A DNA stretch of 52,605 nt from Deltaproteobacteria bacterium (GTDB lineage Bacteria > Desulfobacterota > Desulfobacteria > Desulfobacterales > C00003060). Below the pieces are notes generated by a model. That model was given only the letters and a program-made list of their open reading frames with translations, had not been told where the DNA came from and made no database searches. Of the stretch, positions 1 through 52,605 are shown one piece after another. The stretch spans positions 1 through 52,605 of the forward strand of contig QMMN01000014.1 of NCBI GenBank assembly GCA_003647275.1, in the 5' to 3' direction. Position numbers and translations under genes: made by a program. Numbering within the stretch: the stretch's first letter is position 1; each line of letters starts with the position of its first letter.

Positions 1-163
1 AGCGCCTGCGCTGCGCGTAAGAACAAAACACCTTTTAAACCCAATATTCCATTATTCCAACCTTCCACTATGAGCGCTACGCTTCACTGCGTGTCCAATT
101 GGGGCGAAGCCCCTAAGTTCTTAAAGGGAATTGTAACTGAATTTCGGGTTAGGGGGTTTAGCC

Positions 164-826
164 ATGGAAGTCCTGTGTGAAAGCTGCAAGGCCAAGTTTA
201 AGATCCCAGACGAAAAGCTACCTGCGGGCCAGGTGGTTTCCCTCAAATGCCCAAAATGCAAGGGCAAGATAGAGATTGACACGCGACCTGGTGCCCAGGC
301 GGCCACACCGACCACAACCCCGAAGACCCCCCTTGATGAGGTGGCCTCAGATACCTATGACGCCTCTGAGAAACCCTTTGATTTTGTGGAAGAAGGGGTT
401 GAGACGGCCTTGATCTGCGAGCAGGATAAAGGCATAAGAGAAAAGATACGTTCTACTCTTCAGAAGATGGACTACCACGTCACAGAGGCAGCATCAGCCC
501 GGGATGCCCTGAAGTTCATGCGATTTCACGTCTTTGACTTGGTCATGCTGGATGAAAACTTTGATGGGGCAAGCCCTGAATCAAACCTTGTGCTGCAATA
601 CCTGAAGCGCCTTCCGATGAACACCCGCCGGAATATCTTTGTCCTCCTTTTGGGGCAGGGTTTCAGAACCGGTGACAACATGATGGCCTTTAATAAGAGC
701 GTGAACCTGGTCGCTAACCTGAAGGACATAGATGAGCTTGAAAAGGTCCTGGTGCGATCCTTGAAAGAGAATGAAGAGTTCTACCGCGTGCTAAAGGAAT
801 CTCTCAAAAAGGTGGGCCGGGCCTGA
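164..826 (+). CDS. Zinc-ribbon plus receiver-like domain protein
   Basis: The 220-residue protein opens with an MJ0042-type zinc ribbon: CESC at residues 5-8 and CPKC near 29-32, followed by a basic stretch. A low-complexity Pro/Thr linker leads to a receiver-like fold from about residue 78 (ALICEQDKGIREKI, then FDLVMLDENFDG). The phosphoacceptor-like Asp in VMLDE is present, but the usual C-terminal Lys-Pro pair is replaced by VANLKDID, so it is probably a pseudo-receiver that binds partners rather than a normal phosphorelay protein. The start ATG follows an AGGGGG-rich Shine-Dalgarno region. It converges with the TPR gene, whose stop lies only 3 bp away. The function is unknown; a link to pilus regulation is only positional. 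Confidence 0.8.
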   Translation: MEVLCESCKAKFKIPDEKLPAGQVVSLKCPKCKGKIEIDTRPGAQAATPTTTPKTPLDEVASDTYDASEKPFDFVEEGVETALICEQDKGIREKIRSTLQKMDYHVTEAASARDALKFMRFHVFDLVMLDENFDGASPESNLVLQYLKRLPMNTRRNIFVLLLGQGFRTGDNMMAFNKSVNLVANLKDIDELEKVLVRSLKENEEFYRVLKESLKKVGRA

Positions 827-829
827 TCG

Positions 830-2545
830 TCACGCTTCCCTGACAGGGAACCAATCTTCCCGGATAATCTTCCATTGACCTTCTTCCTCTTTTAAGTAGA
901 GATATTTTGTCCCAATATCTGTGTGGTTATCAGAGGCATACTTCTGCAGAAAATAGACAATGATGCGGCCTTTGTATTCAGAGATTTTTATATCCTGGAC
1001 CTCGATTTTCTTGATTTTGTGATCCTTAAACAATGCTTTTTTATACCTTAACCACTGGGCCCGGTTCATGTTTCTATGGGCAAATTCACTGTGATAATGT
1101 GATACATACCTTTTAAAATCCTGCCTCTCCCATGCGTCCTTCCATAAATGGACGAATATCTCTATCTCTTTGGCAAGTTTGTCGCTCACGGGCGCTCGGG
1201 CTTTTGAACCGGCCGTGAGCGGTTCACCCTTTTTTGCGAGAAGTGAGTTGGCCTGTTCGAGGTGTGGGGCAACTTTCTCTTTCCAGGCAGGATTCAAATC
1301 GATGACAGATTGAAATTCCAAGACAGCTTCCAGGTAATGACCCTGCTGTTCATATATTTGGCCTAAATGCCAATGGGACTCAACATTATCCTTGATCTGG
1401 ATCGATTTCTCAAATTCCGGGATGGCTGCTTCTTCCTTTCCAAGCTTTTCATAGATCATGCCCATATAAAGGTGAACCAGGGATTGATCTGCAGTGCCAC
1501 CGACTGACTTTTGCATGGCTGACAGCGCCTTGGGATACATCCCAAGAAGGTAGTAAGCAACGCCCAGCTGGTAACAAGACTCAGGGTGATCAGGGTCAAG
1601 AGCGAGGGCCGTTTCATACTCTTTAACCGCCTCTTTGTATTTTTCTTTATTTTGTAAGGAAAGTCCCCTATCATAAAATATCCTTGCGCCATAAGAAGGG
1701 TCCAGCGCGGCGGCCTTCTTGAATTCGGCCATGGCTTCCTTGTCTTTTTTTTCTTCTCGATGTATTAAGCCCAACAGAAAGTGTGCCTTTGCGTCATTAT
1801 TATTGACTTTTAATGCCCTTCGGTATTCATGATCGATTTCAGCCATTGTGGGGTTAAGTTCTAAGACCTTCCCGTACTGATCAATCGCGCATCTTAGATA
1901 AAGGTGGGCCAGGTTAAGGTGAGCCAATTCATTTTGTGGATCAAGCTGGATCGCCTGTTTAAGCGCCTGTTCGGCAAGCTCTTCCCTTTCTGTGTCAGCA
2001 TAAAGAATCCCTATTGACTGATGGTGCTTTGACCGGGAAGGATCTAATCTGATGGCCTCCTTAAATGCCTGTTCGGCGAGTTCCATATTTCCTACAATGA
2101 AATACATAATACCTAATGTGTGATGGGCCCTTGACTGGGAGGGATCTATCTCTAAGATGGCTTTTAGTTCTGAGATTGCTTCTTCGTTCATCTTTTTTTC
2201 AATATAGGCAAGGACCAGATTATAACGAGCGATGAATAAAGATGGGTTGATGGCGATTGCGTCTTTCCATTCCTTGACGGCATCATGAAACTTCCCCGTC
2301 TTAATATACGCCAACCCCAGGTCATTATGGGCATCAGCATGATCCGGATGCAATTCTATCAGCTTTTTAAGCGTTTCTATGGCCTCGTCATATTCTCCTT
2401 TTTCGAGCAGGCTCCTGGATCGCTCGTGTAAGGGAATCTCATCACCGGCCACGCTGAAAACGGGGCCCATGATAAAGAAAAAGGGCAAGAAAAAGCACAT
2501 CAGGATGCAGGGTCGTGGTTGGCGAATCATGATTCGTTCAGACAT
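830..2545 (-). CDS. Exported TPR-repeat protein with C-terminal NTF2-like domain
   Basis: This is a protein of about 571 residues. An N-terminal signal sequence (PRPCILMCFFLPFFFIMGP, then VFSVAG) precedes about ten tetratricopeptide repeats (e.g. AHNDLGLAYIKTGKFHDA). One repeat in the middle, near NLAHLYLRCAIDQYGKV, is irregular and looks shortened. The last ~115 residues (from EIEIFVHLWKDAWERQDF to EGQWKIIREDWF) look like an NTF2/SnoaL fold as in Cds6-type periplasmic proteins. Three consecutive ATGs lie directly after AGGAGAG; the third (2545) has the best spacing and is chosen, while 2551 is also possible. It is likely a periplasmic scaffold for protein-protein contacts. It is transcribed divergently from the pilus ATPase gene and may share a control region with it. 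Confidence 0.85.
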   Translation of the reverse strand: MSERIMIRQPRPCILMCFFLPFFFIMGPVFSVAGDEIPLHERSRSLLEKGEYDEAIETLKKLIELHPDHADAHNDLGLAYIKTGKFHDAVKEWKDAIAINPSLFIARYNLVLAYIEKKMNEEAISELKAILEIDPSQSRAHHTLGIMYFIVGNMELAEQAFKEAIRLDPSRSKHHQSIGILYADTEREELAEQALKQAIQLDPQNELAHLNLAHLYLRCAIDQYGKVLELNPTMAEIDHEYRRALKVNNNDAKAHFLLGLIHREEKKDKEAMAEFKKAAALDPSYGARIFYDRGLSLQNKEKYKEAVKEYETALALDPDHPESCYQLGVAYYLLGMYPKALSAMQKSVGGTADQSLVHLYMGMIYEKLGKEEAAIPEFEKSIQIKDNVESHWHLGQIYEQQGHYLEAVLEFQSVIDLNPAWKEKVAPHLEQANSLLAKKGEPLTAGSKARAPVSDKLAKEIEIFVHLWKDAWERQDFKRYVSHYHSEFAHRNMNRAQWLRYKKALFKDHKIKKIEVQDIKISEYKGRIIVYFLQKYASDNHTDIGTKYLYLKEEEGQWKIIREDWFPVREA

Positions 2546-2602
2546 CATCATCTCTCCTAAAGAGGCTCCCCAATTTTTAGAAAACGTTCGGTTATATGTC
2601 AA

Positions 2603-2631
2603 GGACAATCCGAACATCGATCGGACTGTCC
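2603..2631. promoter_or_regulatory. Inverted repeat in the divergent control region
   Basis: GGACAaTCCGA and TCGGAcTGTCC face each other across 7 bases, with one symmetric mismatch. It sits between the start of the minus-strand TPR gene and the start of the plus-strand pilus ATPase gene. It could be an operator shared by both genes or an mRNA hairpin. No regulator is identified. Confidence 0.4.
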
Positions 2632-2758
2632 ACGTTCAGCGCATCACTTTCTGTAAAGGGGTTTGTTTGGCCTTGCAATTCAACCCGACAAATTGTAAAT
2701 ATACAGAGACAGGTGTTAATGCCGGTGTGAGGGCAAGATGGTTGAAAGGAGTCGTGTG

Positions 2759-4462
2759 ATGCCACCGATCGTTCGGAAAAAATTAGGCGAAATGCTTATA
2801 GAGGCGGGGAAGATTACCCGGCAGCAATTGGAGCAGGCCTTATCAGAGCAACGCAAATCAGGCGAAAAGCTGGGCAAGACGCTTGTTAGATTGCACATAC
2901 TGGAGGAAAAAGAGATCATTGAGACCTTAAGCCAGCAACTTAAGATTCCGATTATAGATTTGAGTCATTACCGGCTTGATAAGGAGCTGACTCGTTTGAT
3001 CCCCGAGGATATAGCCAGAAAGTATCAAATATTCCCTCTGTATAGAAACTTGAATGTTTTGACCGTGGCCATGGTAGACCCCTTGGATGTTTACGCGATA
3101 GATGAAGTCATTCGGATAACTCAGCACGAAGTGGAACTTGCCATATGTACAGAGGCTGATCTCAAGCAAGCCATAGATCGATATTATGGTACATCCACGC
3201 TTGTAGAAGAGGCCATAAAAAGTATCACGGAAGAAGAATCCTTAGAGCCTATTGAACGAGAAGCCGAAAGGATCGAGATTGATAGATTGCGTGATATTGC
3301 CGAGGATACACCGGTTATCAGATTGGTTAACAATCTCCTGGTCCAGGCTGTTCGGGAAGGTGCCAGTGATATTCATATAGAACCAGAGGAAAACAGCTTA
3401 AGGATTAGATTCAGGATAGACGGCACGCTCCATGAGATGTCTTCCCCACCCAAACAGATGCAGCTCCCTGTTATTTCCCGGGTCAAGATTATGTCCAAGA
3501 TGGATATTGCAAAAATGCGTGTCCCGCAAGATGGCCGTTTTGATGTAAGCATAGAGGGGAAAGAGGTCGGAATTCGTGTCTCTACCTTTCCAACCTACCA
3601 TGGAGAAAATGTCGTGATGCGCCTTCTGGATAAGACGACATCTCTTTATGGGCTAGACAAGATTGGCTTGTTGGAAGAAGATCAAAATAGGTTAGAACAT
3701 GTCATAAAAAGACCTTATGGATTTGTGTTGGCCACGGGTCCTACAGGATCTGGTAAGACAACCACCCTTTATGCTGTCCTAAACACGATTAATTCTGTAG
3801 AAAAAAATATCATTACCATAGAAGATCCAATTGAATATACGATGGAACTGGTGCGGCAATCTCAGATCAATCCCAAAGCGGGCCTTACTTTTGGAACGGG
3901 ATTGCGCGCCATTTTAAGGCAGGACCCGGATATCATTATGGTGGGAGAGATTCGAGACAAAGAAACAGCTACGATCGCAATACAGTCTGCCCTCACAGGA
4001 CACCTGGTTCTTTCTACGCTCCACACCAATGATGCGCCGTCTGCAATAACACGTTTAATTGATATGGGCGTTGAGCCTTTTTTGGTGGCATCCTCAGTCA
4101 CCGCGGTCGTTGCTCAACGCCTGGCTCGAATGATTTGCGAACATTGCAAGGAACCTTACACACCTTCTACAGAAGTTTTGGAAAGGATGGGGCTGACAGA
4201 TCTTGAGAATCCTGTTCTATACCGCGGCAAAGGTTGCCCGCAGTGCAGGAATACCGGTTGTAAAGGACGAACCGGCATATTTGAGATCTTAACCGTGAAT
4301 GATGAAATCAGAGCGCTTGCGATGGGCAAACCATCCTTTGATGTCATCTTAAAAGCTGCTCAAAAGGCTGGCATGCGGACGATGAAGGAAGATGCCATCT
4401 TAAAGGCATTGAAGGGAATCATAGCTCTTGAAGAGGCCCTGACCGTCGTTCAAATGGATTAA
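2759..4462 (+). CDS. mshE: MshE/PilB/GspE-type pilus assembly ATPase
   Basis: This 567-residue cytoplasmic hexameric ATPase would power pilus or pseudopilus polymerisation. The N-terminus carries two MshEN-type repeats (KLGEMLIEAG...LEQALSEQ and KLGKTLVRLH...IETLSQQ), the c-di-GMP-binding module of MshE ATPases. Both begin with K where the consensus has R, and the second has H where the consensus has G. Walker A is GPTGSGKTTT near residues 327-336; RQDPDIIMVGEIRD is the Walker B region, and STLHTND is the His box. Four cysteines (CEHC near 457, CPQC near 492) form the zinc site of GspE proteins. The start ATG was chosen because AAAGGAG lies 7 bases upstream; an upstream ATG at 2738 lacks this. 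The platform gene follows 52 bp downstream. Confidence 0.93.
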   Translation: MPPIVRKKLGEMLIEAGKITRQQLEQALSEQRKSGEKLGKTLVRLHILEEKEIIETLSQQLKIPIIDLSHYRLDKELTRLIPEDIARKYQIFPLYRNLNVLTVAMVDPLDVYAIDEVIRITQHEVELAICTEADLKQAIDRYYGTSTLVEEAIKSITEEESLEPIEREAERIEIDRLRDIAEDTPVIRLVNNLLVQAVREGASDIHIEPEENSLRIRFRIDGTLHEMSSPPKQMQLPVISRVKIMSKMDIAKMRVPQDGRFDVSIEGKEVGIRVSTFPTYHGENVVMRLLDKTTSLYGLDKIGLLEEDQNRLEHVIKRPYGFVLATGPTGSGKTTTLYAVLNTINSVEKNIITIEDPIEYTMELVRQSQINPKAGLTFGTGLRAILRQDPDIIMVGEIRDKETATIAIQSALTGHLVLSTLHTNDAPSAITRLIDMGVEPFLVASSVTAVVAQRLARMICEHCKEPYTPSTEVLERMGLTDLENPVLYRGKGCPQCRNTGCKGRTGIFEILTVNDEIRALAMGKPSFDVILKAAQKAGMRTMKEDAILKALKGIIALEEALTVVQMD

Positions 4463-4514
4463 TGATAGAGAATTTCCATTTTTATTTTGAGCGTTCAGCT
4501 TAAACCTGATTGAT

Positions 4515-5732
4515 ATGCCTACATTCACTTACAAGGCCCAGACCGAAGACGGATCCCCCGTAAGCGGAACCATGGAAGCAGACTCCCCACCTGCGGTAGC
4601 CGCCCAATTGGACAGTATGGGGTACTTTCCCATTTCTATTACTGAAAAAAAGGGATTTTCCTTTGATGATCTGGTTTCCAGATTTGAGCGGGTGAAGATC
4701 GAGGATCTTATATTTTTTACCAGGCAGTTACTGACCATCACCAAATCGGGTATCCCCCTCTTATCAGGGCTTAAAGCCCTTGAACAACAAACTGAAAACA
4801 AAAAACTGAAACATGTTATTTCGATGATTGCTAAAGATGTGGATCAAGGGAAGAGCTTTTCTTCGGCCCTTGCCAAGTATCCGGACATTTTCCCGGAACT
4901 TTATGTCAATATGATCGAAGCCGGTGAACTGGGGGGCACCTTAGATGATATCTTAGATCGATTAATTTTTACGCTCGAATTTAACATGAAAACCAGCACC
5001 AATCTTAAAGCTGCGATGCGCTATCCAGTTTTTGTCGTGGTTTCGCTCTGTGTGGCGTTTGGTATCGTGGTTACACTTGTGATCCCAAAGTTTTCGGTGA
5101 TCTTTGAGAGGTCGACAATGGACCTTCCCGCCCCCACCCGGATCATGTTGCTTTTGAATTTCGTCGTGCAAACTTACTGGTATTACTTGCTGTTCGGTAT
5201 AGGCATGGTTGCCATTGCTTTTTTCATATATATCCGGCAAGAGTCCGGGCGGCTTAATTGGGACCATCTCAAATTAAGAATCCCTATCGTGGGTCCAATT
5301 TTTCTGAAGATTTATATGTCCAGGTTTTCCAGCATGCTCGAGACACTCTCTCGAAGCGGCGTTTCGATCGATACGGCATTGGACGTGGTCTCAAGGACCT
5401 TGGGAAATGCGTATCTTGCTTTGAAGACAAGAGAAATCGCAGAGAAGGTAAGATCAGGAAGAGGGATTACCGACTCTTTGAGAGAAAGCGATATTTTCCC
5501 CCCCTTGGTTGTCCGAATGGTTTTTACGGGTGAGGAGTCAGGTTCTCTGGATGATATGTTGCGGGAAGTTACCAATTACTATGAAAGAGAGATAGATTAT
5601 AGCGTGAGCCGGTTATCTTCCTATATCGAGCCCGTTCTGACAGTCGGTTTGGGGATTATGGTCCTTTTCATGGCCTTGGCCATATTTCTTCCCTGGTGGG
5701 ATATGATCAAGACTTTTAAGGTTGGAAGGTGA
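4515..5732 (+). CDS. mshG: MshG/PilC/GspF inner-membrane platform protein
   Basis: This 405-residue polytopic protein would form the inner-membrane platform on which the assembly ATPase acts. It has the family's two tandem T2SSF domains: the first from about residue 67 (FFTRQLLTITKSGIPLL) and the second from about 270 (FSSMLETLSRSGVSI). Both share the G-E-SG motif (IEAGELGG and FTGEESGS). Membrane segments lie near residues 171-190, 222-240 and 375-395. The N-terminal PTFTYKAQTEDG is the typical opening of the family. It ends with a 4-base GTGA overlap with the histidine kinase gene, so the two are probably translationally coupled. Confidence 0.94.
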   Translation: MPTFTYKAQTEDGSPVSGTMEADSPPAVAAQLDSMGYFPISITEKKGFSFDDLVSRFERVKIEDLIFFTRQLLTITKSGIPLLSGLKALEQQTENKKLKHVISMIAKDVDQGKSFSSALAKYPDIFPELYVNMIEAGELGGTLDDILDRLIFTLEFNMKTSTNLKAAMRYPVFVVVSLCVAFGIVVTLVIPKFSVIFERSTMDLPAPTRIMLLLNFVVQTYWYYLLFGIGMVAIAFFIYIRQESGRLNWDHLKLRIPIVGPIFLKIYMSRFSSMLETLSRSGVSIDTALDVVSRTLGNAYLALKTREIAEKVRSGRGITDSLRESDIFPPLVVRMVFTGEESGSLDDMLREVTNYYEREIDYSVSRLSSYIEPVLTVGLGIMVLFMALAIFLPWWDMIKTFKVGR

Positions 5733-6838
5733 GGAGCGAGTCAAAAAAATTTCAGATTCGACTTATCATTGGCATTCCTCTCATTTTTTTTGGCCTGACC
5801 ATATTTACGGCGATCCTTACTTGTTACTTGACCACGGATTATCTGAACTCTTCGATAAGCCTGACACATAGATTAAAAATTCATGCCCCTTATTTATTTC
5901 GACTGCAGCTTTGGGTTTTTGGGATGGCTATTTTCTCGTTTTTGTGCGGACTCGGTCTCATTTATGCGATTATCTATCCTATTAAGAAGCTTCTCGCTCG
6001 GGCTGAAGAGCTCGCGGTCCCCCATAGAGAAGGTGTAAGCTTGCCTTCTGCGAAAAGTGATGATGAAATAGAATATTTTTGCAGTATATTCGATGAGGTG
6101 TTAATCCTTTTAAAATCACATTTAAGAGAAAAGGAACTGAGAGAAGCAATGCCTCTCTTAGATCGAGTCAGAAGAGCAGATCAATTGGCAGCCTTAGGCT
6201 TTTTATCAGCGCGCCTGGCCCATGAGATTAGAAACCCATTGGGTTCTATCCAGGGGCTGGTGGAACTGATGGACAAGGATTTTCAAAAGGATGATGCCAA
6301 AAAGGGCTATGTCAGGGTGATCTTAAAATCTATCGAAAGATTGAATGTGTTGGTTGAGGAGCTGTTAAAGTTTGCCCGGCCCGGCTCTGAAGTATTGGAA
6401 TATCATAATATCAACCATGTCCTGGGGGAAGCAATCAGTTTTGTCAAGAATGAATTTGTGGCAAAGGGAATGGAAGTCATAGAAGACTATCAAGACAACC
6501 TGCCATTGATTCAAATTGATCATCAAAGAATATATCAAGCCTTTTTAAACATCATTCGAAATGCCTTCCAGTTCGCCCCCGAGGGGGAAACGATCCGAAT
6601 TGCCACGATGAACCAACCAACAGGCTTTATTGGCATCTGTTTTTTTAATTCAGGGTCTTATATCCCTGTGGAGGATTTGGATAGAATCTTTGTGCCGTTT
6701 TTTACAACCCAAGAAAGCGGGGTGGGCCTGGGATTATGCATTGCCTATCATACCATTGCCGCCCATGGGGGGCGTATTCGGGTAGAAAGCAGCCCGGATT
6801 CCGGGACCACGTTTATTGTAGAATTACCAAAGGATTGA
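5729..6838 (+). CDS. PilS/NtrB-type membrane histidine kinase
   Basis: This is a 369-residue sensor kinase. Two membrane segments (about residues 10-32 and 58-82) bracket a very short extracytoplasmic loop, then a HAMP-like region, then HisKA with the phosphorylatable His in LAHEIRNPLGS. The catalytic domain has an N box (AFLNIIRNAFQFAP) and a G box (GVGLGLCIAY). With so small a periplasmic loop it may sense signals in the membrane, as PilS senses pilin subunits. The start is GTG, overlapping the stop of the platform gene. The partner is the sigma-54 response regulator 122 bp downstream. An MSHA-type locus does not normally contain an internal two-component system. Confidence 0.92.
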   Translation: MRSESKKFQIRLIIGIPLIFFGLTIFTAILTCYLTTDYLNSSISLTHRLKIHAPYLFRLQLWVFGMAIFSFLCGLGLIYAIIYPIKKLLARAEELAVPHREGVSLPSAKSDDEIEYFCSIFDEVLILLKSHLREKELREAMPLLDRVRRADQLAALGFLSARLAHEIRNPLGSIQGLVELMDKDFQKDDAKKGYVRVILKSIERLNVLVEELLKFARPGSEVLEYHNINHVLGEAISFVKNEFVAKGMEVIEDYQDNLPLIQIDHQRIYQAFLNIIRNAFQFAPEGETIRIATMNQPTGFIGICFFNSGSYIPVEDLDRIFVPFFTTQESGVGLGLCIAYHTIAAHGGRIRVESSPDSGTTFIVELPKD

Positions 6839-6847
6839 GGCGTTTGA

Positions 6848-6945
6848 GCTGGTAAGCTGGTAAGTTGATGAGGTGTCAAATGGTTGAGATTTTACTTCCT
6901 TTGCCTTTCCACACTTAACAGCTTAACAGCTCATCAGCTTATTAG
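6848..6945. repeat. Inverted arrays of an 8-bp unit
   Basis: In the gap between the kinase and regulator genes, three units of GCTGGTAA-type sequence (6848-6871) face four units of CTTAACAG-type sequence (6914-6945). The second array is close to the reverse complement of the first, so the region could fold into a long imperfect hairpin. Related AGCTT-rich words recur near 8400-8446, upstream of the pilin promoter. Confidence 0.5.
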
Positions 6946-6960
6946 CTTCCATAAGGAATT

Positions 6961-8355
6961 ATGACCGAAAAAATTCTGATCATTGAAGATGATGAGGCCA
7001 TGCAATTCTTTCTTTCCGAGGCCTTAAAAAAACAGGGTTACCGGGTTATTCCCTTTTTGGATGCTGAAAGCGCCTTCATCTGGCTGGAAAAAGAACGCTG
7101 TGACCTCATCCTTCTGGATATCAAGCTCCCGGGCATTGATGGCATAGAGGCCATTGGCCCCATCCGGGAGCGATCTGATGCCATCATCATTGTGATCACC
7201 GCTTTTGGGGCTGAGAAGCATGCATTAGAAGCGATCCGGAAAGGCGCCTATGACTATTTCACCAAGCCTTTTAAATTGGAGGAGATGGAAATCACCATCA
7301 AGAGGGCGCTGGAAAAACACCGATTAAGAAGAGAGCTTGAGGCATTAAAACAAAGGGCGAGAGAGTCTATGCTGTTTCCAAATATCATAGGTCAGTCCAG
7401 GGCGATAAAAGAGGTTTTGAGCCAGGTCGCCAGGGTGGCTGATTCTGATGTGACGGCGCTGATTCTGGGAGAAACTGGAACCGGCAAGGAACTCATCGCT
7501 CAGACTATCCATGATCATAGCCCCAGAAAAGGTAAGCCCTTTATCAAGCTCAACTGTGTGGCTATCCCGGAAGGACTCCTCGAAAGTGAACTTTTTGGTC
7601 ATGAAAAGGGGGCATTTACAGGAGCTGTTAGTCGAAAAATAGGAAAATTTGAGCTGGCCGATCAAGGGACCATATTTTTAGATGAGATCGGTGACATGGC
7701 GCTATCTACTCAGGCCAAAATACTCAGGATATTGCAAGAGAAAGAATTGGAAAGGGTTGGCGGAACGCTGCCCATGAAGGTGGATGTCAGGGTGATCGCA
7801 GCAACCAACAAGAATTTGGTATCAGAGGTCAGGGAGAAGAGATTTCGGGAGGATCTGTTTTATCGACTCAACGTGGTCACCATCTTTCTCCCTCCCTTAC
7901 GGGAGCGAAAGGAGGATATTCCCTTACTGGTCGATCACATTATGGAGAAGATGTCCAAAGCATCGGGCAAAAAGATATATCAGATATCAAAAAGCGCCAT
8001 GGAGATCTTGACGGAATATTCATGGCCTGGAAACGTCAGAGAACTTGAGAATGTGGTTGAGCGAGCGATGGTCATGGTGGAAGAGGATACAACGGTCATC
8101 ACCCCATCTCACCTCCCTTTACATCTCAGAGGGTTGCCAGAGGAAATCATTTTCGAATTCCCAAAGGAATCCGCTTCATTGGATGACGCTGTATCGGCAT
8201 TTGAAAAGGAGCTTATTCTAAAAGCCTTATACAAGACAAAGGGTGTCCAATCTCAGGCCGCCCAGCTACTCGGTATCACCGAGAGAAGCATGTGGCATCG
8301 CATAAAGAAATATGCTATCGATATAGATAGGATCAAGGGGCTACAAGATTTGTAG
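6961..8355 (+). CDS. Sigma-54-dependent response regulator (PilR/NtrC family)
   Basis: This 464-residue protein has three domains in the canonical order. The receiver (1-120) has the acidic pair EDD near 9-11, phosphoacceptor Asp53 in LLDIKLPG, and Lys in TKPF. The AAA+ domain has Walker A GETGTGKE near 170, the sigma-54 contact loop GAFTGA near 218, and Walker B IFLDEIGD. The C-terminal Fis-type helix-turn-helix is SQAAQLLGITERSMWHRIKK. It should activate RNA polymerase-sigma-54 when phosphorylated by the kinase just upstream. The obvious targets are the two sigma-54 promoters at 8453 and 14058. A palindrome overlapping its own stop codon is a candidate binding site. Confidence 0.95.
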   Translation: MTEKILIIEDDEAMQFFLSEALKKQGYRVIPFLDAESAFIWLEKERCDLILLDIKLPGIDGIEAIGPIRERSDAIIIVITAFGAEKHALEAIRKGAYDYFTKPFKLEEMEITIKRALEKHRLRRELEALKQRARESMLFPNIIGQSRAIKEVLSQVARVADSDVTALILGETGTGKELIAQTIHDHSPRKGKPFIKLNCVAIPEGLLESELFGHEKGAFTGAVSRKIGKFELADQGTIFLDEIGDMALSTQAKILRILQEKELERVGGTLPMKVDVRVIAATNKNLVSEVREKRFREDLFYRLNVVTIFLPPLRERKEDIPLLVDHIMEKMSKASGKKIYQISKSAMEILTEYSWPGNVRELENVVERAMVMVEEDTTVITPSHLPLHLRGLPEEIIFEFPKESASLDDAVSAFEKELILKALYKTKGVQSQAAQLLGITERSMWHRIKKYAIDIDRIKGLQDL

Positions 8356-8376
8356 CTTATCCTACAATGTTTGTAG
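8340..8376. promoter_or_regulatory. Paired CTACAA-N3-TTGTAG palindromes (candidate enhancer sites)
   Basis: Two perfect palindromes, GCTACAA-GAT-TTGTAGC (8340-8356) and CTACAA-TGT-TTGTAG (8362-8376), have centres 21 bp apart, two helical turns. They lie about 85 and 105 bp upstream of the sigma-54 promoter at 8453. This is the normal place and phasing for upstream activator sites of an NtrC-type protein. The first overlaps the stop codon of the regulator gene. Binding is inferred. Confidence 0.55.
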
Positions 8377-8452
8377 AGAGCGTATGCTTATTGATCTCTG
8401 GTCACTGCTCATTGAGCTTTCAGCTTGTAACTTTGAGCTTATAGCTTTAATG

Positions 8453-8468
8453 TGGCACAAATTTTGCA
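8453..8468 (+). promoter_or_regulatory. Sigma-54 (-24/-12) promoter of the pilin gene
   Basis: TGGCACAAATTTTGCA matches the sigma-54 consensus TGGCAC-N5-TTGCA exactly. It lies about 90 bp before the major pilin-like start codon and just downstream of the two CTACAA palindromes. The sigma-54 activator gene is immediately upstream. Confidence 0.85.
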
Positions 8469-8557
8469 ATTTATATGGAGTAAAAACATGTAAATTCAAG
8501 CTCTTATTTTATATACACTCTAACCGTTTAATTACTCAACCCGGGAGGTGACAAAAA

Positions 8558-8956
8558 ATGAAAAAAGGGAAGAAGCATTTGATGAGAAACAACAAGGGTT
8601 TCACATTAATCGAACTGATCATGGTCATCGTCATTTTGGGCATATTGGCTGCCGTGGCTGTTCCGAAATATTATGACATGAGAAGTGATGCGGCAGATGC
8701 CACAGCCCATGGTATTACCGCTGCCCTGAGAGGGGCTGTGAGCGTGCTTTATGCTAAAAATTTAATCGGCGGCACCAATGGAGCGGCCTATGATATGACA
8801 ACTATCGTTGCTGATGCCCAAATATCAGGTGTGGATGGCTCGGCCACAGTAGGGACCGTTTTTACCGCCACCATTGGAGGCACCGCTTATAGCTGGAATC
8901 TTAACCCCGCTCCAAACCTGCCTACGACCGCAGGAACGATAAACGAAGGTTGGTAA
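8558..8956 (+). CDS. mshA: Type IV pilin-like major subunit (MshA/GspG-like)
   Basis: This is a 132-residue prepilin. A basic 14-residue leader ends in NNKG, followed by FTLIELIMVIVILG: prepilin peptidase would cut after Gly14 and N-methylate Phe15, and Glu19 is the conserved E5 needed for assembly. The hydrophobic helix is followed by a small domain rich in Gly, Ala and Thr with no cysteine, so the usual pilin disulfide loop is absent, as in MSHA/GspG-like subunits. GGAGGTGA lies about 7 bases before the ATG. Its own exact sigma-54 promoter and strong ribosome binding site suggest high, regulated expression and mark it as the major subunit. The YfhO-like gene overlaps its end by 7 bp. Confidence 0.92.
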   Translation: MKKGKKHLMRNNKGFTLIELIMVIVILGILAAVAVPKYYDMRSDAADATAHGITAALRGAVSVLYAKNLIGGTNGAAYDMTTIVADAQISGVDGSATVGTVFTATIGGTAYSWNLNPAPNLPTTAGTINEGW

Positions 8957-11403
8957 GCTTAAAGAGAAACCTTGCTTGCGGCTTACTCCTTTGTGCGTGC
9001 TTCCTTTACTTTGATGACATTCTAAGGGGTGCTTCTCTTTTTATTGAGAGGGATCTGGCCGTTTTCTTCATACCCCCGCGAGCGCTGTGGGTAAGTATGA
9101 TAAAAGGAGGCCAGCTTCCTCTCTGGAACCCCTATTTTTATGGTGGTCAACCGCTGCTCGCCACCCTTCAACCGGGTGTTCTTTACCCGCCAAATATTCT
9201 GCTTCTGCTGCTTCCATTCGATCTTGGCTTTAATTTGATCATTGTTTTTCATTTTTTCTTGGCCGGGATCTTTACTTACTTTTTCATAAAATCGCTGAAG
9301 GGGAGTGATATGGGTGCCTTTATCGGGGCGCTTGCCTTTATGTTCAGCGGCTATCTCCTTTCCGTTCATAACCTTCTCCCCCATCTGCTTTCCGTGGCAT
9401 GGCTTCCTCTGATTCTCCTCTGTTACCAAAAATACCTGAAAAGAGGGGCATTAAGATTCCTGGTGTTGACCGCTGTGTGTTTAACCATCATGTTTCTTGG
9501 GGGGGCAGTAGAGATCTTATACGGCACATTCATCCTGATCTTTGTCCTTTTGTTTTTTCCGGACCCATTTGGGGTCGGGATGTTGACGATGCCTATTCTC
9601 AAAAAGAGGGTTATATCTTTTGGGCTGGTTATATTCCTTGTGGTGTTGCTTTCCGCTGTTCAGTTACTCCCTTTCTTGGAACTCGCGTTTAATTCCATTC
9701 GAGCAGGAGGCCTGAGTTATGAAGAGGCGATCACATGGTCTCTCGATTTCAAGGACCTTGTGCAGTTTTTTGTTCCTGATCCTTATGGATATGGCTATTC
9801 CACAGAAAAATACTGGAGCAATCAAAGCTGGCTCAAGACCATATATCTCGGCATCATCCCGTTTGCCCTTTCTGTGTTTTTTGTTGTAGAAAAAAGAAGA
9901 AAGGTTATTCCCTTTTTAGTCATCATGTTCATATCCCTCATTCTTTCCTTTGGTGGAAACACACCGGTTTACAAGTTCCTGTATCTTTACGTCCCGTTTT
10001 TGAATACCATTCGTTATCCGGTCAAGTTTCTCTTTATCTTCGTTTTTCTTATTTCTGTCATGGCCGGTATGGGGTGTGACAGCCTCTGTAGGCAGATCAG
10101 TGATAAAAACACCGAAACCAAAGGGATTATCCACGGTTTTCTTGTTTTTAGTGTATTCGCGGCCCTTTTGTGGGGCATATTGAACTTTTATGAGGTCCCC
10201 ATTCAAGAATTCTTGCAGACCAAGGGGTTTGCCCCGCCCGAATATAACGATCCAAAGATTAATCTGCACAATATAAAACGGTTCTTGCTCCTTTGTTTAT
10301 TCTTTGGCCCGGTTCTGGTCTTTGGCTGGAACTATCCTAAAAGGAGAACCATCTTTTCTTTTGTGCTCCTTTTCCTATTATCACTCGATCTCTTTTTTGC
10401 GAATAAAGGATACTACCAGAAATATGATGCCGAAAGTTTCCACAAGCCATCGGAAAGCGTAAGCTTTTTAAAAAAGGACACATCCATTTTTCGAATACTG
10501 ACCACGCCGAAGACAACAAAAGAGCCGGTAAAATATTCAAGCATTTTTTCTGATTCGATCAAGGTCGATAAAGAGAAGATTTTACCGGGCTTCAACATAG
10601 AACATCGCATTTATTGTATGGATGGCAGTGAAGTGATCCGCCTTAAGAATTATGAAACCATTCGATCGTTAATATATGGTTCGCCAAAACCTGACAGCAC
10701 CAACCTTTTGTCTTTATTGAACGTCAAGTATATTATTTCCAAGTTTAAAATAGACTCGCCAGAATTTGAGCTGGCCAGGATTATTGGGGATCAAGAGGAT
10801 GATGAAGGCTCACTGAGGATTTACAGAAATTTAAATGTTCTTCCGAGGGCTTTTTTGGTGGACAAATACAAGGTGGTTGGCTCAGAAAAAGCGTACAGAA
10901 ATATCTTACAAAGCAAGACATTTGATCCACGTGAACTGGTTCTTCTGGATAAAGATCCTTTTGACCAGAGAGAAGAACCACCCTTTGCAGGTGTCCGTTC
11001 CTTTGAGGGGACTGGTTTAGCCGATCAACCCGTCCAGCCTTCTGGTGATGAAAAAGAGGGGGTGATCATGACAAAATATGAGACAAACAGGATAGAATTA
11101 GCCGCTTCTTTGAACAAACCCAAATTTCTGTTTTTGAGTGAATCCTATTATCCCGGCTGGAAAGTTTATGTGGATGGCGTCAAGGGGAAAATTTATAGGG
11201 CCAATTATGCCTTTCGCGGAGTCCCCTTAGCACCGGGAAGGCATGAGGTGTTGTTCGTGTATGATCCCCTTAGTTTTAAATTGGGGATGGCTCTGACATT
11301 GTTAGGACTTGCCGTTTGCACTGCACTTTTTTGGAAACGAAAAAACGGAGATTTTCCAGGGAACGAATCAGCAGATGAGCTGGCCGGCCATGAAACGAAA
11401 TAA
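8950..11403 (+). CDS. YfhO-like polytopic membrane protein (GT-C type glycosyltransferase candidate)
   Basis: This 817-residue protein has about a dozen membrane segments in the first two thirds, then an extracytoplasmic C-terminal domain and a final membrane segment near 777-795 (LGMALTLLGLAVCTALFW). The first outside loop contains FIERDLAVFF followed by a W-N-P and G-G-Q-P stretch, the layout of the YfhO/GT-C superfamily, where an acidic residue in this loop is catalytic and the donor is a lipid-linked sugar. Late motifs such as ESYYPGWKVYVDG and YRANYAFRGV are also typical of YfhO proteins. The start is TTG inside the last codons of the pilin gene, so translation is coupled. A pilin-modifying transferase is the natural guess by analogy with tfpO/tfpW genes beside pilin genes, but no substrate is shown. 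Confidence 0.82.
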   Translation: MVSLKRNLACGLLLCACFLYFDDILRGASLFIERDLAVFFIPPRALWVSMIKGGQLPLWNPYFYGGQPLLATLQPGVLYPPNILLLLLPFDLGFNLIIVFHFFLAGIFTYFFIKSLKGSDMGAFIGALAFMFSGYLLSVHNLLPHLLSVAWLPLILLCYQKYLKRGALRFLVLTAVCLTIMFLGGAVEILYGTFILIFVLLFFPDPFGVGMLTMPILKKRVISFGLVIFLVVLLSAVQLLPFLELAFNSIRAGGLSYEEAITWSLDFKDLVQFFVPDPYGYGYSTEKYWSNQSWLKTIYLGIIPFALSVFFVVEKRRKVIPFLVIMFISLILSFGGNTPVYKFLYLYVPFLNTIRYPVKFLFIFVFLISVMAGMGCDSLCRQISDKNTETKGIIHGFLVFSVFAALLWGILNFYEVPIQEFLQTKGFAPPEYNDPKINLHNIKRFLLLCLFFGPVLVFGWNYPKRRTIFSFVLLFLLSLDLFFANKGYYQKYDAESFHKPSESVSFLKKDTSIFRILTTPKTTKEPVKYSSIFSDSIKVDKEKILPGFNIEHRIYCMDGSEVIRLKNYETIRSLIYGSPKPDSTNLLSLLNVKYIISKFKIDSPEFELARIIGDQEDDEGSLRIYRNLNVLPRAFLVDKYKVVGSEKAYRNILQSKTFDPRELVLLDKDPFDQREEPPFAGVRSFEGTGLADQPVQPSGDEKEGVIMTKYETNRIELAASLNKPKFLFLSESYYPGWKVYVDGVKGKIYRANYAFRGVPLAPGRHEVLFVYDPLSFKLGMALTLLGLAVCTALFWKRKNGDFPGNESADELAGHETK

Positions 11404-11454
11404 AGCCTTCAATCCGATTTTCTGGCTGTTTTCTATGGTCATATTCTATATTGC

Positions 11455-11769
11455 ATGAAGAAACCCCGTTCTTTTATCTGGCTCAACCAGGCGAGAAAAC
11501 ACTTACAGAACACAGGTGCAGGTAAAAATTTGCCCCTTGTCTTCGAAAATTCCCTCTATACCGCTATTGTATATGATGAATTGGGGCAATATAAAATGGC
11601 ACGGATTTATTATAAAAAGTCTCTTGCGCTGGCAAAATCCGACAGCATCAGATGCGAGACCGGGCCATTGCAAGAAAGGCTTGCGTATATGGAAAAGGCA
11701 ATTAAGCAACAAAGCGGCTTCACCATGAATGAACATTGTGAGCAAAGCAAACGGATCATATGGACATAA
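11455..11769 (+). CDS. Small TPR-containing hypothetical protein
   Basis: This 104-residue protein has one recognisable tetratricopeptide helix pair (NSLYTAIVYDELGQYKMARIY, then KKSLALAKSD) between an N-terminal basic stretch and a polar tail. It lies 51 bp after the YfhO-like gene and about 180 bp before the first minor pilin. The ATG has no strong ribosome binding site, so the exact start is uncertain. It may be a degenerate remnant of a larger TPR protein. No function can be assigned. Confidence 0.5.
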   Translation: MKKPRSFIWLNQARKHLQNTGAGKNLPLVFENSLYTAIVYDELGQYKMARIYYKKSLALAKSDSIRCETGPLQERLAYMEKAIKQQSGFTMNEHCEQSKRIIWT

Positions 11770-11952
11770 GCGTTCAGGTGTTTCATCTTTTCAGCCTGTT
11801 GCCCAAATCAGTTTATGGCAATGTTGCTGGTTTTTCGTAGCTGATAAGCCGCCAAAGATTGTCTGGATAGCCATTTGGGCAACAACCTGTTTTGTTGAAA
11901 CTGAAAGCTGGCTGCCTACATATTGACATTGCTTCGGCACCGTGCCAGAATA

Positions 11953-12378
11953 ATGATTATGAAAAATGATGGCGGGTTTACCATTATTGAACTTGTCATG
12001 GTTATAACTACGATCGGTATCCTGGCGTTTATTGCTATATCAAAGTACCCCACCACGGAAATCTCGTTAGAAGCAGCTGCAGACCTAATAAAATCAGACA
12101 TTCGATCTGTACAGGCCCTGGCCATGGCCAAGCATGCAGGTCAAAGTCTCACCTTCGATAGTTCAACGCAATATAGCTTTCCGAAACTGGGAGGGGGAAC
12201 CGAAACGAGGGATTTTAATAATATCTTCCGCGGGGAGATTAGTCTGAGCGCGTATCCTACAGCCATTACATTTAATTCTCTTGGAGAACCGACCGCAGAC
12301 CAGGACAGTTCAATTACCGTATCGAACGGAAGTTCACGAACTCTGACGGTGTTACAATATACCGGAAAGGTCGAATAG
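11953..12378 (+). CDS. Minor pilin/pseudopilin, GspH/MshC-like
   Basis: This is a prepilin of about 141 residues. The short leader MIMKNDGG is followed by FTIIELVMVITTIGILAFIA, with Glu at mature position 5. The text after the helix (AAADLIKSDIRSVQALAMA) is typical of GspH/FimT/MshC proteins, in which this segment precedes a beta-rich domain. The start was set at ATG 11953 (11959 is also possible) because it leaves a short basic leader; an in-frame upstream TTG would add ten unlikely residues. It is the first of four consecutive minor pilin-like genes. The next starts one base after its stop. Confidence 0.85.
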   Translation: MIMKNDGGFTIIELVMVITTIGILAFIAISKYPTTEISLEAAADLIKSDIRSVQALAMAKHAGQSLTFDSSTQYSFPKLGGGTETRDFNNIFRGEISLSAYPTAITFNSLGEPTADQDSSITVSNGSSRTLTVLQYTGKVE

Positions 12379-12379
12379 G

Positions 12380-12838
12380 ATGATCTCAAAAAAACAAAAA
12401 GGGATCACCCTGATAGAGTTGATTGTTTTTATTGTTGTGGTTTCGGTGGCCATCCCGGCGATTGTTGGTCCGGTGTTGTCACTTTTAAAGGAGAGCACAA
12501 AGCCGGAAAAGGCTGTTACGGCTGATTTTTTAGGCCAACAGATTTTAGAAGTCATCACAGCGAATGACTTTCCCACCCTTACCGGCACCAACTCGGCTCC
12601 GCCTATACCTCCGAGTTCGGTGGAAACCGACATCAATAATACGATTGATGCTTCATGGCCTGCTGACTATTCTTATCATTGGAGTATATACTACATAACG
12701 GACACTGATCTCGACACCCAACAAACTTCTGCCACAAACTACGTAAGAATCAATATCACGGTCACCGATCCGGATGGTACTGATTATCATTATTATTCTA
12801 TCGTGACTAAAAGGGTCAAAGATGATCCTGAGGGATAG
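12380..12838 (+). CDS. Minor pilin/pseudopilin, GspI/MshD-like
   Basis: This is a 152-residue prepilin with leader MISKKQKG and mature start ITLIELIVFIVVVSVAIPAI, keeping Glu5. The region after the helix (LGQQILEVITANDF) matches the MshD/GspI pattern, in which an AxxLxQxxLEE-like stretch follows the transmembrane helix. A Thr/Asp-rich beta domain completes the protein. The gene is packed tightly between the GspH-like and GspJ-like genes, as in MSHA operons (C-D-O-P). It probably forms part of the pilus tip or initiation complex. Confidence 0.82.
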   Translation: MISKKQKGITLIELIVFIVVVSVAIPAIVGPVLSLLKESTKPEKAVTADFLGQQILEVITANDFPTLTGTNSAPPIPPSSVETDINNTIDASWPADYSYHWSIYYITDTDLDTQQTSATNYVRINITVTDPDGTDYHYYSIVTKRVKDDPEG

Positions 12839-12874
12839 GTAGCAGTGTTGTTGGAATTCCAAGATACTGAGCTC

Positions 12875-13414
12875 ATGCGAAAGAATAAAGGATTCACTCT
12901 AATCGAAATTATAGTAGTGATTGTCATAATGGCAGTCCTTGGTGTTTTTGGTTATCGTTTCCTCTCCACCTCTATGCATACCTATTCCATGATGGAAAAA
13001 CAAAAGGGCCTTTTGGATGAAGCTGCTATGGCTATGGAGCGGATCAGCCGGGAATTGAGGGATGCAAACTCTATTTCGTCTCCGACATCCGGAAGTACAT
13101 CTTCCACCTTAACCTTCACAAAAAGCCATGGATCCCCCGAGGAAACCAGCACTTACGATATCACCTTTCAGCTTTTCTCAGGTACGCTGCAAAGGGTGGG
13201 GAGCACGACAGTCAACCTTGCTGAAGCGGTTTCTGTATTTACGGCAGAGCGGGGAACATCAGAAGAAATAACGATTTTCCTTACTTTACAGGAAGGCACT
13301 GGAGAACAAATCACGCTTCAGAGCTATATTTGTCCCAAAAACTTGCCTTATCCAGATCCTGAGGCCCCTTCAGGAAGAAATTTCGGTGGGTGTTGGGAGG
13401 AAGATTTTCAATGA
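12875..13414 (+). CDS. Minor pilin/pseudopilin, GspJ/MshO-like
   Basis: This is a prepilin of about 179 residues. The leader MRKNKG is followed by FTLIEIIVVIVIMAVLGVFG with Glu5. The following AAMAMERISRELRDANSI is the R-x-x-R-E-L-R segment typical of GspJ/MshO minor pilins. ATG 12875 is chosen because it leaves a normal 6-residue leader; the upstream in-frame TTG at 12845 would give an implausibly long, acidic leader. The stop overlaps the next start as ATGA. Confidence 0.85.
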   Translation: MRKNKGFTLIEIIVVIVIMAVLGVFGYRFLSTSMHTYSMMEKQKGLLDEAAMAMERISRELRDANSISSPTSGSTSSTLTFTKSHGSPEETSTYDITFQLFSGTLQRVGSTTVNLAEAVSVFTAERGTSEEITIFLTLQEGTGEQITLQSYICPKNLPYPDPEAPSGRNFGGCWEEDFQ

Positions 13415-13848
13415 TGAAAGGATTTGCATCAGGTAATTCCCAAAATAAAGGCGTTACCCTCGTTACCCTTATTATCGCTATCACGATATTTGGTGTTTTG
13501 GTAACGGTTTTTTCTTACGTGATCATTGCCAAACATGGGTCTGAGCCGCTTTATGTCCAATCCACGCAGGCTTACGCTATTGCCCAGGCCGGGATAGAAT
13601 ATGGCATTCGTTATGCGGCGGATAATGGTTATTGGGCCGCTGGCTCTCCTGGCATTACTGAATCGTTCGGCAACGGAAGCTTCACTCTTGTATACACAGC
13701 GGCCACTGAGACTGATCCGAGCTTACTGACATCAACCGGGACAGTCGGGGTTGCAGAGAGACAGATTATATTACACCACTTTGTAGGCTGGGTTGAAGGT
13801 CAGGCGATCACGACAGATCCAAATGACCCTGCTTATGCAACAACATAA
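13411..13848 (+). CDS. Minor pilin-like protein, MshP/PilX-like
   Basis: This protein of about 145 residues has the prepilin-like start NSQNKG followed by VTLVTLIIAITIFGVLVTVF. Position 5 of the mature form is Thr instead of Glu, a known feature of GspK/PilX/MshP-type minor pilins. The segment AYAIAQAGIEYGIRYAADNG matches the A-x-x-A-G-x-E region of MshP/PilX proteins. The start codon sits in an ATGA overlap with the previous gene. It closes the four-gene minor pilin block. Confidence 0.8.
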   Translation: MMKGFASGNSQNKGVTLVTLIIAITIFGVLVTVFSYVIIAKHGSEPLYVQSTQAYAIAQAGIEYGIRYAADNGYWAAGSPGITESFGNGSFTLVYTAATETDPSLLTSTGTVGVAERQIILHHFVGWVEGQAITTDPNDPAYATT

Positions 13849-13933
13849 GCCAAGCGATGATCATATGGGGGTTTTTAGGAGTTCATTCCTGGGCGATAAA
13901 TGCATGGTGGGTGGATGAATCGCACTGCTATAA

Positions 13934-13949
13934 TGTCAAAAAATTGACA
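13934..13949. promoter_or_regulatory. TGTCAA-N4-TTGACA palindrome (possible activator site)
   Basis: This perfect 6+6 inverted repeat has four A bases between the arms and is centred about 115 bp upstream of the second sigma-54 promoter. It shares the CAA...TTG core with the palindromes at 8340-8376 but has different outer bases and a 4-base rather than 3-base spacer. It could be a weaker site for the same regulator or an unrelated operator. Confidence 0.35.
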
Positions 13950-14057
13950 CATTCTGTTAAAATAGTTTAACTATGGCGGCTTTGGAGGAGGACTTAAATG
14001 GATAGTAAATGCTCATAACCAAGTGATTTTAAGGGGATTAACCCATTTGTTTAAAAA

Positions 14058-14073
14058 TGGCACAAATATTGCA
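14058..14073 (+). promoter_or_regulatory. Sigma-54 (-24/-12) promoter of the Cys-rich gene
   Basis: TGGCACAAATATTGCA differs from the pilin promoter at 8453 by one spacer base and matches TGGCAC-N5-TTGCA exactly. It lies about 95 bp before the GTG start of the Cys-rich protein gene. This implies co-regulation with the pilin. Confidence 0.82.
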
Positions 14074-14167
14074 TTAAAAGTAATGGTATTTAATTGTCTT
14101 GTTATGATACCACTCGACGAATCAACCAGTGAACTATTTGACCGTCTCTATACAGGAGGTGAAAAAT

Positions 14168-14743
14168 GTGAAGAGTTTATCCAGGATTTCAAAAAAAGGT
14201 ATCATAATCATTTCCGCTGTGATTATGATCATGGCAGGGGTACTGGTGGCTGTTTTACCCTCTCCTTCGGATGGATGTGGCGGCGGCAGTTGTAAAGGTG
14301 GTCACCATGGCCACAACGACGATACATCGTACGTTAATGTCCCTATCCTTAACAATACCGGAAAAACAATAACCATAACCAAGATGCATATCGTGGTCCC
14401 AGGTGAGTGTGTTTGTACTAAAACTAAAGGGGATGGCACATGCAAAGAATGGAGCGGTGAAGTGCGAGTAAAAGATATCTACTTTGGTGGAACAGGTGGC
14501 CCAACCGGAACAAATGTTTTTTCGACTGACGACACTGAATGCTCCTGCAGAGTAACCTGTGAGGGTTATACCTCCGAATTCAATCAAAATGGTGGTAAAT
14601 ATGATTTCACCGGCATAAAGGTGCTGTGTACGATTTCACTTGACGTGAACCCAGCCCCTACAGGTGAGTATACGGTAACGTACTATTTTACGATCGAAGG
14701 AGATCCAGAGATGAAGTCCAATACGATAACGTTTACTCTCTAA
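14168..14743 (+). CDS. Exported Cys/His-rich protein of unknown function, sigma-54 controlled
   Basis: This is a 191-residue protein. A basic N-terminus and hydrophobic segment (KKGIIIISAVIMIMAGVLVA) export or anchor it. Immediately after comes a compact Gly/Cys/His cluster, CGGGSCKGGHHGHNDD, that could bind metal. The remaining ~140 residues look beta-rich (VPILNNTGKTITITKMHIVV) and carry seven further cysteines, including CVC, CSC and VTC groups, nine in all, suggesting disulfides or metal sites outside the cytoplasm. The start is GTG 14168, 8 bases after AGGAGGT; the overlapping ATG at 14166 reads directly into TGA. It sits where MSHA loci carry mshQ but shows no clear similarity to it. 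I do not recognise the family. Confidence 0.75.
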   Translation: MKSLSRISKKGIIIISAVIMIMAGVLVAVLPSPSDGCGGGSCKGGHHGHNDDTSYVNVPILNNTGKTITITKMHIVVPGECVCTKTKGDGTCKEWSGEVRVKDIYFGGTGGPTGTNVFSTDDTECSCRVTCEGYTSEFNQNGGKYDFTGIKVLCTISLDVNPAPTGEYTVTYYFTIEGDPEMKSNTITFTL

Positions 14744-14852
14744 AGGCTTCCAATTCCCTCAGCCCCTCTTCTCCAAAGGCCGGTGAGGTTGCTGGAAAAC
14801 CGTGCATGCTTCCGTTTTTCAGCAATCTCCATCAGCCCTTTTCTGTTTTCTC

Positions 14853-14880
14853 TTGACAATTTCACTCCATTTTTTAATAT
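14853..14880 (+). promoter_or_regulatory. Sigma-70-like promoter
   Basis: TTGACA is followed after 16 bases by TAATAT. It points toward the 2-TM gene and the PilM-type operon, about 260 bp downstream. It is judged from consensus alone. Confidence 0.45.
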
Positions 14881-15019
14881 TATCAGAATTTTGGATATGA
14901 TTTATTGTGTTGGGCGCCCTTCCGGGTGGGGGGTTGCTTCGCGGGCTTATCTTATGCACCCGGTAAGGGAAAAAATTATTTTGTATAGCTCCTCTTGACC
15001 CCGTTCTAAAGGATGAGGA

Positions 15020-15065
15020 TTCTGCCTTGCGGCAGCGCTTCGCGTCCGGGGAGCAGGCCGATCAA
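15020..15065 (+). repeat. Partial copy of palindromic repeat family A
   Basis: These 46 bases match the last 46 bases of the copy at 34368-34443 with two mismatches. They include the CTGCC-TTGC-GGCAG hairpin and the TTCGCGTCCGGGG core, and end in CCGATCAA. The first hairpin of the full element is missing. Confidence 0.75.
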
Positions 15066-15139
15066 AAGTGGCCGCAAGTTTTACCTTGTGAACTGATTGA
15101 GGGATCGCCTATTTGTGGGAGCTGTGCCCATATTTGCAC

Positions 15140-15439
15140 ATGAGACAAGTAAAAGTGTTTTTATTAAAATATTTTGGAGAGTCACTTGTCCTATCTATTC
15201 TTATAGCCCTTGTCATCATTCATTATGTTCTGGTACAGAAGATAGCCCCGCTCAATTTCTATTATATTTTGGCCCTTCTCGCTTGTTATTATCAAGGCAC
15301 TGAAATCCTACGACAAACAGGGATTGTTTTGAAAGGCACCATTCCAATGATACTTGCTCACCACGACGCCTATGCCATGGTGGATGATAAGGTCCGAAGG
15401 TCGTCGAGGCGTTTAAACAGATCAAATCTCACGAGTTAA
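15140..15439 (+). CDS. Small two-transmembrane-segment protein
   Basis: This is a 99-residue protein. Two hydrophobic helices (ESLVLSILIALVIIHYVLVQ at about 13-32 and FYYILALLACYYQ near 38-50) are followed by a basic, polar tail (DDKVRRSSRRLNRSN). Its stop lies 3 bases before the PilM-type start, so it is probably the first gene of that operon. No strong ribosome binding site is visible, and an upstream TTG at 15113 is an alternative start. It does not resemble a known MSHA component, and its function is unknown. Confidence 0.55.
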   Translation: MRQVKVFLLKYFGESLVLSILIALVIIHYVLVQKIAPLNFYYILALLACYYQGTEILRQTGIVLKGTIPMILAHHDAYAMVDDKVRRSSRRLNRSNLTS

Positions 15440-15442
15440 GAG

Positions 15443-17149
15443 ATGAATAAATTCATGGGGATCATTTCAAGAATACCCTTTGGATCGACGACTTCTATAG
15501 GGTTGGATATCGGTACCGATTCAATTAAGTTTTTAAAATTAAAGAGAAAAGGTGGATCATATGAGCTTCTATCCTATGGCATGGCCTCAGTCTCACATTT
15601 GAAGACCAAGCCCCTGGAAGAACAATCGGCCGCGCTTTCAGATATTCTTGCAGAGCTTCTAAAAGGTGAAAAAAAGGGGACAGAAATATTTACTGCTGTT
15701 TCAGGGTCGCAAGTGACAATAAAAACGATTAATATTCCTCGTATGCCAAAGGCTGAATTTGAAAAAGCCATTCTTTGGATTAGCAGAAAGCATATATCTG
15801 TCCCCTTAGAAGAGGCCAATTTTGACTATAAGATACTGGGGGAGATCGAGGAGCGAAAGATTATAAAGTATGAGGTTATGATTGTGGCGGCCGAAAAGGG
15901 CTTGATCAATGATCAAGTAGGCCTTTATCGTAAAACCGGGCTAAAAGTTGGCGGCATCTCGGTGACCCCCTTTGCTCTGTGGAATTTATTGGGGATGACG
16001 AAAACCGGCCCACCAAGTATTGCATGGCTAGATATCGGAGCAAGATTTGCTACGATTGCCGTCTTTCAAGATCATATCCTGAAGTTTTCAAGGGAGATTC
16101 TCACGGCAGGTGATAGTATCACCGAATCTATAAAGTCTTTTACTTCTTTACTTGATGAAGAGGCTTTTTCTGATGAAGACGCTGAAAGATTAAAAAAGGA
16201 ATATGGTCTTTCGGGACAGGATGTTCGACCTGAAATTGCAAGGTCCATAACACCCGTTATTGTCCGGCTGATTGATGAAGTCCAGAGATCATTTTCTTTT
16301 TACCAGCAAAGACACCCCGAGGTTTCTATTGAGAAAATTTATTTGACCGGAGGAACAGCCAGACTCAAAGGCCTGCCTGCCGTGATGGAGGAAAGGCTGG
16401 GGATCGATGTAGAGGTCATAAATCCGTTCAAAAAGATAAAAATAGGCCTTTCCCCCATGGAAACGGCCAAGCTCAATGAATTGGCCCCCGCATTTTCGGT
16501 AGCTACAGGTTTAGCCTTAAGTGGGGGCGAACGAATCAATCTCCTTCCAACTGAAATCAAAGAGCAAAGGGCGATCGCCCCACTGATCCCAGTCCTGAGG
16601 GTATCCGCCATATCCTTAATTGCCATCCTTTCTCTCTTATATTTGTATGCAGCTGCTCAGGTGAAGGCCGACAGAAAATTACTGAATATCTGGAAAACCA
16701 CGATTCAAACTTTTACGGCTAAAGCCCCTGCTCCCCAACAAATCAAGGAAAAGATCGATCGAATCAATCGCATGAAAAAAACCATAGAGAGATTGGAAGA
16801 ACGTGGCCCCATAGAACCTTTCATACTCAAAGAAATTGCGAATATCTTGCCTGAATCAATTGCCCTGAAAAGTCTATCTATCAGCTATTTTGAGGAATTC
16901 CAGATAGAAAAAACAGCAGGGGAGAACAGAGGGTCTGCAGGGCAAGAACCTGCTAAAAAAGCGATGCGTTTTCAAATAGAAGGGACAGTATGTGGCGAGG
17001 AAGCATCCCTTGAAGTGGTGCTGACTCGATTCATGATCGCCTTAGATTCATCTCCGTTTCTAAAAAATCCCGTATTGATGTCTCAAAAAAGAAATGTCTT
17101 GAACGGGACGAATGTCCTTGCGTTTGAGCTGCGTTGCGATTTACAATAA
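15443..17149 (+). CDS. PilM-PilN fusion (MshI-like) pilus inner-membrane protein
   Basis: This is a 568-residue protein. Residues 1-360 are an actin-like PilM domain (STTSIGLDIGTDSIKFLKL at 11-29, IAWLDIGARFATIAVF, and the phosphate-2-like LTGGTARLKGLP). A transmembrane helix near 385-405 (RVSAISLIAILSLLYLYAAA) is followed by a PilN-like periplasmic part with coiled coil (INRMKKTIERLEER) and the PilN signature region FILKEIANILPESIALKSLS. Cytoplasmic PilM and membrane PilN are normally separate proteins that dock through the PilN N-terminus; here they are covalently joined. It would link the assembly ATPase to the PilO/PilP/secretin complex. Confidence 0.88.
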   Translation: MNKFMGIISRIPFGSTTSIGLDIGTDSIKFLKLKRKGGSYELLSYGMASVSHLKTKPLEEQSAALSDILAELLKGEKKGTEIFTAVSGSQVTIKTINIPRMPKAEFEKAILWISRKHISVPLEEANFDYKILGEIEERKIIKYEVMIVAAEKGLINDQVGLYRKTGLKVGGISVTPFALWNLLGMTKTGPPSIAWLDIGARFATIAVFQDHILKFSREILTAGDSITESIKSFTSLLDEEAFSDEDAERLKKEYGLSGQDVRPEIARSITPVIVRLIDEVQRSFSFYQQRHPEVSIEKIYLTGGTARLKGLPAVMEERLGIDVEVINPFKKIKIGLSPMETAKLNELAPAFSVATGLALSGGERINLLPTEIKEQRAIAPLIPVLRVSAISLIAILSLLYLYAAAQVKADRKLLNIWKTTIQTFTAKAPAPQQIKEKIDRINRMKKTIERLEERGPIEPFILKEIANILPESIALKSLSISYFEEFQIEKTAGENRGSAGQEPAKKAMRFQIEGTVCGEEASLEVVLTRFMIALDSSPFLKNPVLMSQKRNVLNGTNVLAFELRCDLQ

Positions 17150-17161
17150 TTACGGTAAAAA

Positions 17162-17812
17162 ATGAAGATCAAGTTTGGCGTTCGTGAAAAAATCATTCTT
17201 TTTGTAGTGATATACCTTGGAGCCATTTTTTTGTGGTATAAGTTCCTGTACTTGCCCAAAAATAATGAGTTGAAGAGGATAAAACAGGAGTTGAAATCGA
17301 TTCAAATGCAGTACAAACCCTTTTTGGGTGATACTTTTCGACCCCCCTTATTAGAAGAAGAAACGGCGATCTCTGAAAAATACCATGAACTTACAGCAAA
17401 GATACCTGAAAGAGATGAAATCCCTTCTGCGATGATTCAGATGGCCAAAATCGGACAAGGAAGAGATATTCGGATACTTTCTACAAAACCTGTAACATCT
17501 CGATTATTTGCCAAGCACAGGCTGCCGAAAGGGTCCCAATTAAAAGAGATCCCCGTGGATATGGTCTTAGAGGGAAGGTTTGTCGACATAGGTCGCTATT
17601 TGTTTGATCTTATGAATTTGCCCTTTTTGGGTGGATATAATAAAATACAGATGGAGACGTCTAAAAAGATATATCCGGAAATAAGGGCTAATATTACATG
17701 TCTGCTTCTATTTTTCGATAACCGACAGAAACATACCAAGAGGCGCATCAAATCGTTTACATCTAAACAGGCTGTTGCCCAAACAGCTTTGAACGTAGTT
17801 CTTGACGGATAG
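17162..17812 (+). CDS. PilO-like (MshJ-like) pilus alignment protein
   Basis: This 216-residue bitopic protein has a transmembrane helix at about residues 11-28 (IILFVVIYLGAIFLWYKF), a coiled coil (KNNELKRIKQELKSIQMQY), and the periplasmic ferredoxin-like domain of PilO, with IPERDEIPSAMIQMAKIG and the late PFLGGYNKIQMETS strand. PilO pairs with PilN to form the periplasmic alignment complex. It starts 12 bp after the PilM-PilN fusion. The C-terminal tail is longer and more basic than usual (KRRIKSFTSKQ). Confidence 0.85.
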   Translation: MKIKFGVREKIILFVVIYLGAIFLWYKFLYLPKNNELKRIKQELKSIQMQYKPFLGDTFRPPLLEEETAISEKYHELTAKIPERDEIPSAMIQMAKIGQGRDIRILSTKPVTSRLFAKHRLPKGSQLKEIPVDMVLEGRFVDIGRYLFDLMNLPFLGGYNKIQMETSKKIYPEIRANITCLLLFFDNRQKHTKRRIKSFTSKQAVAQTALNVVLDG

Positions 17813-17828
17813 ACAAACACTTCTGCAA

Positions 17829-17861
17829 TTTATTGCAAACAATATTGTGCTTTTCTTAGTA
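17829..17861 (+). repeat. 33-bp element repeated inverted at 22120-22152
   Basis: TTTATTGCAAACAATATTG and the following GTGCTTTTCTTAGTA recur on the opposite strand at 22152-22120 with about one base deleted and one substitution. This copy lies between the PilO-like and PilP-like genes. The pair brackets the PilP-to-MshN genes. Confidence 0.6.
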
Positions 17862-17873
17862 AATTAGCATTCA

Positions 17874-18386
17874 ATGAAAACGCCGAATAAATATATAACG
17901 ATTGTTTTTGTCTTGGCGGTTCTTTTTGCGGCCTATGAACTTGTTATTTCGCCTGCCAAGAAAAAGCCTGCTTCCAAACCCAAGAAGACAGTTCAATCGT
18001 CGCTACCAGAATTGCTGCTACCCGTATCACAACCAGCCTCGTTAGAGCATTTGCCCGCTGGCTTACCAAAGGTGTCGCGAGATGGTTCTATCATAAAGCG
18101 AAAAAAGGTAAAAAACCTTGGATGGGGTAGAGATCCGTTTTTATTTCCAGAAGGGATAGAACCTTATAAAAAGGTTACAAGAGTTGAACAAGAAAAAATA
18201 CTATCCCGTTTAAAGGTCAATGCCATTTTGATCAGCGGGAAACAAAAAGTGGCCACGATCGACCATGCTCCATATGTGGTTTCAATTGGTGATTGGATTG
18301 AAAACGAGCAGGTTTTAGAAATTGAGCCGGGTCGGATCATCCTTGGAAAAGGCGATAAGAAGCGAGAGCTTTTGCTGGAACCTTGA
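17874..18386 (+). CDS. PilP/MshK-like periplasmic protein
   Basis: This 170-residue protein has an N-terminal membrane anchor (YITIVFVLAVLFAAYELVIS, residues 7-26), a Pro/Lys-rich linker, then a small beta domain with GRDPFLFPEG and LKVNAILISGKQKVATIDH, typical of the PilP/GspC homology region that contacts the secretin. It keeps the expected position between the PilO-like protein and the secretin. GspC and PilP share this fold, so the exact name is approximate. The secretin gene starts 16 bp after its stop. Confidence 0.8.
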   Translation: MKTPNKYITIVFVLAVLFAAYELVISPAKKKPASKPKKTVQSSLPELLLPVSQPASLEHLPAGLPKVSRDGSIIKRKKVKNLGWGRDPFLFPEGIEPYKKVTRVEQEKILSRLKVNAILISGKQKVATIDHAPYVVSIGDWIENEQVLEIEPGRIILGKGDKKRELLLEP

Positions 18387-18402
18387 AAAATCGAAGAATA
18401 AA

Positions 18403-19905
18403 ATGATGAAGTATAAAACGATTTATTGTGTGTTGATTCTGGTATTGACGCTGAGTTGTGCCAGTACAGAAAAAAAGGCCGAGCAGGTCATACCCGAAGT
18501 CAAGATGCCACCTCCCGTGATTACCAAGAGTGGATTAGAAGAGATCCCTCTGGTGCAACTTGAAGAACCCCAAAAGCCCCCGGAGAGACTTTATTCCATT
18601 GCTACAAGAGATTCAGATATCAAGTCTCTTCTCATGAGTTTTTCAAAGGATAGCGAATATAACATCATATTGGATCCAGACGTCAGCGGAACAGTGACCA
18701 TGGACCTGAAAAGGGTAACCCTGGAAGAGGCTTTAGACGCTATTCTGACCCCGCTTGGTTACGTATATCAAAAGCAAGCCAATATGATCAAGGTTTTCAG
18801 GCCCACACCGGAGACCCGGATATTTACCCTGAACTATTTGGCCACTGTAAGAACAGGGACAGCAAGTGTAAAAGCCAAGACGTCAGGAGGCGTTGAGAAA
18901 GAGGACGAGGTAGCAGCAGAGGTCATCAGTACGGAGAAAGCTGATATATGGGATGAGATAGAAAAGGGCCTGAAACAGTTGCTTTCAGAGGATGGCAAAT
19001 TTCTCACAAACAAAATGGCCTCTATCATTGTGGTGACAGATTACCCGGCTAACCTAGAAAAAGTTGCTGAATTTTTGGAAGCGATCGAAGGGACCATTCA
19101 GAGGCAGGTTCTCATAGAGGCCAGGATTATTGAGGTGACACTTTCGGATGACTACCAGATGGGCCTTAATTGGGAACGTATTTTAGGCGGCGGACGCGGC
19201 ACAATGGATCAAACCTCCTTTGCGCCTGTGTCAGACGCTATAACCGGTCAAACCGGCGTTTTTCAATTTGCCTTTAACTACAATCATGTAACTGGATTGC
19301 TTCATGCTATGGCTGCCCAGGGGAAGGTTAACATTATCTCAAAGCCCCGGATTACCACCATGAACAACCAAAGGGCCATTATCAAGGTGGGAACTGAAGA
19401 TGTATATTTTAAAGTAGAAGAAGATGAGGGGACTACGGGTAAAACAACATATACTTATACCCCCGAGTTTTTCACCATAGGGGTGGTTTTGGACGTGACA
19501 CCTCAAATAGGCCCTGGAGATGAGCTCACCCTGCACATTCATCCTGTCATTACCGAGAAGGTCGATGAAGAAGAATATCCCTTTGGGGGAGGAACGGGAA
19601 CGGTTCCCACGGTTCCCATTGTAAGTATCAGAGAATCGAGCTCTGTTGTTCGTGTAAAATCTGGCCAAACATTGGTATTGGCCGGCTTGCTGATGAAAAA
19701 AAACAGTGAGACAATAGTTGGCATACCCGGATTAATGAATATACCTTTCCTGGGTTCCCTTTTTCGCTATAAGAAGATAGAAACAGAAAAGACCGAGTTG
19801 GTCGTTACTTTGACCCCGAGGATTCTCGTGGGCCAAGGGATCGATGACTTTAGTGATGATGAGTTAACAAAACTCTTGGGAAATAATGGAAGCCACATGC
19901 CGTAG
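18403..19905 (+). CDS. mshL: MshL-type secretin lipoprotein
   Basis: This 500-residue outer-membrane secretin would form the gated pore for the fibre. The signal peptide ends in a lipobox (LVLTLSC, then AS), so it should be lipidated on Cys. An STN domain near residues 75-125 (IILDPDVSGTVTMDLKRV) precedes an N-type domain (VVTDYPANLEKVAEFLEAIE) and the secretin domain with IEARIIEVTLSDDYQMGLNW, then VPIVSIRESSSVVRVKSGQ and the late LVLAGLLMKKN and FLGSLFRYKK motifs. This compact architecture is that of MshL rather than the longer PilQ/GspD. ATG 18403 was chosen because the signal peptide begins there. Confidence 0.93.
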   Translation: MMKYKTIYCVLILVLTLSCASTEKKAEQVIPEVKMPPPVITKSGLEEIPLVQLEEPQKPPERLYSIATRDSDIKSLLMSFSKDSEYNIILDPDVSGTVTMDLKRVTLEEALDAILTPLGYVYQKQANMIKVFRPTPETRIFTLNYLATVRTGTASVKAKTSGGVEKEDEVAAEVISTEKADIWDEIEKGLKQLLSEDGKFLTNKMASIIVVTDYPANLEKVAEFLEAIEGTIQRQVLIEARIIEVTLSDDYQMGLNWERILGGGRGTMDQTSFAPVSDAITGQTGVFQFAFNYNHVTGLLHAMAAQGKVNIISKPRITTMNNQRAIIKVGTEDVYFKVEEDEGTTGKTTYTYTPEFFTIGVVLDVTPQIGPGDELTLHIHPVITEKVDEEEYPFGGGTGTVPTVPIVSIRESSSVVRVKSGQTLVLAGLLMKKNSETIVGIPGLMNIPFLGSLFRYKKIETEKTELVVTLTPRILVGQGIDDFSDDELTKLLGNNGSHMP

Positions 19906-19920
19906 CATACACAGAGCATA

Positions 19921-20069
19921 GAAGCGGGTTCAAAACCCTCCTCTCGCTTGTTTGACCATTTTGAGAAGTTCTAAGCTCGCTTTGCTAAAATTGTACAACT
20001 CGGGCTAACACCCTCAAACAGTTACAATTTTTTACGCTCCACTGCAGCAGGCTGCATGGAGCTCCAATA
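19921..20069 (+). other. Structured spacer with three potential hairpins
   Basis: Between the secretin and ATPase genes lie GGGTT-CAA-AACCC (19926-19938), a 9-bp stem AAAATTGTA/TACAATTTT (19987-20031) enclosing GGG...CCC and followed by T residues, and GCTCCA-C-TGCAG-CAGG-CTGCA-TGGAGC (20036-20062). The second could act as a terminator or attenuator. The third, with the following CCAATAAG, resembles the end of repeat family B at 50861-50913. Confidence 0.45.
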
Positions 20070-20094
20070 AGCCGTAGAAATTCCAAGGCATGTC

Positions 20095-21006
20095 ATGTAC
20101 ACAGACTTTTTTGAACTAAAGGAAAAACCCTTCAAACTTACCCCGGATCCGAAATTTCTTTTTCTGAGTGAAACCCATCTGGAAGCCCTGAATCATCTGA
20201 TATATGGTATAAAAAATCGAGAAGGTTTTATCCTGATTACCGGTGATGTGGGATCAGGCAAGACGACGATTTGCCGGGTTCTTTTAGAAAAAATGGGCCC
20301 TGACACAAATACCGCTTTGATCTTTAATCCAATGTTGTCAGAAGAAGAATTGCTATGCGCTATCTTACAGGATTTTGGGGTCGCATACAGAGGAACAACA
20401 AAGAAAGAGCTGGTAGACGAACTCAACGCCTTTTTGTTGAAGCAATTAGAAGAGGGTAAGAATGTGGTTCTTATCGTCGATGAAGCCCAGGATTTAACCA
20501 TATCTCTCCTCGAACAGATCCGCCTTCTTTCAAACCTGGAAACCGAGAAAGAAAAGTTGATCCAGATCGTCTTGTTCGGTCAAAATGAGCTAAAGGGCAA
20601 ACTAAACTTGCCCGCTTTGAGGCAACTGAATCAAAGGATAGCTATTCGCTATGAGCTTCGGTATCTGAATCGGGAGGAGACAGAAAAATACATCTATTAC
20701 AGGTTAACGATTGCCGGCTCTGATGGGCGGGTCGTATTTACACCCAGTGCATTAAATAGAATATTCAAATATTCAAAAGGGGTTCCCAGGCTTATCAATA
20801 TCGTTTCAGATCGGGCCCTCTTAAGCGCTTATATGCAACTCACAAACAAGATTACAAAGAAGTTGGTCGAGAGAGGCATTAAGAGCCTGGAGGCCACAGA
20901 ACGGACTTTCCCGAGGAGAAAGTGGATCACAGTAGCCGTACTTTCTATCTTGGTTACGCTGTTTAGCCTTTTCTTAGTATTTCGTATGACAGCCGGGCTA
21001 AAATGA
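20095..21006 (+). CDS. MshM/ExeA(GspA)-like AAA ATPase
   Basis: This is a 303-residue protein. The N-terminal motif FFELKEKPFKLTPDPKFLFL is diagnostic of the ExeA/GspA/MshM family. Walker A is GDVGSGKTTI near residues 50-59, Walker B is VVLIVDEAQDL, and an Arg-rich sensor region follows (LRQLNQRIAIRYELRYL). A C-terminal membrane helix (ITVAVLSILVTLFSLFLVF) anchors it. In type II secretion, GspA with GspB helps place the secretin through the cell wall; here it probably does so for the MshL-type secretin. It overlaps the following gene as ATGA. Confidence 0.88.
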   Translation: MYTDFFELKEKPFKLTPDPKFLFLSETHLEALNHLIYGIKNREGFILITGDVGSGKTTICRVLLEKMGPDTNTALIFNPMLSEEELLCAILQDFGVAYRGTTKKELVDELNAFLLKQLEEGKNVVLIVDEAQDLTISLLEQIRLLSNLETEKEKLIQIVLFGQNELKGKLNLPALRQLNQRIAIRYELRYLNREETEKYIYYRLTIAGSDGRVVFTPSALNRIFKYSKGVPRLINIVSDRALLSAYMQLTNKITKKLVERGIKSLEATERTFPRRKWITVAVLSILVTLFSLFLVFRMTAGLK

Positions 21007-22124
21007 GTCTTATTTCAGAGGCCTTGAGAAGGGCCCAACAAGTCAAAATCAGGAAAGAAAAAACCAGCGCCCATAATGGAATATCCGGCGATATTTTAAT
21101 GGGATCTCAAATCGTCGTCAGTGTTCCACAAAAGAGACCCTTGTCACAAAATCGATTGATTATTCTTGGGTTTTTGAGTCTTCTCCTGGTTGTTTCTATT
21201 CTTTGGAACACCTCTTTATTTCGAAAAACTTCTACCTTAAAAAAAGAAGTCCCCATTCAGGAGACAACCCCTGCTGCCATATTCGGAGAAAAAGAAGAGG
21301 CTCTGTCCGAGAAAATAACAACGCTTGACGCCTCATACAAAGCTACAGGTTCCAAACCAGAAAAAATCATTTCTCAAGAACCCGCTTCCAGCATTCGCCA
21401 TCAGGGAAAAAGCCTTGCTCTTGTTTCCCGTGAGGAGGCAGCCCTTACACAGCCGGCGACAGATAAACCGGTGTCACCAGAGGCTTCCTCTTTCGCACGA
21501 AAAAGCGCTAAGAAGGAAGAAACCTTTCCCACGAAAATAACTCACCACCTCAATCTCGGCCTTTCTTACCAAAGTACAAATCATACAGCGACCGGCAAAA
21601 AGGCGTATGGGAGGGCCATAGACTCGACTGAGCAGGATACTTTGCAGACTGATAGTCCGAGCGCCTCGCTCGCGACAAGACAGCAGCAGGGAGAAGATCC
21701 CCCTCGTATCGCATCAGGTCCTTTACATGTAAAAGCTGAGAGCAATATCTCTGAAAAGAATTATAATAACTTAGGCGTAACCTATTATCTTCAGGGGGAC
21801 CTAAAACAGGCTGTGGAGCAATTCAAAACAGCTATACAACTTAACCCAAACAGTATTGAAAGCTATGTCAATCTAGGTATTATATATAAAAAGCAAAACA
21901 GATTCGAAGACGCTCTTAAAGCGTATAAAAAAGCCGTTTCCTTGAAACCAACTTTTCCAGAGCCGTATTATAACTTAGGGATTCTCTATGATGATGCAGG
22001 AGATTTCAAAAGGGCAGCAGGCGCCTACCGCCGATTTTTGCAGTTAGCGCCAGAAAAATACCAGTCTCAAAAGCAGAAAGCTCAAAAAAGGCTCAATATT
22101 ATTCAATCATATATCAAATACTAA
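21003..22124 (+). CDS. GspB/MshN-like membrane TPR protein
   Basis: This is a 373-residue protein. It opens with MSLISEALRRAQQ, the usual cytoplasmic start of GspB/MshN proteins, followed by one membrane helix near 50-68 (LIILGFLSLLLVVSILW) and a long, low-complexity Ser/Lys/Glu-rich linker. The C-terminal 120 residues form three TPR repeats (YNNLGVTYYLQGDLKQAVEQ, YVNLGIIYKKQNRFEDALKA, YYNLGILYDDAGDFKRAAGA). It is translationally coupled to the ExeA-like ATPase, as mshM-mshN and gspA-gspB are. The short MS-ISEAL start and the TPR domain fit MshN better than GspB. It is the last gene of the pilus locus. Confidence 0.82.
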   Translation: MSLISEALRRAQQVKIRKEKTSAHNGISGDILMGSQIVVSVPQKRPLSQNRLIILGFLSLLLVVSILWNTSLFRKTSTLKKEVPIQETTPAAIFGEKEEALSEKITTLDASYKATGSKPEKIISQEPASSIRHQGKSLALVSREEAALTQPATDKPVSPEASSFARKSAKKEETFPTKITHHLNLGLSYQSTNHTATGKKAYGRAIDSTEQDTLQTDSPSASLATRQQQGEDPPRIASGPLHVKAESNISEKNYNNLGVTYYLQGDLKQAVEQFKTAIQLNPNSIESYVNLGIIYKKQNRFEDALKAYKKAVSLKPTFPEPYYNLGILYDDAGDFKRAAGAYRRFLQLAPEKYQSQKQKAQKRLNIIQSYIKY

Positions 22125-22152
22125 GGAAAGCACAATATTGTTGCAATAAATA
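22120..22152 (-). repeat. Inverted partner of the element at 17829-17861
   Basis: Read on the minus strand, this copy is TTTATTGCAACAATATTG followed by GTGCTTTCCTTAGTA. It overlaps the stop codon of the MshN-like gene. The 4.3-kb segment between the two copies carries the PilP-, MshL-, MshM- and MshN-like genes. Confidence 0.6.
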
Positions 22153-22322
22153 CTGCAATGTTTGTTGAGCCCCCTTGAGGGATGTAAACGATTTGATCCT
22201 CCCCTTGGTACCCTCCACAGATACATAGCGCGAGGTTGTTCCCCAGCATGAACGGCTTCACGCTTGCGCTCTTTGGCCTTGTAAACCAAAGATAGACCAA
22301 TAATGCTACGAGTATCTCAATG

Positions 22323-23096
22323 CTATGTCTTTCGTATCTTGCTGTAGATGATCCGGAGGCCTTCCAGGGTGAGGTGTGGTTCGACTGCCTCAATGGTCTC
22401 TGCCGCCTCTGCCATGAGCTTGGCCAGACCCCCTGTTGCAATAACTTTGGGGTCAGAGGTCATTTCCTGTTTGATACGTCGGACAATCCCGTCCACAAGT
22501 CCCGCATAACCGTAGATGATACCCGCATTCATACTGCTAATGGTATCTCTGGCAATGACGCGCTTTGGTCGGGCAAAGATCTCCGTCCGCGGTAGCTTAG
22601 AGGCCTTTTGAAACAGCGCTTCTGAAGAGATTAGGATCCCAGGGCTGATAGCACCGCCCAGATAAGCGCCTTCCTGTGATATGCAATCAAAGGTCGTAGC
22701 CGTACCAAAGTCAACCACAATCAGGCTCGTGCGATATTTATGAAAGGCTGAAACAGCATTGACGATTCGGTCCGCTCCCACCTCCTTTGGGTTATCGTAA
22801 AGAATGGGCATATCTTTAAACGTGGACGCATCGACCCATAGCGGCTGGTGATGAAGATATCTCGCACAAAAACTGTTCAGGATGTTTATCATGGGAGGCA
22901 CCACGCAGGAGATGATGGTCCCTGTAATGGACTCCAGGGTCGCCCCCTCTAAGGAAAACAGATTCCTAATCAACAGGTGCAACTCGTCGACAGTCGCATC
23001 CTTTTCGGTTCGCAGGCGCCAATGATGGATGAGATTTTCATCCTCATAGACACCTATGACTGTATCGGTATTGCCTATATCGATCACCAGGAGCAT
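22323..23096 (-). CDS. coaX: Type III pantothenate kinase
   Basis: This 257-residue ASKHA-fold kinase phosphorylates pantothenate in the first step of coenzyme A synthesis; type III enzymes are not feedback-inhibited by CoA. The N-terminal phosphate loop is LLVIDIGNTDTVIGVYEDE, the pantothenate-site region contains GADRIVNAVSAFHKY, and the second phosphate motif is VVDFGTATTFD. The late IATGGLAKLM is also typical. ATG 23096 is chosen so that the family's MLLVIDIGNT start is first; an upstream TTG at 23117 overlaps the ybbR gene. It is the last gene of the tilS-ftsH-folP-ybbR-coaX run. Confidence 0.95.
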   Translation of the reverse strand: MLLVIDIGNTDTVIGVYEDENLIHHWRLRTEKDATVDELHLLIRNLFSLEGATLESITGTIISCVVPPMINILNSFCARYLHHQPLWVDASTFKDMPILYDNPKEVGADRIVNAVSAFHKYRTSLIVVDFGTATTFDCISQEGAYLGGAISPGILISSEALFQKASKLPRTEIFARPKRVIARDTISSMNAGIIYGYAGLVDGIVRRIKQEMTSDPKVIATGGLAKLMAEAAETIEAVEPHLTLEGLRIIYSKIRKT

Positions 23097-23109
23097 TGCT
23101 TCACTGATC

Positions 23110-24036
23110 CTATTCAAACACCCTCACCGTAAAGACCTCTGGCTTGGCCTTGACCAAAGTGGTGTTCAAAGGTGGTTTGATGACAGCGCGGCGGACATAC
23201 GTACCAGGCTTTAGGCCTTCCAGTTCCACATAGACCTGTACGCCATTGCCTTGGGCCAGCTTTTTTAGCGTATTTATAGGGCCTCTAAGCAAGATCTCAA
23301 TACGATCAGGTGTGATCTTGTACCTGTTGTTATTACCACCTGTCGCCTGAATACCGATATCCAGCCATTTTTCAACGATCTCTTCCTTGACAACAATTTC
23401 GACTTCGATCAGGCTGTTGCCACTTGCCTGAATATAGGGGTCATGATTTAGATTCAAGGCCACCTTCTTCTTGATGGTTTCGGTTAGTCCTCCCACATCA
23501 ATGGGCGTGGTGCGTACGGCCGAAATTTTTTCCAGAGCGCTCGTGGGTCCGATAAGCCGGGCCATAGAAGGTATTGCCACGACGCTGCATACGGTCCAGC
23601 CCGGAGCTGGATCTTTTCTCAAATCAGGAATAATCGGGACCATCTTTTCGATTCGTTTTTCAATCGGTAAGGTGAAAGAGCTGGGATGAATTTCAAGGAT
23701 CGATACCCGCCGTGGGAGTTTGATCATTTCATGGGATATCTTGATGAATAACCGTCCTGGGGTGGCCGTAGACAGGTCAATCCTGTAAGATAGTTGCGAG
23801 TCTTTAAGTCCCTTAAGCACCCTTGAAGGTCCCTTTAAACGGGCCTCCAGCACAGGGGCATTGCGAACAGCCATCAGGCCATGGGGGATGTGCTCGAATC
23901 TGACGGGCACGGCCACTGTGATCTCGGCGTGCTTTTCATAAAATAGTAGGCCCACGCCAAGCAAAAGGGCTAGTGTCACAACAATAATTAGAACGGCAGA
24001 TTTATAAGAAGGACTTGCGGGCGCAGTTTTGGTCAT
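23110..24036 (-). CDS. YbbR/CdaR-like domain protein
   Basis: This 308-residue protein has one N-terminal membrane helix (SAVLIIVVTLALLLGVGLLF), then repeated YbbR domains outside the cytoplasm, recognisable by repeated V-x-L-x-G-P patterns (LEARLKGPSRVLKGL, MARLIGPTSALEKI, IEILLRGPINTLKKL). In many bacteria CdaR binds and regulates the diadenylate cyclase CdaA, encoded just upstream. Here the upstream neighbour is folP, and no cyclase gene is present in the window. Its stop is 13 bp before the chosen coaX start. Confidence 0.85.
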   Translation of the reverse strand: MTKTAPASPSYKSAVLIIVVTLALLLGVGLLFYEKHAEITVAVPVRFEHIPHGLMAVRNAPVLEARLKGPSRVLKGLKDSQLSYRIDLSTATPGRLFIKISHEMIKLPRRVSILEIHPSSFTLPIEKRIEKMVPIIPDLRKDPAPGWTVCSVVAIPSMARLIGPTSALEKISAVRTTPIDVGGLTETIKKKVALNLNHDPYIQASGNSLIEVEIVVKEEIVEKWLDIGIQATGGNNNRYKITPDRIEILLRGPINTLKKLAQGNGVQVYVELEGLKPGTYVRRAVIKPPLNTTLVKAKPEVFTVRVFE

Positions 24037-24075
24037 CAGTCAGTGGCCAGTGGTTATTTTGGACTTTGCATTGGT

Positions 24076-24942
24076 TTACTGATCGGGTGTCACCGAGTTC
24101 TTGATAGCATCCACCAGTTTCAGGGTTTCTCTGGTTCGTTCTACATCATGGGTGCGTACGATGTGCGCCCCGTACAAAGCGGCTGCCGCTACTGCGGCCT
24201 GTGTACCCACCTCGCGACGTTCGTCTCCAGGACCCAATATCTTGGCTATGAAGGATTTTCGCGAAGGCCCAATCAGAACCGGAACCCCGAGGGCGTGCAG
24301 CGCTGAGAGGTGTCTAATGAGCAATAAATTATGTGTCACCGTCTTACCAAAACCGATGCCCGGATCCACGATGATCTTGCTACGGTCAATCCCCGCCTGT
24401 TCGGCTCTTTGGATGGCATCTGCCAAAAATGTTTTAACCTCTTCTACGACGTCTTCATAATGAGGATCAATCTGCATGGACTTTGGTGTGCCTTTCATAT
24501 GCATTAAGACGACCGGCACGCCCACCTCGGCAACCAGACCCGCCATGGCCGGATCAAGCCTGAGCGCTCCTATATCATTAACCATAGAAGCCCCGGCATT
24601 AATGGCATGCCTTGCCACCTCGGCCTTGTTTGTGTCAATTGATATTGGAACCGAAAGACGACCGGCAAGTTCTTCAATGACCGGGACAACACGCCGAGTT
24701 TCCTCCTCTGCCGGTACTGTTTCGGAAAATGGGCGCGATGATTCTCCTCCCACGTCAATGATATCCGCTCCGGCCGCTGCCAGGGCCTCCCCGTGGGCTA
24801 TGGCATCCTCATGATCAAAAAAGAGGCCACCATCTGAAAAGGAATCGGGCGTCACATTCAGGATACCCATAATTAAGGTGCGTTTTCCTAAGCTTAGCGA
24901 AAAAGGACCGCATTGGAGATGAAAAACTGATGCCTTATTCAT
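24076..24942 (-). CDS. folP: Dihydropteroate synthase
   Basis: This 288-residue TIM-barrel enzyme joins 4-aminobenzoate to dihydropterin pyrophosphate in folate synthesis and is the sulfonamide target. The first signature is MGILNVTPDSFSDGG (residues 25-39), the second VGGESSRPFSETVPAEEE. Pterin-site strands MVNDIGAL and VLMHMKG follow, as do VDPGIGFGKT and the sulfonamide-site region GPSRKSFI near 226. The start is two bases downstream of the ftsH stop. Confidence 0.97.
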   Translation of the reverse strand: MNKASVFHLQCGPFSLSLGKRTLIMGILNVTPDSFSDGGLFFDHEDAIAHGEALAAAGADIIDVGGESSRPFSETVPAEEETRRVVPVIEELAGRLSVPISIDTNKAEVARHAINAGASMVNDIGALRLDPAMAGLVAEVGVPVVLMHMKGTPKSMQIDPHYEDVVEEVKTFLADAIQRAEQAGIDRSKIIVDPGIGFGKTVTHNLLLIRHLSALHALGVPVLIGPSRKSFIAKILGPGDERREVGTQAAVAAAALYGAHIVRTHDVERTRETLKLVDAIKNSVTPDQ

Positions 24943-24944
24943 GG

Positions 24945-26831
24945 TTAACTGGGAAGTGGTCGGAGCTGCTTGGCTGCCTCATCCTTGCCCTCGCTTTGTG
25001 CTTCGGGTTCCACCTTTTCTTCATTCGATTCACGAGCCGCACGGACATTTCCTGATATGATGGCGTCAATATCGCTTTCTATCAGCGTTTCTTTCTCAAG
25101 CAGGACCTGTGCCAGGGCATGTAGGGTGTCTATATGATCTTGGAGGATCTTTTTCGCCTTTTCGTAGGCCTCAGAGACGATCCGTCTAATTTCATTGTCG
25201 ATAAGCTCTGCTGTCTGTTCACTGTAATCTCGATGTTGAGCAAACTCTCTGCCAAGAAAAATCTGCTCTTCTTTTTGGCCAAAGGTAAGTGGTCCCAATT
25301 CCTCGCTCATGCCCCATTGGCAGACCATCTTTCGCGCGGTTTCTGTGGCTCGCTCAATGTCGTTACCGGCTCCGCTGGTCATCTCGTGAAGCACCAACTC
25401 TTCGGCTGCCCGACCACCCATGAGTACAGCAAGATTGTTTAGGAGGTATTGTTTCGGGTAGGTATGCTTTTCATCCATGGGGAGTTGTTGGGTAAGCCCC
25501 ATTGAGCGTCCCCGGGGGATGATGGTTACTTTGTGAATCGGATCGGTCCCGGGGATCATCTTTGCTACCAAGGTATGTCCTGCTTCATGATAAGCGGTAT
25601 TTTTCTTTTCCTCGTCGCTGATGATCATACTCTTTCGGGCCGTTCCCATGAGGACCTTGTCCTTAGCCTCCTCAAAGTCAGCCATGTCCAAACGCTCTTT
25701 GTCAGAGCGGGCTGCCAGAAGTGCGGCCTCATTGACCATGTTTTCAAGGTCAGCCCCAGAGAACCCAGGTGTGCCCCTTGCAAGGACGGATAAATCCACA
25801 TCCTCTGCCAAGGGTGTCTTTCGGGTATGAACATTGAGAATGCCTTCCCGGCCTTTTAGATCAGGTACAGGCACGACCACTTGACGGTCAAAACGCCCGG
25901 GGCGCATAAGGGCAGGGTCCAGGATGTCAGGTCGGTTTGTGGCAGATATCAGGATGACGCCCTCGTTCGATTCAAATCCATCCATTTCTACCATGAGCTG
26001 GTTCAGGGTCTGTTCTCTTTCATCATGCCCCCCTCCAAGGCCAGCACCCCTGTGCCGGCCCACAGCGTCAATTTCGTCAATAAAGATAATACAGGGCGCA
26101 TGTTTTTTCCCCTGAACAAATAGATCCCTGACACGGGAGGCCCCAACACCCACAAACATCTCTACAAAATCCGAACCGCTAATGCTGAAAAAGGGGACAC
26201 CAGCCTCCCCAGCGATTGCCCGTGCCAAGAGGGTCTTGCCAGTTCCAGGCGCACCCATCAGAAGCACACCTTTTGGGATTCTTCCGCCCAAGCGCGTAAA
26301 CTTCTTCGGGTCTTTCAAAAAATCAATGATTTCACCTAACTCTTCCTTGGCTTCATCAATCCCTGCTACATCTTCAAAGGTGACCTTTGCAGACTGTTCT
26401 GATAGAAGCCGGGCTTTGCTTTTTCCAAAAGACAGGGCCTTGCCCCCGCCTGCCTGCATCTGGCGCATGAAGAAGATCCATACGCCAACCAATAAAAGCA
26501 TCGGGAACCACGATACCAGCAGATTCATATACCATGGGGATTCAGCAGGGGGCTTGGCCTTAATAGCCACCCCGCGACTTCTAAGGATCTTAATCAAGTC
26601 TGGATCCTGAGGAGCAAAGGTCTTGAAACGAGTCCCATCAACCTGTGTACCAGAAATATCTTGACCCTGAACCACGACCCCAGCAACATTACCTTTTTCC
26701 ACCTGAGCTATGAATTCTGTATAAGTGATCTCACTGTCCTGCAACCTCGACTGGTTGAACAGATTAAAGAGTAAGATCATCATAAGGCTGATCACCAGCC
26801 ACAGGGCCAAATTCTTGTAAAAAGGATTCAC
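24945..26831 (-). CDS. ftsH: ATP-dependent zinc metalloprotease FtsH
   Basis: This 628-residue membrane AAA+ protease degrades misfolded membrane proteins and regulatory substrates. Two membrane helices (near 6-24 and 108-128) flank a small periplasmic domain. Walker A is GAPGTGKT, Walker B is [11 protein letters not shown], the second region of homology is [20 protein letters not shown], and the zinc site is HEAGH in [10 protein letters not shown]. The start is set at GTG 26831 because GGAGGT lies 10 bases upstream and the protein then begins MNPFYKN, as in homologues; an in-frame ATG at 26912 would add 27 unlikely residues. The C-terminus is acidic and polar. Confidence 0.97.
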
Positions 26832-26980
26832 GAAACAGTAACCTCCATTCCTATAAGCCGTTTGTTGAGTTTCTTGGGTTAGTTGTGAACTGAATAAACT
26901 CAACAAGCGCAATAAACACTAAGATCATACAACTTATAAAAATGATAATACAATAAGACCAGGATTTCAATCTTTATTAA

Positions 26981-28405
26981 TCATGCTGGCAGGAGTTCGG
27001 CTTTCAAGACTTTTTTCGTTTTTTCCGTGACCCTGACTGAATCATCTATGCGATATCCTCCCACCCATATGATCCCTCCACGACTTAGCATGATGGGGCA
27101 GCGTAGCCTGTTTGATCGGGGAACCTTGTGGTTGATGAAAAAGGTCTTTACCTTCTGTGATCCGGCCATCCCCAAAGGCTTGAATCGGTCTCCTGGCTTG
27201 AAGTTTCTAACCTTGAGCGGAAAAGGGACCGCAGCCAAGTCAAAAAACGCTGTGGTCAAAGGATAGCTTTTTGGGGAAGACACGTGATGCCTATCGCACA
27301 CCGAGAGTTTTAAAATGGTGCGGATTTCGCGGATAAAGGTCGTTTGTATGCGGGGTATATCATATTCAAATTCAAAATCGACATTTTCCTTCTGGGGGGC
27401 CAACAAAAAATTGATCTTATCCTGATCACGAACCACCCTAACCCCCTTTGGCAAGTCTAGACGTCCCGAAGGTGAAGGCCCGGCAATGAGCCGAGCTACG
27501 GCTTCGACATGAACATGCCCCAACCGTTTCAGTTCCCCTTTGAGTGACAAAACAGCCTGACGAATCAGACGCCGCGACAGCGCTGGATGCAACCGAGAGA
27601 GCCCGCGAGCCGAAAGGGATAAACGATCTGGTGTCTGCTCCAACACGAGATCCTGAAATGTGCGCTTGACCTCCTGGTCCCAGAAATCTTCCTCATCCCG
27701 AACGATCAAAGCGAGTCGGTTCAGGGTACAAACCATATTCGGATTATAGTCCGCCTCAAGGCAGGGTAACAGTTCGTGGCGGATTCGGTTCCGGAGATAT
27801 TTGGTGTCGAGGTTGGAACGGTCCCTAACGTACTCAAACCCTCCCTGTTCCAGGAAAGCCAATATCTCTTTTTTGGTCAAGCCGATAAGCGGTCGAATGA
27901 TGCGTCCATGACGAACAGGAGGGATCCCGGTAAGTCCCAGTGGGCCTGTGCCTCGCAGCAAATGCATGAGAATCGACTCGGCATTGTCATCTGCATGATG
28001 CCCAAGGGCAATTTTGCTGGCAGAATATTTGTCTGCCACCTCATCATAAAAGGCGTAACGAACGACCCTTGCTCCCTCCTGGAGGGATAATCGGTGCTCG
28101 GCAACATATTGTGGTACATTTTTTGACCCGATTTCACAGCGAATCCCCAGACCAGCGGCCAGCCTCCTGACGAAGGCTGCCTCCTGGTCTGCAGTTTTTC
28201 CGCGTAATTGGTGGTTTAGGCATGCTACGACCAATCGGAGAGACCACCGAGGTGCAAGGATCACAAGACTGTGAAGGAGCGCTACAGAGTCCGGTCCACC
28301 TGAAACGCCTACAAGGACCGTATCTCCCTCGTCGAGCATGTGAAAGCGGCGGATGGCGGCCTCAACCGCAGACAAGAAATCCTGATTTTTTCTGGGGGTC
28401 AGCAT
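26981..28405 (-). CDS. tilS: tRNA(Ile)-lysidine synthase
   Basis: This 474-residue N-type ATP pyrophosphatase converts C34 of the CAU-anticodon isoleucine tRNA to lysidine so that it reads AUA. The PP-loop SGGPDS is at residues 35-40, and HHADDNAESILMHLLRGTG and RNRIRHELLP are family motifs. The C-terminal part contains the TilS substrate-binding domains, ending in FFINHKVPRSNRLRCPIM and WVGGYRIDD. It precedes ftsH with a 150-bp gap, in the common tilS-ftsH order. Confidence 0.95.
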   Translation of the reverse strand: MLTPRKNQDFLSAVEAAIRRFHMLDEGDTVLVGVSGGPDSVALLHSLVILAPRWSLRLVVACLNHQLRGKTADQEAAFVRRLAAGLGIRCEIGSKNVPQYVAEHRLSLQEGARVVRYAFYDEVADKYSASKIALGHHADDNAESILMHLLRGTGPLGLTGIPPVRHGRIIRPLIGLTKKEILAFLEQGGFEYVRDRSNLDTKYLRNRIRHELLPCLEADYNPNMVCTLNRLALIVRDEEDFWDQEVKRTFQDLVLEQTPDRLSLSARGLSRLHPALSRRLIRQAVLSLKGELKRLGHVHVEAVARLIAGPSPSGRLDLPKGVRVVRDQDKINFLLAPQKENVDFEFEYDIPRIQTTFIREIRTILKLSVCDRHHVSSPKSYPLTTAFFDLAAVPFPLKVRNFKPGDRFKPLGMAGSQKVKTFFINHKVPRSNRLRCPIMLSRGGIIWVGGYRIDDSVRVTEKTKKVLKAELLPA

Positions 28406-28807
28406 GGAACGTACCAGATATTTAAAGTCGCCAGGGAGCTTAAGTCAAGGGTAAAGAGGCTGGTGGGCCAACCGTGATTAGCGGAGAAAGCGGCATACAC
28501 CGAAAAAGGAAGTCGTCAGGGGCCTGAGCCATGAGTAAACAAGTCGCTCATAGTTTCGGCTCAGGGTCATAGAAAAGGGCCTGCTCAGGCCCATATCAAT
28601 GAGACGGCAATACAAATGAAGTGGGTTTGATGTGTGCTGAAGCCAGAGGGCAAAACGTTCCAAAAGGGCCTACCCTATTCACAATAAAGTCGTGATGCCC
28701 TTTATATTGAAAAAATAAAGAAGTCAAGCAAAAAAAGTCTACATATAGTATTTTTTTAATATGGTGCACACAAGCGGGGCTGCCTAACCTTGCCGCCCTT
28801 CCGTAGT
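28406..28807 (-). other. Structured intergenic region between BrkB-type gene and tilS
   Basis: These 402 bases have no convincing gene. Two hairpins stand out: CCTGAGCC...GGCTCAGG with an inner ATGAG...CTCAT stem (28523-28565), and GGGCCT-GCTC-AGGCCC (28577-28592). The part nearest the BrkB gene (28690-28790) is AT-rich. The hairpins could end BrkB transcription or form a small RNA; neither has a clear U tract. Confidence 0.4.
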
Positions 28808-29653
28808 TTAGGGGCGCTTTGTTAACCTCTGGTGCGCTGAGGCGATCTCTGCGCAGAACAGCAGAATGGATGAAGCAAGAAGGGTCCACACCATAAAAAG
28901 AATAAAAGTCTTTAGCGACCCATACACCAAGCCATAACTGGGATTGGTCAAAACAAAGGCAGTAAAGACATGCTTGGCCCCCTCCCACATAAGGGCGCAC
29001 AGTATGCCCCCTAAGAGGGCCGCCCTGAAAGAGACCGTGGTATAAGGTACCACCCAGTAGATGCACGTCAACAAGAGCACCATGAGAATAAGGGGCAAAA
29101 TATACCGAATCCCTATGCTATCGACGAGAAACGCCACCCACCTGGATCCAACCAACTCCCATTGAAGCCTTGACAGGGCTTTCATGGCTGCCGTGATCAA
29201 GAAAGAAAGTGTGAGAAAGGCCCCGCCAAGTGGGATCATGGCCATAGCAAGGAGCTTGGAGCGCATGAAGGAGCGATGTCTCTTTGCCTTGAATATAATG
29301 CCGAGCGCCGTTTCCAAGGACCCGAACATCAAGCTGGCAGTCCAAATCATGAACAGCAGTCCGAACCAACCATAATACCCACGGCTGAGGGTAATCGAGT
29401 TAACCTCCCTGAGGATCGTGCCGCTATAATAGGGCAGGGCTTTCTCAATAAACAGGGTGAGGTTCGCACCTACGGTTTCAGAGGTGGCCATGATGTGACC
29501 GATGAGGAAAAGGATTAAAAAGAGAAAAGGAATAATAGACAAAAGCGTGTAGAAGGCAATTGATGCAGACAGGTTCAGATCGCCGTTTTGCCTAAATGAC
29601 CGACATGCTTCAATAAAGGCCGCTGTTTTCATCTTCTTTGCTTTTGCATCCAA
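28808..29653 (-). CDS. YihY/BrkB family inner-membrane protein
   Basis: This 281-residue polytopic protein has about six membrane helices. The N-terminal region (LNLSASIAFYTLLSIIPFLF) is the defining signature of the YihY/BrkB (formerly RNase BN) family, and the late G-A-x-W-E and NPSYGLVYGSLKTFILFMVW stretches are also typical. Members are often annotated as ribonuclease BN, which is a historical error: the true enzyme is RNase Z. Proposed roles are in transport or envelope function. It is divergent from the SRP RNA gene. Confidence 0.93.
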   Translation of the reverse strand: MDAKAKKMKTAAFIEACRSFRQNGDLNLSASIAFYTLLSIIPFLFLILFLIGHIMATSETVGANLTLFIEKALPYYSGTILREVNSITLSRGYYGWFGLLFMIWTASLMFGSLETALGIIFKAKRHRSFMRSKLLAMAMIPLGGAFLTLSFLITAAMKALSRLQWELVGSRWVAFLVDSIGIRYILPLILMVLLLTCIYWVVPYTTVSFRAALLGGILCALMWEGAKHVFTAFVLTNPSYGLVYGSLKTFILFMVWTLLASSILLFCAEIASAHQRLTKRP

Positions 29654-29744
29654 GGTTTACCTGCGGCCAGCCACTTCGGCCGTCATTACAACTGGTTTTG
29701 AAACCGTTTATAGGGCCTTTCGGGCTTGAATCAGTCTTTTGCAG

Positions 29745-29773
29745 TTGAAATAGCGCTCCCTTTCAGGTATAAG
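29745..29773 (+). promoter_or_regulatory. Sigma-70 promoter of the SRP RNA gene
   Basis: TTGAAA, a 17-base spacer and TATAAG end 7 bases before the predicted 5' end of the SRP RNA, exactly the expected spacing for a transcription start at about 29780. Confidence 0.7.
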
Positions 29774-29780
29774 TGCCTTG

Positions 29781-30045
29781 CTTGGTTGCGCTAGGTGGGA
29801 AGCTAGCGGTGTCCTGTTACCCGAAATCCGCTCAATGCGGGACTGAATTCCCTTTTGAGGGCTCGCATCTCCATGTTCCAAGAGCTGTCCCAGGTCGGGC
29901 ACCACGCAACAGGCGGTTATGAATCCCGTCAGGTCCGGGAGGAAGCAGCGGTAAGTAATCCAGCCTGTGTCGTGGCTTGGCTTCGACCAAATTATGACAG
30001 CTTAAGGCGCGTTGGAAAGGGCTCGATGAAGGGTGCGCAACCAAG
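29781..30045 (+). ncRNA. ffs: Signal recognition particle RNA (large bacterial type)
   Basis: The conserved SRP apical domain is present at 29928-29948 (GTCAGGTCCGGGAGGAAGC and following AG), the site where Ffh binds. The 5' end CTTGGTTGCGC pairs with the 3' end GCGCAACCAAG, closing a molecule of about 265 nucleotides. The early CTAGGTGGGAAGCTAGCGGT block is the Alu-domain part of large-type SRP RNA, as in Bacillus and many Desulfobacterota, rather than the short 4.5S form. A consensus promoter lies directly upstream. Ends are set from pairing and may be off by a few bases. It converges with the small coiled-coil gene, only 2 bases apart. Confidence 0.93.
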
Positions 30046-30047
30046 TC

Positions 30048-30362
30048 CTAATGAAAGATCGTGCTTTCACGTTCCAGGAGTTCGCGTTCAATGCGTTCCC
30101 ATTCCTCCATAATAGCCTCTCTGGAAATCACACCGCTTTTGTCCAAAATATTGATTAAGGCTTCTGCAAAGGTGACATTTCGAATCGATTGTTCAGCCAG
30201 TTGTTCAAAACTGTTCGATATAAGTTCGGTCACGTTCTTAACTGATTCCACGGCCTTTGACAGGGTGTTGATCTGCAGCAGCAATTCTTCCACAGCCTTG
30301 GCCAATTGCTCGGTTTCCCTTAAAACAGCTTGAATCGTCACCTGAACTGTGGTTTCATTCAT
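30048..30362 (-). CDS. Small coiled-coil hypothetical protein
   Basis: This is a 104-residue protein, largely helical with heptad-like spacing (TEQLAKAVEELLLQINTLSK, AVESVKNVTELISNSFEQ), ending in an acidic/basic helix (EEWERIERELLERES). There is no membrane segment and no cysteine. ATG 30362 is supported by GGAGGTGA 4-5 bases upstream. The stop is adjacent to the 3' end of the SRP RNA on the opposite strand. I do not recognise the family; it may be a small scaffold or regulatory protein. Confidence 0.7.
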   Translation of the reverse strand: MNETTVQVTIQAVLRETEQLAKAVEELLLQINTLSKAVESVKNVTELISNSFEQLAEQSIRNVTFAEALINILDKSGVISREAIMEEWERIERELLERESTIFH

Positions 30363-30532
30363 CTTCACCTCCAAGCCTTTAGTCCTGGCAAGAGATCTCG
30401 GGTGGCAGTTTCCGGTAATCTATCTGACTCGATTTAAAAGATCAAGCTGTTCTTTTCCTAACACATTGATAGTATGCACGAATGGCATATATATCATTGC
30501 CCGTTCACAGGAGGAAGGCTGATTCATATTCC

Positions 30533-31468
30533 ATGAACCCAGGACGATACAATGATTTTAATCGTTATCTCAGGAAACGGTTTGGCTGCAGGGTGCAGAA
30601 GATCGTCATAGATGCTGGTTTTTCCTGCCCGAACCGGGATGGAACCCTATCCTTTGGCGGGTGTATCTATTGTGATGGTAAGGGCTCCGGTACTGGCGCG
30701 GCCCGCAGGGCCGAATCAATTAAAGACCAGATTCAACAGGCAAAAGCTCGGTTGGCAGCCCGATACAAGGCCGAGAAGTTTATAGCCTATTTCCAGGCAT
30801 TTACAAATACCTACGCCCCCTGTGATATCCTACGAAAAAGGTATGATGAGGCCCTGGCGGATTCAGATATCGTTGGGCTTGCCATTGGCACCAGGCCAGA
30901 CTGTGTTGATGAGGAAAAGCTGAATCTTATTCAGGAATACACGGCTACTCATATGGTTTGGATAGAGTACGGGCTTCAATCTATACACAATCGAACCCTG
31001 AAAAGGATTAATCGTGGTCACACGTTTCAAGATTTTGTTCGAGCCGTTCGTATGACCCAAGGCCGAAACATATTGATTTGTGCCCATGTCATCTTAGGGC
31101 TCCCCGGTGAATCTAAACAGGATGTACTTGAGACAGCTACATCTCTGGTAGACTTAGGCATAGACGGCATTAAGATTCACAGCCTGTACGTTCTCAAGGA
31201 CACACCCTTATCCCGGCTTTATACATCGGGTGGTTGCACGATCCTTGATCAGCATACCTATGTGGCGTGGGTGGTGGCTTTTTTGGAGCGTCTTTCTCCA
31301 AGTATCATTGTACAGCGTCTTACCGGCGATCCTAACCCTTCTGCCCTGCTTGCCCCTGCGTGGTCCTTGAACAAACAACAAACCCTTTTCCTTATAAGAA
31401 GAGCACTTGAGGAGAGAGATGCTTGCCAGGGAAATCTTTATAAACCCCTGTCGTATGGGTGTGTTTGA
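30533..31468 (+). CDS. YhcC-type radical SAM protein
   Basis: This 311-residue protein belongs to the TIGR01212/YhcC radical SAM family. After RYNDFNRYLRKRFG and KIVIDAGFSCPNRDG, the cysteines in CPNRDGTLSFGGCIYC supply the 4Fe-4S ligands. The SAM-binding region includes GLAIGTRPDCVDEEKL and GLQSIHNRTLKRINRGH, and later HVILGLPGES and KIHSLYVLKDTPL. The family's substrate is not well established. The start at 30533 makes it align with the usual short N-terminus; an in-frame ATG at 30482 lies before AGGAGG and would add 17 residues. Confidence 0.9.
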   Translation: MNPGRYNDFNRYLRKRFGCRVQKIVIDAGFSCPNRDGTLSFGGCIYCDGKGSGTGAARRAESIKDQIQQAKARLAARYKAEKFIAYFQAFTNTYAPCDILRKRYDEALADSDIVGLAIGTRPDCVDEEKLNLIQEYTATHMVWIEYGLQSIHNRTLKRINRGHTFQDFVRAVRMTQGRNILICAHVILGLPGESKQDVLETATSLVDLGIDGIKIHSLYVLKDTPLSRLYTSGGCTILDQHTYVAWVVAFLERLSPSIIVQRLTGDPNPSALLAPAWSLNKQQTLFLIRRALEERDACQGNLYKPLSYGCV

Positions 31469-31563
31469 GTCTCTTGATCCGTGCGGCCAGTTGATGAGTA
31501 TTCCCGGCGCAACGACAAGAACACCGATCAAGGATAGATGATGCTCATTCGTGCAACAATCCC

Positions 31564-31592
31564 TTGACAAACGCCTGACTGGTTCTTATTTT
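31564..31592 (+). promoter_or_regulatory. Sigma-70-like promoter before grpE
   Basis: TTGACA, a 17-base spacer and TATTTT lie about 65 bp before the grpE start. No CIRCE inverted repeat (TTAGCACTC/GAGTGCTAA) and no HrcA gene are seen, so heat-shock control is not explained by local sequence. Confidence 0.5.
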
Positions 31593-31654
31593 CTTTCAAC
31601 ATCTTAAATAAATAGAAGAAAAAAACAGCATCACATGCGTATAGGGAGACCCCG

Positions 31655-32299
31655 GTGACCAATCGCAATGACGAATCAGCTGTAACCGAAGCAGCAGAAA
31701 AAACACAAGGAGATGCTCCCGAACAGGGGGAAAAAGAGCCTCTCCAAAAGGAAACCAAGAAGAAAGGACTTCAGGAACGCCTGAAGGCCGCAGAAGCCAA
31801 GGCAGAAGAAAACTACGACCGCCTTTTGAGGGTGACAGCTGAATTTGAGAATTATAAGAAACGCATGGAACGAGAGATGAACGAATATAGAAAATTCGCA
31901 AATGAAGCGCTCATCAAAGATATTCTGCCGATCGTGGACAACTTGGAAAGGGCACTGGAAATCCCTTACGGAAACAATGAAAAGGCCTCCCACGGTATGC
32001 GGGAGGGCGTGGAGATGACACTAAAAGGGCTCCTGAGTAGCCTTGAAAAGTTTGGTGCTGTCCCTATTGAGTCTTTGGGCAAGCCCTTTGATCCGAATTT
32101 TCACCAGGCCGTCATGCAGGAAGAATCCGAGGAGCACCCTGAAAATACGGTGGTGCAGGAACTTCAGAAGGGATTCATGATGAGGGACCGACTCCTTCGG
32201 CCCGCCATGGTCGTGGTTTCCAAAAAGTCGGATGCAAAATCAGGGGTTAAAGCAGAGGGTTCTGGGGACGAACACAAAATTGATATAACGATTCAATAA
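31655..32299 (+). CDS. grpE: Nucleotide exchange factor GrpE
   Basis: This 214-residue co-chaperone releases ADP from DnaK. An acidic, disordered N-terminus leads into a long coiled coil ([20 protein letters not shown]) with the family motif [20 protein letters not shown], and the C-terminal beta domain contains [17 protein letters not shown] and [20 protein letters not shown]. The start is GTG. The dnaK gene starts 22 bp downstream. DnaJ is not in the window. Confidence 0.96.
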
Positions 32300-32321
32300 T
32301 TTGCCTATAAGGAGGAAAGTG

Positions 32322-34244
32322 ATGAGTAAAGTTATTGGGATTGATCTTGGCACGACCAACTCATGTGTAGCCATTATGGAAGGAAAGGATCCCAAGGTGA
32401 TTACCAACCCTGAAGGGGGACGTACCACACCGTCTATGGTGGCTTTTACCAGCAGTGGGGAACGGCTTGTGGGCCAAGTGGCCAAACGGCAGGCCGTGAC
32501 CAATCCGGAGAATACGGTGTTTGCGGTGAAGCGTCTTATTGGGCGAAAGTATGCTTCCTCGGAGATTCAGCGCGACAAGGAAATCTGCCCTTACAAGATC
32601 ACTCAAGCATCCAATGGTGATGCCCAGGTTGAGATCCAGGGGAAGGCGTACAGCCCGGCCGAGATTTCATCGTATATTCTTCAAAGCATGAAAAAGACGG
32701 CCGAGGAATACCTGGGGGAGAAGGTCTCCGAGGCGGTCATCACGGTCCCGGCCTATTTTGACGACAGCCAGCGCCAGGCGACCAAGGATGCAGGTCGGAT
32801 CGCGGGACTGAACGTCTTAAGGATCATCAACGAGCCGACCGCAGCCTCCCTGGCCTATGGTCTTGATAAGAGAAAAGATGAGAAAATTGCCGTCTTTGAC
32901 CTGGGCGGGGGAACCTTTGATATTTCCTTGCTGGAGATCGGCGAAGGGGTTTTTGAGGTAAAGGCCACGAATGGCGACACCCATTTGGGCGGCGAGGATT
33001 TTGATCAAAGGATTATCGATTACATTGCCAGTGAATTTAAGAAGGACCAGGGGATCGACATCCGCAATGACAAGATGGCCCTGCAGCGATTGAAGGAAGC
33101 TGCCGAAAAGGCCAAGATGGAACTTTCGACATCCATGGAGACGGAGATAAACCTCCCCTTTATCACGGCCGATGCCAGTGGCCCCAAACATTTAAATATG
33201 AGACTCACCAGGGCCAAGCTGGAATCCCTTGTTGAGGACCTCATAGAGAAGGTGGTGGAGCCCTGTCGGATTGCCCTCAAGGATGCGGGTTTAAAGCCCT
33301 CGGACATAAACGAAGTGGTTCTGGTGGGTGGCATGACCCGGATGCCGGCCGTTCAGCAGAAGGTAAAGGAGATCTTTGGCAAAGGGCCTCATAAGGGTGT
33401 AAATCCCGATGAAGTAGTGGCCCTTGGAGCGGCCATCCAGGCCGGGGTTTTGAAAGGTGATGTTCAGGACGTGCTTCTGCTGGATGTGACCCCGCTTTCC
33501 CTGGGGATTGAAACCCTTGGCGGTGTATTTACCAAATTGATTGAAAAGAATACGACGATACCTACCAAGAAGAGCCAGATATTTTCCACCGCGGCTGATA
33601 ATCAGCCTGCGGTTTCGATTCATGTGCTTCAGGGCGAGCGCGAAATGGCCGAATACAACAAGACTCTGGGCCGCTTTGAACTGGTGGGCATACCCCCGGC
33701 GCCCCGAGGTGTGCCCCAGATTGAGGTCACCTTTGACATTGATGCCAACGGAATCGTGCATGTCTCGGCCAAAGACCTGGGGACCGGAAAGGAACAATCG
33801 ATAAAGATCACGGCATCCAGCGGACTTTCAGAAGAGGAGATTGAAAGGCTGACAAAGGACGCCGAGCTGCATGCTGAGGAGGATAAAAAGAAGAAGGCCC
33901 TGGTAGAAGCCCGGAATCACGCTGACAGCCTTATCTATCAGACTGAAAAGTCAATTCGAGAGCTGGGCGACAAGGTGGATGCGAGCCTGAAGTCGAATGT
34001 CGAAGACGCGATTGAGCGCCTCAAGAAGGCCATGGAGGGGACTGATACGGATGAAATCAAGCGCCTGAGCGAGGAACTGGCTCAGACGTCTCATAAATTG
34101 GCCGAAGCCATGTATGCCAAGGCCTCTGGTGGGGCCCAGCCAGGTGCGGAAGCTGCTGGGGCTTCTCAACAAACCGAAGCCAAGGCATCCAAGGACGAGG
34201 ACGTGGTGGACGCGGATTTTGAGGAGGTTCAGGATAATAAATAG
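32322..34244 (+). CDS. dnaK: Chaperone protein DnaK (Hsp70)
   Basis: This 640-residue ATP-dependent chaperone has the nucleotide-binding domain signatures [13 protein letters not shown] at the start, [14 protein letters not shown], and [14 protein letters not shown]. The substrate domain follows the linker [18 protein letters not shown]. The C-terminal tail ends in acidic [15 protein letters not shown] 32322 follows AAGGAGG by 7 bases, and the protein then begins [10 protein letters not shown] as expected; the in-frame ATG at 32301 is upstream of that site. A strong terminator follows. Confidence 0.98.
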
Positions 34245-34271
34245 ACCTTATTAGACCATAGCCTCAAAACT

Positions 34272-34310
34272 AAGAAATCCCGCAGTATGTTAGATACTGC
34301 GGGATTTCTT
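34272..34310 (+). terminator. Rho-independent terminator after dnaK
   Basis: A perfect 17-bp stem (AAGAAATCCCGCAGTAT and its complement) closes a 5-base loop, GTTAG, followed by CTTTATT. It lies 27 bp after the dnaK stop. Because it is symmetric, it could also act on transcripts from the other strand. Confidence 0.9.
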
Positions 34311-34367
34311 CTTTATTATGGCTAAGATGTGTGATAGATAAGAACAATACGAACTTATCGTGTGGGT

Positions 34368-34443
34368 GTGAAGCTTCCCCGCCCTTCCGGGCAGGGGTTC
34401 TGCCTTGCGGCAGCGCTTCGCGTCCGGGGATCAGGCCGGTCAA
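34368..34443 (+). repeat. Palindromic repeat family A, full copy 1
   Basis: This is a 76-base element that begins GTGAAGCTTCCCC and ends CCGGTCAA. It contains two hairpins, CCCCGCCC-TTCC-GGGCAGGGG and CTGCC-TTGC-GGCAG, then TTCGCGTCCGGGG. An inverted copy at 34868-34943 matches about 66 of 76 bases. Several differences in the first stem are compensatory (GCCC/GGGC against GTGC/GCAC). Together the two copies bracket one small gene. Confidence 0.85.
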
Positions 34444-34474
34444 CTTGTATCAGGAAGGAAGGTTTCTGAAATAT

Positions 34475-34807
34475 ATGAAACAGTACCGGATTGATGAACT
34501 TCGGCCCAAGGATCATGAAGAGATCAAGGCCTATTTTGAGGAACGTTTTGGTTCTTCCCAGATGGAAGGTGTTTATTGGATCCCTCTGGATCCTGATCTA
34601 TTGGATGAGGTTCAGGCTGCCCATGCCGAGTGCCAGCCATTCTATTTTGCTGTTGTTCTACAGCCGACGACTATCTCGTTCGAATTCTTGATCCGAACGA
34701 GAAATCGGGTTCGGTGTGACTGTATCCGGTATGCCAACGATGCACAAAGAGACAGCATTATTCATTTTGCGGATTCAATTTTTGAGACACTGAAAATTCT
34801 GACCTGA
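34475..34807 (+). CDS. Small hypothetical protein between inverted repeats
   Basis: This is a 110-residue protein. No membrane segment or signal peptide is visible. It begins MKQYRIDELRPKDHEEIKAY, has a WIPLDPDLLDEVQAAHAEC region, and ends with a beta-rich stretch containing RTRNRVRCDCIRYAND. ATG 34475 is chosen because the upstream in-frame codons translate the repeat element. The overall pattern suggests a compact alpha/beta domain. I do not recognise the family. The flanking inverted 76-base repeats could mean that the unit moved as a block, or simply that repeats settled in both gaps. Confidence 0.65.
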   Translation: MKQYRIDELRPKDHEEIKAYFEERFGSSQMEGVYWIPLDPDLLDEVQAAHAECQPFYFAVVLQPTTISFEFLIRTRNRVRCDCIRYANDAQRDSIIHFADSIFETLKILT

Positions 34808-34867
34808 AAGATCTGAAAGTCGAGTTTAATCATTGCCTGCCGCGGCCTCATCCTTAATGTAGCGTAT

Positions 34868-34943
34868 TTGACCGGCTTGCTCCCCGGACGCGAAGTGCTG
34901 CCGCAAGGCAAAACCCCCGTGCGGAAGCACGGGGAGGCTTCAC
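34868..34943 (-). repeat. Palindromic repeat family A, full copy 2 (inverted)
   Basis: This is the reverse-strand counterpart of 34368-34443, also 76 bases, with starts exactly 500 bp apart. Its first hairpin, CCCCGTGC-TTCC-GCACGGGG, keeps pairing through changed bases on both sides. The TTGCCTTGCGGCAG and TTCGCGTCCGGGG blocks are nearly identical to copy 1. Confidence 0.85.
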
Positions 34944-34997
34944 AAGGGATGAGATCGAGAATCGGGATCCGAAATCTCCAATGATTAGGGTGACGAT

Positions 34998-35711
34998 ATG
35001 ATACGAACAGCGCTGATCTCAGCCTGGGTCATTTTGGTGACCTTTGTTTGTGCTTTGGTTGCTATCATTGTATCATTTTTAAAAAATGGTGGGAATCTTT
35101 CACATTTGGTTGGAAGGTTTTGGGCAAGGTCCATTATCTTCGTAAGTCGCGTCAAGGTATCCATTCAAGGATTAGAACATATTGACCCCAATGCTACCTA
35201 CGTTTATATGGCCAATCATCAGAGCATGTTCGATATCCTAGTACTTCTTGGGTATCTGCCGGTTCAGTTCCGTTGGTTGGCCAAAGTGGAGCTCTTTCAG
35301 ATCCCTATTTTTGGATATTCAATGACGCGTGTGGGCTATATCAGTATTGACCGGTCTAATCGAAAGGCGGCCTACAAAAGCCTTCAGGAGGCAGCTCAAA
35401 AGATTGCTCAGGGGGTTTCGGTCGTGGTCTTTCCAGAGGGGACGCGGAGCCCAGATGGTCAGATCAAGCCATTTAAAGGGGGTGGTTTTTACTTGGCTGT
35501 TCGCTCGGGACGTCCCATTGTCCCTATTGTGATTTTTGGAAGTCACCATGTCCTGCCAAAAGGGAAGCTTCGCATAAGACCTGGTCGAATTGTCCTCAGT
35601 ATCAACCCACCCATTGAGACGACCCATTACAACAACAATACCAAGGAGGCCCTGATGGAATTGGTCCGGTCCACAATGAAAAGAGACCTGAAAAGGATAA
35701 GCTCGGGCTAG
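34998..35711 (+). CDS. plsC: 1-acyl-sn-glycerol-3-phosphate acyltransferase
   Basis: This 237-residue membrane-bound acyltransferase makes phosphatidic acid from lysophosphatidic acid. An N-terminal membrane helix (ALISAWVILVTFVCALVAII) precedes the catalytic HX4D box in MANHQSMFDI. The acceptor-binding motifs are GYISIDR, VVFPEGTRSPDG and RPIVPIVIFGS. The length fits the family. The RNase J gene starts about 25 bp downstream. Confidence 0.93.
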   Translation: MIRTALISAWVILVTFVCALVAIIVSFLKNGGNLSHLVGRFWARSIIFVSRVKVSIQGLEHIDPNATYVYMANHQSMFDILVLLGYLPVQFRWLAKVELFQIPIFGYSMTRVGYISIDRSNRKAAYKSLQEAAQKIAQGVSVVVFPEGTRSPDGQIKPFKGGGFYLAVRSGRPIVPIVIFGSHHVLPKGKLRIRPGRIVLSINPPIETTHYNNNTKEALMELVRSTMKRDLKRISSG

Positions 35712-35736
35712 CCGGGCTGTATTGCATAACCTCACC

Positions 35737-37395
35737 ATGACGAATTCATTAAAGATCATTCCCCTTGGCGGATTGGGCGAGATAGGTCTCAATATGATGG
35801 TATTTGAATACCAGGATACCCTCATGATCATCGATGCCGGTGTTATGTTTCCGGAAGACCATATGCTGGGTATTGATATGGTTATCCCGGATACGTCTTA
35901 CCTAAGAGACAAGAAAGCCATGATCCAGGGCATCGTTTTGACGCACGGGCATGAGGACCATATCGGTGCCCTTCCATACATTGCAAAAGATCTGAATGTG
36001 CCGATTTATGGTACCCCCTTTACACTGGCGCTGGTCGAGTACAAGTTTCGTGACCACAACATCGCTGCAACCATGCCCTTCATCAAGGTGGCACCCAGAG
36101 AAAAAATTACCATTGGACCTTTTAGCGTGGAATTCGTACGGGTGAGCCATAGTGTGGTGGATGGCGTCGGGCTGGGCATCACCACACCTGTTGGGCTGAT
36201 TGTCCATTCCGGCGATTTCAAGATCAACCAGGTTCCGACTCAAGGTGAAATCACAGACATCAATAAGTTTGCAGAGTACGGCGAGATGGGCGTCTTAGCC
36301 CTGATGTCCGATTCCACCAATGTCGAGAAAGAGGGTTATACCATCTCTGAAAAAGAGATCGGAAAGAGGCTGCATGCTATTTTGAAGGATTGCCGAGGGC
36401 GCGTGATCGTCGCCGTGTTTGCCTCCAACATCAGCCGCATTCAGCATGTGGTCGAAGTCGCTGAAGCCGAAGGTCGGAAGATTATCTTTAGTGGCAGGAG
36501 TATGGAGGCTTCGGTGGCCATTGCCAAGGAGTTGGGATATCTTCACGTGCCAAGGGGCATGGAAATTGATATAAGGCAGGCAAAAGACTTTCCGGATCAC
36601 CAGATGGTCATTGTTACCACAGGGAGTCAGGGTGAACCGATGTCGGTCTTGAACCGGATGGCCACGGGCACGCACAGACAGATTACGATCAAGGACGGCG
36701 ATACGGTCATCCTTTCCTCCAAATTCATTCCAGGCAATGAACGGGCTATTGCCAATATCATCAATCGTCTTTACAGAAGAGGTGCTGAGGTTATCTACGA
36801 GAAGGTATCCGAGATCCATGTATCAGGACATGCCTTCCAGGAAGAGTTAAAATTGATGATCAATTTGACCAGGCCGAAGTATTTTATCCCGATCCACGGG
36901 GAACTCCGCCATTTGATCCGGCATGCCCGCTTAGCCGAGGAGGTGGATATTTCCAGGGAGCGCATCCTCCTTGCGGAAAATGGGCAGGTGGTAGTCTTCG
37001 ACAATGCAGGCGGACGCATCCAAGGCCGTGTCCCCGCTGGACGGGTCCTGGTAGACGGCAAGGGTGTGGGCGATGTTGAGAAGGGTATCCTTAAGCAGCG
37101 TCAATATCTTTCTGAGGAAGGCCTTGTGATTGCAACGCTGGTCATTGACGGCCGGAGCGGGGGGATAATCCATGGCCCCGATATCGTATCCCATGGCTTT
37201 GTATTCGAGGATTACAAAAGTGATATCTTGGAGAATGCCAAATGCATTATACTGGAGATCTTAGAGGGGCATGACGCGGACGAACCGGGTCGAATTGAAT
37301 CGATCAAAGCAGCTATCAAGAAGGCGCTACGTAAATATTTTTATCTTGTCATTCAGAGAAAACCGGTCATCTTTCCTATCATTGTGGAGGTATGA
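35737..37395 (+). CDS. rnj: Ribonuclease J
   Basis: This 552-residue metallo-beta-lactamase/beta-CASP nuclease has 5'-exonuclease and endonuclease activity in mRNA decay and rRNA maturation. It begins SLKIIPLGGLGEIGLNMMVF. Zinc ligands are in THGHEDHIGALPY; DSTNVEKEGYT, HVSGHAFQEEL and IPIHGELRHLIRHA are beta-CASP motifs. ATG 35737 is preferred over the upstream TTG at 35722 because the protein then starts like its homologues. RNase J is frequent in Desulfobacterota. The ftsK gene follows 9 bp later. Confidence 0.96.
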   Translation: MTNSLKIIPLGGLGEIGLNMMVFEYQDTLMIIDAGVMFPEDHMLGIDMVIPDTSYLRDKKAMIQGIVLTHGHEDHIGALPYIAKDLNVPIYGTPFTLALVEYKFRDHNIAATMPFIKVAPREKITIGPFSVEFVRVSHSVVDGVGLGITTPVGLIVHSGDFKINQVPTQGEITDINKFAEYGEMGVLALMSDSTNVEKEGYTISEKEIGKRLHAILKDCRGRVIVAVFASNISRIQHVVEVAEAEGRKIIFSGRSMEASVAIAKELGYLHVPRGMEIDIRQAKDFPDHQMVIVTTGSQGEPMSVLNRMATGTHRQITIKDGDTVILSSKFIPGNERAIANIINRLYRRGAEVIYEKVSEIHVSGHAFQEELKLMINLTRPKYFIPIHGELRHLIRHARLAEEVDISRERILLAENGQVVVFDNAGGRIQGRVPAGRVLVDGKGVGDVEKGILKQRQYLSEEGLVIATLVIDGRSGGIIHGPDIVSHGFVFEDYKSDILENAKCIILEILEGHDADEPGRIESIKAAIKKALRKYFYLVIQRKPVIFPIIVEV

Positions 37396-37404
37396 GAGTA
37401 AGGG

Positions 37405-39585
37405 ATGCGCAGGGAAATCATGGGGGTTGTGCTCGTATTTGCGCTTATATTTACGGCGGTGAGCCTCCTTTCTTACCATCCGTCGGATCCGTCCATTAAT
37501 CGTGCCGGGGTTTCCGGCGAGGTTCAAAACCTGTTTGGACCAGTAGGTGCCCACGTGGGCGGTTTTCTTATTTACCTGTTTGGGCTGGGTGCTTTCTGGA
37601 TACCCATCCTTTTGCTCATTATCAGCGTTTACACCTTCAAGGGGTACGGCAAGGGGGTCATCATACTGGCCGTTGTGGGTGGGCTGTTATTGGCGGTTAT
37701 GACTGGTGGGCTTCTGTCGGTGTATCAAAGTTACTATCTGGTCTTTGGAAAGCGGTTTTCGAGCGGTGGGATTGTGGGAATCCCCTTGGCCAAGATCGCC
37801 GTGAAGTATTCGAACAGGACCGGGGGACTCATTTTTCTTCTCACGATCTGGACCATTGCTTTCATCATAACCACCCGGGTATCACTTATTGCTTTGTTTC
37901 AATCACTTGTCAGGCTTTGTATCAGGGTGTTCAACAGGGTAGGTACTGCCTGGATCATCTGGAGGGAGCGCCGCAATAAGGCCAAGAGACGCACCGAGAC
38001 ACGTGATAAGCGTTTACCCAGAAAGAAAGCTTCAGTAAAAGTCATAAAGCCATGCCTCAAACATGTCAAGGAGGTCCCGCCTGGCAGGCAGGAAGCTTTT
38101 GAATTCATAACTGCGGGCCATGGGTTTACGCTTCCTTCCTTAAATCTTCTGGGGGATTCTGAGTTTGATGTCAAGCCAATAGATCACGAGAGCCTTCATA
38201 TGCAGTCGAAGCTCCTGGAAAAGAAGCTGAGCGATTTTGATGTATCGGGCAAAGTGGTTGCTGTAACCCCCGGGCCTGTGGTTACCATGTACGAATATGA
38301 GCCCGCGCCGGGTGTTAAGATCAACAAGGTGGTGAGCTTGTCGGATGATCTGGCTATGGCCCTTCGAGCTACCAGCATTCGTATTGTTGCGCCCATTCCC
38401 GGCAAAGCAGCCATCGGAATAGAGGTTGCCAATGCAAACAGGGAACCCGTGAGATTGAAAGATATCATTGCCTCTGAGGCCTTTGAACATTCGAAGTCCA
38501 AGCTAACTTTGGGATTGGGCAAGGACATCATGGGCAATCCAGTTGTAACCGATTTGGCAAAAATGCCACACCTTTTGATCGCTGGCGCCACGGGATCTGG
38601 CAAGAGTGTGGCCTTAAACGCCATGATCTGTAGTATCCTCTACAAGGCAACCCCTGAGGAGGTAAAACTCCTTCTGATCGATCCAAAGCGTATCGAGCTA
38701 TCTGCCTACGAAGGTATCCCGCATATGATCTCACCCGTGGTCGTGGATGCCAGGAAGGCAACCCAGGCCTTGCAGTGGGCAGTTCATGAGATGGAACGCC
38801 GCTATACTTTTATGGCAGAACAGAGGGTGCGAAACATATACCAGTATCATCGTAGATTGGCCAAGGAGAAGGGCATGCTCAAGCAGGCCAGGGGATCAGG
38901 GGATAGACCGGCGACTGAGACTGAAGGGACGCCTGAAGGGCTCCCCCTCCTCGTGGTTGTCATTGATGAACTGGCCGATCTCATGCTGATCGCCTCCAGG
39001 GATGTAGAGTTGGCGCTGACACGCCTGGCACAGATGGCCCGTGCGGCAGGAATTCATCTGTTGATTGCCACACAAAGGCCTTCGGTAGATGTCTTAACCG
39101 GCACCATCAAGGCGAACTTCCCTACCAGGATCTCCTTTCAGGTTTCTTCCCGAACGGACTCCCGGACCATCTTAGATGCCAATGGTGCCGAGACCCTCCT
39201 TGGAAAGGGTGATATGCTTTTTCTCCCTCCAGGTACTGCCAAGCTGCAGCGCATTCACGGGGCCTATGTTTCAGAGGTTGAAATTTGTAGGATAATAGAA
39301 TTTTTGAAAAAACAACAAAAACCAGTCTATAAGGAAGAAATCCTGAAGGCCAGGCCTGAGGGTGAAGATAAGGAGGGTGAAGAGGAATATGATGAGAAAT
39401 ATGATGAGGCCGTTGCTTTGGTTACGGAGACCCGACAGGCCTCCATCTCAATGATTCAGCGTCGTCTTAGGGTGGGGTATAATCGAGCGGCTCGGATGAT
39501 TGAAATGATGGAACGCGATGGCGTGGTAGGGCCCTCTGACGGAAGCAAGCCTCGGGAAGTGCTGGTCAAGGGCTATAACAAATAA
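37405..39585 (+). CDS. ftsK: DNA translocase FtsK/SpoIIIE
   Basis: This 726-residue septal DNA pump aligns and resolves chromosome ends at division. The N-terminal ~170 residues contain four membrane helices (e.g. GVVLVFALIFTAVSLLSYHP). A shorter than usual basic linker leads to the motor: Walker A GATGSGKSVALNAMI, Walker B LLVVVIDELADLM, and ATQRPSVDVLTGTIKANFP. The last 65 residues form the winged-helix gamma domain (ASISMIQRRLRVGYNRAARM), which reads KOPS-type polarity sequences. Confidence 0.96.
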   Translation: MRREIMGVVLVFALIFTAVSLLSYHPSDPSINRAGVSGEVQNLFGPVGAHVGGFLIYLFGLGAFWIPILLLIISVYTFKGYGKGVIILAVVGGLLLAVMTGGLLSVYQSYYLVFGKRFSSGGIVGIPLAKIAVKYSNRTGGLIFLLTIWTIAFIITTRVSLIALFQSLVRLCIRVFNRVGTAWIIWRERRNKAKRRTETRDKRLPRKKASVKVIKPCLKHVKEVPPGRQEAFEFITAGHGFTLPSLNLLGDSEFDVKPIDHESLHMQSKLLEKKLSDFDVSGKVVAVTPGPVVTMYEYEPAPGVKINKVVSLSDDLAMALRATSIRIVAPIPGKAAIGIEVANANREPVRLKDIIASEAFEHSKSKLTLGLGKDIMGNPVVTDLAKMPHLLIAGATGSGKSVALNAMICSILYKATPEEVKLLLIDPKRIELSAYEGIPHMISPVVVDARKATQALQWAVHEMERRYTFMAEQRVRNIYQYHRRLAKEKGMLKQARGSGDRPATETEGTPEGLPLLVVVIDELADLMLIASRDVELALTRLAQMARAAGIHLLIATQRPSVDVLTGTIKANFPTRISFQVSSRTDSRTILDANGAETLLGKGDMLFLPPGTAKLQRIHGAYVSEVEICRIIEFLKKQQKPVYKEEILKARPEGEDKEGEEEYDEKYDEAVALVTETRQASISMIQRRLRVGYNRAARMIEMMERDGVVGPSDGSKPREVLVKGYNK

Positions 39586-39604
39586 ACGCAAGGATATAGA
39601 CTCA

Positions 39605-40333
39605 ATGAGGACAAAGGCTATAAAATGGGCACGTTATGTATCGGTCTGTCCCTCTATCTGTGGGGGTTTATGCCTCACATTTTCTGTCCTTTTACTTTAT
39701 GGCCATGGCGCTGCCTCAAAGCCTGTATCGGTCTCTGAGATCCTGGACCGGGTCCAGAAACGATATGCAGCGGCCGATTTTGAGGCCGATTTCGTGCAGG
39801 AAACGTATTTAAAGGCAATGGACACAGTTGACACGGCTCAGGGCCACCTCTATTTTGGGCGTTCTGGCATGATGCGTTGGCACTATAAGACGCCAGAAGA
39901 ATATTTCATTATATCGGATGGAGATTCGGTCTGGATCTATAGGCCAGAGGAAAACCAGGTGATGGTGGGCCGGGCTGTTGATTATCTTGGCAGCAAAAAG
40001 GGTGCGGATTTCTTTACCAGACCCGGCGAACTTTCCAAGGAATTCATTTTGGAACTAGCACCCAAGGCGCTTCAGGAAAGAGACCATTATGCCTTAAGGC
40101 TTGTTCCAAAGACAGAGCTGCCGAACCTGGTCGAACTTTACTTGTTCATCTCAAAAGACACCTTTGACATCATAAAATCGGTCACCTACAATGCCTTCGG
40201 AGATAGAACCACCCTCCGGTTTCACAGCTATCGGTTTGACCAGAGGCTAAGTTCGTCCTTGTTTGTATTTGAGATCCCAAATGGCGTAGAGGTGGTGCAG
40301 CTTCAGGGCGAACAAGACAGGTATGAACAGTGA
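39605..40333 (+). CDS. lolA: Outer-membrane lipoprotein carrier protein LolA
   Basis: This 242-residue periplasmic shuttle would carry lipoproteins from the LolCDE complex to the outer membrane. The N-terminus has a basic stretch and a hydrophobic segment (LCLTFSVLLLYGHGAAS) acting as signal sequence. The mature start (VSEILDRVQKRYAAADFEAD) and the strands GHLYFGRSGMMRWHYKTP, DGDSVWIYRPEENQV and FGDRTTLRFHSYRF are characteristic of LolA. It starts 19 bp after ftsK, a common ftsK-lolA pair. Its stop overlaps the nadA start. Confidence 0.92.
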   Translation: MRTKAIKWARYVSVCPSICGGLCLTFSVLLLYGHGAASKPVSVSEILDRVQKRYAAADFEADFVQETYLKAMDTVDTAQGHLYFGRSGMMRWHYKTPEEYFIISDGDSVWIYRPEENQVMVGRAVDYLGSKKGADFFTRPGELSKEFILELAPKALQERDHYALRLVPKTELPNLVELYLFISKDTFDIIKSVTYNAFGDRTTLRFHSYRFDQRLSSSLFVFEIPNGVEVVQLQGEQDRYEQ

Positions 40334-41241
40334 CAGAGACCATCGCACGGGAAATTAGGGCGCTTCTCAAGGAGCGCAATGCGATTTTACTCGCTCATAA
40401 CTATCAACGTCCAGAGATTCAGGACATTGCCGATTTGACAGGGGATTCTCTTGAGCTGAGCATCAAGGCAGCCAAAACTGATGCGGATGTGATTGTCTTT
40501 TGTGGGGTGCATTTCATGGCAGAGACCGCTTCCATCGTATCACCAGACAAAACGGTGCTCATGCCTCGCCGGGATACGGGCTGTCCCATGGCTGATATGA
40601 TCACGCCTGAAGCACTTCAGGCCAGGCTGGCCGAATTGGGTGAGATGCCCGTGGTTACCTATGTCAACTCCCCTGCCTCGGTCAAAGCGCATTCTACCAT
40701 CTGCTGCACTTCGGCCAATGCGGTCGCTGTGGTAAACAGCTTAGCAGAAGATGAAATCTTGATGACCCCGGATCGGAATCTTTGTCAATATGTGGCTTCC
40801 AAAACGACCAAAAAGATTCATTGCTGGGCTGGATATTGCCCGATCCATGATCGGTTAAGTACCGGAGAAGTCCTGAATGCAAAGGCCGTCCATCCTGAGG
40901 CCCTTTTTATAGCCCACCCGGAATGCCGGCCCGAGGTGCTGGCGTTGGCCGATGCGGTATTAAGTACATCTGGGATGCTCGATTTCGCTAAGCATTCTGT
41001 TCATCGGTCCTTCATCGTGGGCACCGAGGAGGGCCTGATCTATCCGCTCCAGAAGGCAAACCCGAACAAGTCTTTCTATCGGGCCTCCGACGCTATGGTG
41101 TGTGAAGACATGAAACGGACCACACTTGAAGATGTCCTGCGGGCCATAAGGACCATGACCTATGAGGTAAAGGTGGCCGACAAGGTATGCAGACGCGCCT
41201 CCAAGGCGGTGGAACGCATGCTTGAGGTTTCAGGCAGGTGA
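40330..41241 (+). CDS. nadA: Quinolinate synthase A
   Basis: This 303-residue 4Fe-4S dehydratase condenses iminoaspartate and dihydroxyacetone phosphate to quinolinate in NAD synthesis. Motifs are NAILLAHNYQRPEIQDIAD, the first cluster Cys in VIVFCGVHFMAETA, the DTGCPMADMI segment, YVNSPASVKAHSTICCTSANA, and the late cluster Cys in AHPECRPEVL. The start is GTG, in a 4-base GTGA overlap with lolA. No nadB or nadC lies nearby. Confidence 0.96.
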   Translation: MTETIAREIRALLKERNAILLAHNYQRPEIQDIADLTGDSLELSIKAAKTDADVIVFCGVHFMAETASIVSPDKTVLMPRRDTGCPMADMITPEALQARLAELGEMPVVTYVNSPASVKAHSTICCTSANAVAVVNSLAEDEILMTPDRNLCQYVASKTTKKIHCWAGYCPIHDRLSTGEVLNAKAVHPEALFIAHPECRPEVLALADAVLSTSGMLDFAKHSVHRSFIVGTEEGLIYPLQKANPNKSFYRASDAMVCEDMKRTTLEDVLRAIRTMTYEVKVADKVCRRASKAVERMLEVSGR

Positions 41242-41257
41242 GAAGAGGTTCGGGGAA

Positions 41258-41656
41258 TTATGACGGGAAGTAATTGGTTAGTATGTACTCTTCATAATCA
41301 TCGGAGGACATGAGCATATCCAGTTCATCCAAGGAAGAGAGCTTGGCCCGGATGATCCAGCCTTCGGCGTAAGGCGAGTAATTGATCAATGTGGGGTCAT
41401 CAATCACTTCCCGGTTGACCGAAACGACCCGGCCACAGACCGGGGCGTAAAGATCGTTAACGAGCCTGCCACACTCCACACATCCAAAGGCCTCATTGAT
41501 GACAATTTCATCCCCCTCATTAGGGAGTAGCACATAATTAAGTTTTCCAAGTTGTAACTGGGCAAAATCAGTTATGCCGAGGGTGACCGTGTGATTCTCC
41601 TCGAATCGGACCCAAATATGCTCTTCAGAGTACTGCAGTTCATCCAGTACTAACAA
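41258..41656 (-). CDS. GcvH-like protein lacking the lipoyl lysine
   Basis: This 132-residue protein matches glycine cleavage H proteins along its length: YSEEHIWVRFEEN, TLGITDFAQLQLGKLNYVLL, NEAFGCVECGRL, NDLYAPVCGRVVSVN and PYAEGWIIRAKLSS. In GcvH the lipoylated Lys lies in an ESVKAxSD loop; here that loop reads ECGRLVND, so Lys is Arg, and three cysteines are introduced (a CVEC pair plus CG). The Arg codon is AGG, read directly from the sequence. It therefore cannot carry lipoate at the normal place and is unlikely to serve the glycine cleavage complex. No gcvT/gcvP genes are nearby. Confidence 0.88.
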   Translation of the reverse strand: MLVLDELQYSEEHIWVRFEENHTVTLGITDFAQLQLGKLNYVLLPNEGDEIVINEAFGCVECGRLVNDLYAPVCGRVVSVNREVIDDPTLINYSPYAEGWIIRAKLSSLDELDMLMSSDDYEEYILTNYFPS

Positions 41657-41731
41657 AGCGGCCTCGCTTACTTCCTTGCCCGAATCGTATCAACTGGCAT
41701 GCCTATATACTAAAAAAGAATCGCTTTGCAA

Positions 41732-41754
41732 GCACTTTTTTTCACAAAAAGTGC
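41732..41754. terminator. Hairpin between yebC and the GcvH-like gene
   Basis: A GCACTTTTT stem with a 5-base loop pairs perfectly to AAAAAGTGC. It follows the yebC stop on the minus strand. The A/T-rich stem may serve as a terminator, but no separate U tract follows on the minus strand. Confidence 0.5.
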
Positions 41755-41767
41755 CAGATAACCTATG

Positions 41768-42520
41768 CTATGCCCTACCTATCTGCTCAAGTGTCTTGTC
41801 AGCAATATCAAAATTCGAATGGACCTTCTGAACATCGTCTGAGTCTTCCAGGCTGTCCATGAGCCGGAGCATCTGTTCGGCCTGCTTGCCTTCCAGCTTG
41901 ACTGTACTCTTGGGTACCATGGTGATATCTCCAAGCAAATACGGCAGGTTCCCTTGATCCAGCGCCTTTTTCACGGATTCGAAATCCTCTGGGGCTGTGA
42001 TGACCTCCAAGGTGGTTTCTTCACTCCGGATATCCTCTGCGCCGGCATCCAGGACCGCCTCCATGAGCCTCTCTTCATCTACATCACCCTTGTCAAATAC
42101 AAACAAGCCCTTTTTTTCAAACATCCAGGCCACGCAGCCCGCCTCACCCAGGCTCCCCCCAGATTTGCTGAAGATATAACGGATATCAGCCACTGTGCGC
42201 TTTTTGTTATCGGTCAATGATTCCACCAAAACCGCTGCCCCGCCAGGACCGTATCCTTCATAACAGACCTCTTCATAGGAAGCGCCCTCCAGCTCTCCAG
42301 TTCCCTTCTTTATAGCCCTTTCAATGTTGTCTTTAGGCATATTTTCTGCTTTGGCTGCTGCAATGGCTGTGCGCAGACACGGGTTGGCGTCTGGGTCGCC
42401 CCCGCCCATGCGTGCAGCCACAGTGATCTCTTTTATCAACTTGGTAAAGATTTTTCCCCGCCTGGCATCTGTTGCCCCCTTTTTTCGCTTAATTGTACTC
42501 CACTTTGAATGCCCAGACAT
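41768..42520 (-). CDS. yebC: YebC/PmpR family DNA-binding or translation factor
   Basis: This is a 250-residue protein with the invariant start [19 protein letters not shown], then [42 protein letters not shown] and [11 protein letters not shown]. YebC proteins are annotated as transcriptional regulators; recent work also links the family to relief of ribosome stalling at proline stretches. Length and motifs fit a full-length member. It lies downstream of rlmE on the same strand. Confidence 0.96.
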
Positions 42521-42598
42521 GTTTCCCCCTAAAACTCAGAATTTCTATGGGCTATTGCCCAAATACGTTTCTCGATTATCCTCTTTTAGTCGTCACTT

Positions 42599-43192
42599 TT
42601 ACCCGCCTATTTTTCCCAATCCAACAAGATAGGTTTCTTTGCTTGCCTTTTTGCTGGATTTTGGCTTGAAGTGCACCACTCGGCTAAAGCATTTCCTGGC
42701 TTTATCTGAAAAGTTTTTGAAGTCAGGGCCGTGAAAAATCTTGCAGACAAAGGCCCCTCCTGGTCTTAGGGCACGCGCAGAAATGGCTAAGGCCGATTCA
42801 CTCAGTTCAAGCGACCTCTGCGCATCCACAAACTTGCTCCCCGTGGTAGATGGGGCCATATCGCTGAGAACCGTTTCGAAATTTGTCCCCACGGCTTCCA
42901 GGAATGATTCGTCCCAGACAAGCATATTCTGCTGTACAAACCGAGCATTGGGCGGGAGCCGGAGGGTAAGTGGGGTTACATCCACGCCGACAACCAGACC
43001 TTTATGTCCCACAATCGTTGAGGCAAATAGCAGCCAGGAGCCCGGGGAGCAGCCCAGATCAAGTACCCTGCTTCCTCTTTTCAGGATGCCAAATTTCTTG
43101 TGAATTTCTTCAAGCTTGTAAACGGATCGTGCAGGATATCCGTCCTCACGAGCACGTCTTGCATAATAATCATCCCATGGACGAGATTTCAC
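42599..43192 (-). CDS. rlmE: 23S rRNA (uridine-2552-2'-O)-methyltransferase RlmE
   Basis: This 197-residue FtsJ-fold SAM methyltransferase has SAM motif I VLDLGCSPGSWLLFA and the catalytic K-D-K-E tetrad visible as Lys in ARSVYKLEEI, Asp in VLSDMAPSTTG, Lys in FVCKIFHG, and Glu in the final SKETYLVGLG. It methylates the A-loop of 23S rRNA and aids late 50S assembly. It lies between radA and yebC on the same strand. Confidence 0.95.
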   Translation of the reverse strand: MKSRPWDDYYARRAREDGYPARSVYKLEEIHKKFGILKRGSRVLDLGCSPGSWLLFASTIVGHKGLVVGVDVTPLTLRLPPNARFVQQNMLVWDESFLEAVGTNFETVLSDMAPSTTGSKFVDAQRSLELSESALAISARALRPGGAFVCKIFHGPDFKNFSDKARKCFSRVVHFKPKSSKKASKETYLVGLGKIGG

Positions 43193-43228
43193 CGAAGCAT
43201 ATATAGCAGCAGGTCTATCTTTTTCAAG

Positions 43229-44596
43229 TCAAAACAACAAATCAACGATTTCAGAGATGGCCGACACCCCGACCATCTCGATATCAGCGACCCCTTTAAG
43301 GCGCTTTAGGTTGTTTTCAGGAAGGAGGCAGCGCCTGAAACCCATCTTTCGTGCCTCGTGCACCCTTGGTTCAGCTTGATTGATTCCGCGAACTTCCCCG
43401 GTGAGCCCTATTTCACCCAAAACCACAGGGCGTCCCTTAACTGGTTTATCAAAGAAACTCGAAGCAATAGCCGCGGCAATCCCAAGGTCTACAGCAGGCT
43501 CATTCACCTTTACGCCGCCGGTCACATTAACAAAGATGTCTTGATTCATCAACTGCAGTCCGAGTTTTTTTTCCATGACAGCGACCACCAGAGAAACCCG
43601 GTTATAGTCCACACCCAGGACTGTTCGCCGTGGGGTGCCAAAGTTGGCCTGGCCAACAAGGGCCTGGAGCTCAAGCAATATCGGCCTGGAACCCTCCACG
43701 CTGGCTGTGACTACAGAACCAGAGGCAAGGAATGGATGTTCAGAGACGAATATCGAAGAAGGGTTCTCAACCTCATCAAGTCCATTATCCTTCATCTCGA
43801 ACACGCCGATTTCGTTGGTGGAACCAAACCGATTCTTAACAGCACGAAGTATGCGAAAGATATTATTTTGCTCACCTTCAAAATAGAGCACTGTGTCGAC
43901 CATGTGCTCCAGGAGCCTTGGGCCGGCAATGGCCCCCTCTTTTGTCACATGTCCCACCAAGAAAATCGGAATTCCGGTCCGCTTTGCCAGGTGCATGAGG
44001 TGCATTGTTGCTTCTCGAACCTGGCTGACACTTCCAGGAGCGGAGGTCAATTCAGAGGTAAAGACGGTTTGAACCGAGTCCACAACCATGACATTTGGAC
44101 CGATTTCATCGGCCATAGCCTTGATCGATTCGAGCGCAACCTCCGATACCACCCATAGGTGTTGTGAAACAGTACCGAGCCGGTCGCTTCGAAGCTTGAT
44201 TTGCTCAAGCGATTCCTCGCCAGAGACATAGAGTACCTTGTGGTTGCGATGCGCAAGCCGATATAAGACTTGGAGCATCAGCGTGGATTTGCCAATGCCC
44301 GGGTCTCCTCCTATCAAGATAAGAGATCCGGGAACCAGCCCACCCCCCAGTACCCTGTCAAATTCCTGGATTCCGGTCCTGATGCGCCCTTGGTGATTCA
44401 TTTCCACGGCATCAATCGGAACAGGTCGAGACCGCCGGGCCACAGTCAATCCGCCAGACGAAAGGGTGGGGCTTCGCCTTTCCTCTACCAAGCCATTCCA
44501 CTCGCCACACTCAGGGCATTTACCCATCCATTTGAGTGATTGATAGCCGCAACCCTGACAGACAAAGATTGTCTCGGTTGCCTTGTTACGCTTCAA
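43229..44596 (-). CDS. radA: DNA repair protein RadA
   Basis: This 455-residue RecA-like DnaB-type helicase acts in recombination branch migration. The N-terminal zinc finger has two CxxC pairs (FVCQGCGYQS and GKCPECGEWN). Walker A is GGDPGIGKSTLM, the RadA signature is KNRFG (AVKNRFGSTNEIG), and the C-terminal third is a Lon-protease-like domain without protease function (GIAAAIASSFFDKPVKGRPV). The start is TTG 44596, placed 9 bases after AAGGAG, giving the usual length; upstream in-frame starts would add residues of poor quality. Confidence 0.95.
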   Translation of the reverse strand: MKRNKATETIFVCQGCGYQSLKWMGKCPECGEWNGLVEERRSPTLSSGGLTVARRSRPVPIDAVEMNHQGRIRTGIQEFDRVLGGGLVPGSLILIGGDPGIGKSTLMLQVLYRLAHRNHKVLYVSGEESLEQIKLRSDRLGTVSQHLWVVSEVALESIKAMADEIGPNVMVVDSVQTVFTSELTSAPGSVSQVREATMHLMHLAKRTGIPIFLVGHVTKEGAIAGPRLLEHMVDTVLYFEGEQNNIFRILRAVKNRFGSTNEIGVFEMKDNGLDEVENPSSIFVSEHPFLASGSVVTASVEGSRPILLELQALVGQANFGTPRRTVLGVDYNRVSLVVAVMEKKLGLQLMNQDIFVNVTGGVKVNEPAVDLGIAAAIASSFFDKPVKGRPVVLGEIGLTGEVRGINQAEPRVHEARKMGFRRCLLPENNLKRLKGVADIEMVGVSAISEIVDLLF

Positions 44597-44996
44597 AACG
44601 GATTCTCCTTGAAGTGTCAGCCTATTGCTGCCCCCTGATGCCCAGGCCATTTAGTTGCAAGATTGCATGAATTCGGGTGTAAGGGAAACGAAATATTTGC
44701 AGCAGTTAGGGAGGTCGGTCTTTTTGACTGGACGGCTCCCTGCCAGCCGAAGCGCAGACACAAGTCACAAACACCGTGAGAGTTTACATCTTTGTAAAAA
44801 CAATATCATCTCAGATGTGCCAAATCAAGACCGGATACATTGCTCTTGTAATGCACCATAGGCCAACGTGTTTTCAACCTCGCAAAAGTCCACCACGCTG
44901 GGCTCTAATGCCCCCTCGTCCGGCTGGCATAGGCCGATTCTTTGCAAGGGCATGGGGATGCTTAAAGACATAGGTTTATCAATGGGTCACATGCTT

Positions 44997-45032
44997 TGAA
45001 AATGCACAGCGAGCGCATTCCCTGCAGCCTGC
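44997..45032 (+). repeat. Repeat family B, left part
   Basis: TGAAAATGCACAGCGAGCGC and the following ATTCCCTGCAGCCTGC match the left part of the copy at 50861 with only a few differences. The right part (CTGCTGCAGGGAGCTTTCAA) reappears at 45131-45150, so this copy seems split by about 96 bp. Confidence 0.6.
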
Positions 45033-45178
45033 CCCGTAGAATCGTTACGTTGGAATCAATATGATGATCCAACCTGATTAAGGAACTTGAGATGAGTCGC
45101 TTATAACCAGAGCACATGATTCAACAGGGCCTGCTGCAGGGAGCTTTCAAAAACGAGTCAGGAAGCAGCAGGTTTTAT

Positions 45179-45207
45179 TTGACAATATGCACCAAATAAC
45201 GTAATTT
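45179..45207 (+). promoter_or_regulatory. Sigma-70-like promoter of the sugar dehydrogenase gene
   Basis: TTGACA, a 17-base spacer and TAATTT end 39 bp before the start codon. Confidence 0.55.
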
Positions 45208-45246
45208 CCGAAGCTAAAATAATAAAAAAGGTCATGGAAGGTAGAC

Positions 45247-46587
45247 ATGGTGAGTGTGCGTTTGACGAAGATTGCTGTAATCGGTATGGGTTATGTGGGG
45301 ATCCCGGTGGCAGCACTCCTGGCCGACAAAAAAGGGCTGGATGTGACTGGCATTCAGAGGCGCTCTCAGCGTTCGGGGTGGAAAATAGATGTTTTAAATG
45401 CAGGAAAGTCTCCCATTGAAGGAGATGAGCCTGGCTTGGAGACAATCATTAGGCGGGTTGTGAAAAAAGGAAGCTTCCGCGTAACCGACGATTTTTCGGT
45501 GATCCAGGATATGGACATTGTCTTGATCGATGTGCAAACACCGACCGACGGAGCAGACCACAAGCCCCGTTATCTATCCCTCAAAGAGGTTTCGAGGCAT
45601 GTGGGGACACATATCAAGAGAGGGACTTTGGTGGTCATCGAGTCAACCGTGGCTCCGGGAACCACTCAACATGTTGTACAGCCTATTATAGAGCGAAAAT
45701 CCGGCTTGAAAGCAGGCGAAGGTTTCTACTTGGCTTATTCCTATGAGCGGGTCATGCCCGGGCGCCTCCTTGACTATATCATAAACCTTCCCAGGGTTGT
45801 GGGTGGTGTCGACAAGGTAAGCCGTGACAAAGCGGTTCAACTGTATAAAAGGATTGTGAAGGCTAAGATCTACCCGACAGACATTTTGACGGCAGAGACT
45901 TCCAAGACGATTGAAAATGCCTACCGAGACGTCAATATCGCATTTGCCAACGAGATGGCAATCGTATGTGAAAGTCTAGGCATTGATGTCTATGCGGTGC
46001 GCGATTTAATCAACGCCCGTGCTGAACGCCATATGCACCTGCCGGGGATTGGTGTGGGTGGACATTGTCTTCCAAAAGACACCTGGCTCCTAAACTATGG
46101 AGCCAAGAAATACGGGAAGTTTTCTATTAATGCCGAGTTTGTTCAATTGGCCAGAAAGATCAATGACTATATGCCTATCCATGCTACAGAGATGATCAAA
46201 AGCGCCCTTGCTGCCGAGACGATCTCCCTTAGGGATGCCAAGATTGCCCTTCTGGGCGTTGCCTATCTGGAAGACTCAGACGATGTACGAAACACGCCTG
46301 CCTATGATCTTATTCGTGAGCTGGAGGCCTATGGAGCAGAGGTTGTGGCCCATGATCCGTACGTCCGGACCTTTCCTGAGGCCGAATTGAGCCGCGACCT
46401 TGATCATGTGCTGAAGGGAGCTGACTGCATGGTGATTGCCACCAAGCATAAACCTTACTTCAATCTTAATCTAAAAAAGATTAAAAAATGGATGCGTACC
46501 CCCATTATCGTTGACGGACGGAATGTTGTAGATCGAGCGAAAGCCGAAAGGGTAGGCTTTGTTTATAAGGGGATTGGCAAAGGGTGA
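45247..46587 (+). CDS. Nucleotide-sugar dehydrogenase (UDP-glucose/GDP-mannose dehydrogenase family)
   Basis: This 446-residue NAD-dependent enzyme oxidises a UDP- or GDP-sugar twice to the uronic acid. The N-terminal Rossmann motif is IAVIGMGYVGIPVAALLAD; the lid region VVIESTVAPGTTQHVV follows. The central helical domain contains AETSKTIENAYRDVNIAFANE, and the catalytic Cys is in GVGGHCLPKDTWLL. The C-terminal domain has LLGVAYLEDSDDVRNTPA. The pattern is closest to WecC-type (UDP-ManNAc) dehydrogenases, but the substrate cannot be fixed. No polysaccharide genes adjoin it. Confidence 0.92.
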   Translation: MVSVRLTKIAVIGMGYVGIPVAALLADKKGLDVTGIQRRSQRSGWKIDVLNAGKSPIEGDEPGLETIIRRVVKKGSFRVTDDFSVIQDMDIVLIDVQTPTDGADHKPRYLSLKEVSRHVGTHIKRGTLVVIESTVAPGTTQHVVQPIIERKSGLKAGEGFYLAYSYERVMPGRLLDYIINLPRVVGGVDKVSRDKAVQLYKRIVKAKIYPTDILTAETSKTIENAYRDVNIAFANEMAIVCESLGIDVYAVRDLINARAERHMHLPGIGVGGHCLPKDTWLLNYGAKKYGKFSINAEFVQLARKINDYMPIHATEMIKSALAAETISLRDAKIALLGVAYLEDSDDVRNTPAYDLIRELEAYGAEVVAHDPYVRTFPEAELSRDLDHVLKGADCMVIATKHKPYFNLNLKKIKKWMRTPIIVDGRNVVDRAKAERVGFVYKGIGKG

Positions 46588-46910
46588 AACCCGCCCGGTC
46601 ACAGGTAAACGGATGACGCACATTAGCAGCATCCTTGAGAAGACCGTGGGTTTTAACAGATTCGATTAACAGGCCAATCCTGTTAGCGGGCTGTGCCAAA
46701 ATCGCCATGCTTCATTTCGTATCAGGGTCAACAACGGGCTTTCAGTGTATTTTGTGGACCATCAGGGCTTTTTTGATGCCCCTTGACGACGCTTCTCAGG
46801 CTAATTGCACATGTGTTTGGGACCAACAGCGGCTTAGGTCATGACCGGGTTCGGCAAGGTTTATGAATTAACGGGGCTGACGCCATAGCCTACACACGTT
46901 GGGGTGACAC
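46588..46910 (+). other. Intergenic region before the soluble kinase gene
   Basis: These 323 bases have no convincing gene. A hairpin TAACAGG-CCAAT-CCTGTTA lies at 46667-46685 and could end transcription of the dehydrogenase gene, though no strong T run follows. A short GGGGTGA ribosome-binding-like sequence precedes the kinase start. Confidence 0.4.
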
Positions 46911-48269
46911 ATGCACAAATTTACCCCTATCCTGGAGCGGGTTAAGGGAAAAAAGGAAGATTATGCGACCTATGGGTTTAAAAAGATCGAAATGGCCGCA
47001 TTAAATACCTTTTTTGACTTGGCCCAGGAATATAGTAGTCTGGAAAAACTATACATGGTGAGTGTGGCTGTGCCCCGGGTCTTCTTTGGACTGCCATGCA
47101 ATCTCTATCTGATTGATCCTAAGAACGAGGCCATAAAATGGGTTGCAAACAGTGACTTCGGCCTCTGCAAGACAGAGACCGAGGTGCCCCATTATATCAA
47201 GATTACAGATACCCCGTATCGCTACGGCCCTGCCTATGTGGTGCCAATTCACGGTAAGAAGACGCCTGCCAGCCGCATTCTTTATTACTGTTCAGGCGAC
47301 GTTATCGGGATATTCGAGGTAACCGAGTCCGATGATCTCACAGAGGCCGAACTCTTCTTTATCCAAAAATATGTCAACCGCATAGGTTACAACCTTTATA
47401 ACAAATACCTTGCCGAGCAGAACATCCAGCATCTGAAATTCATCAATAATTTGGTTGCTGACGTGGAACACAATGTCATTGCGCCTAATCTTCACTATAA
47501 ATATTACTTCAGAAAGATAAGAAAATATCTAAACAGAAATAAAGAAATTGAGAGTGAGGTTGACAAGTTGCTTTCTGAGGTCAAATCCACAAATCCAAAG
47601 GTGTATGCCAAGATCAGTGAAATACTGGAAGAGATGGTCGTCATCAACCGATCCATGTTCAATGATCAGGAGAAGATCGAGCGGCATTACAAACACACGA
47701 GTCTTTTTTTGGAGACTTTATTTCGTCCCGACCACTTCTTGTTCGGCGAATACATCGTGAAAAGGACGCCTTGCCATTTATGGGGAGACATTATACTGCC
47801 ACAACTGGAGCGGTACAGGGATCGTTTTGCCCAACAAGGTATCATGGTTGACCATATTATAAAGCGTTACAAGGCATCTGAAGACCTTCAGGTCAGGGTA
47901 GACAGGGGGCTGTTGGCCCAAGTGGTGGTCAATCTTTTGTCAAATGCCGCAAAGTATACCGAATCCATTGCTGATGCCTCGGGGAAGAAGGTCAAGAGGG
48001 TTGAATGCAGCACGTTACTTCTTAAACACTTCTTCGGACGCGGCCACCATGGTGCTCGGTTCGATGTTTTTACGACGGGTGAACCTATTGACCCAGAAAC
48101 AGCGGCCCATATTTTTGACGAGGGTGTAAGGCTTACACAGCGCGACCCAGTCGAGGGGAAAGGGCACGGACTTTATTTTGTTAAGAATGTTGTGGAGGTG
48201 CATGGGGGTGTTGTTGGTCACAAGGCGGAGCGTCATGGGAACTATTTCTACTTTATTATTCCGACATAA
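46911..48269 (+). CDS. Soluble histidine kinase-like protein
   Basis: This 452-residue protein has no membrane segment. The N-terminal ~180 residues look like a GAF-type sensor (VAVPRVFFGLPCNLYLIDPK, GIFEVTESDDLTEAELFFIQ). A candidate phospho-acceptor is the His in NLVADVEHNVIAPNLHYKYY, unlike the classic H-E-x-x-x-P because N follows H. A long charged helical spacer separates it from the HATPase domain, with N box VVNLLSNAAKYTES and G box EGKGHGLYFVKNVVEVHGG. No receiver gene adjoins; the next gene, 7 bp downstream, is a lytic transglycosylase. The partner and signal are unknown. Confidence 0.8.
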   Translation: MHKFTPILERVKGKKEDYATYGFKKIEMAALNTFFDLAQEYSSLEKLYMVSVAVPRVFFGLPCNLYLIDPKNEAIKWVANSDFGLCKTETEVPHYIKITDTPYRYGPAYVVPIHGKKTPASRILYYCSGDVIGIFEVTESDDLTEAELFFIQKYVNRIGYNLYNKYLAEQNIQHLKFINNLVADVEHNVIAPNLHYKYYFRKIRKYLNRNKEIESEVDKLLSEVKSTNPKVYAKISEILEEMVVINRSMFNDQEKIERHYKHTSLFLETLFRPDHFLFGEYIVKRTPCHLWGDIILPQLERYRDRFAQQGIMVDHIIKRYKASEDLQVRVDRGLLAQVVVNLLSNAAKYTESIADASGKKVKRVECSTLLLKHFFGRGHHGARFDVFTTGEPIDPETAAHIFDEGVRLTQRDPVEGKGHGLYFVKNVVEVHGGVVGHKAERHGNYFYFIIPT

Positions 48270-48276
48270 TAGCGGG

Positions 48277-49155
48277 ATGCGAGCCCAACTGGTTCTGGCA
48301 ATTGTGGTGCTGTGCTCTGTTGCGCTGATACCTTTGGCACACGCCGAGCCATCAAATAGCATGGATCCCTTTTCGAATCTTCAGAGACGCCTTATCCGGG
48401 ACGACTTTGACAGGGCCCTGATCCGATCGCTTTACTCCAGGCCAGAGGTGGGTTTCGACAAAGAGGCTGTTTCCGCCTACTTTTTGCATCGTGAGGCGAC
48501 CTTAAACTATGATCAATTCTTGACCCAGTCTTCCATTGATCAGGCGGCCGCTTATCTTATTCAACATCAAAAGGCCTTAAAGCGAGCAGAAAGCGTATAC
48601 GGGGTAGATGGGGAAGTCATCACCGCTATCATCCTGGTGGAATCAAGGCTGGGCACCTTGATGGGGAAGCGCCTGGTCCTCAATACCCTGTCCACCCTGG
48701 CGGCCCTTAGTCACGCGGGTACACGGGAGAGGCTCTGGCGTGCTCTTCTTAAACACAAGGCAAATGGACCCAAAAACCAATTTGACGCATGGGCCACTCA
48801 AAAGTCGGCCTGGGCATACGGTGAACTCAAGGCCTATCTGAAATATATAAGCACTCAGGGACTGAACCCTTTTTCTATGTACGGCTCGTATGCCGGCGCA
48901 TTGGGGATCGCCCAGTTTATGCCTTCAAGTGTGCTGAAGTTTGCTCGAGACGGCAACCGAGATGGCCAGATCAACCTATATCACCATGAAGATGCTATTG
49001 AAAGCATTGCCAATTACCTGAAGCGGCACGGGTGGCATCCAGGCCTAAAGCATCATGAGGCGTTTCTCGTCCTGCTCTCTTACAATCACAGCAAATACTA
49101 TGCAGATACAATCATTAAAGTGGCTGAGCGTCTGTCAAAGCTCCGCCCAAAATAA
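48277..49155 (+). CDS. MltB-like lytic murein transglycosylase
   Basis: This 292-residue exported enzyme would cleave peptidoglycan glycan strands to 1,6-anhydro ends. The signal peptide is MRAQLVLAIVVLCSVALIPL with a cleavage-like AHA. The SLT_2/MltB domain has catalytic Glu in VDGEVITAIILVESRLG, then GKRLVLNTLSTLAALSH, and the late GALGIAQFMPSSVLKFARDG and AIESIANYLKRHGW motifs. ATG 48277 was chosen because it starts the signal peptide 7 bp after the kinase stop; reading further upstream would overlap the kinase gene. Confidence 0.93.
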   Translation: MRAQLVLAIVVLCSVALIPLAHAEPSNSMDPFSNLQRRLIRDDFDRALIRSLYSRPEVGFDKEAVSAYFLHREATLNYDQFLTQSSIDQAAAYLIQHQKALKRAESVYGVDGEVITAIILVESRLGTLMGKRLVLNTLSTLAALSHAGTRERLWRALLKHKANGPKNQFDAWATQKSAWAYGELKAYLKYISTQGLNPFSMYGSYAGALGIAQFMPSSVLKFARDGNRDGQINLYHHEDAIESIANYLKRHGWHPGLKHHEAFLVLLSYNHSKYYADTIIKVAERLSKLRPK

Positions 49156-49207
49156 CCGGCTTGCTCCCGCGAAGCGAACCCTCACCCTTCAGGGGGGGAG
49201 CCTCAAA
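49156..49207 (-). repeat. Decayed copy of repeat family A
   Basis: On the minus strand this reads roughly GAGGCTCCCCCCC...GAGGGTTCGCTTCGCGGG, ending in GCAAGCCGG, a shortened relative of the 76-base element. It lies right after the MltB-like gene. Confidence 0.55.
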
Positions 49208-49229
49208 TTTAGACCATCCGGAGCTTGAC

Positions 49230-49430
49230 ATGAGTCACGGTTTAACCCTTCTCATTTTCTTACTTCCCATGGTCCCTACGTTCTGGGCGATTGTGGATGT
49301 GGCCTATCGGGATTTTGGCTCCATAAAAAAGAAGGCCCTTTGGGGGGGATTTGTCGTCTTCGTTCCGTGCCTTGGCGGGCTCGTTTACCTCATTTTTGGG
49401 CGCAGGCAGGGTACAAAAATAACCCAATGA
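49230..49430 (+). CDS. Small PLDc_N-type membrane protein
   Basis: This is a 66-residue protein. Two membrane helices (LTLLIFLLPMVPTFWAIVDV and GGFVVFVPCLGGLVYLIFGR) are linked by a short polar loop (AYRDFGSIKKKALW). This is the pattern of the PLDc_N (phospholipase D-nuclease N-terminal) domain, which occurs alone in many small proteins. ATG 49230 follows a CGGAG ribosome binding site; an in-frame start at 49161 would begin inside the repeat. Its role is unknown. Confidence 0.75.
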   Translation: MSHGLTLLIFLLPMVPTFWAIVDVAYRDFGSIKKKALWGGFVVFVPCLGGLVYLIFGRRQGTKITQ

Positions 49431-49470
49431 TGAAATGCCTGCCTTCTGATCCGGCCAGACAAATACCTTC

Positions 49471-50811
49471 ATGAGACAGCGAAAGATGAAAAAAAGAAGA
49501 GATAAGGATCAACTCCCCATCATCCAGGATGCAGACCTGGCTGGCAAGGTCGTGCTGGTTCGTGTGGACCACAATGTGGTAAAAAACGGGATTATCCGAG
49601 ACCCTTACCGCATCGACCGCACGATTGGCACACTTTACAATATTGTTGAGAGGGGCGGGCGGATCATACTTATGACTCATGTGGGAAGGCCTCGGGATAA
49701 AAAGACCGGGGAAATAACCTGTGATCCCTCCACGTCTGTAGAACCGATTGCTACCTATCTGGAACGGAAACTTCACTCCAAGATCCACGTGCCCACCTTT
49801 CGGATCGAAGGTAGACGCGGCATCGTGGGGATTGACACCTCTATTAATCTGGCCATCAAGGATCTCAGGCAGCACAAAATCGGCGGGATCTATTTGCCCA
49901 ATACCCGATGGTTTGAAGGGGAGGAGGCGGCCGGGGAGCTCGGGGAGTCCTTTGCTCGTCAACTGGCAGGCCTTGCAGATGTCTTTGTGAACGACGCCTT
50001 TGGCTCATGGCAGCCACATGCCTCCACTTATGATATTACAAGATACCTGCCTGCTTATGCAGGTTTTCTTATGCAGGAAGAGATTGATCACCTGGACAAG
50101 GTCCTTTCCCCAGATCGTCCTTTTGTTGCTGTGGTGGCTGGCGCCAAATATGACACCAAGATAGGACCCCTCAATGAACTTTACAAAAAGGTGGATCACC
50201 TTATCTTGGGTGGTGTGATTTATAATACCTACCTGTGTGCCAAATATAATATTCGGATCGCCGGGGTCTCAGAAGCAGATATCATTGCTGCCAAGAAGCT
50301 TGTTTCTCAGGACAAGAAGGCGAATAAGATCGTCGAGCTTCCTTATATTGTGGAGTCGGACATCCTGGGCAAAAAGGTTCGAGGAAAATACAGAACTATC
50401 GCAGTACAGGACCTCGGTTCCGGCAACTCCTATGGTTATATCCTGGACATTGATGCCAGGTCTTTTTCTGACAAAAAGGTGGCTGAGGTTGTTAGTTCGG
50501 CCCGAACCATCTTTGTCAATGCGGTCATGGGATATACACCCCATTTTACCGAAGGGTCTGAAGCCCTTGACCGAACGATCGACAAAAACCGCATAGCCTG
50601 GAAGTTCTACGGCGGTGGTGACACCCTCCAGGAGTTTAAGAGTCTTTGTCCTGGCCTCTATCTATCGGTATTGGATGATGCCCTTTATTATTTCTTTACA
50701 GGTGGGGGATCAGTCCTTAAAGCGATCGAGGAAAGCGATGCCTTGGGTATGAAGCCAGTGCAAGCGCTTATGGAAAACAAAAAGGCCCTTGAAAAGGGAT
50801 TGACAAGATAG
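49471..50811 (+). CDS. pgk: Divergent phosphoglycerate kinase
   Basis: This is a 446-residue protein, longer than the usual ~395. It aligns with PGK motifs: VVLVRVDHNVVKNGIIRDPY (usual VRVDFNVP), ILMTHVGRPRDKK, ADVFVNDAFGSWQPHASTYD, VAVVAGAKYDTKIGPLNELY and FYGGGDTLQEF. Key substrate residues (Asp and Asn in VDHN, the following Arg, and His-Ala) are kept, but the Phe before Asn is His and many spacer loops differ. It may be the main glycolytic enzyme or a diverged paralogue; no gap or other glycolytic gene is near. The start and the N-terminal basic extension are uncertain. Confidence 0.87.
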   Translation: MRQRKMKKRRDKDQLPIIQDADLAGKVVLVRVDHNVVKNGIIRDPYRIDRTIGTLYNIVERGGRIILMTHVGRPRDKKTGEITCDPSTSVEPIATYLERKLHSKIHVPTFRIEGRRGIVGIDTSINLAIKDLRQHKIGGIYLPNTRWFEGEEAAGELGESFARQLAGLADVFVNDAFGSWQPHASTYDITRYLPAYAGFLMQEEIDHLDKVLSPDRPFVAVVAGAKYDTKIGPLNELYKKVDHLILGGVIYNTYLCAKYNIRIAGVSEADIIAAKKLVSQDKKANKIVELPYIVESDILGKKVRGKYRTIAVQDLGSGNSYGYILDIDARSFSDKKVAEVVSSARTIFVNAVMGYTPHFTEGSEALDRTIDKNRIAWKFYGGGDTLQEFKSLCPGLYLSVLDDALYYFFTGGGSVLKAIEESDALGMKPVQALMENKKALEKGLTR

Positions 50812-50860
50812 GCTTTTTTCTGTAATTGACAAAACACGCAATAACCCAAACCTAAAAAGG

Positions 50861-50913
50861 TGAAAATGCACAGCAAGCGCATTCCCCGCTGCTTGCTGCA
50901 GGGAGCTTCAATA
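50861..50913 (+). repeat. Repeat family B, full copy
   Basis: This is a 53-base element beginning TGAAAATGCACAGC and ending GGGAGCTTCAATAA. It includes a short hairpin around CCCGCTGC/TTGCTGCAGGG. Related copies lie at 44997-45150 and near 20036-20069. It sits between pgk and tRNA-Glu. Confidence 0.6.
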
Positions 50914-50939
50914 ACGATCCTTGAGTAACAGATAACAAA

Positions 50940-51015
50940 GGTCCCATCGTCTAGCGGTCTAGGATACTGGCCTCTCACGCCAGAGACACGGGTTCGATTC
51001 CCGTTGGGACTACCA
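50940..51015 (+). tRNA. tRNA-Glu (anticodon CTC)
   Basis: This 76-nucleotide tRNA has a genome-encoded CCA. The acceptor strands GGTCCCA and TGGGACT pair with a terminal G-U. The D arm contains GTCTAGCGG, the anticodon stem is CTGGC/GCCAG with loop CTCTCAC, and the T arm ACGGG-TTCGATT-CCCGT is complete. Anticodon CTC reads GAG. A repeat family B copy lies just upstream. Confidence 0.95.
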
Positions 51016-51084
51016 GGAATGACATAACCCCTTGATTTAGAAGTACTCAGCTAATCCAACTGCCTTCCTGGGTCTCCTTGCCTG

Positions 51085-52056
51085 TTATAACTTCTTGTCA
51101 AAGACTTCAGGGTAAAGCTTTTTTGCGCATTCAGGACAAACACCGTGGCTAAACTGGGCCTCGGAATGATCTCCGATATATGCTTCAATCTGTTGCCAAT
51201 AGCCCTGGTCATCTCTTATTCGCTTGCATGAGGCACAGATGGGAAGCAGCCCACTTAATGTCTTAACCTTGGCCAAGGCTTCTTGAAGTTCGCCAATCAG
51301 TCTCTCTCGCTCCTTCTCTGCTTGCTTGCGCTTGGCGATGTCTACAAAACTTTCGAGCAGATGCTCTCGGCCGGATAGTATTACAGAAACCACTGTTTTG
51401 AGGATCGGCACCCTCTTACCGCTGGCCGTCAGCAACTCCCATTCTACGTTGTCGAAGTTCTGTCCGAGATCGGTGATCGGGCATTGGCCTTTTTCTGCTG
51501 GGCAAATATATTTGTGACACATACTGCTGAGAATCTGCTCCCTAGGAGCACCGATCATTTCTCCAGCGGCAGCATTGACACCAACAATGATATGGGTTTC
51601 GGGGTCAATAACGACAATCCCAGCCTGAATGGTCTCCAATATCGTCTTTAAGCGCTCTTCGCTTTCCCGCAGCGCCCCTTCCGCCCGCATGCGTTCGGTA
51701 ATCCTTTTTTCTTCAATCTGAAAGATATCCCAAAACAGACGGGCGGCAACATGATCCATCAATCGGACATGGTTTGGCTTGGTTCGGGAGATCTCGTTCG
51801 CCACTTCTTCACGACCCGTTAGCTCGATAATCATACCGAGATCTTTTAGCTTGTACAGATCACGGTAATCCCTTGTTGTATAAATCCCTTTTTCCTGGGC
51901 GTAGCGATAACCCACATCTTTGGGATTGGTACAGGCAACCCCGATGAGCTTCATCCGAAGCTGGCTGAGTTTTGCGGCAAATATCATATCCATAATTGCC
52001 TTACATCCGGGACCACCACCCACAATGGCGACATTCAGTGCCTTAACCTGTTCCAT
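51085..52056 (-). CDS. Rossmann-PAS protein with C-terminal two-CxxC module
   Basis: This is a 323-residue protein. Residues 1-110 form a nucleotide-binding-like domain (LNVAIVGGGPGCKAIMDMIF, with a GxGGxxxC-like loop). A short coiled coil leads to a PAS domain at about 127-245 (ERLKTILETIQAGIVVIDPE, FVDIAKRKQAEK). The C-terminus is LLPICASCKRIRDDQGYW ... HGVCPECAKKLYPE, a two-CxxC module often found at the ends of deltaproteobacterial PAS and kinase proteins. No kinase, GGDEF or DNA-binding domain follows, so the output is unclear. It could couple redox or cofactor state to a partner protein. Confidence 0.82.
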   Translation of the reverse strand: MEQVKALNVAIVGGGPGCKAIMDMIFAAKLSQLRMKLIGVACTNPKDVGYRYAQEKGIYTTRDYRDLYKLKDLGMIIELTGREEVANEISRTKPNHVRLMDHVAARLFWDIFQIEEKRITERMRAEGALRESEERLKTILETIQAGIVVIDPETHIIVGVNAAAGEMIGAPREQILSSMCHKYICPAEKGQCPITDLGQNFDNVEWELLTASGKRVPILKTVVSVILSGREHLLESFVDIAKRKQAEKERERLIGELQEALAKVKTLSGLLPICASCKRIRDDQGYWQQIEAYIGDHSEAQFSHGVCPECAKKLYPEVFDKKL

Positions 52057-52451
52057 TGTTTAATCCTTCTTCAAAAGTGTTCGTACAAAGAGTCAGCGCT
52101 CGCACATAAAGGAGGTAGGAATTGTGAAGCTCCCCGTCTTAAAAGGCGGCGCTTTCCGGTAAGAGAGATATCTGTTTTAGATAGACCGGTCAATTTGCCT
52201 TATGGGAAGCAAAATACACATAGCTTTCTGTGGTCTATTCTTGAACCCAAAAATTCTAATATTTTGCTATGATCAACCCCTGCCGACCGAACAAGTCTGT
52301 TGCAGAGATGTCATTTTTATCTTGAAGATGCCGGGCTTTTCGTTTTTCAAGATCAATCGTAGCTAACCGCGCTTTTAGGCTGAATGGCGGACAATACAAT
52401 ATATGGAAAGTTGCCTTTTGGGATGGCTTGTTCACATTTTGGCAGTAAACC
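52057..52451. other. Intergenic region with a repeat family A relative
   Basis: These 395 bases contain no clear gene. The element at 52124-52193 keeps the ends of repeat family A. The rest, including 52200-52440, shows nothing I can name. Confidence 0.45.
52124..52193 (+). repeat. Diverged copy of repeat family A
   Basis: GTGAAGCTCCCCGTC at the start and GACCGGTCAA at the end match the family boundaries, but the interior is rearranged. It is about 70 bases long. Confidence 0.5.
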
Positions 52452-52605
52452 CTATTCCTTATCCAGAATCCCCCTTATTTTTCCAGACAGCTCTTTGATG
52501 GTGAAGGGTTTCTGAATAAAACCATCACAGCCTCGTGCCAATATCTCGCTGGCCTCACCGTCAATGCTGAAACCACTTGAAAGCAACACTTTTACATCCG
52601 GGTTG
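52452..52605 (-). CDS. Response-regulator receiver domain, C-terminal end (partial)
   Basis: This is the last 50 residues of a protein whose start lies beyond the window end. It reads NPDVKVLLSSGFSIDGEASE, then ILARGCDGFIQKPFTIKELS and GKIRGILDKE. The S-S-G of strand four and the Lys-Pro of QKPF are the switch and salt-bridge residues of a CheY-like receiver. Because the protein ends soon after the domain, it is probably the C-terminal receiver of a hybrid histidine kinase, though a stand-alone receiver cannot be excluded. Confidence 0.85.
   Translation of the reverse strand, partial: NPDVKVLLSSGFSIDGEASEILARGCDGFIQKPFTIKELSGKIRGILDKE

Follow-up and report, generated by a model that had tools for sequence, protein, structure and literature searches.

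A Cys-rich gene in the mshQ slot of an MSHA-like pilus locus

The stretch of DNA that we analyzed (52,605 nt in full, hereafter the window) carries an MSHA-like type IVa pilus locus in which genes encoding PilB, PilC, PilS, PilR, the pilin, a YfhO-like membrane glycosyltransferase, a TPR protein, and four minor pilins (pp1–pp4) are followed by a gene for a Cys-rich protein, a small membrane ORF, a PilM-PilN-like (PilM/MshI-like) fusion, PilO, PilP, an MshL-like secretin, and an ExeA/MshM-like ATPase (Table 1). The gene order in Vibrio is mshB-A-C-D-O-P-Q (PMC4624765). Placed between the MshP-like gene (pp4) and the PilM/MshI-like, mshI-side genes, the Cys-rich gene occupies the mshQ slot, which bears out the proposal, made from the sequence alone, that it replaces MshQ in the locus.

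We place the start of the gene at GTG 14168, giving a product of 191 amino acids; the GTG at 14129, used in the ORF listing, would instead yield 204. Three related ORFs have the same frame, start, and Shine-Dalgarno sequence at 45–55% identity, and we therefore take the gene to be real. Its product has a basic N-terminus and a hydrophobic stretch at about residues 12–30, then CGGGSCKGGHHGHNDD, which begins at residue 37 inside a Gly-rich linker, and seven further Cys beyond the linker (81, 83, 92, 125, 127, 131, and 154), so that every element of the architecture first described for it is present. The label "beta-rich" for the ectodomain denotes a sequence pattern together with a low-confidence structural model.

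Table 1. Features of the pilus locus around the Cys-rich gene, and MSHA-like loci used for comparison
Feature	Position	Strand	Basis
Two perfect CTACAANNNTTGTAG copies 21 bp apart (8341, 8362), candidate pilin enhancer/activator sites	8341–8376	+	
Sigma-54 promoter of the major pilin, TGGCACAAATTTTGCA	8453–8468	+	Pattern scan
Major pilin	8558–8956	+	
MshP-like minor pilin (pp4), stops at the linker where the G616 domain begins	13390–13848	+	
Candidate enhancer site, TGTCAAAAAATTGACA dyad, 108 bp before the -24 element	13934–13949	+	
Sigma-54 -24/-12 promoter of the Cys-rich gene, perfect TGGCACN5TTGCA, TGGCACAAATATTGCA	14058–14073	+	Pattern scan
AGGAGG ribosome-binding site	14154–14159	+	Sequence
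Cys-rich protein, export predicted, 191 aa, GTG start	14168–14743	+	ORF and homologues
N-terminal basic segment and hydrophobic helix, residues 1–31, MKSLSRISKKGIIIISAVIMIMAGVLVAVLP	14168–14260	+	Conservation, model
Gly/Cys/His linker, residues 35–52, His not conserved	14270–14323	+	Three-member alignment
Beta-rich ectodomain with seven Cys; probable counterpart, C-terminal domain of the G616 MshP-like protein	14327–14740	+	
3' flank: hairpin and sigma-70-like TTGACA..TAATAT (14853–14881)	14748–14883	+	Homology with the DNA that follows the G616 domain
Strong RNA hairpin downstream of the gene, without a T-run terminator	14778–14837	+	z -3.06
Loci with differing MshP-like C-terminal parts	L075:10229–11935; L076:5601–6419; L081:3709–5358; L085:10334–11878		

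In other pilus loci, a small MerR-like helix-turn-helix gene stands between the MshP-like and PilM-like genes at L085:12100–12483 and L081:5650–5840, and small genes that by sequence look like PilZ follow the MshP-like gene at L123:12879–13809 (genome G616) and L124:1267–2353 (genome G406). The YfhO-like gene, whose product is a candidate pilin glycosyltransferase, lies directly after the pilin gene here (8950–11403) and also in L085, L117, and L123; L081 carries one too, on a contig that stops short of the pilin. The pilus locus (2700–22100) has 43.9% GC, compared with 49.6% for 22–52 kb, and the window's MshP-like gene is not in 21 congeners, yet is 60–67% identical in another family. Given this GC contrast and gene distribution, the locus was probably acquired horizontally. 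Mis-binning of the contig is unlikely, with 49.6% GC in the 22–52 kb flanks and 48.6–50.4% in the rest of the genome. Rfam identified no family in 8–16 kb.

Homologues, conservation, and sigma-54 promoters

No described or curated family matches the product: Pfam and NCBIfam held nothing at cut-off (best score 18 bits, for DUF4360, against a cut-off of 27), and the PDB searched by sequence gave no match. Homologues were detected in one other genome only, G652, among overlapping sets of 389 genomes of the order, 395 of the phylum, and 60 near relatives. Nothing beyond the protein itself and G652 was returned by whole-protein searches of the 60 near relatives and 395 phylum genomes, by a search of 17 genomes of G652's family, or by searches of viral contigs, plasmids, and, in a single-sequence scan, genome contigs. 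A later genome-contig scan had as its sole match the G652 contig VMSQ01000011.1 (Desulfobacteraceae bacterium S3_36, a MAG). Weak matches with E values of 1e-3 to 0.05, many with stops, were missed by a profile search of the order genomes and were taken as chance.

G652 encodes two tandem copies of 184 and 197 amino acids, 55% and 45% identical to the window protein, directly after orthologous pp2-pp3-pp4 genes (61–65% identity); on its other contigs, PilC, the pilin, the YfhO-like protein, and pp1 are 67%, 62%, 69%, and 65% identical, respectively. In the genomes searched, the Cys-rich protein was never found away from orthologous minor-pilin genes, and neither sequence searches nor Foldseek assigned it to a well-characterized family. 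In these respects the sequence-only reading, which had put it forward as a candidate new pilus-associated protein, is supported, and the association with the pilus appears strengthened; taken as a whole, that reading is supported in part. By sequence, the three known members make up a new, small protein family that occurs alongside an MSHA-like pilus.

Conservation is uneven along the protein. Residues 1–31 share 74% and 65% identity with the two G652 homologues and the remainder 51% and 44% (Fisher p 0.03 and 0.05), a better-kept membrane segment than exported part, which argues against a mere cleaved signal peptide. The ectodomain (44–51% identical) diverges faster than the pilus neighbors (60–70% identical overall). 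C92, C125, C127, and C154 are invariant in the three members; the HHGH stretch is missing in paralogue 1 and replaced or out of place in paralogue 2, and C42 is not conserved. Because these Cys are kept and the His-rich stretch and C42 are not, we infer that what marks the family is disulfides or structure rather than a metal site rich in His. A bacterial lipoprotein was considered and rejected, since paralogue 2 does not keep the Cys that follows SDG, and SDGC departs from a canonical lipobox.

The sigma-54 boxes of the Cys-rich gene and the pilin gene are both perfect and differ by one spacer base, as the sequence-only reading had it. They are the sole perfect TGGCACN5TTGCW sites in the window; genome-wide there are 12, compared with 4 for the pattern read backward. 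With a GG/GC -24/-12 element upstream, the Cys-rich gene is predicted to be sigma-54 dependent, a dependence likely common to it and the pilin gene. Its own box is conserved in G652, where a perfect copy (TGGCACGAATATTGCT, L099:3861) lies 119 bp before the first paralogue. Directly before this box is a run of imperfect "ttagctctttgctct" repeats (L099:3660–3860). No box with three or fewer mismatches was found in the 315 bp before the G652 pilin gene, and none with at most one mismatch in the stretch upstream of the G616 pilin gene.

The dyads upstream of these promoters are also not the same. Those of the pilin, CTACAANNNTTGTAG, overlap the end of pilR and were not found upstream of the 14058 promoter. 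The Cys-rich gene has TGTCAAAAAATTGACA (13934), and its G652 homologue is preceded by yet another TGACA/TGTCA dyad, TGACAAATTTTGTCA; TGTCA/TGACA dyads occurred in 0.2–0.3% of shuffles. Strict co-regulation with the pilin is doubtful because the upstream dyads differ and the pilin box is missing in G652 and G616. What stands of the co-regulation originally proposed is that both genes have sigma-54 boxes; the idea of a shared activator for them may be wrong.

A probably related domain fused to a minor pilin

Close relatives of the window's MshP-like protein (pp4) are present in three of 311 tested genomes: G652, G616, and G406. Among the resulting four MshP-type genomes, two carry the stand-alone Cys-rich gene; in G616 there is a domain fused to the MshP-like protein, and in G406 a decayed one. 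A profile search revealed no stand-alone gene in G616, and its MshP-like protein continues for about 130 residues past the stop of the window protein. This extension and the ectodomain align at their starts (YVPLINN against YVNVPILNN) and at their ends (GTWYCTFLY..SSSVKFDM against GEYTVTYYF..SNTITFTL). The match is modest (BLASTP E 0.004; hhalign E 0.06; shuffle p 0.0013 and 0.0027), and the second G652 paralogue alone does not match the G616 domain significantly. Downstream of the G616 domain, the DNA contains a hairpin followed by TTGACA..TTTTTT.ATATTAT, and the top match to this flank among 1166 stretches of the 52-kb window falls directly downstream of the Cys-rich gene; its hairpin part also matches DNA after the second G652 copy. 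The ectodomain therefore probably has a fused counterpart at the C-terminus of the G616 MshP-like minor pilin.

In G406, the MshP-like protein (L124:517–1020) has a Gly-Pro tail and stops after GGCCCAGGT repeats; a same-frame remnant of the domain, NNISVPLMNNYNCDIYIYDIELAKEGG, lies beyond the stop and then breaks off. The direction of change, split or fusion, cannot be told from these sequences. In other MSHA-like loci, the C-terminal parts of MshP-like proteins vary and include LamG (lectin-like) with DUF2341, weakly archaellin-like, and T2SSK-type domains, as well as others that are unassigned. In more distant loci, the C-terminal domain of the MshP-like protein does not match the ectodomain significantly, and we therefore claim only the G616 domain as a likely relative.

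AlphaFold run on the single sequence produced a model with a helix at residues 9–26 and eleven strands (pLDDT 55); a three-row alignment made it worse (pLDDT 36). With the model as query, Foldseek returned nothing below 1e-3. Four of the ten top-scoring VIA-align rows are FlaF/FlaG entries (4zbh, Z 7.2 over 92 residues at 2.8 Å; 5tuh, Z 6.9; 6pbk; 5tug; Z 6.6–7.2 in all), which we treat as no more than a lead, because the model is poor and a Z under 8 may reflect just a common fold. Looser, non-specific fold matches include two copper proteins, CrdA and YcnJ (its CopC-like domain). Structure prediction is thus in keeping with the beta-rich domain first proposed, at low model confidence, and identified no ligand-binding fold.

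Candidate roles and known systems

With moderate confidence, we interpret the Cys-rich protein as the stand-alone counterpart of the C-terminal module of a modular minor pilin, acting as an accessory display module of the MSHA-like type IVa pilus. The observations behind this display reading are the position of the gene, its own conserved sigma-54 box, its association with minor-pilin genes wherever found, the fast divergence of the ectodomain, and the similarity to the G616 domain in both sequence and 3' flank; against it, the match to that domain is modest, no ligand-binding fold was identified, the N-terminus lacks Glu5, and the helix is short for a pilin. The N-terminal hydrophobic segment would export the protein and then remain in the membrane or pack with the minor-pilin complex, and periplasmic disulfides would stiffen the beta domain, which may be displayed on the cell surface or at the tip of the pilus and there bind a ligand, as is thought for MshQ and for the modules of modular pilins. 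The gene would be an optional addition that assembly does not depend on, and an enhancer-binding protein would turn it on. Its product, encoded in the MshQ slot, is probably an accessory display or adhesin-like part of the pilus.

Among other explanations, a membrane-tethered periplasmic beta-sandwich that anchors the pilus in the envelope or aids its assembly there, in the manner of archaeal FlaF/FlaG (ArlF/ArlG), appears rather unlikely. The architecture is the same, one N-terminal membrane helix and a beta-sandwich encoded in a type IV filament locus, the matching VIA-align rows are FlaF/FlaG of Sulfolobus, and an N-terminus better kept than the domain fits a retained anchor. However, the structural evidence comes from a poor model with Z below 8, the orthologous pilus loci of G616 and G406 lack the gene, which argues that assembly does not need it, and rapid ectodomain divergence and duplication better fit a ligand-facing role. 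We also consider it unlikely that the protein is an atypical pilin, with prepilin peptidase cleaving a class III-like leader (SKKG^II) and the protein polymerizing as a minor subunit. All three members share an unchanged ISKKGII, K-G-I-I agrees with the FlaFind motif (PMC4307647), and the MshP-like protein of the same locus likewise lacks Glu5; yet the hydrophobic stretch spans 19–20 residues, ends in Pro, and gives way to the Gly linker without a long alpha-1 helix, and Pfam N_methyl was not detected.

That the protein is exported but has no pilus function, being a mere neighbor, seems quite improbable. That the gene has a promoter and a transcription unit to itself, and that orthologous loci can lack it, would suit such a protein, but its constant company of these minor-pilin genes in the genomes searched and its resemblance to the G616 MshP C-terminal domain would not. 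Least credible is a metal-binding exported protein acting through CGGGSCKGGHHGHNDD and the Cys cluster. The window sequence itself suggests this role, and CrdA and YcnJ appear among the fold matches; those matches are non-specific, however, and the early suggestion of metal binding is weakened because neither the His-rich stretch, missing or replaced in the G652 paralogues, nor C42 is conserved.

It is possible, though we regard it as doubtful, that the locus represents a novel means of equipping type IV pili: a minor-pilin C-terminal module made as an independent membrane-anchored protein from its own sigma-54 promoter, tandem-duplicated in a relative, and presented in trans. The pilus "head" could then be switched without touching the pilin operon. 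More generally, the locus would show how the module that determines what a type IV pilus binds can undergo exchange, fusion, splitting, duplication, or loss while the minor-pilin core stays constant, and how its expression can be uncoupled from that of the filament. The family so defined is linked to the MSHA-like pilus of uncultured sulfate-reducer relatives.

MshQ is the putative adhesin of the MSHA locus (PMC7096442). The Cys-rich protein shares with it the slot after mshP and candidacy as a displayed non-pilin component, but no sequence relation to MshQ or its domains was found (Pfam and NCBIfam at cut-off). MshQ is also far larger and belongs to the same operon as mshP. The likeness to archaeal FlaF/FlaG, a single predicted N-terminal membrane helix and an immunoglobulin-like domain encoded within a type IV filament locus, rests on a weak fold match to a model with pLDDT 55; no sequence relation was found, and the protein here is Cys-rich and not one that its pilus requires. 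Pilins of the modular kind, with ligand-binding modules grafted on, are widespread, and in PilB and PilC of Streptococcus sanguinis a functional module is presented by minor pilins (PMC8179133, PMC9934059). Their module, however, is covalently part of the pilin, whereas here it would be a separate protein with its own membrane segment, in which the Gly of KKG-II is present, but the Glu5 and long alpha-1 helix that accompany Gly-1 in the class III signal peptide of modular pilins are not seen (position 5 is Ser or Phe). Another comparison is with the C-terminal domain of the G616 MshP-like protein (L123:11698–12564), which is fused to its pilin, has few Cys, and is without its own promoter or hydrophobic helix, but which is likewise beta-rich, aligns at both ends, and has the same position relative to the 3' flank; the ectodomain resembles this fused module, yet exists as a separate protein.
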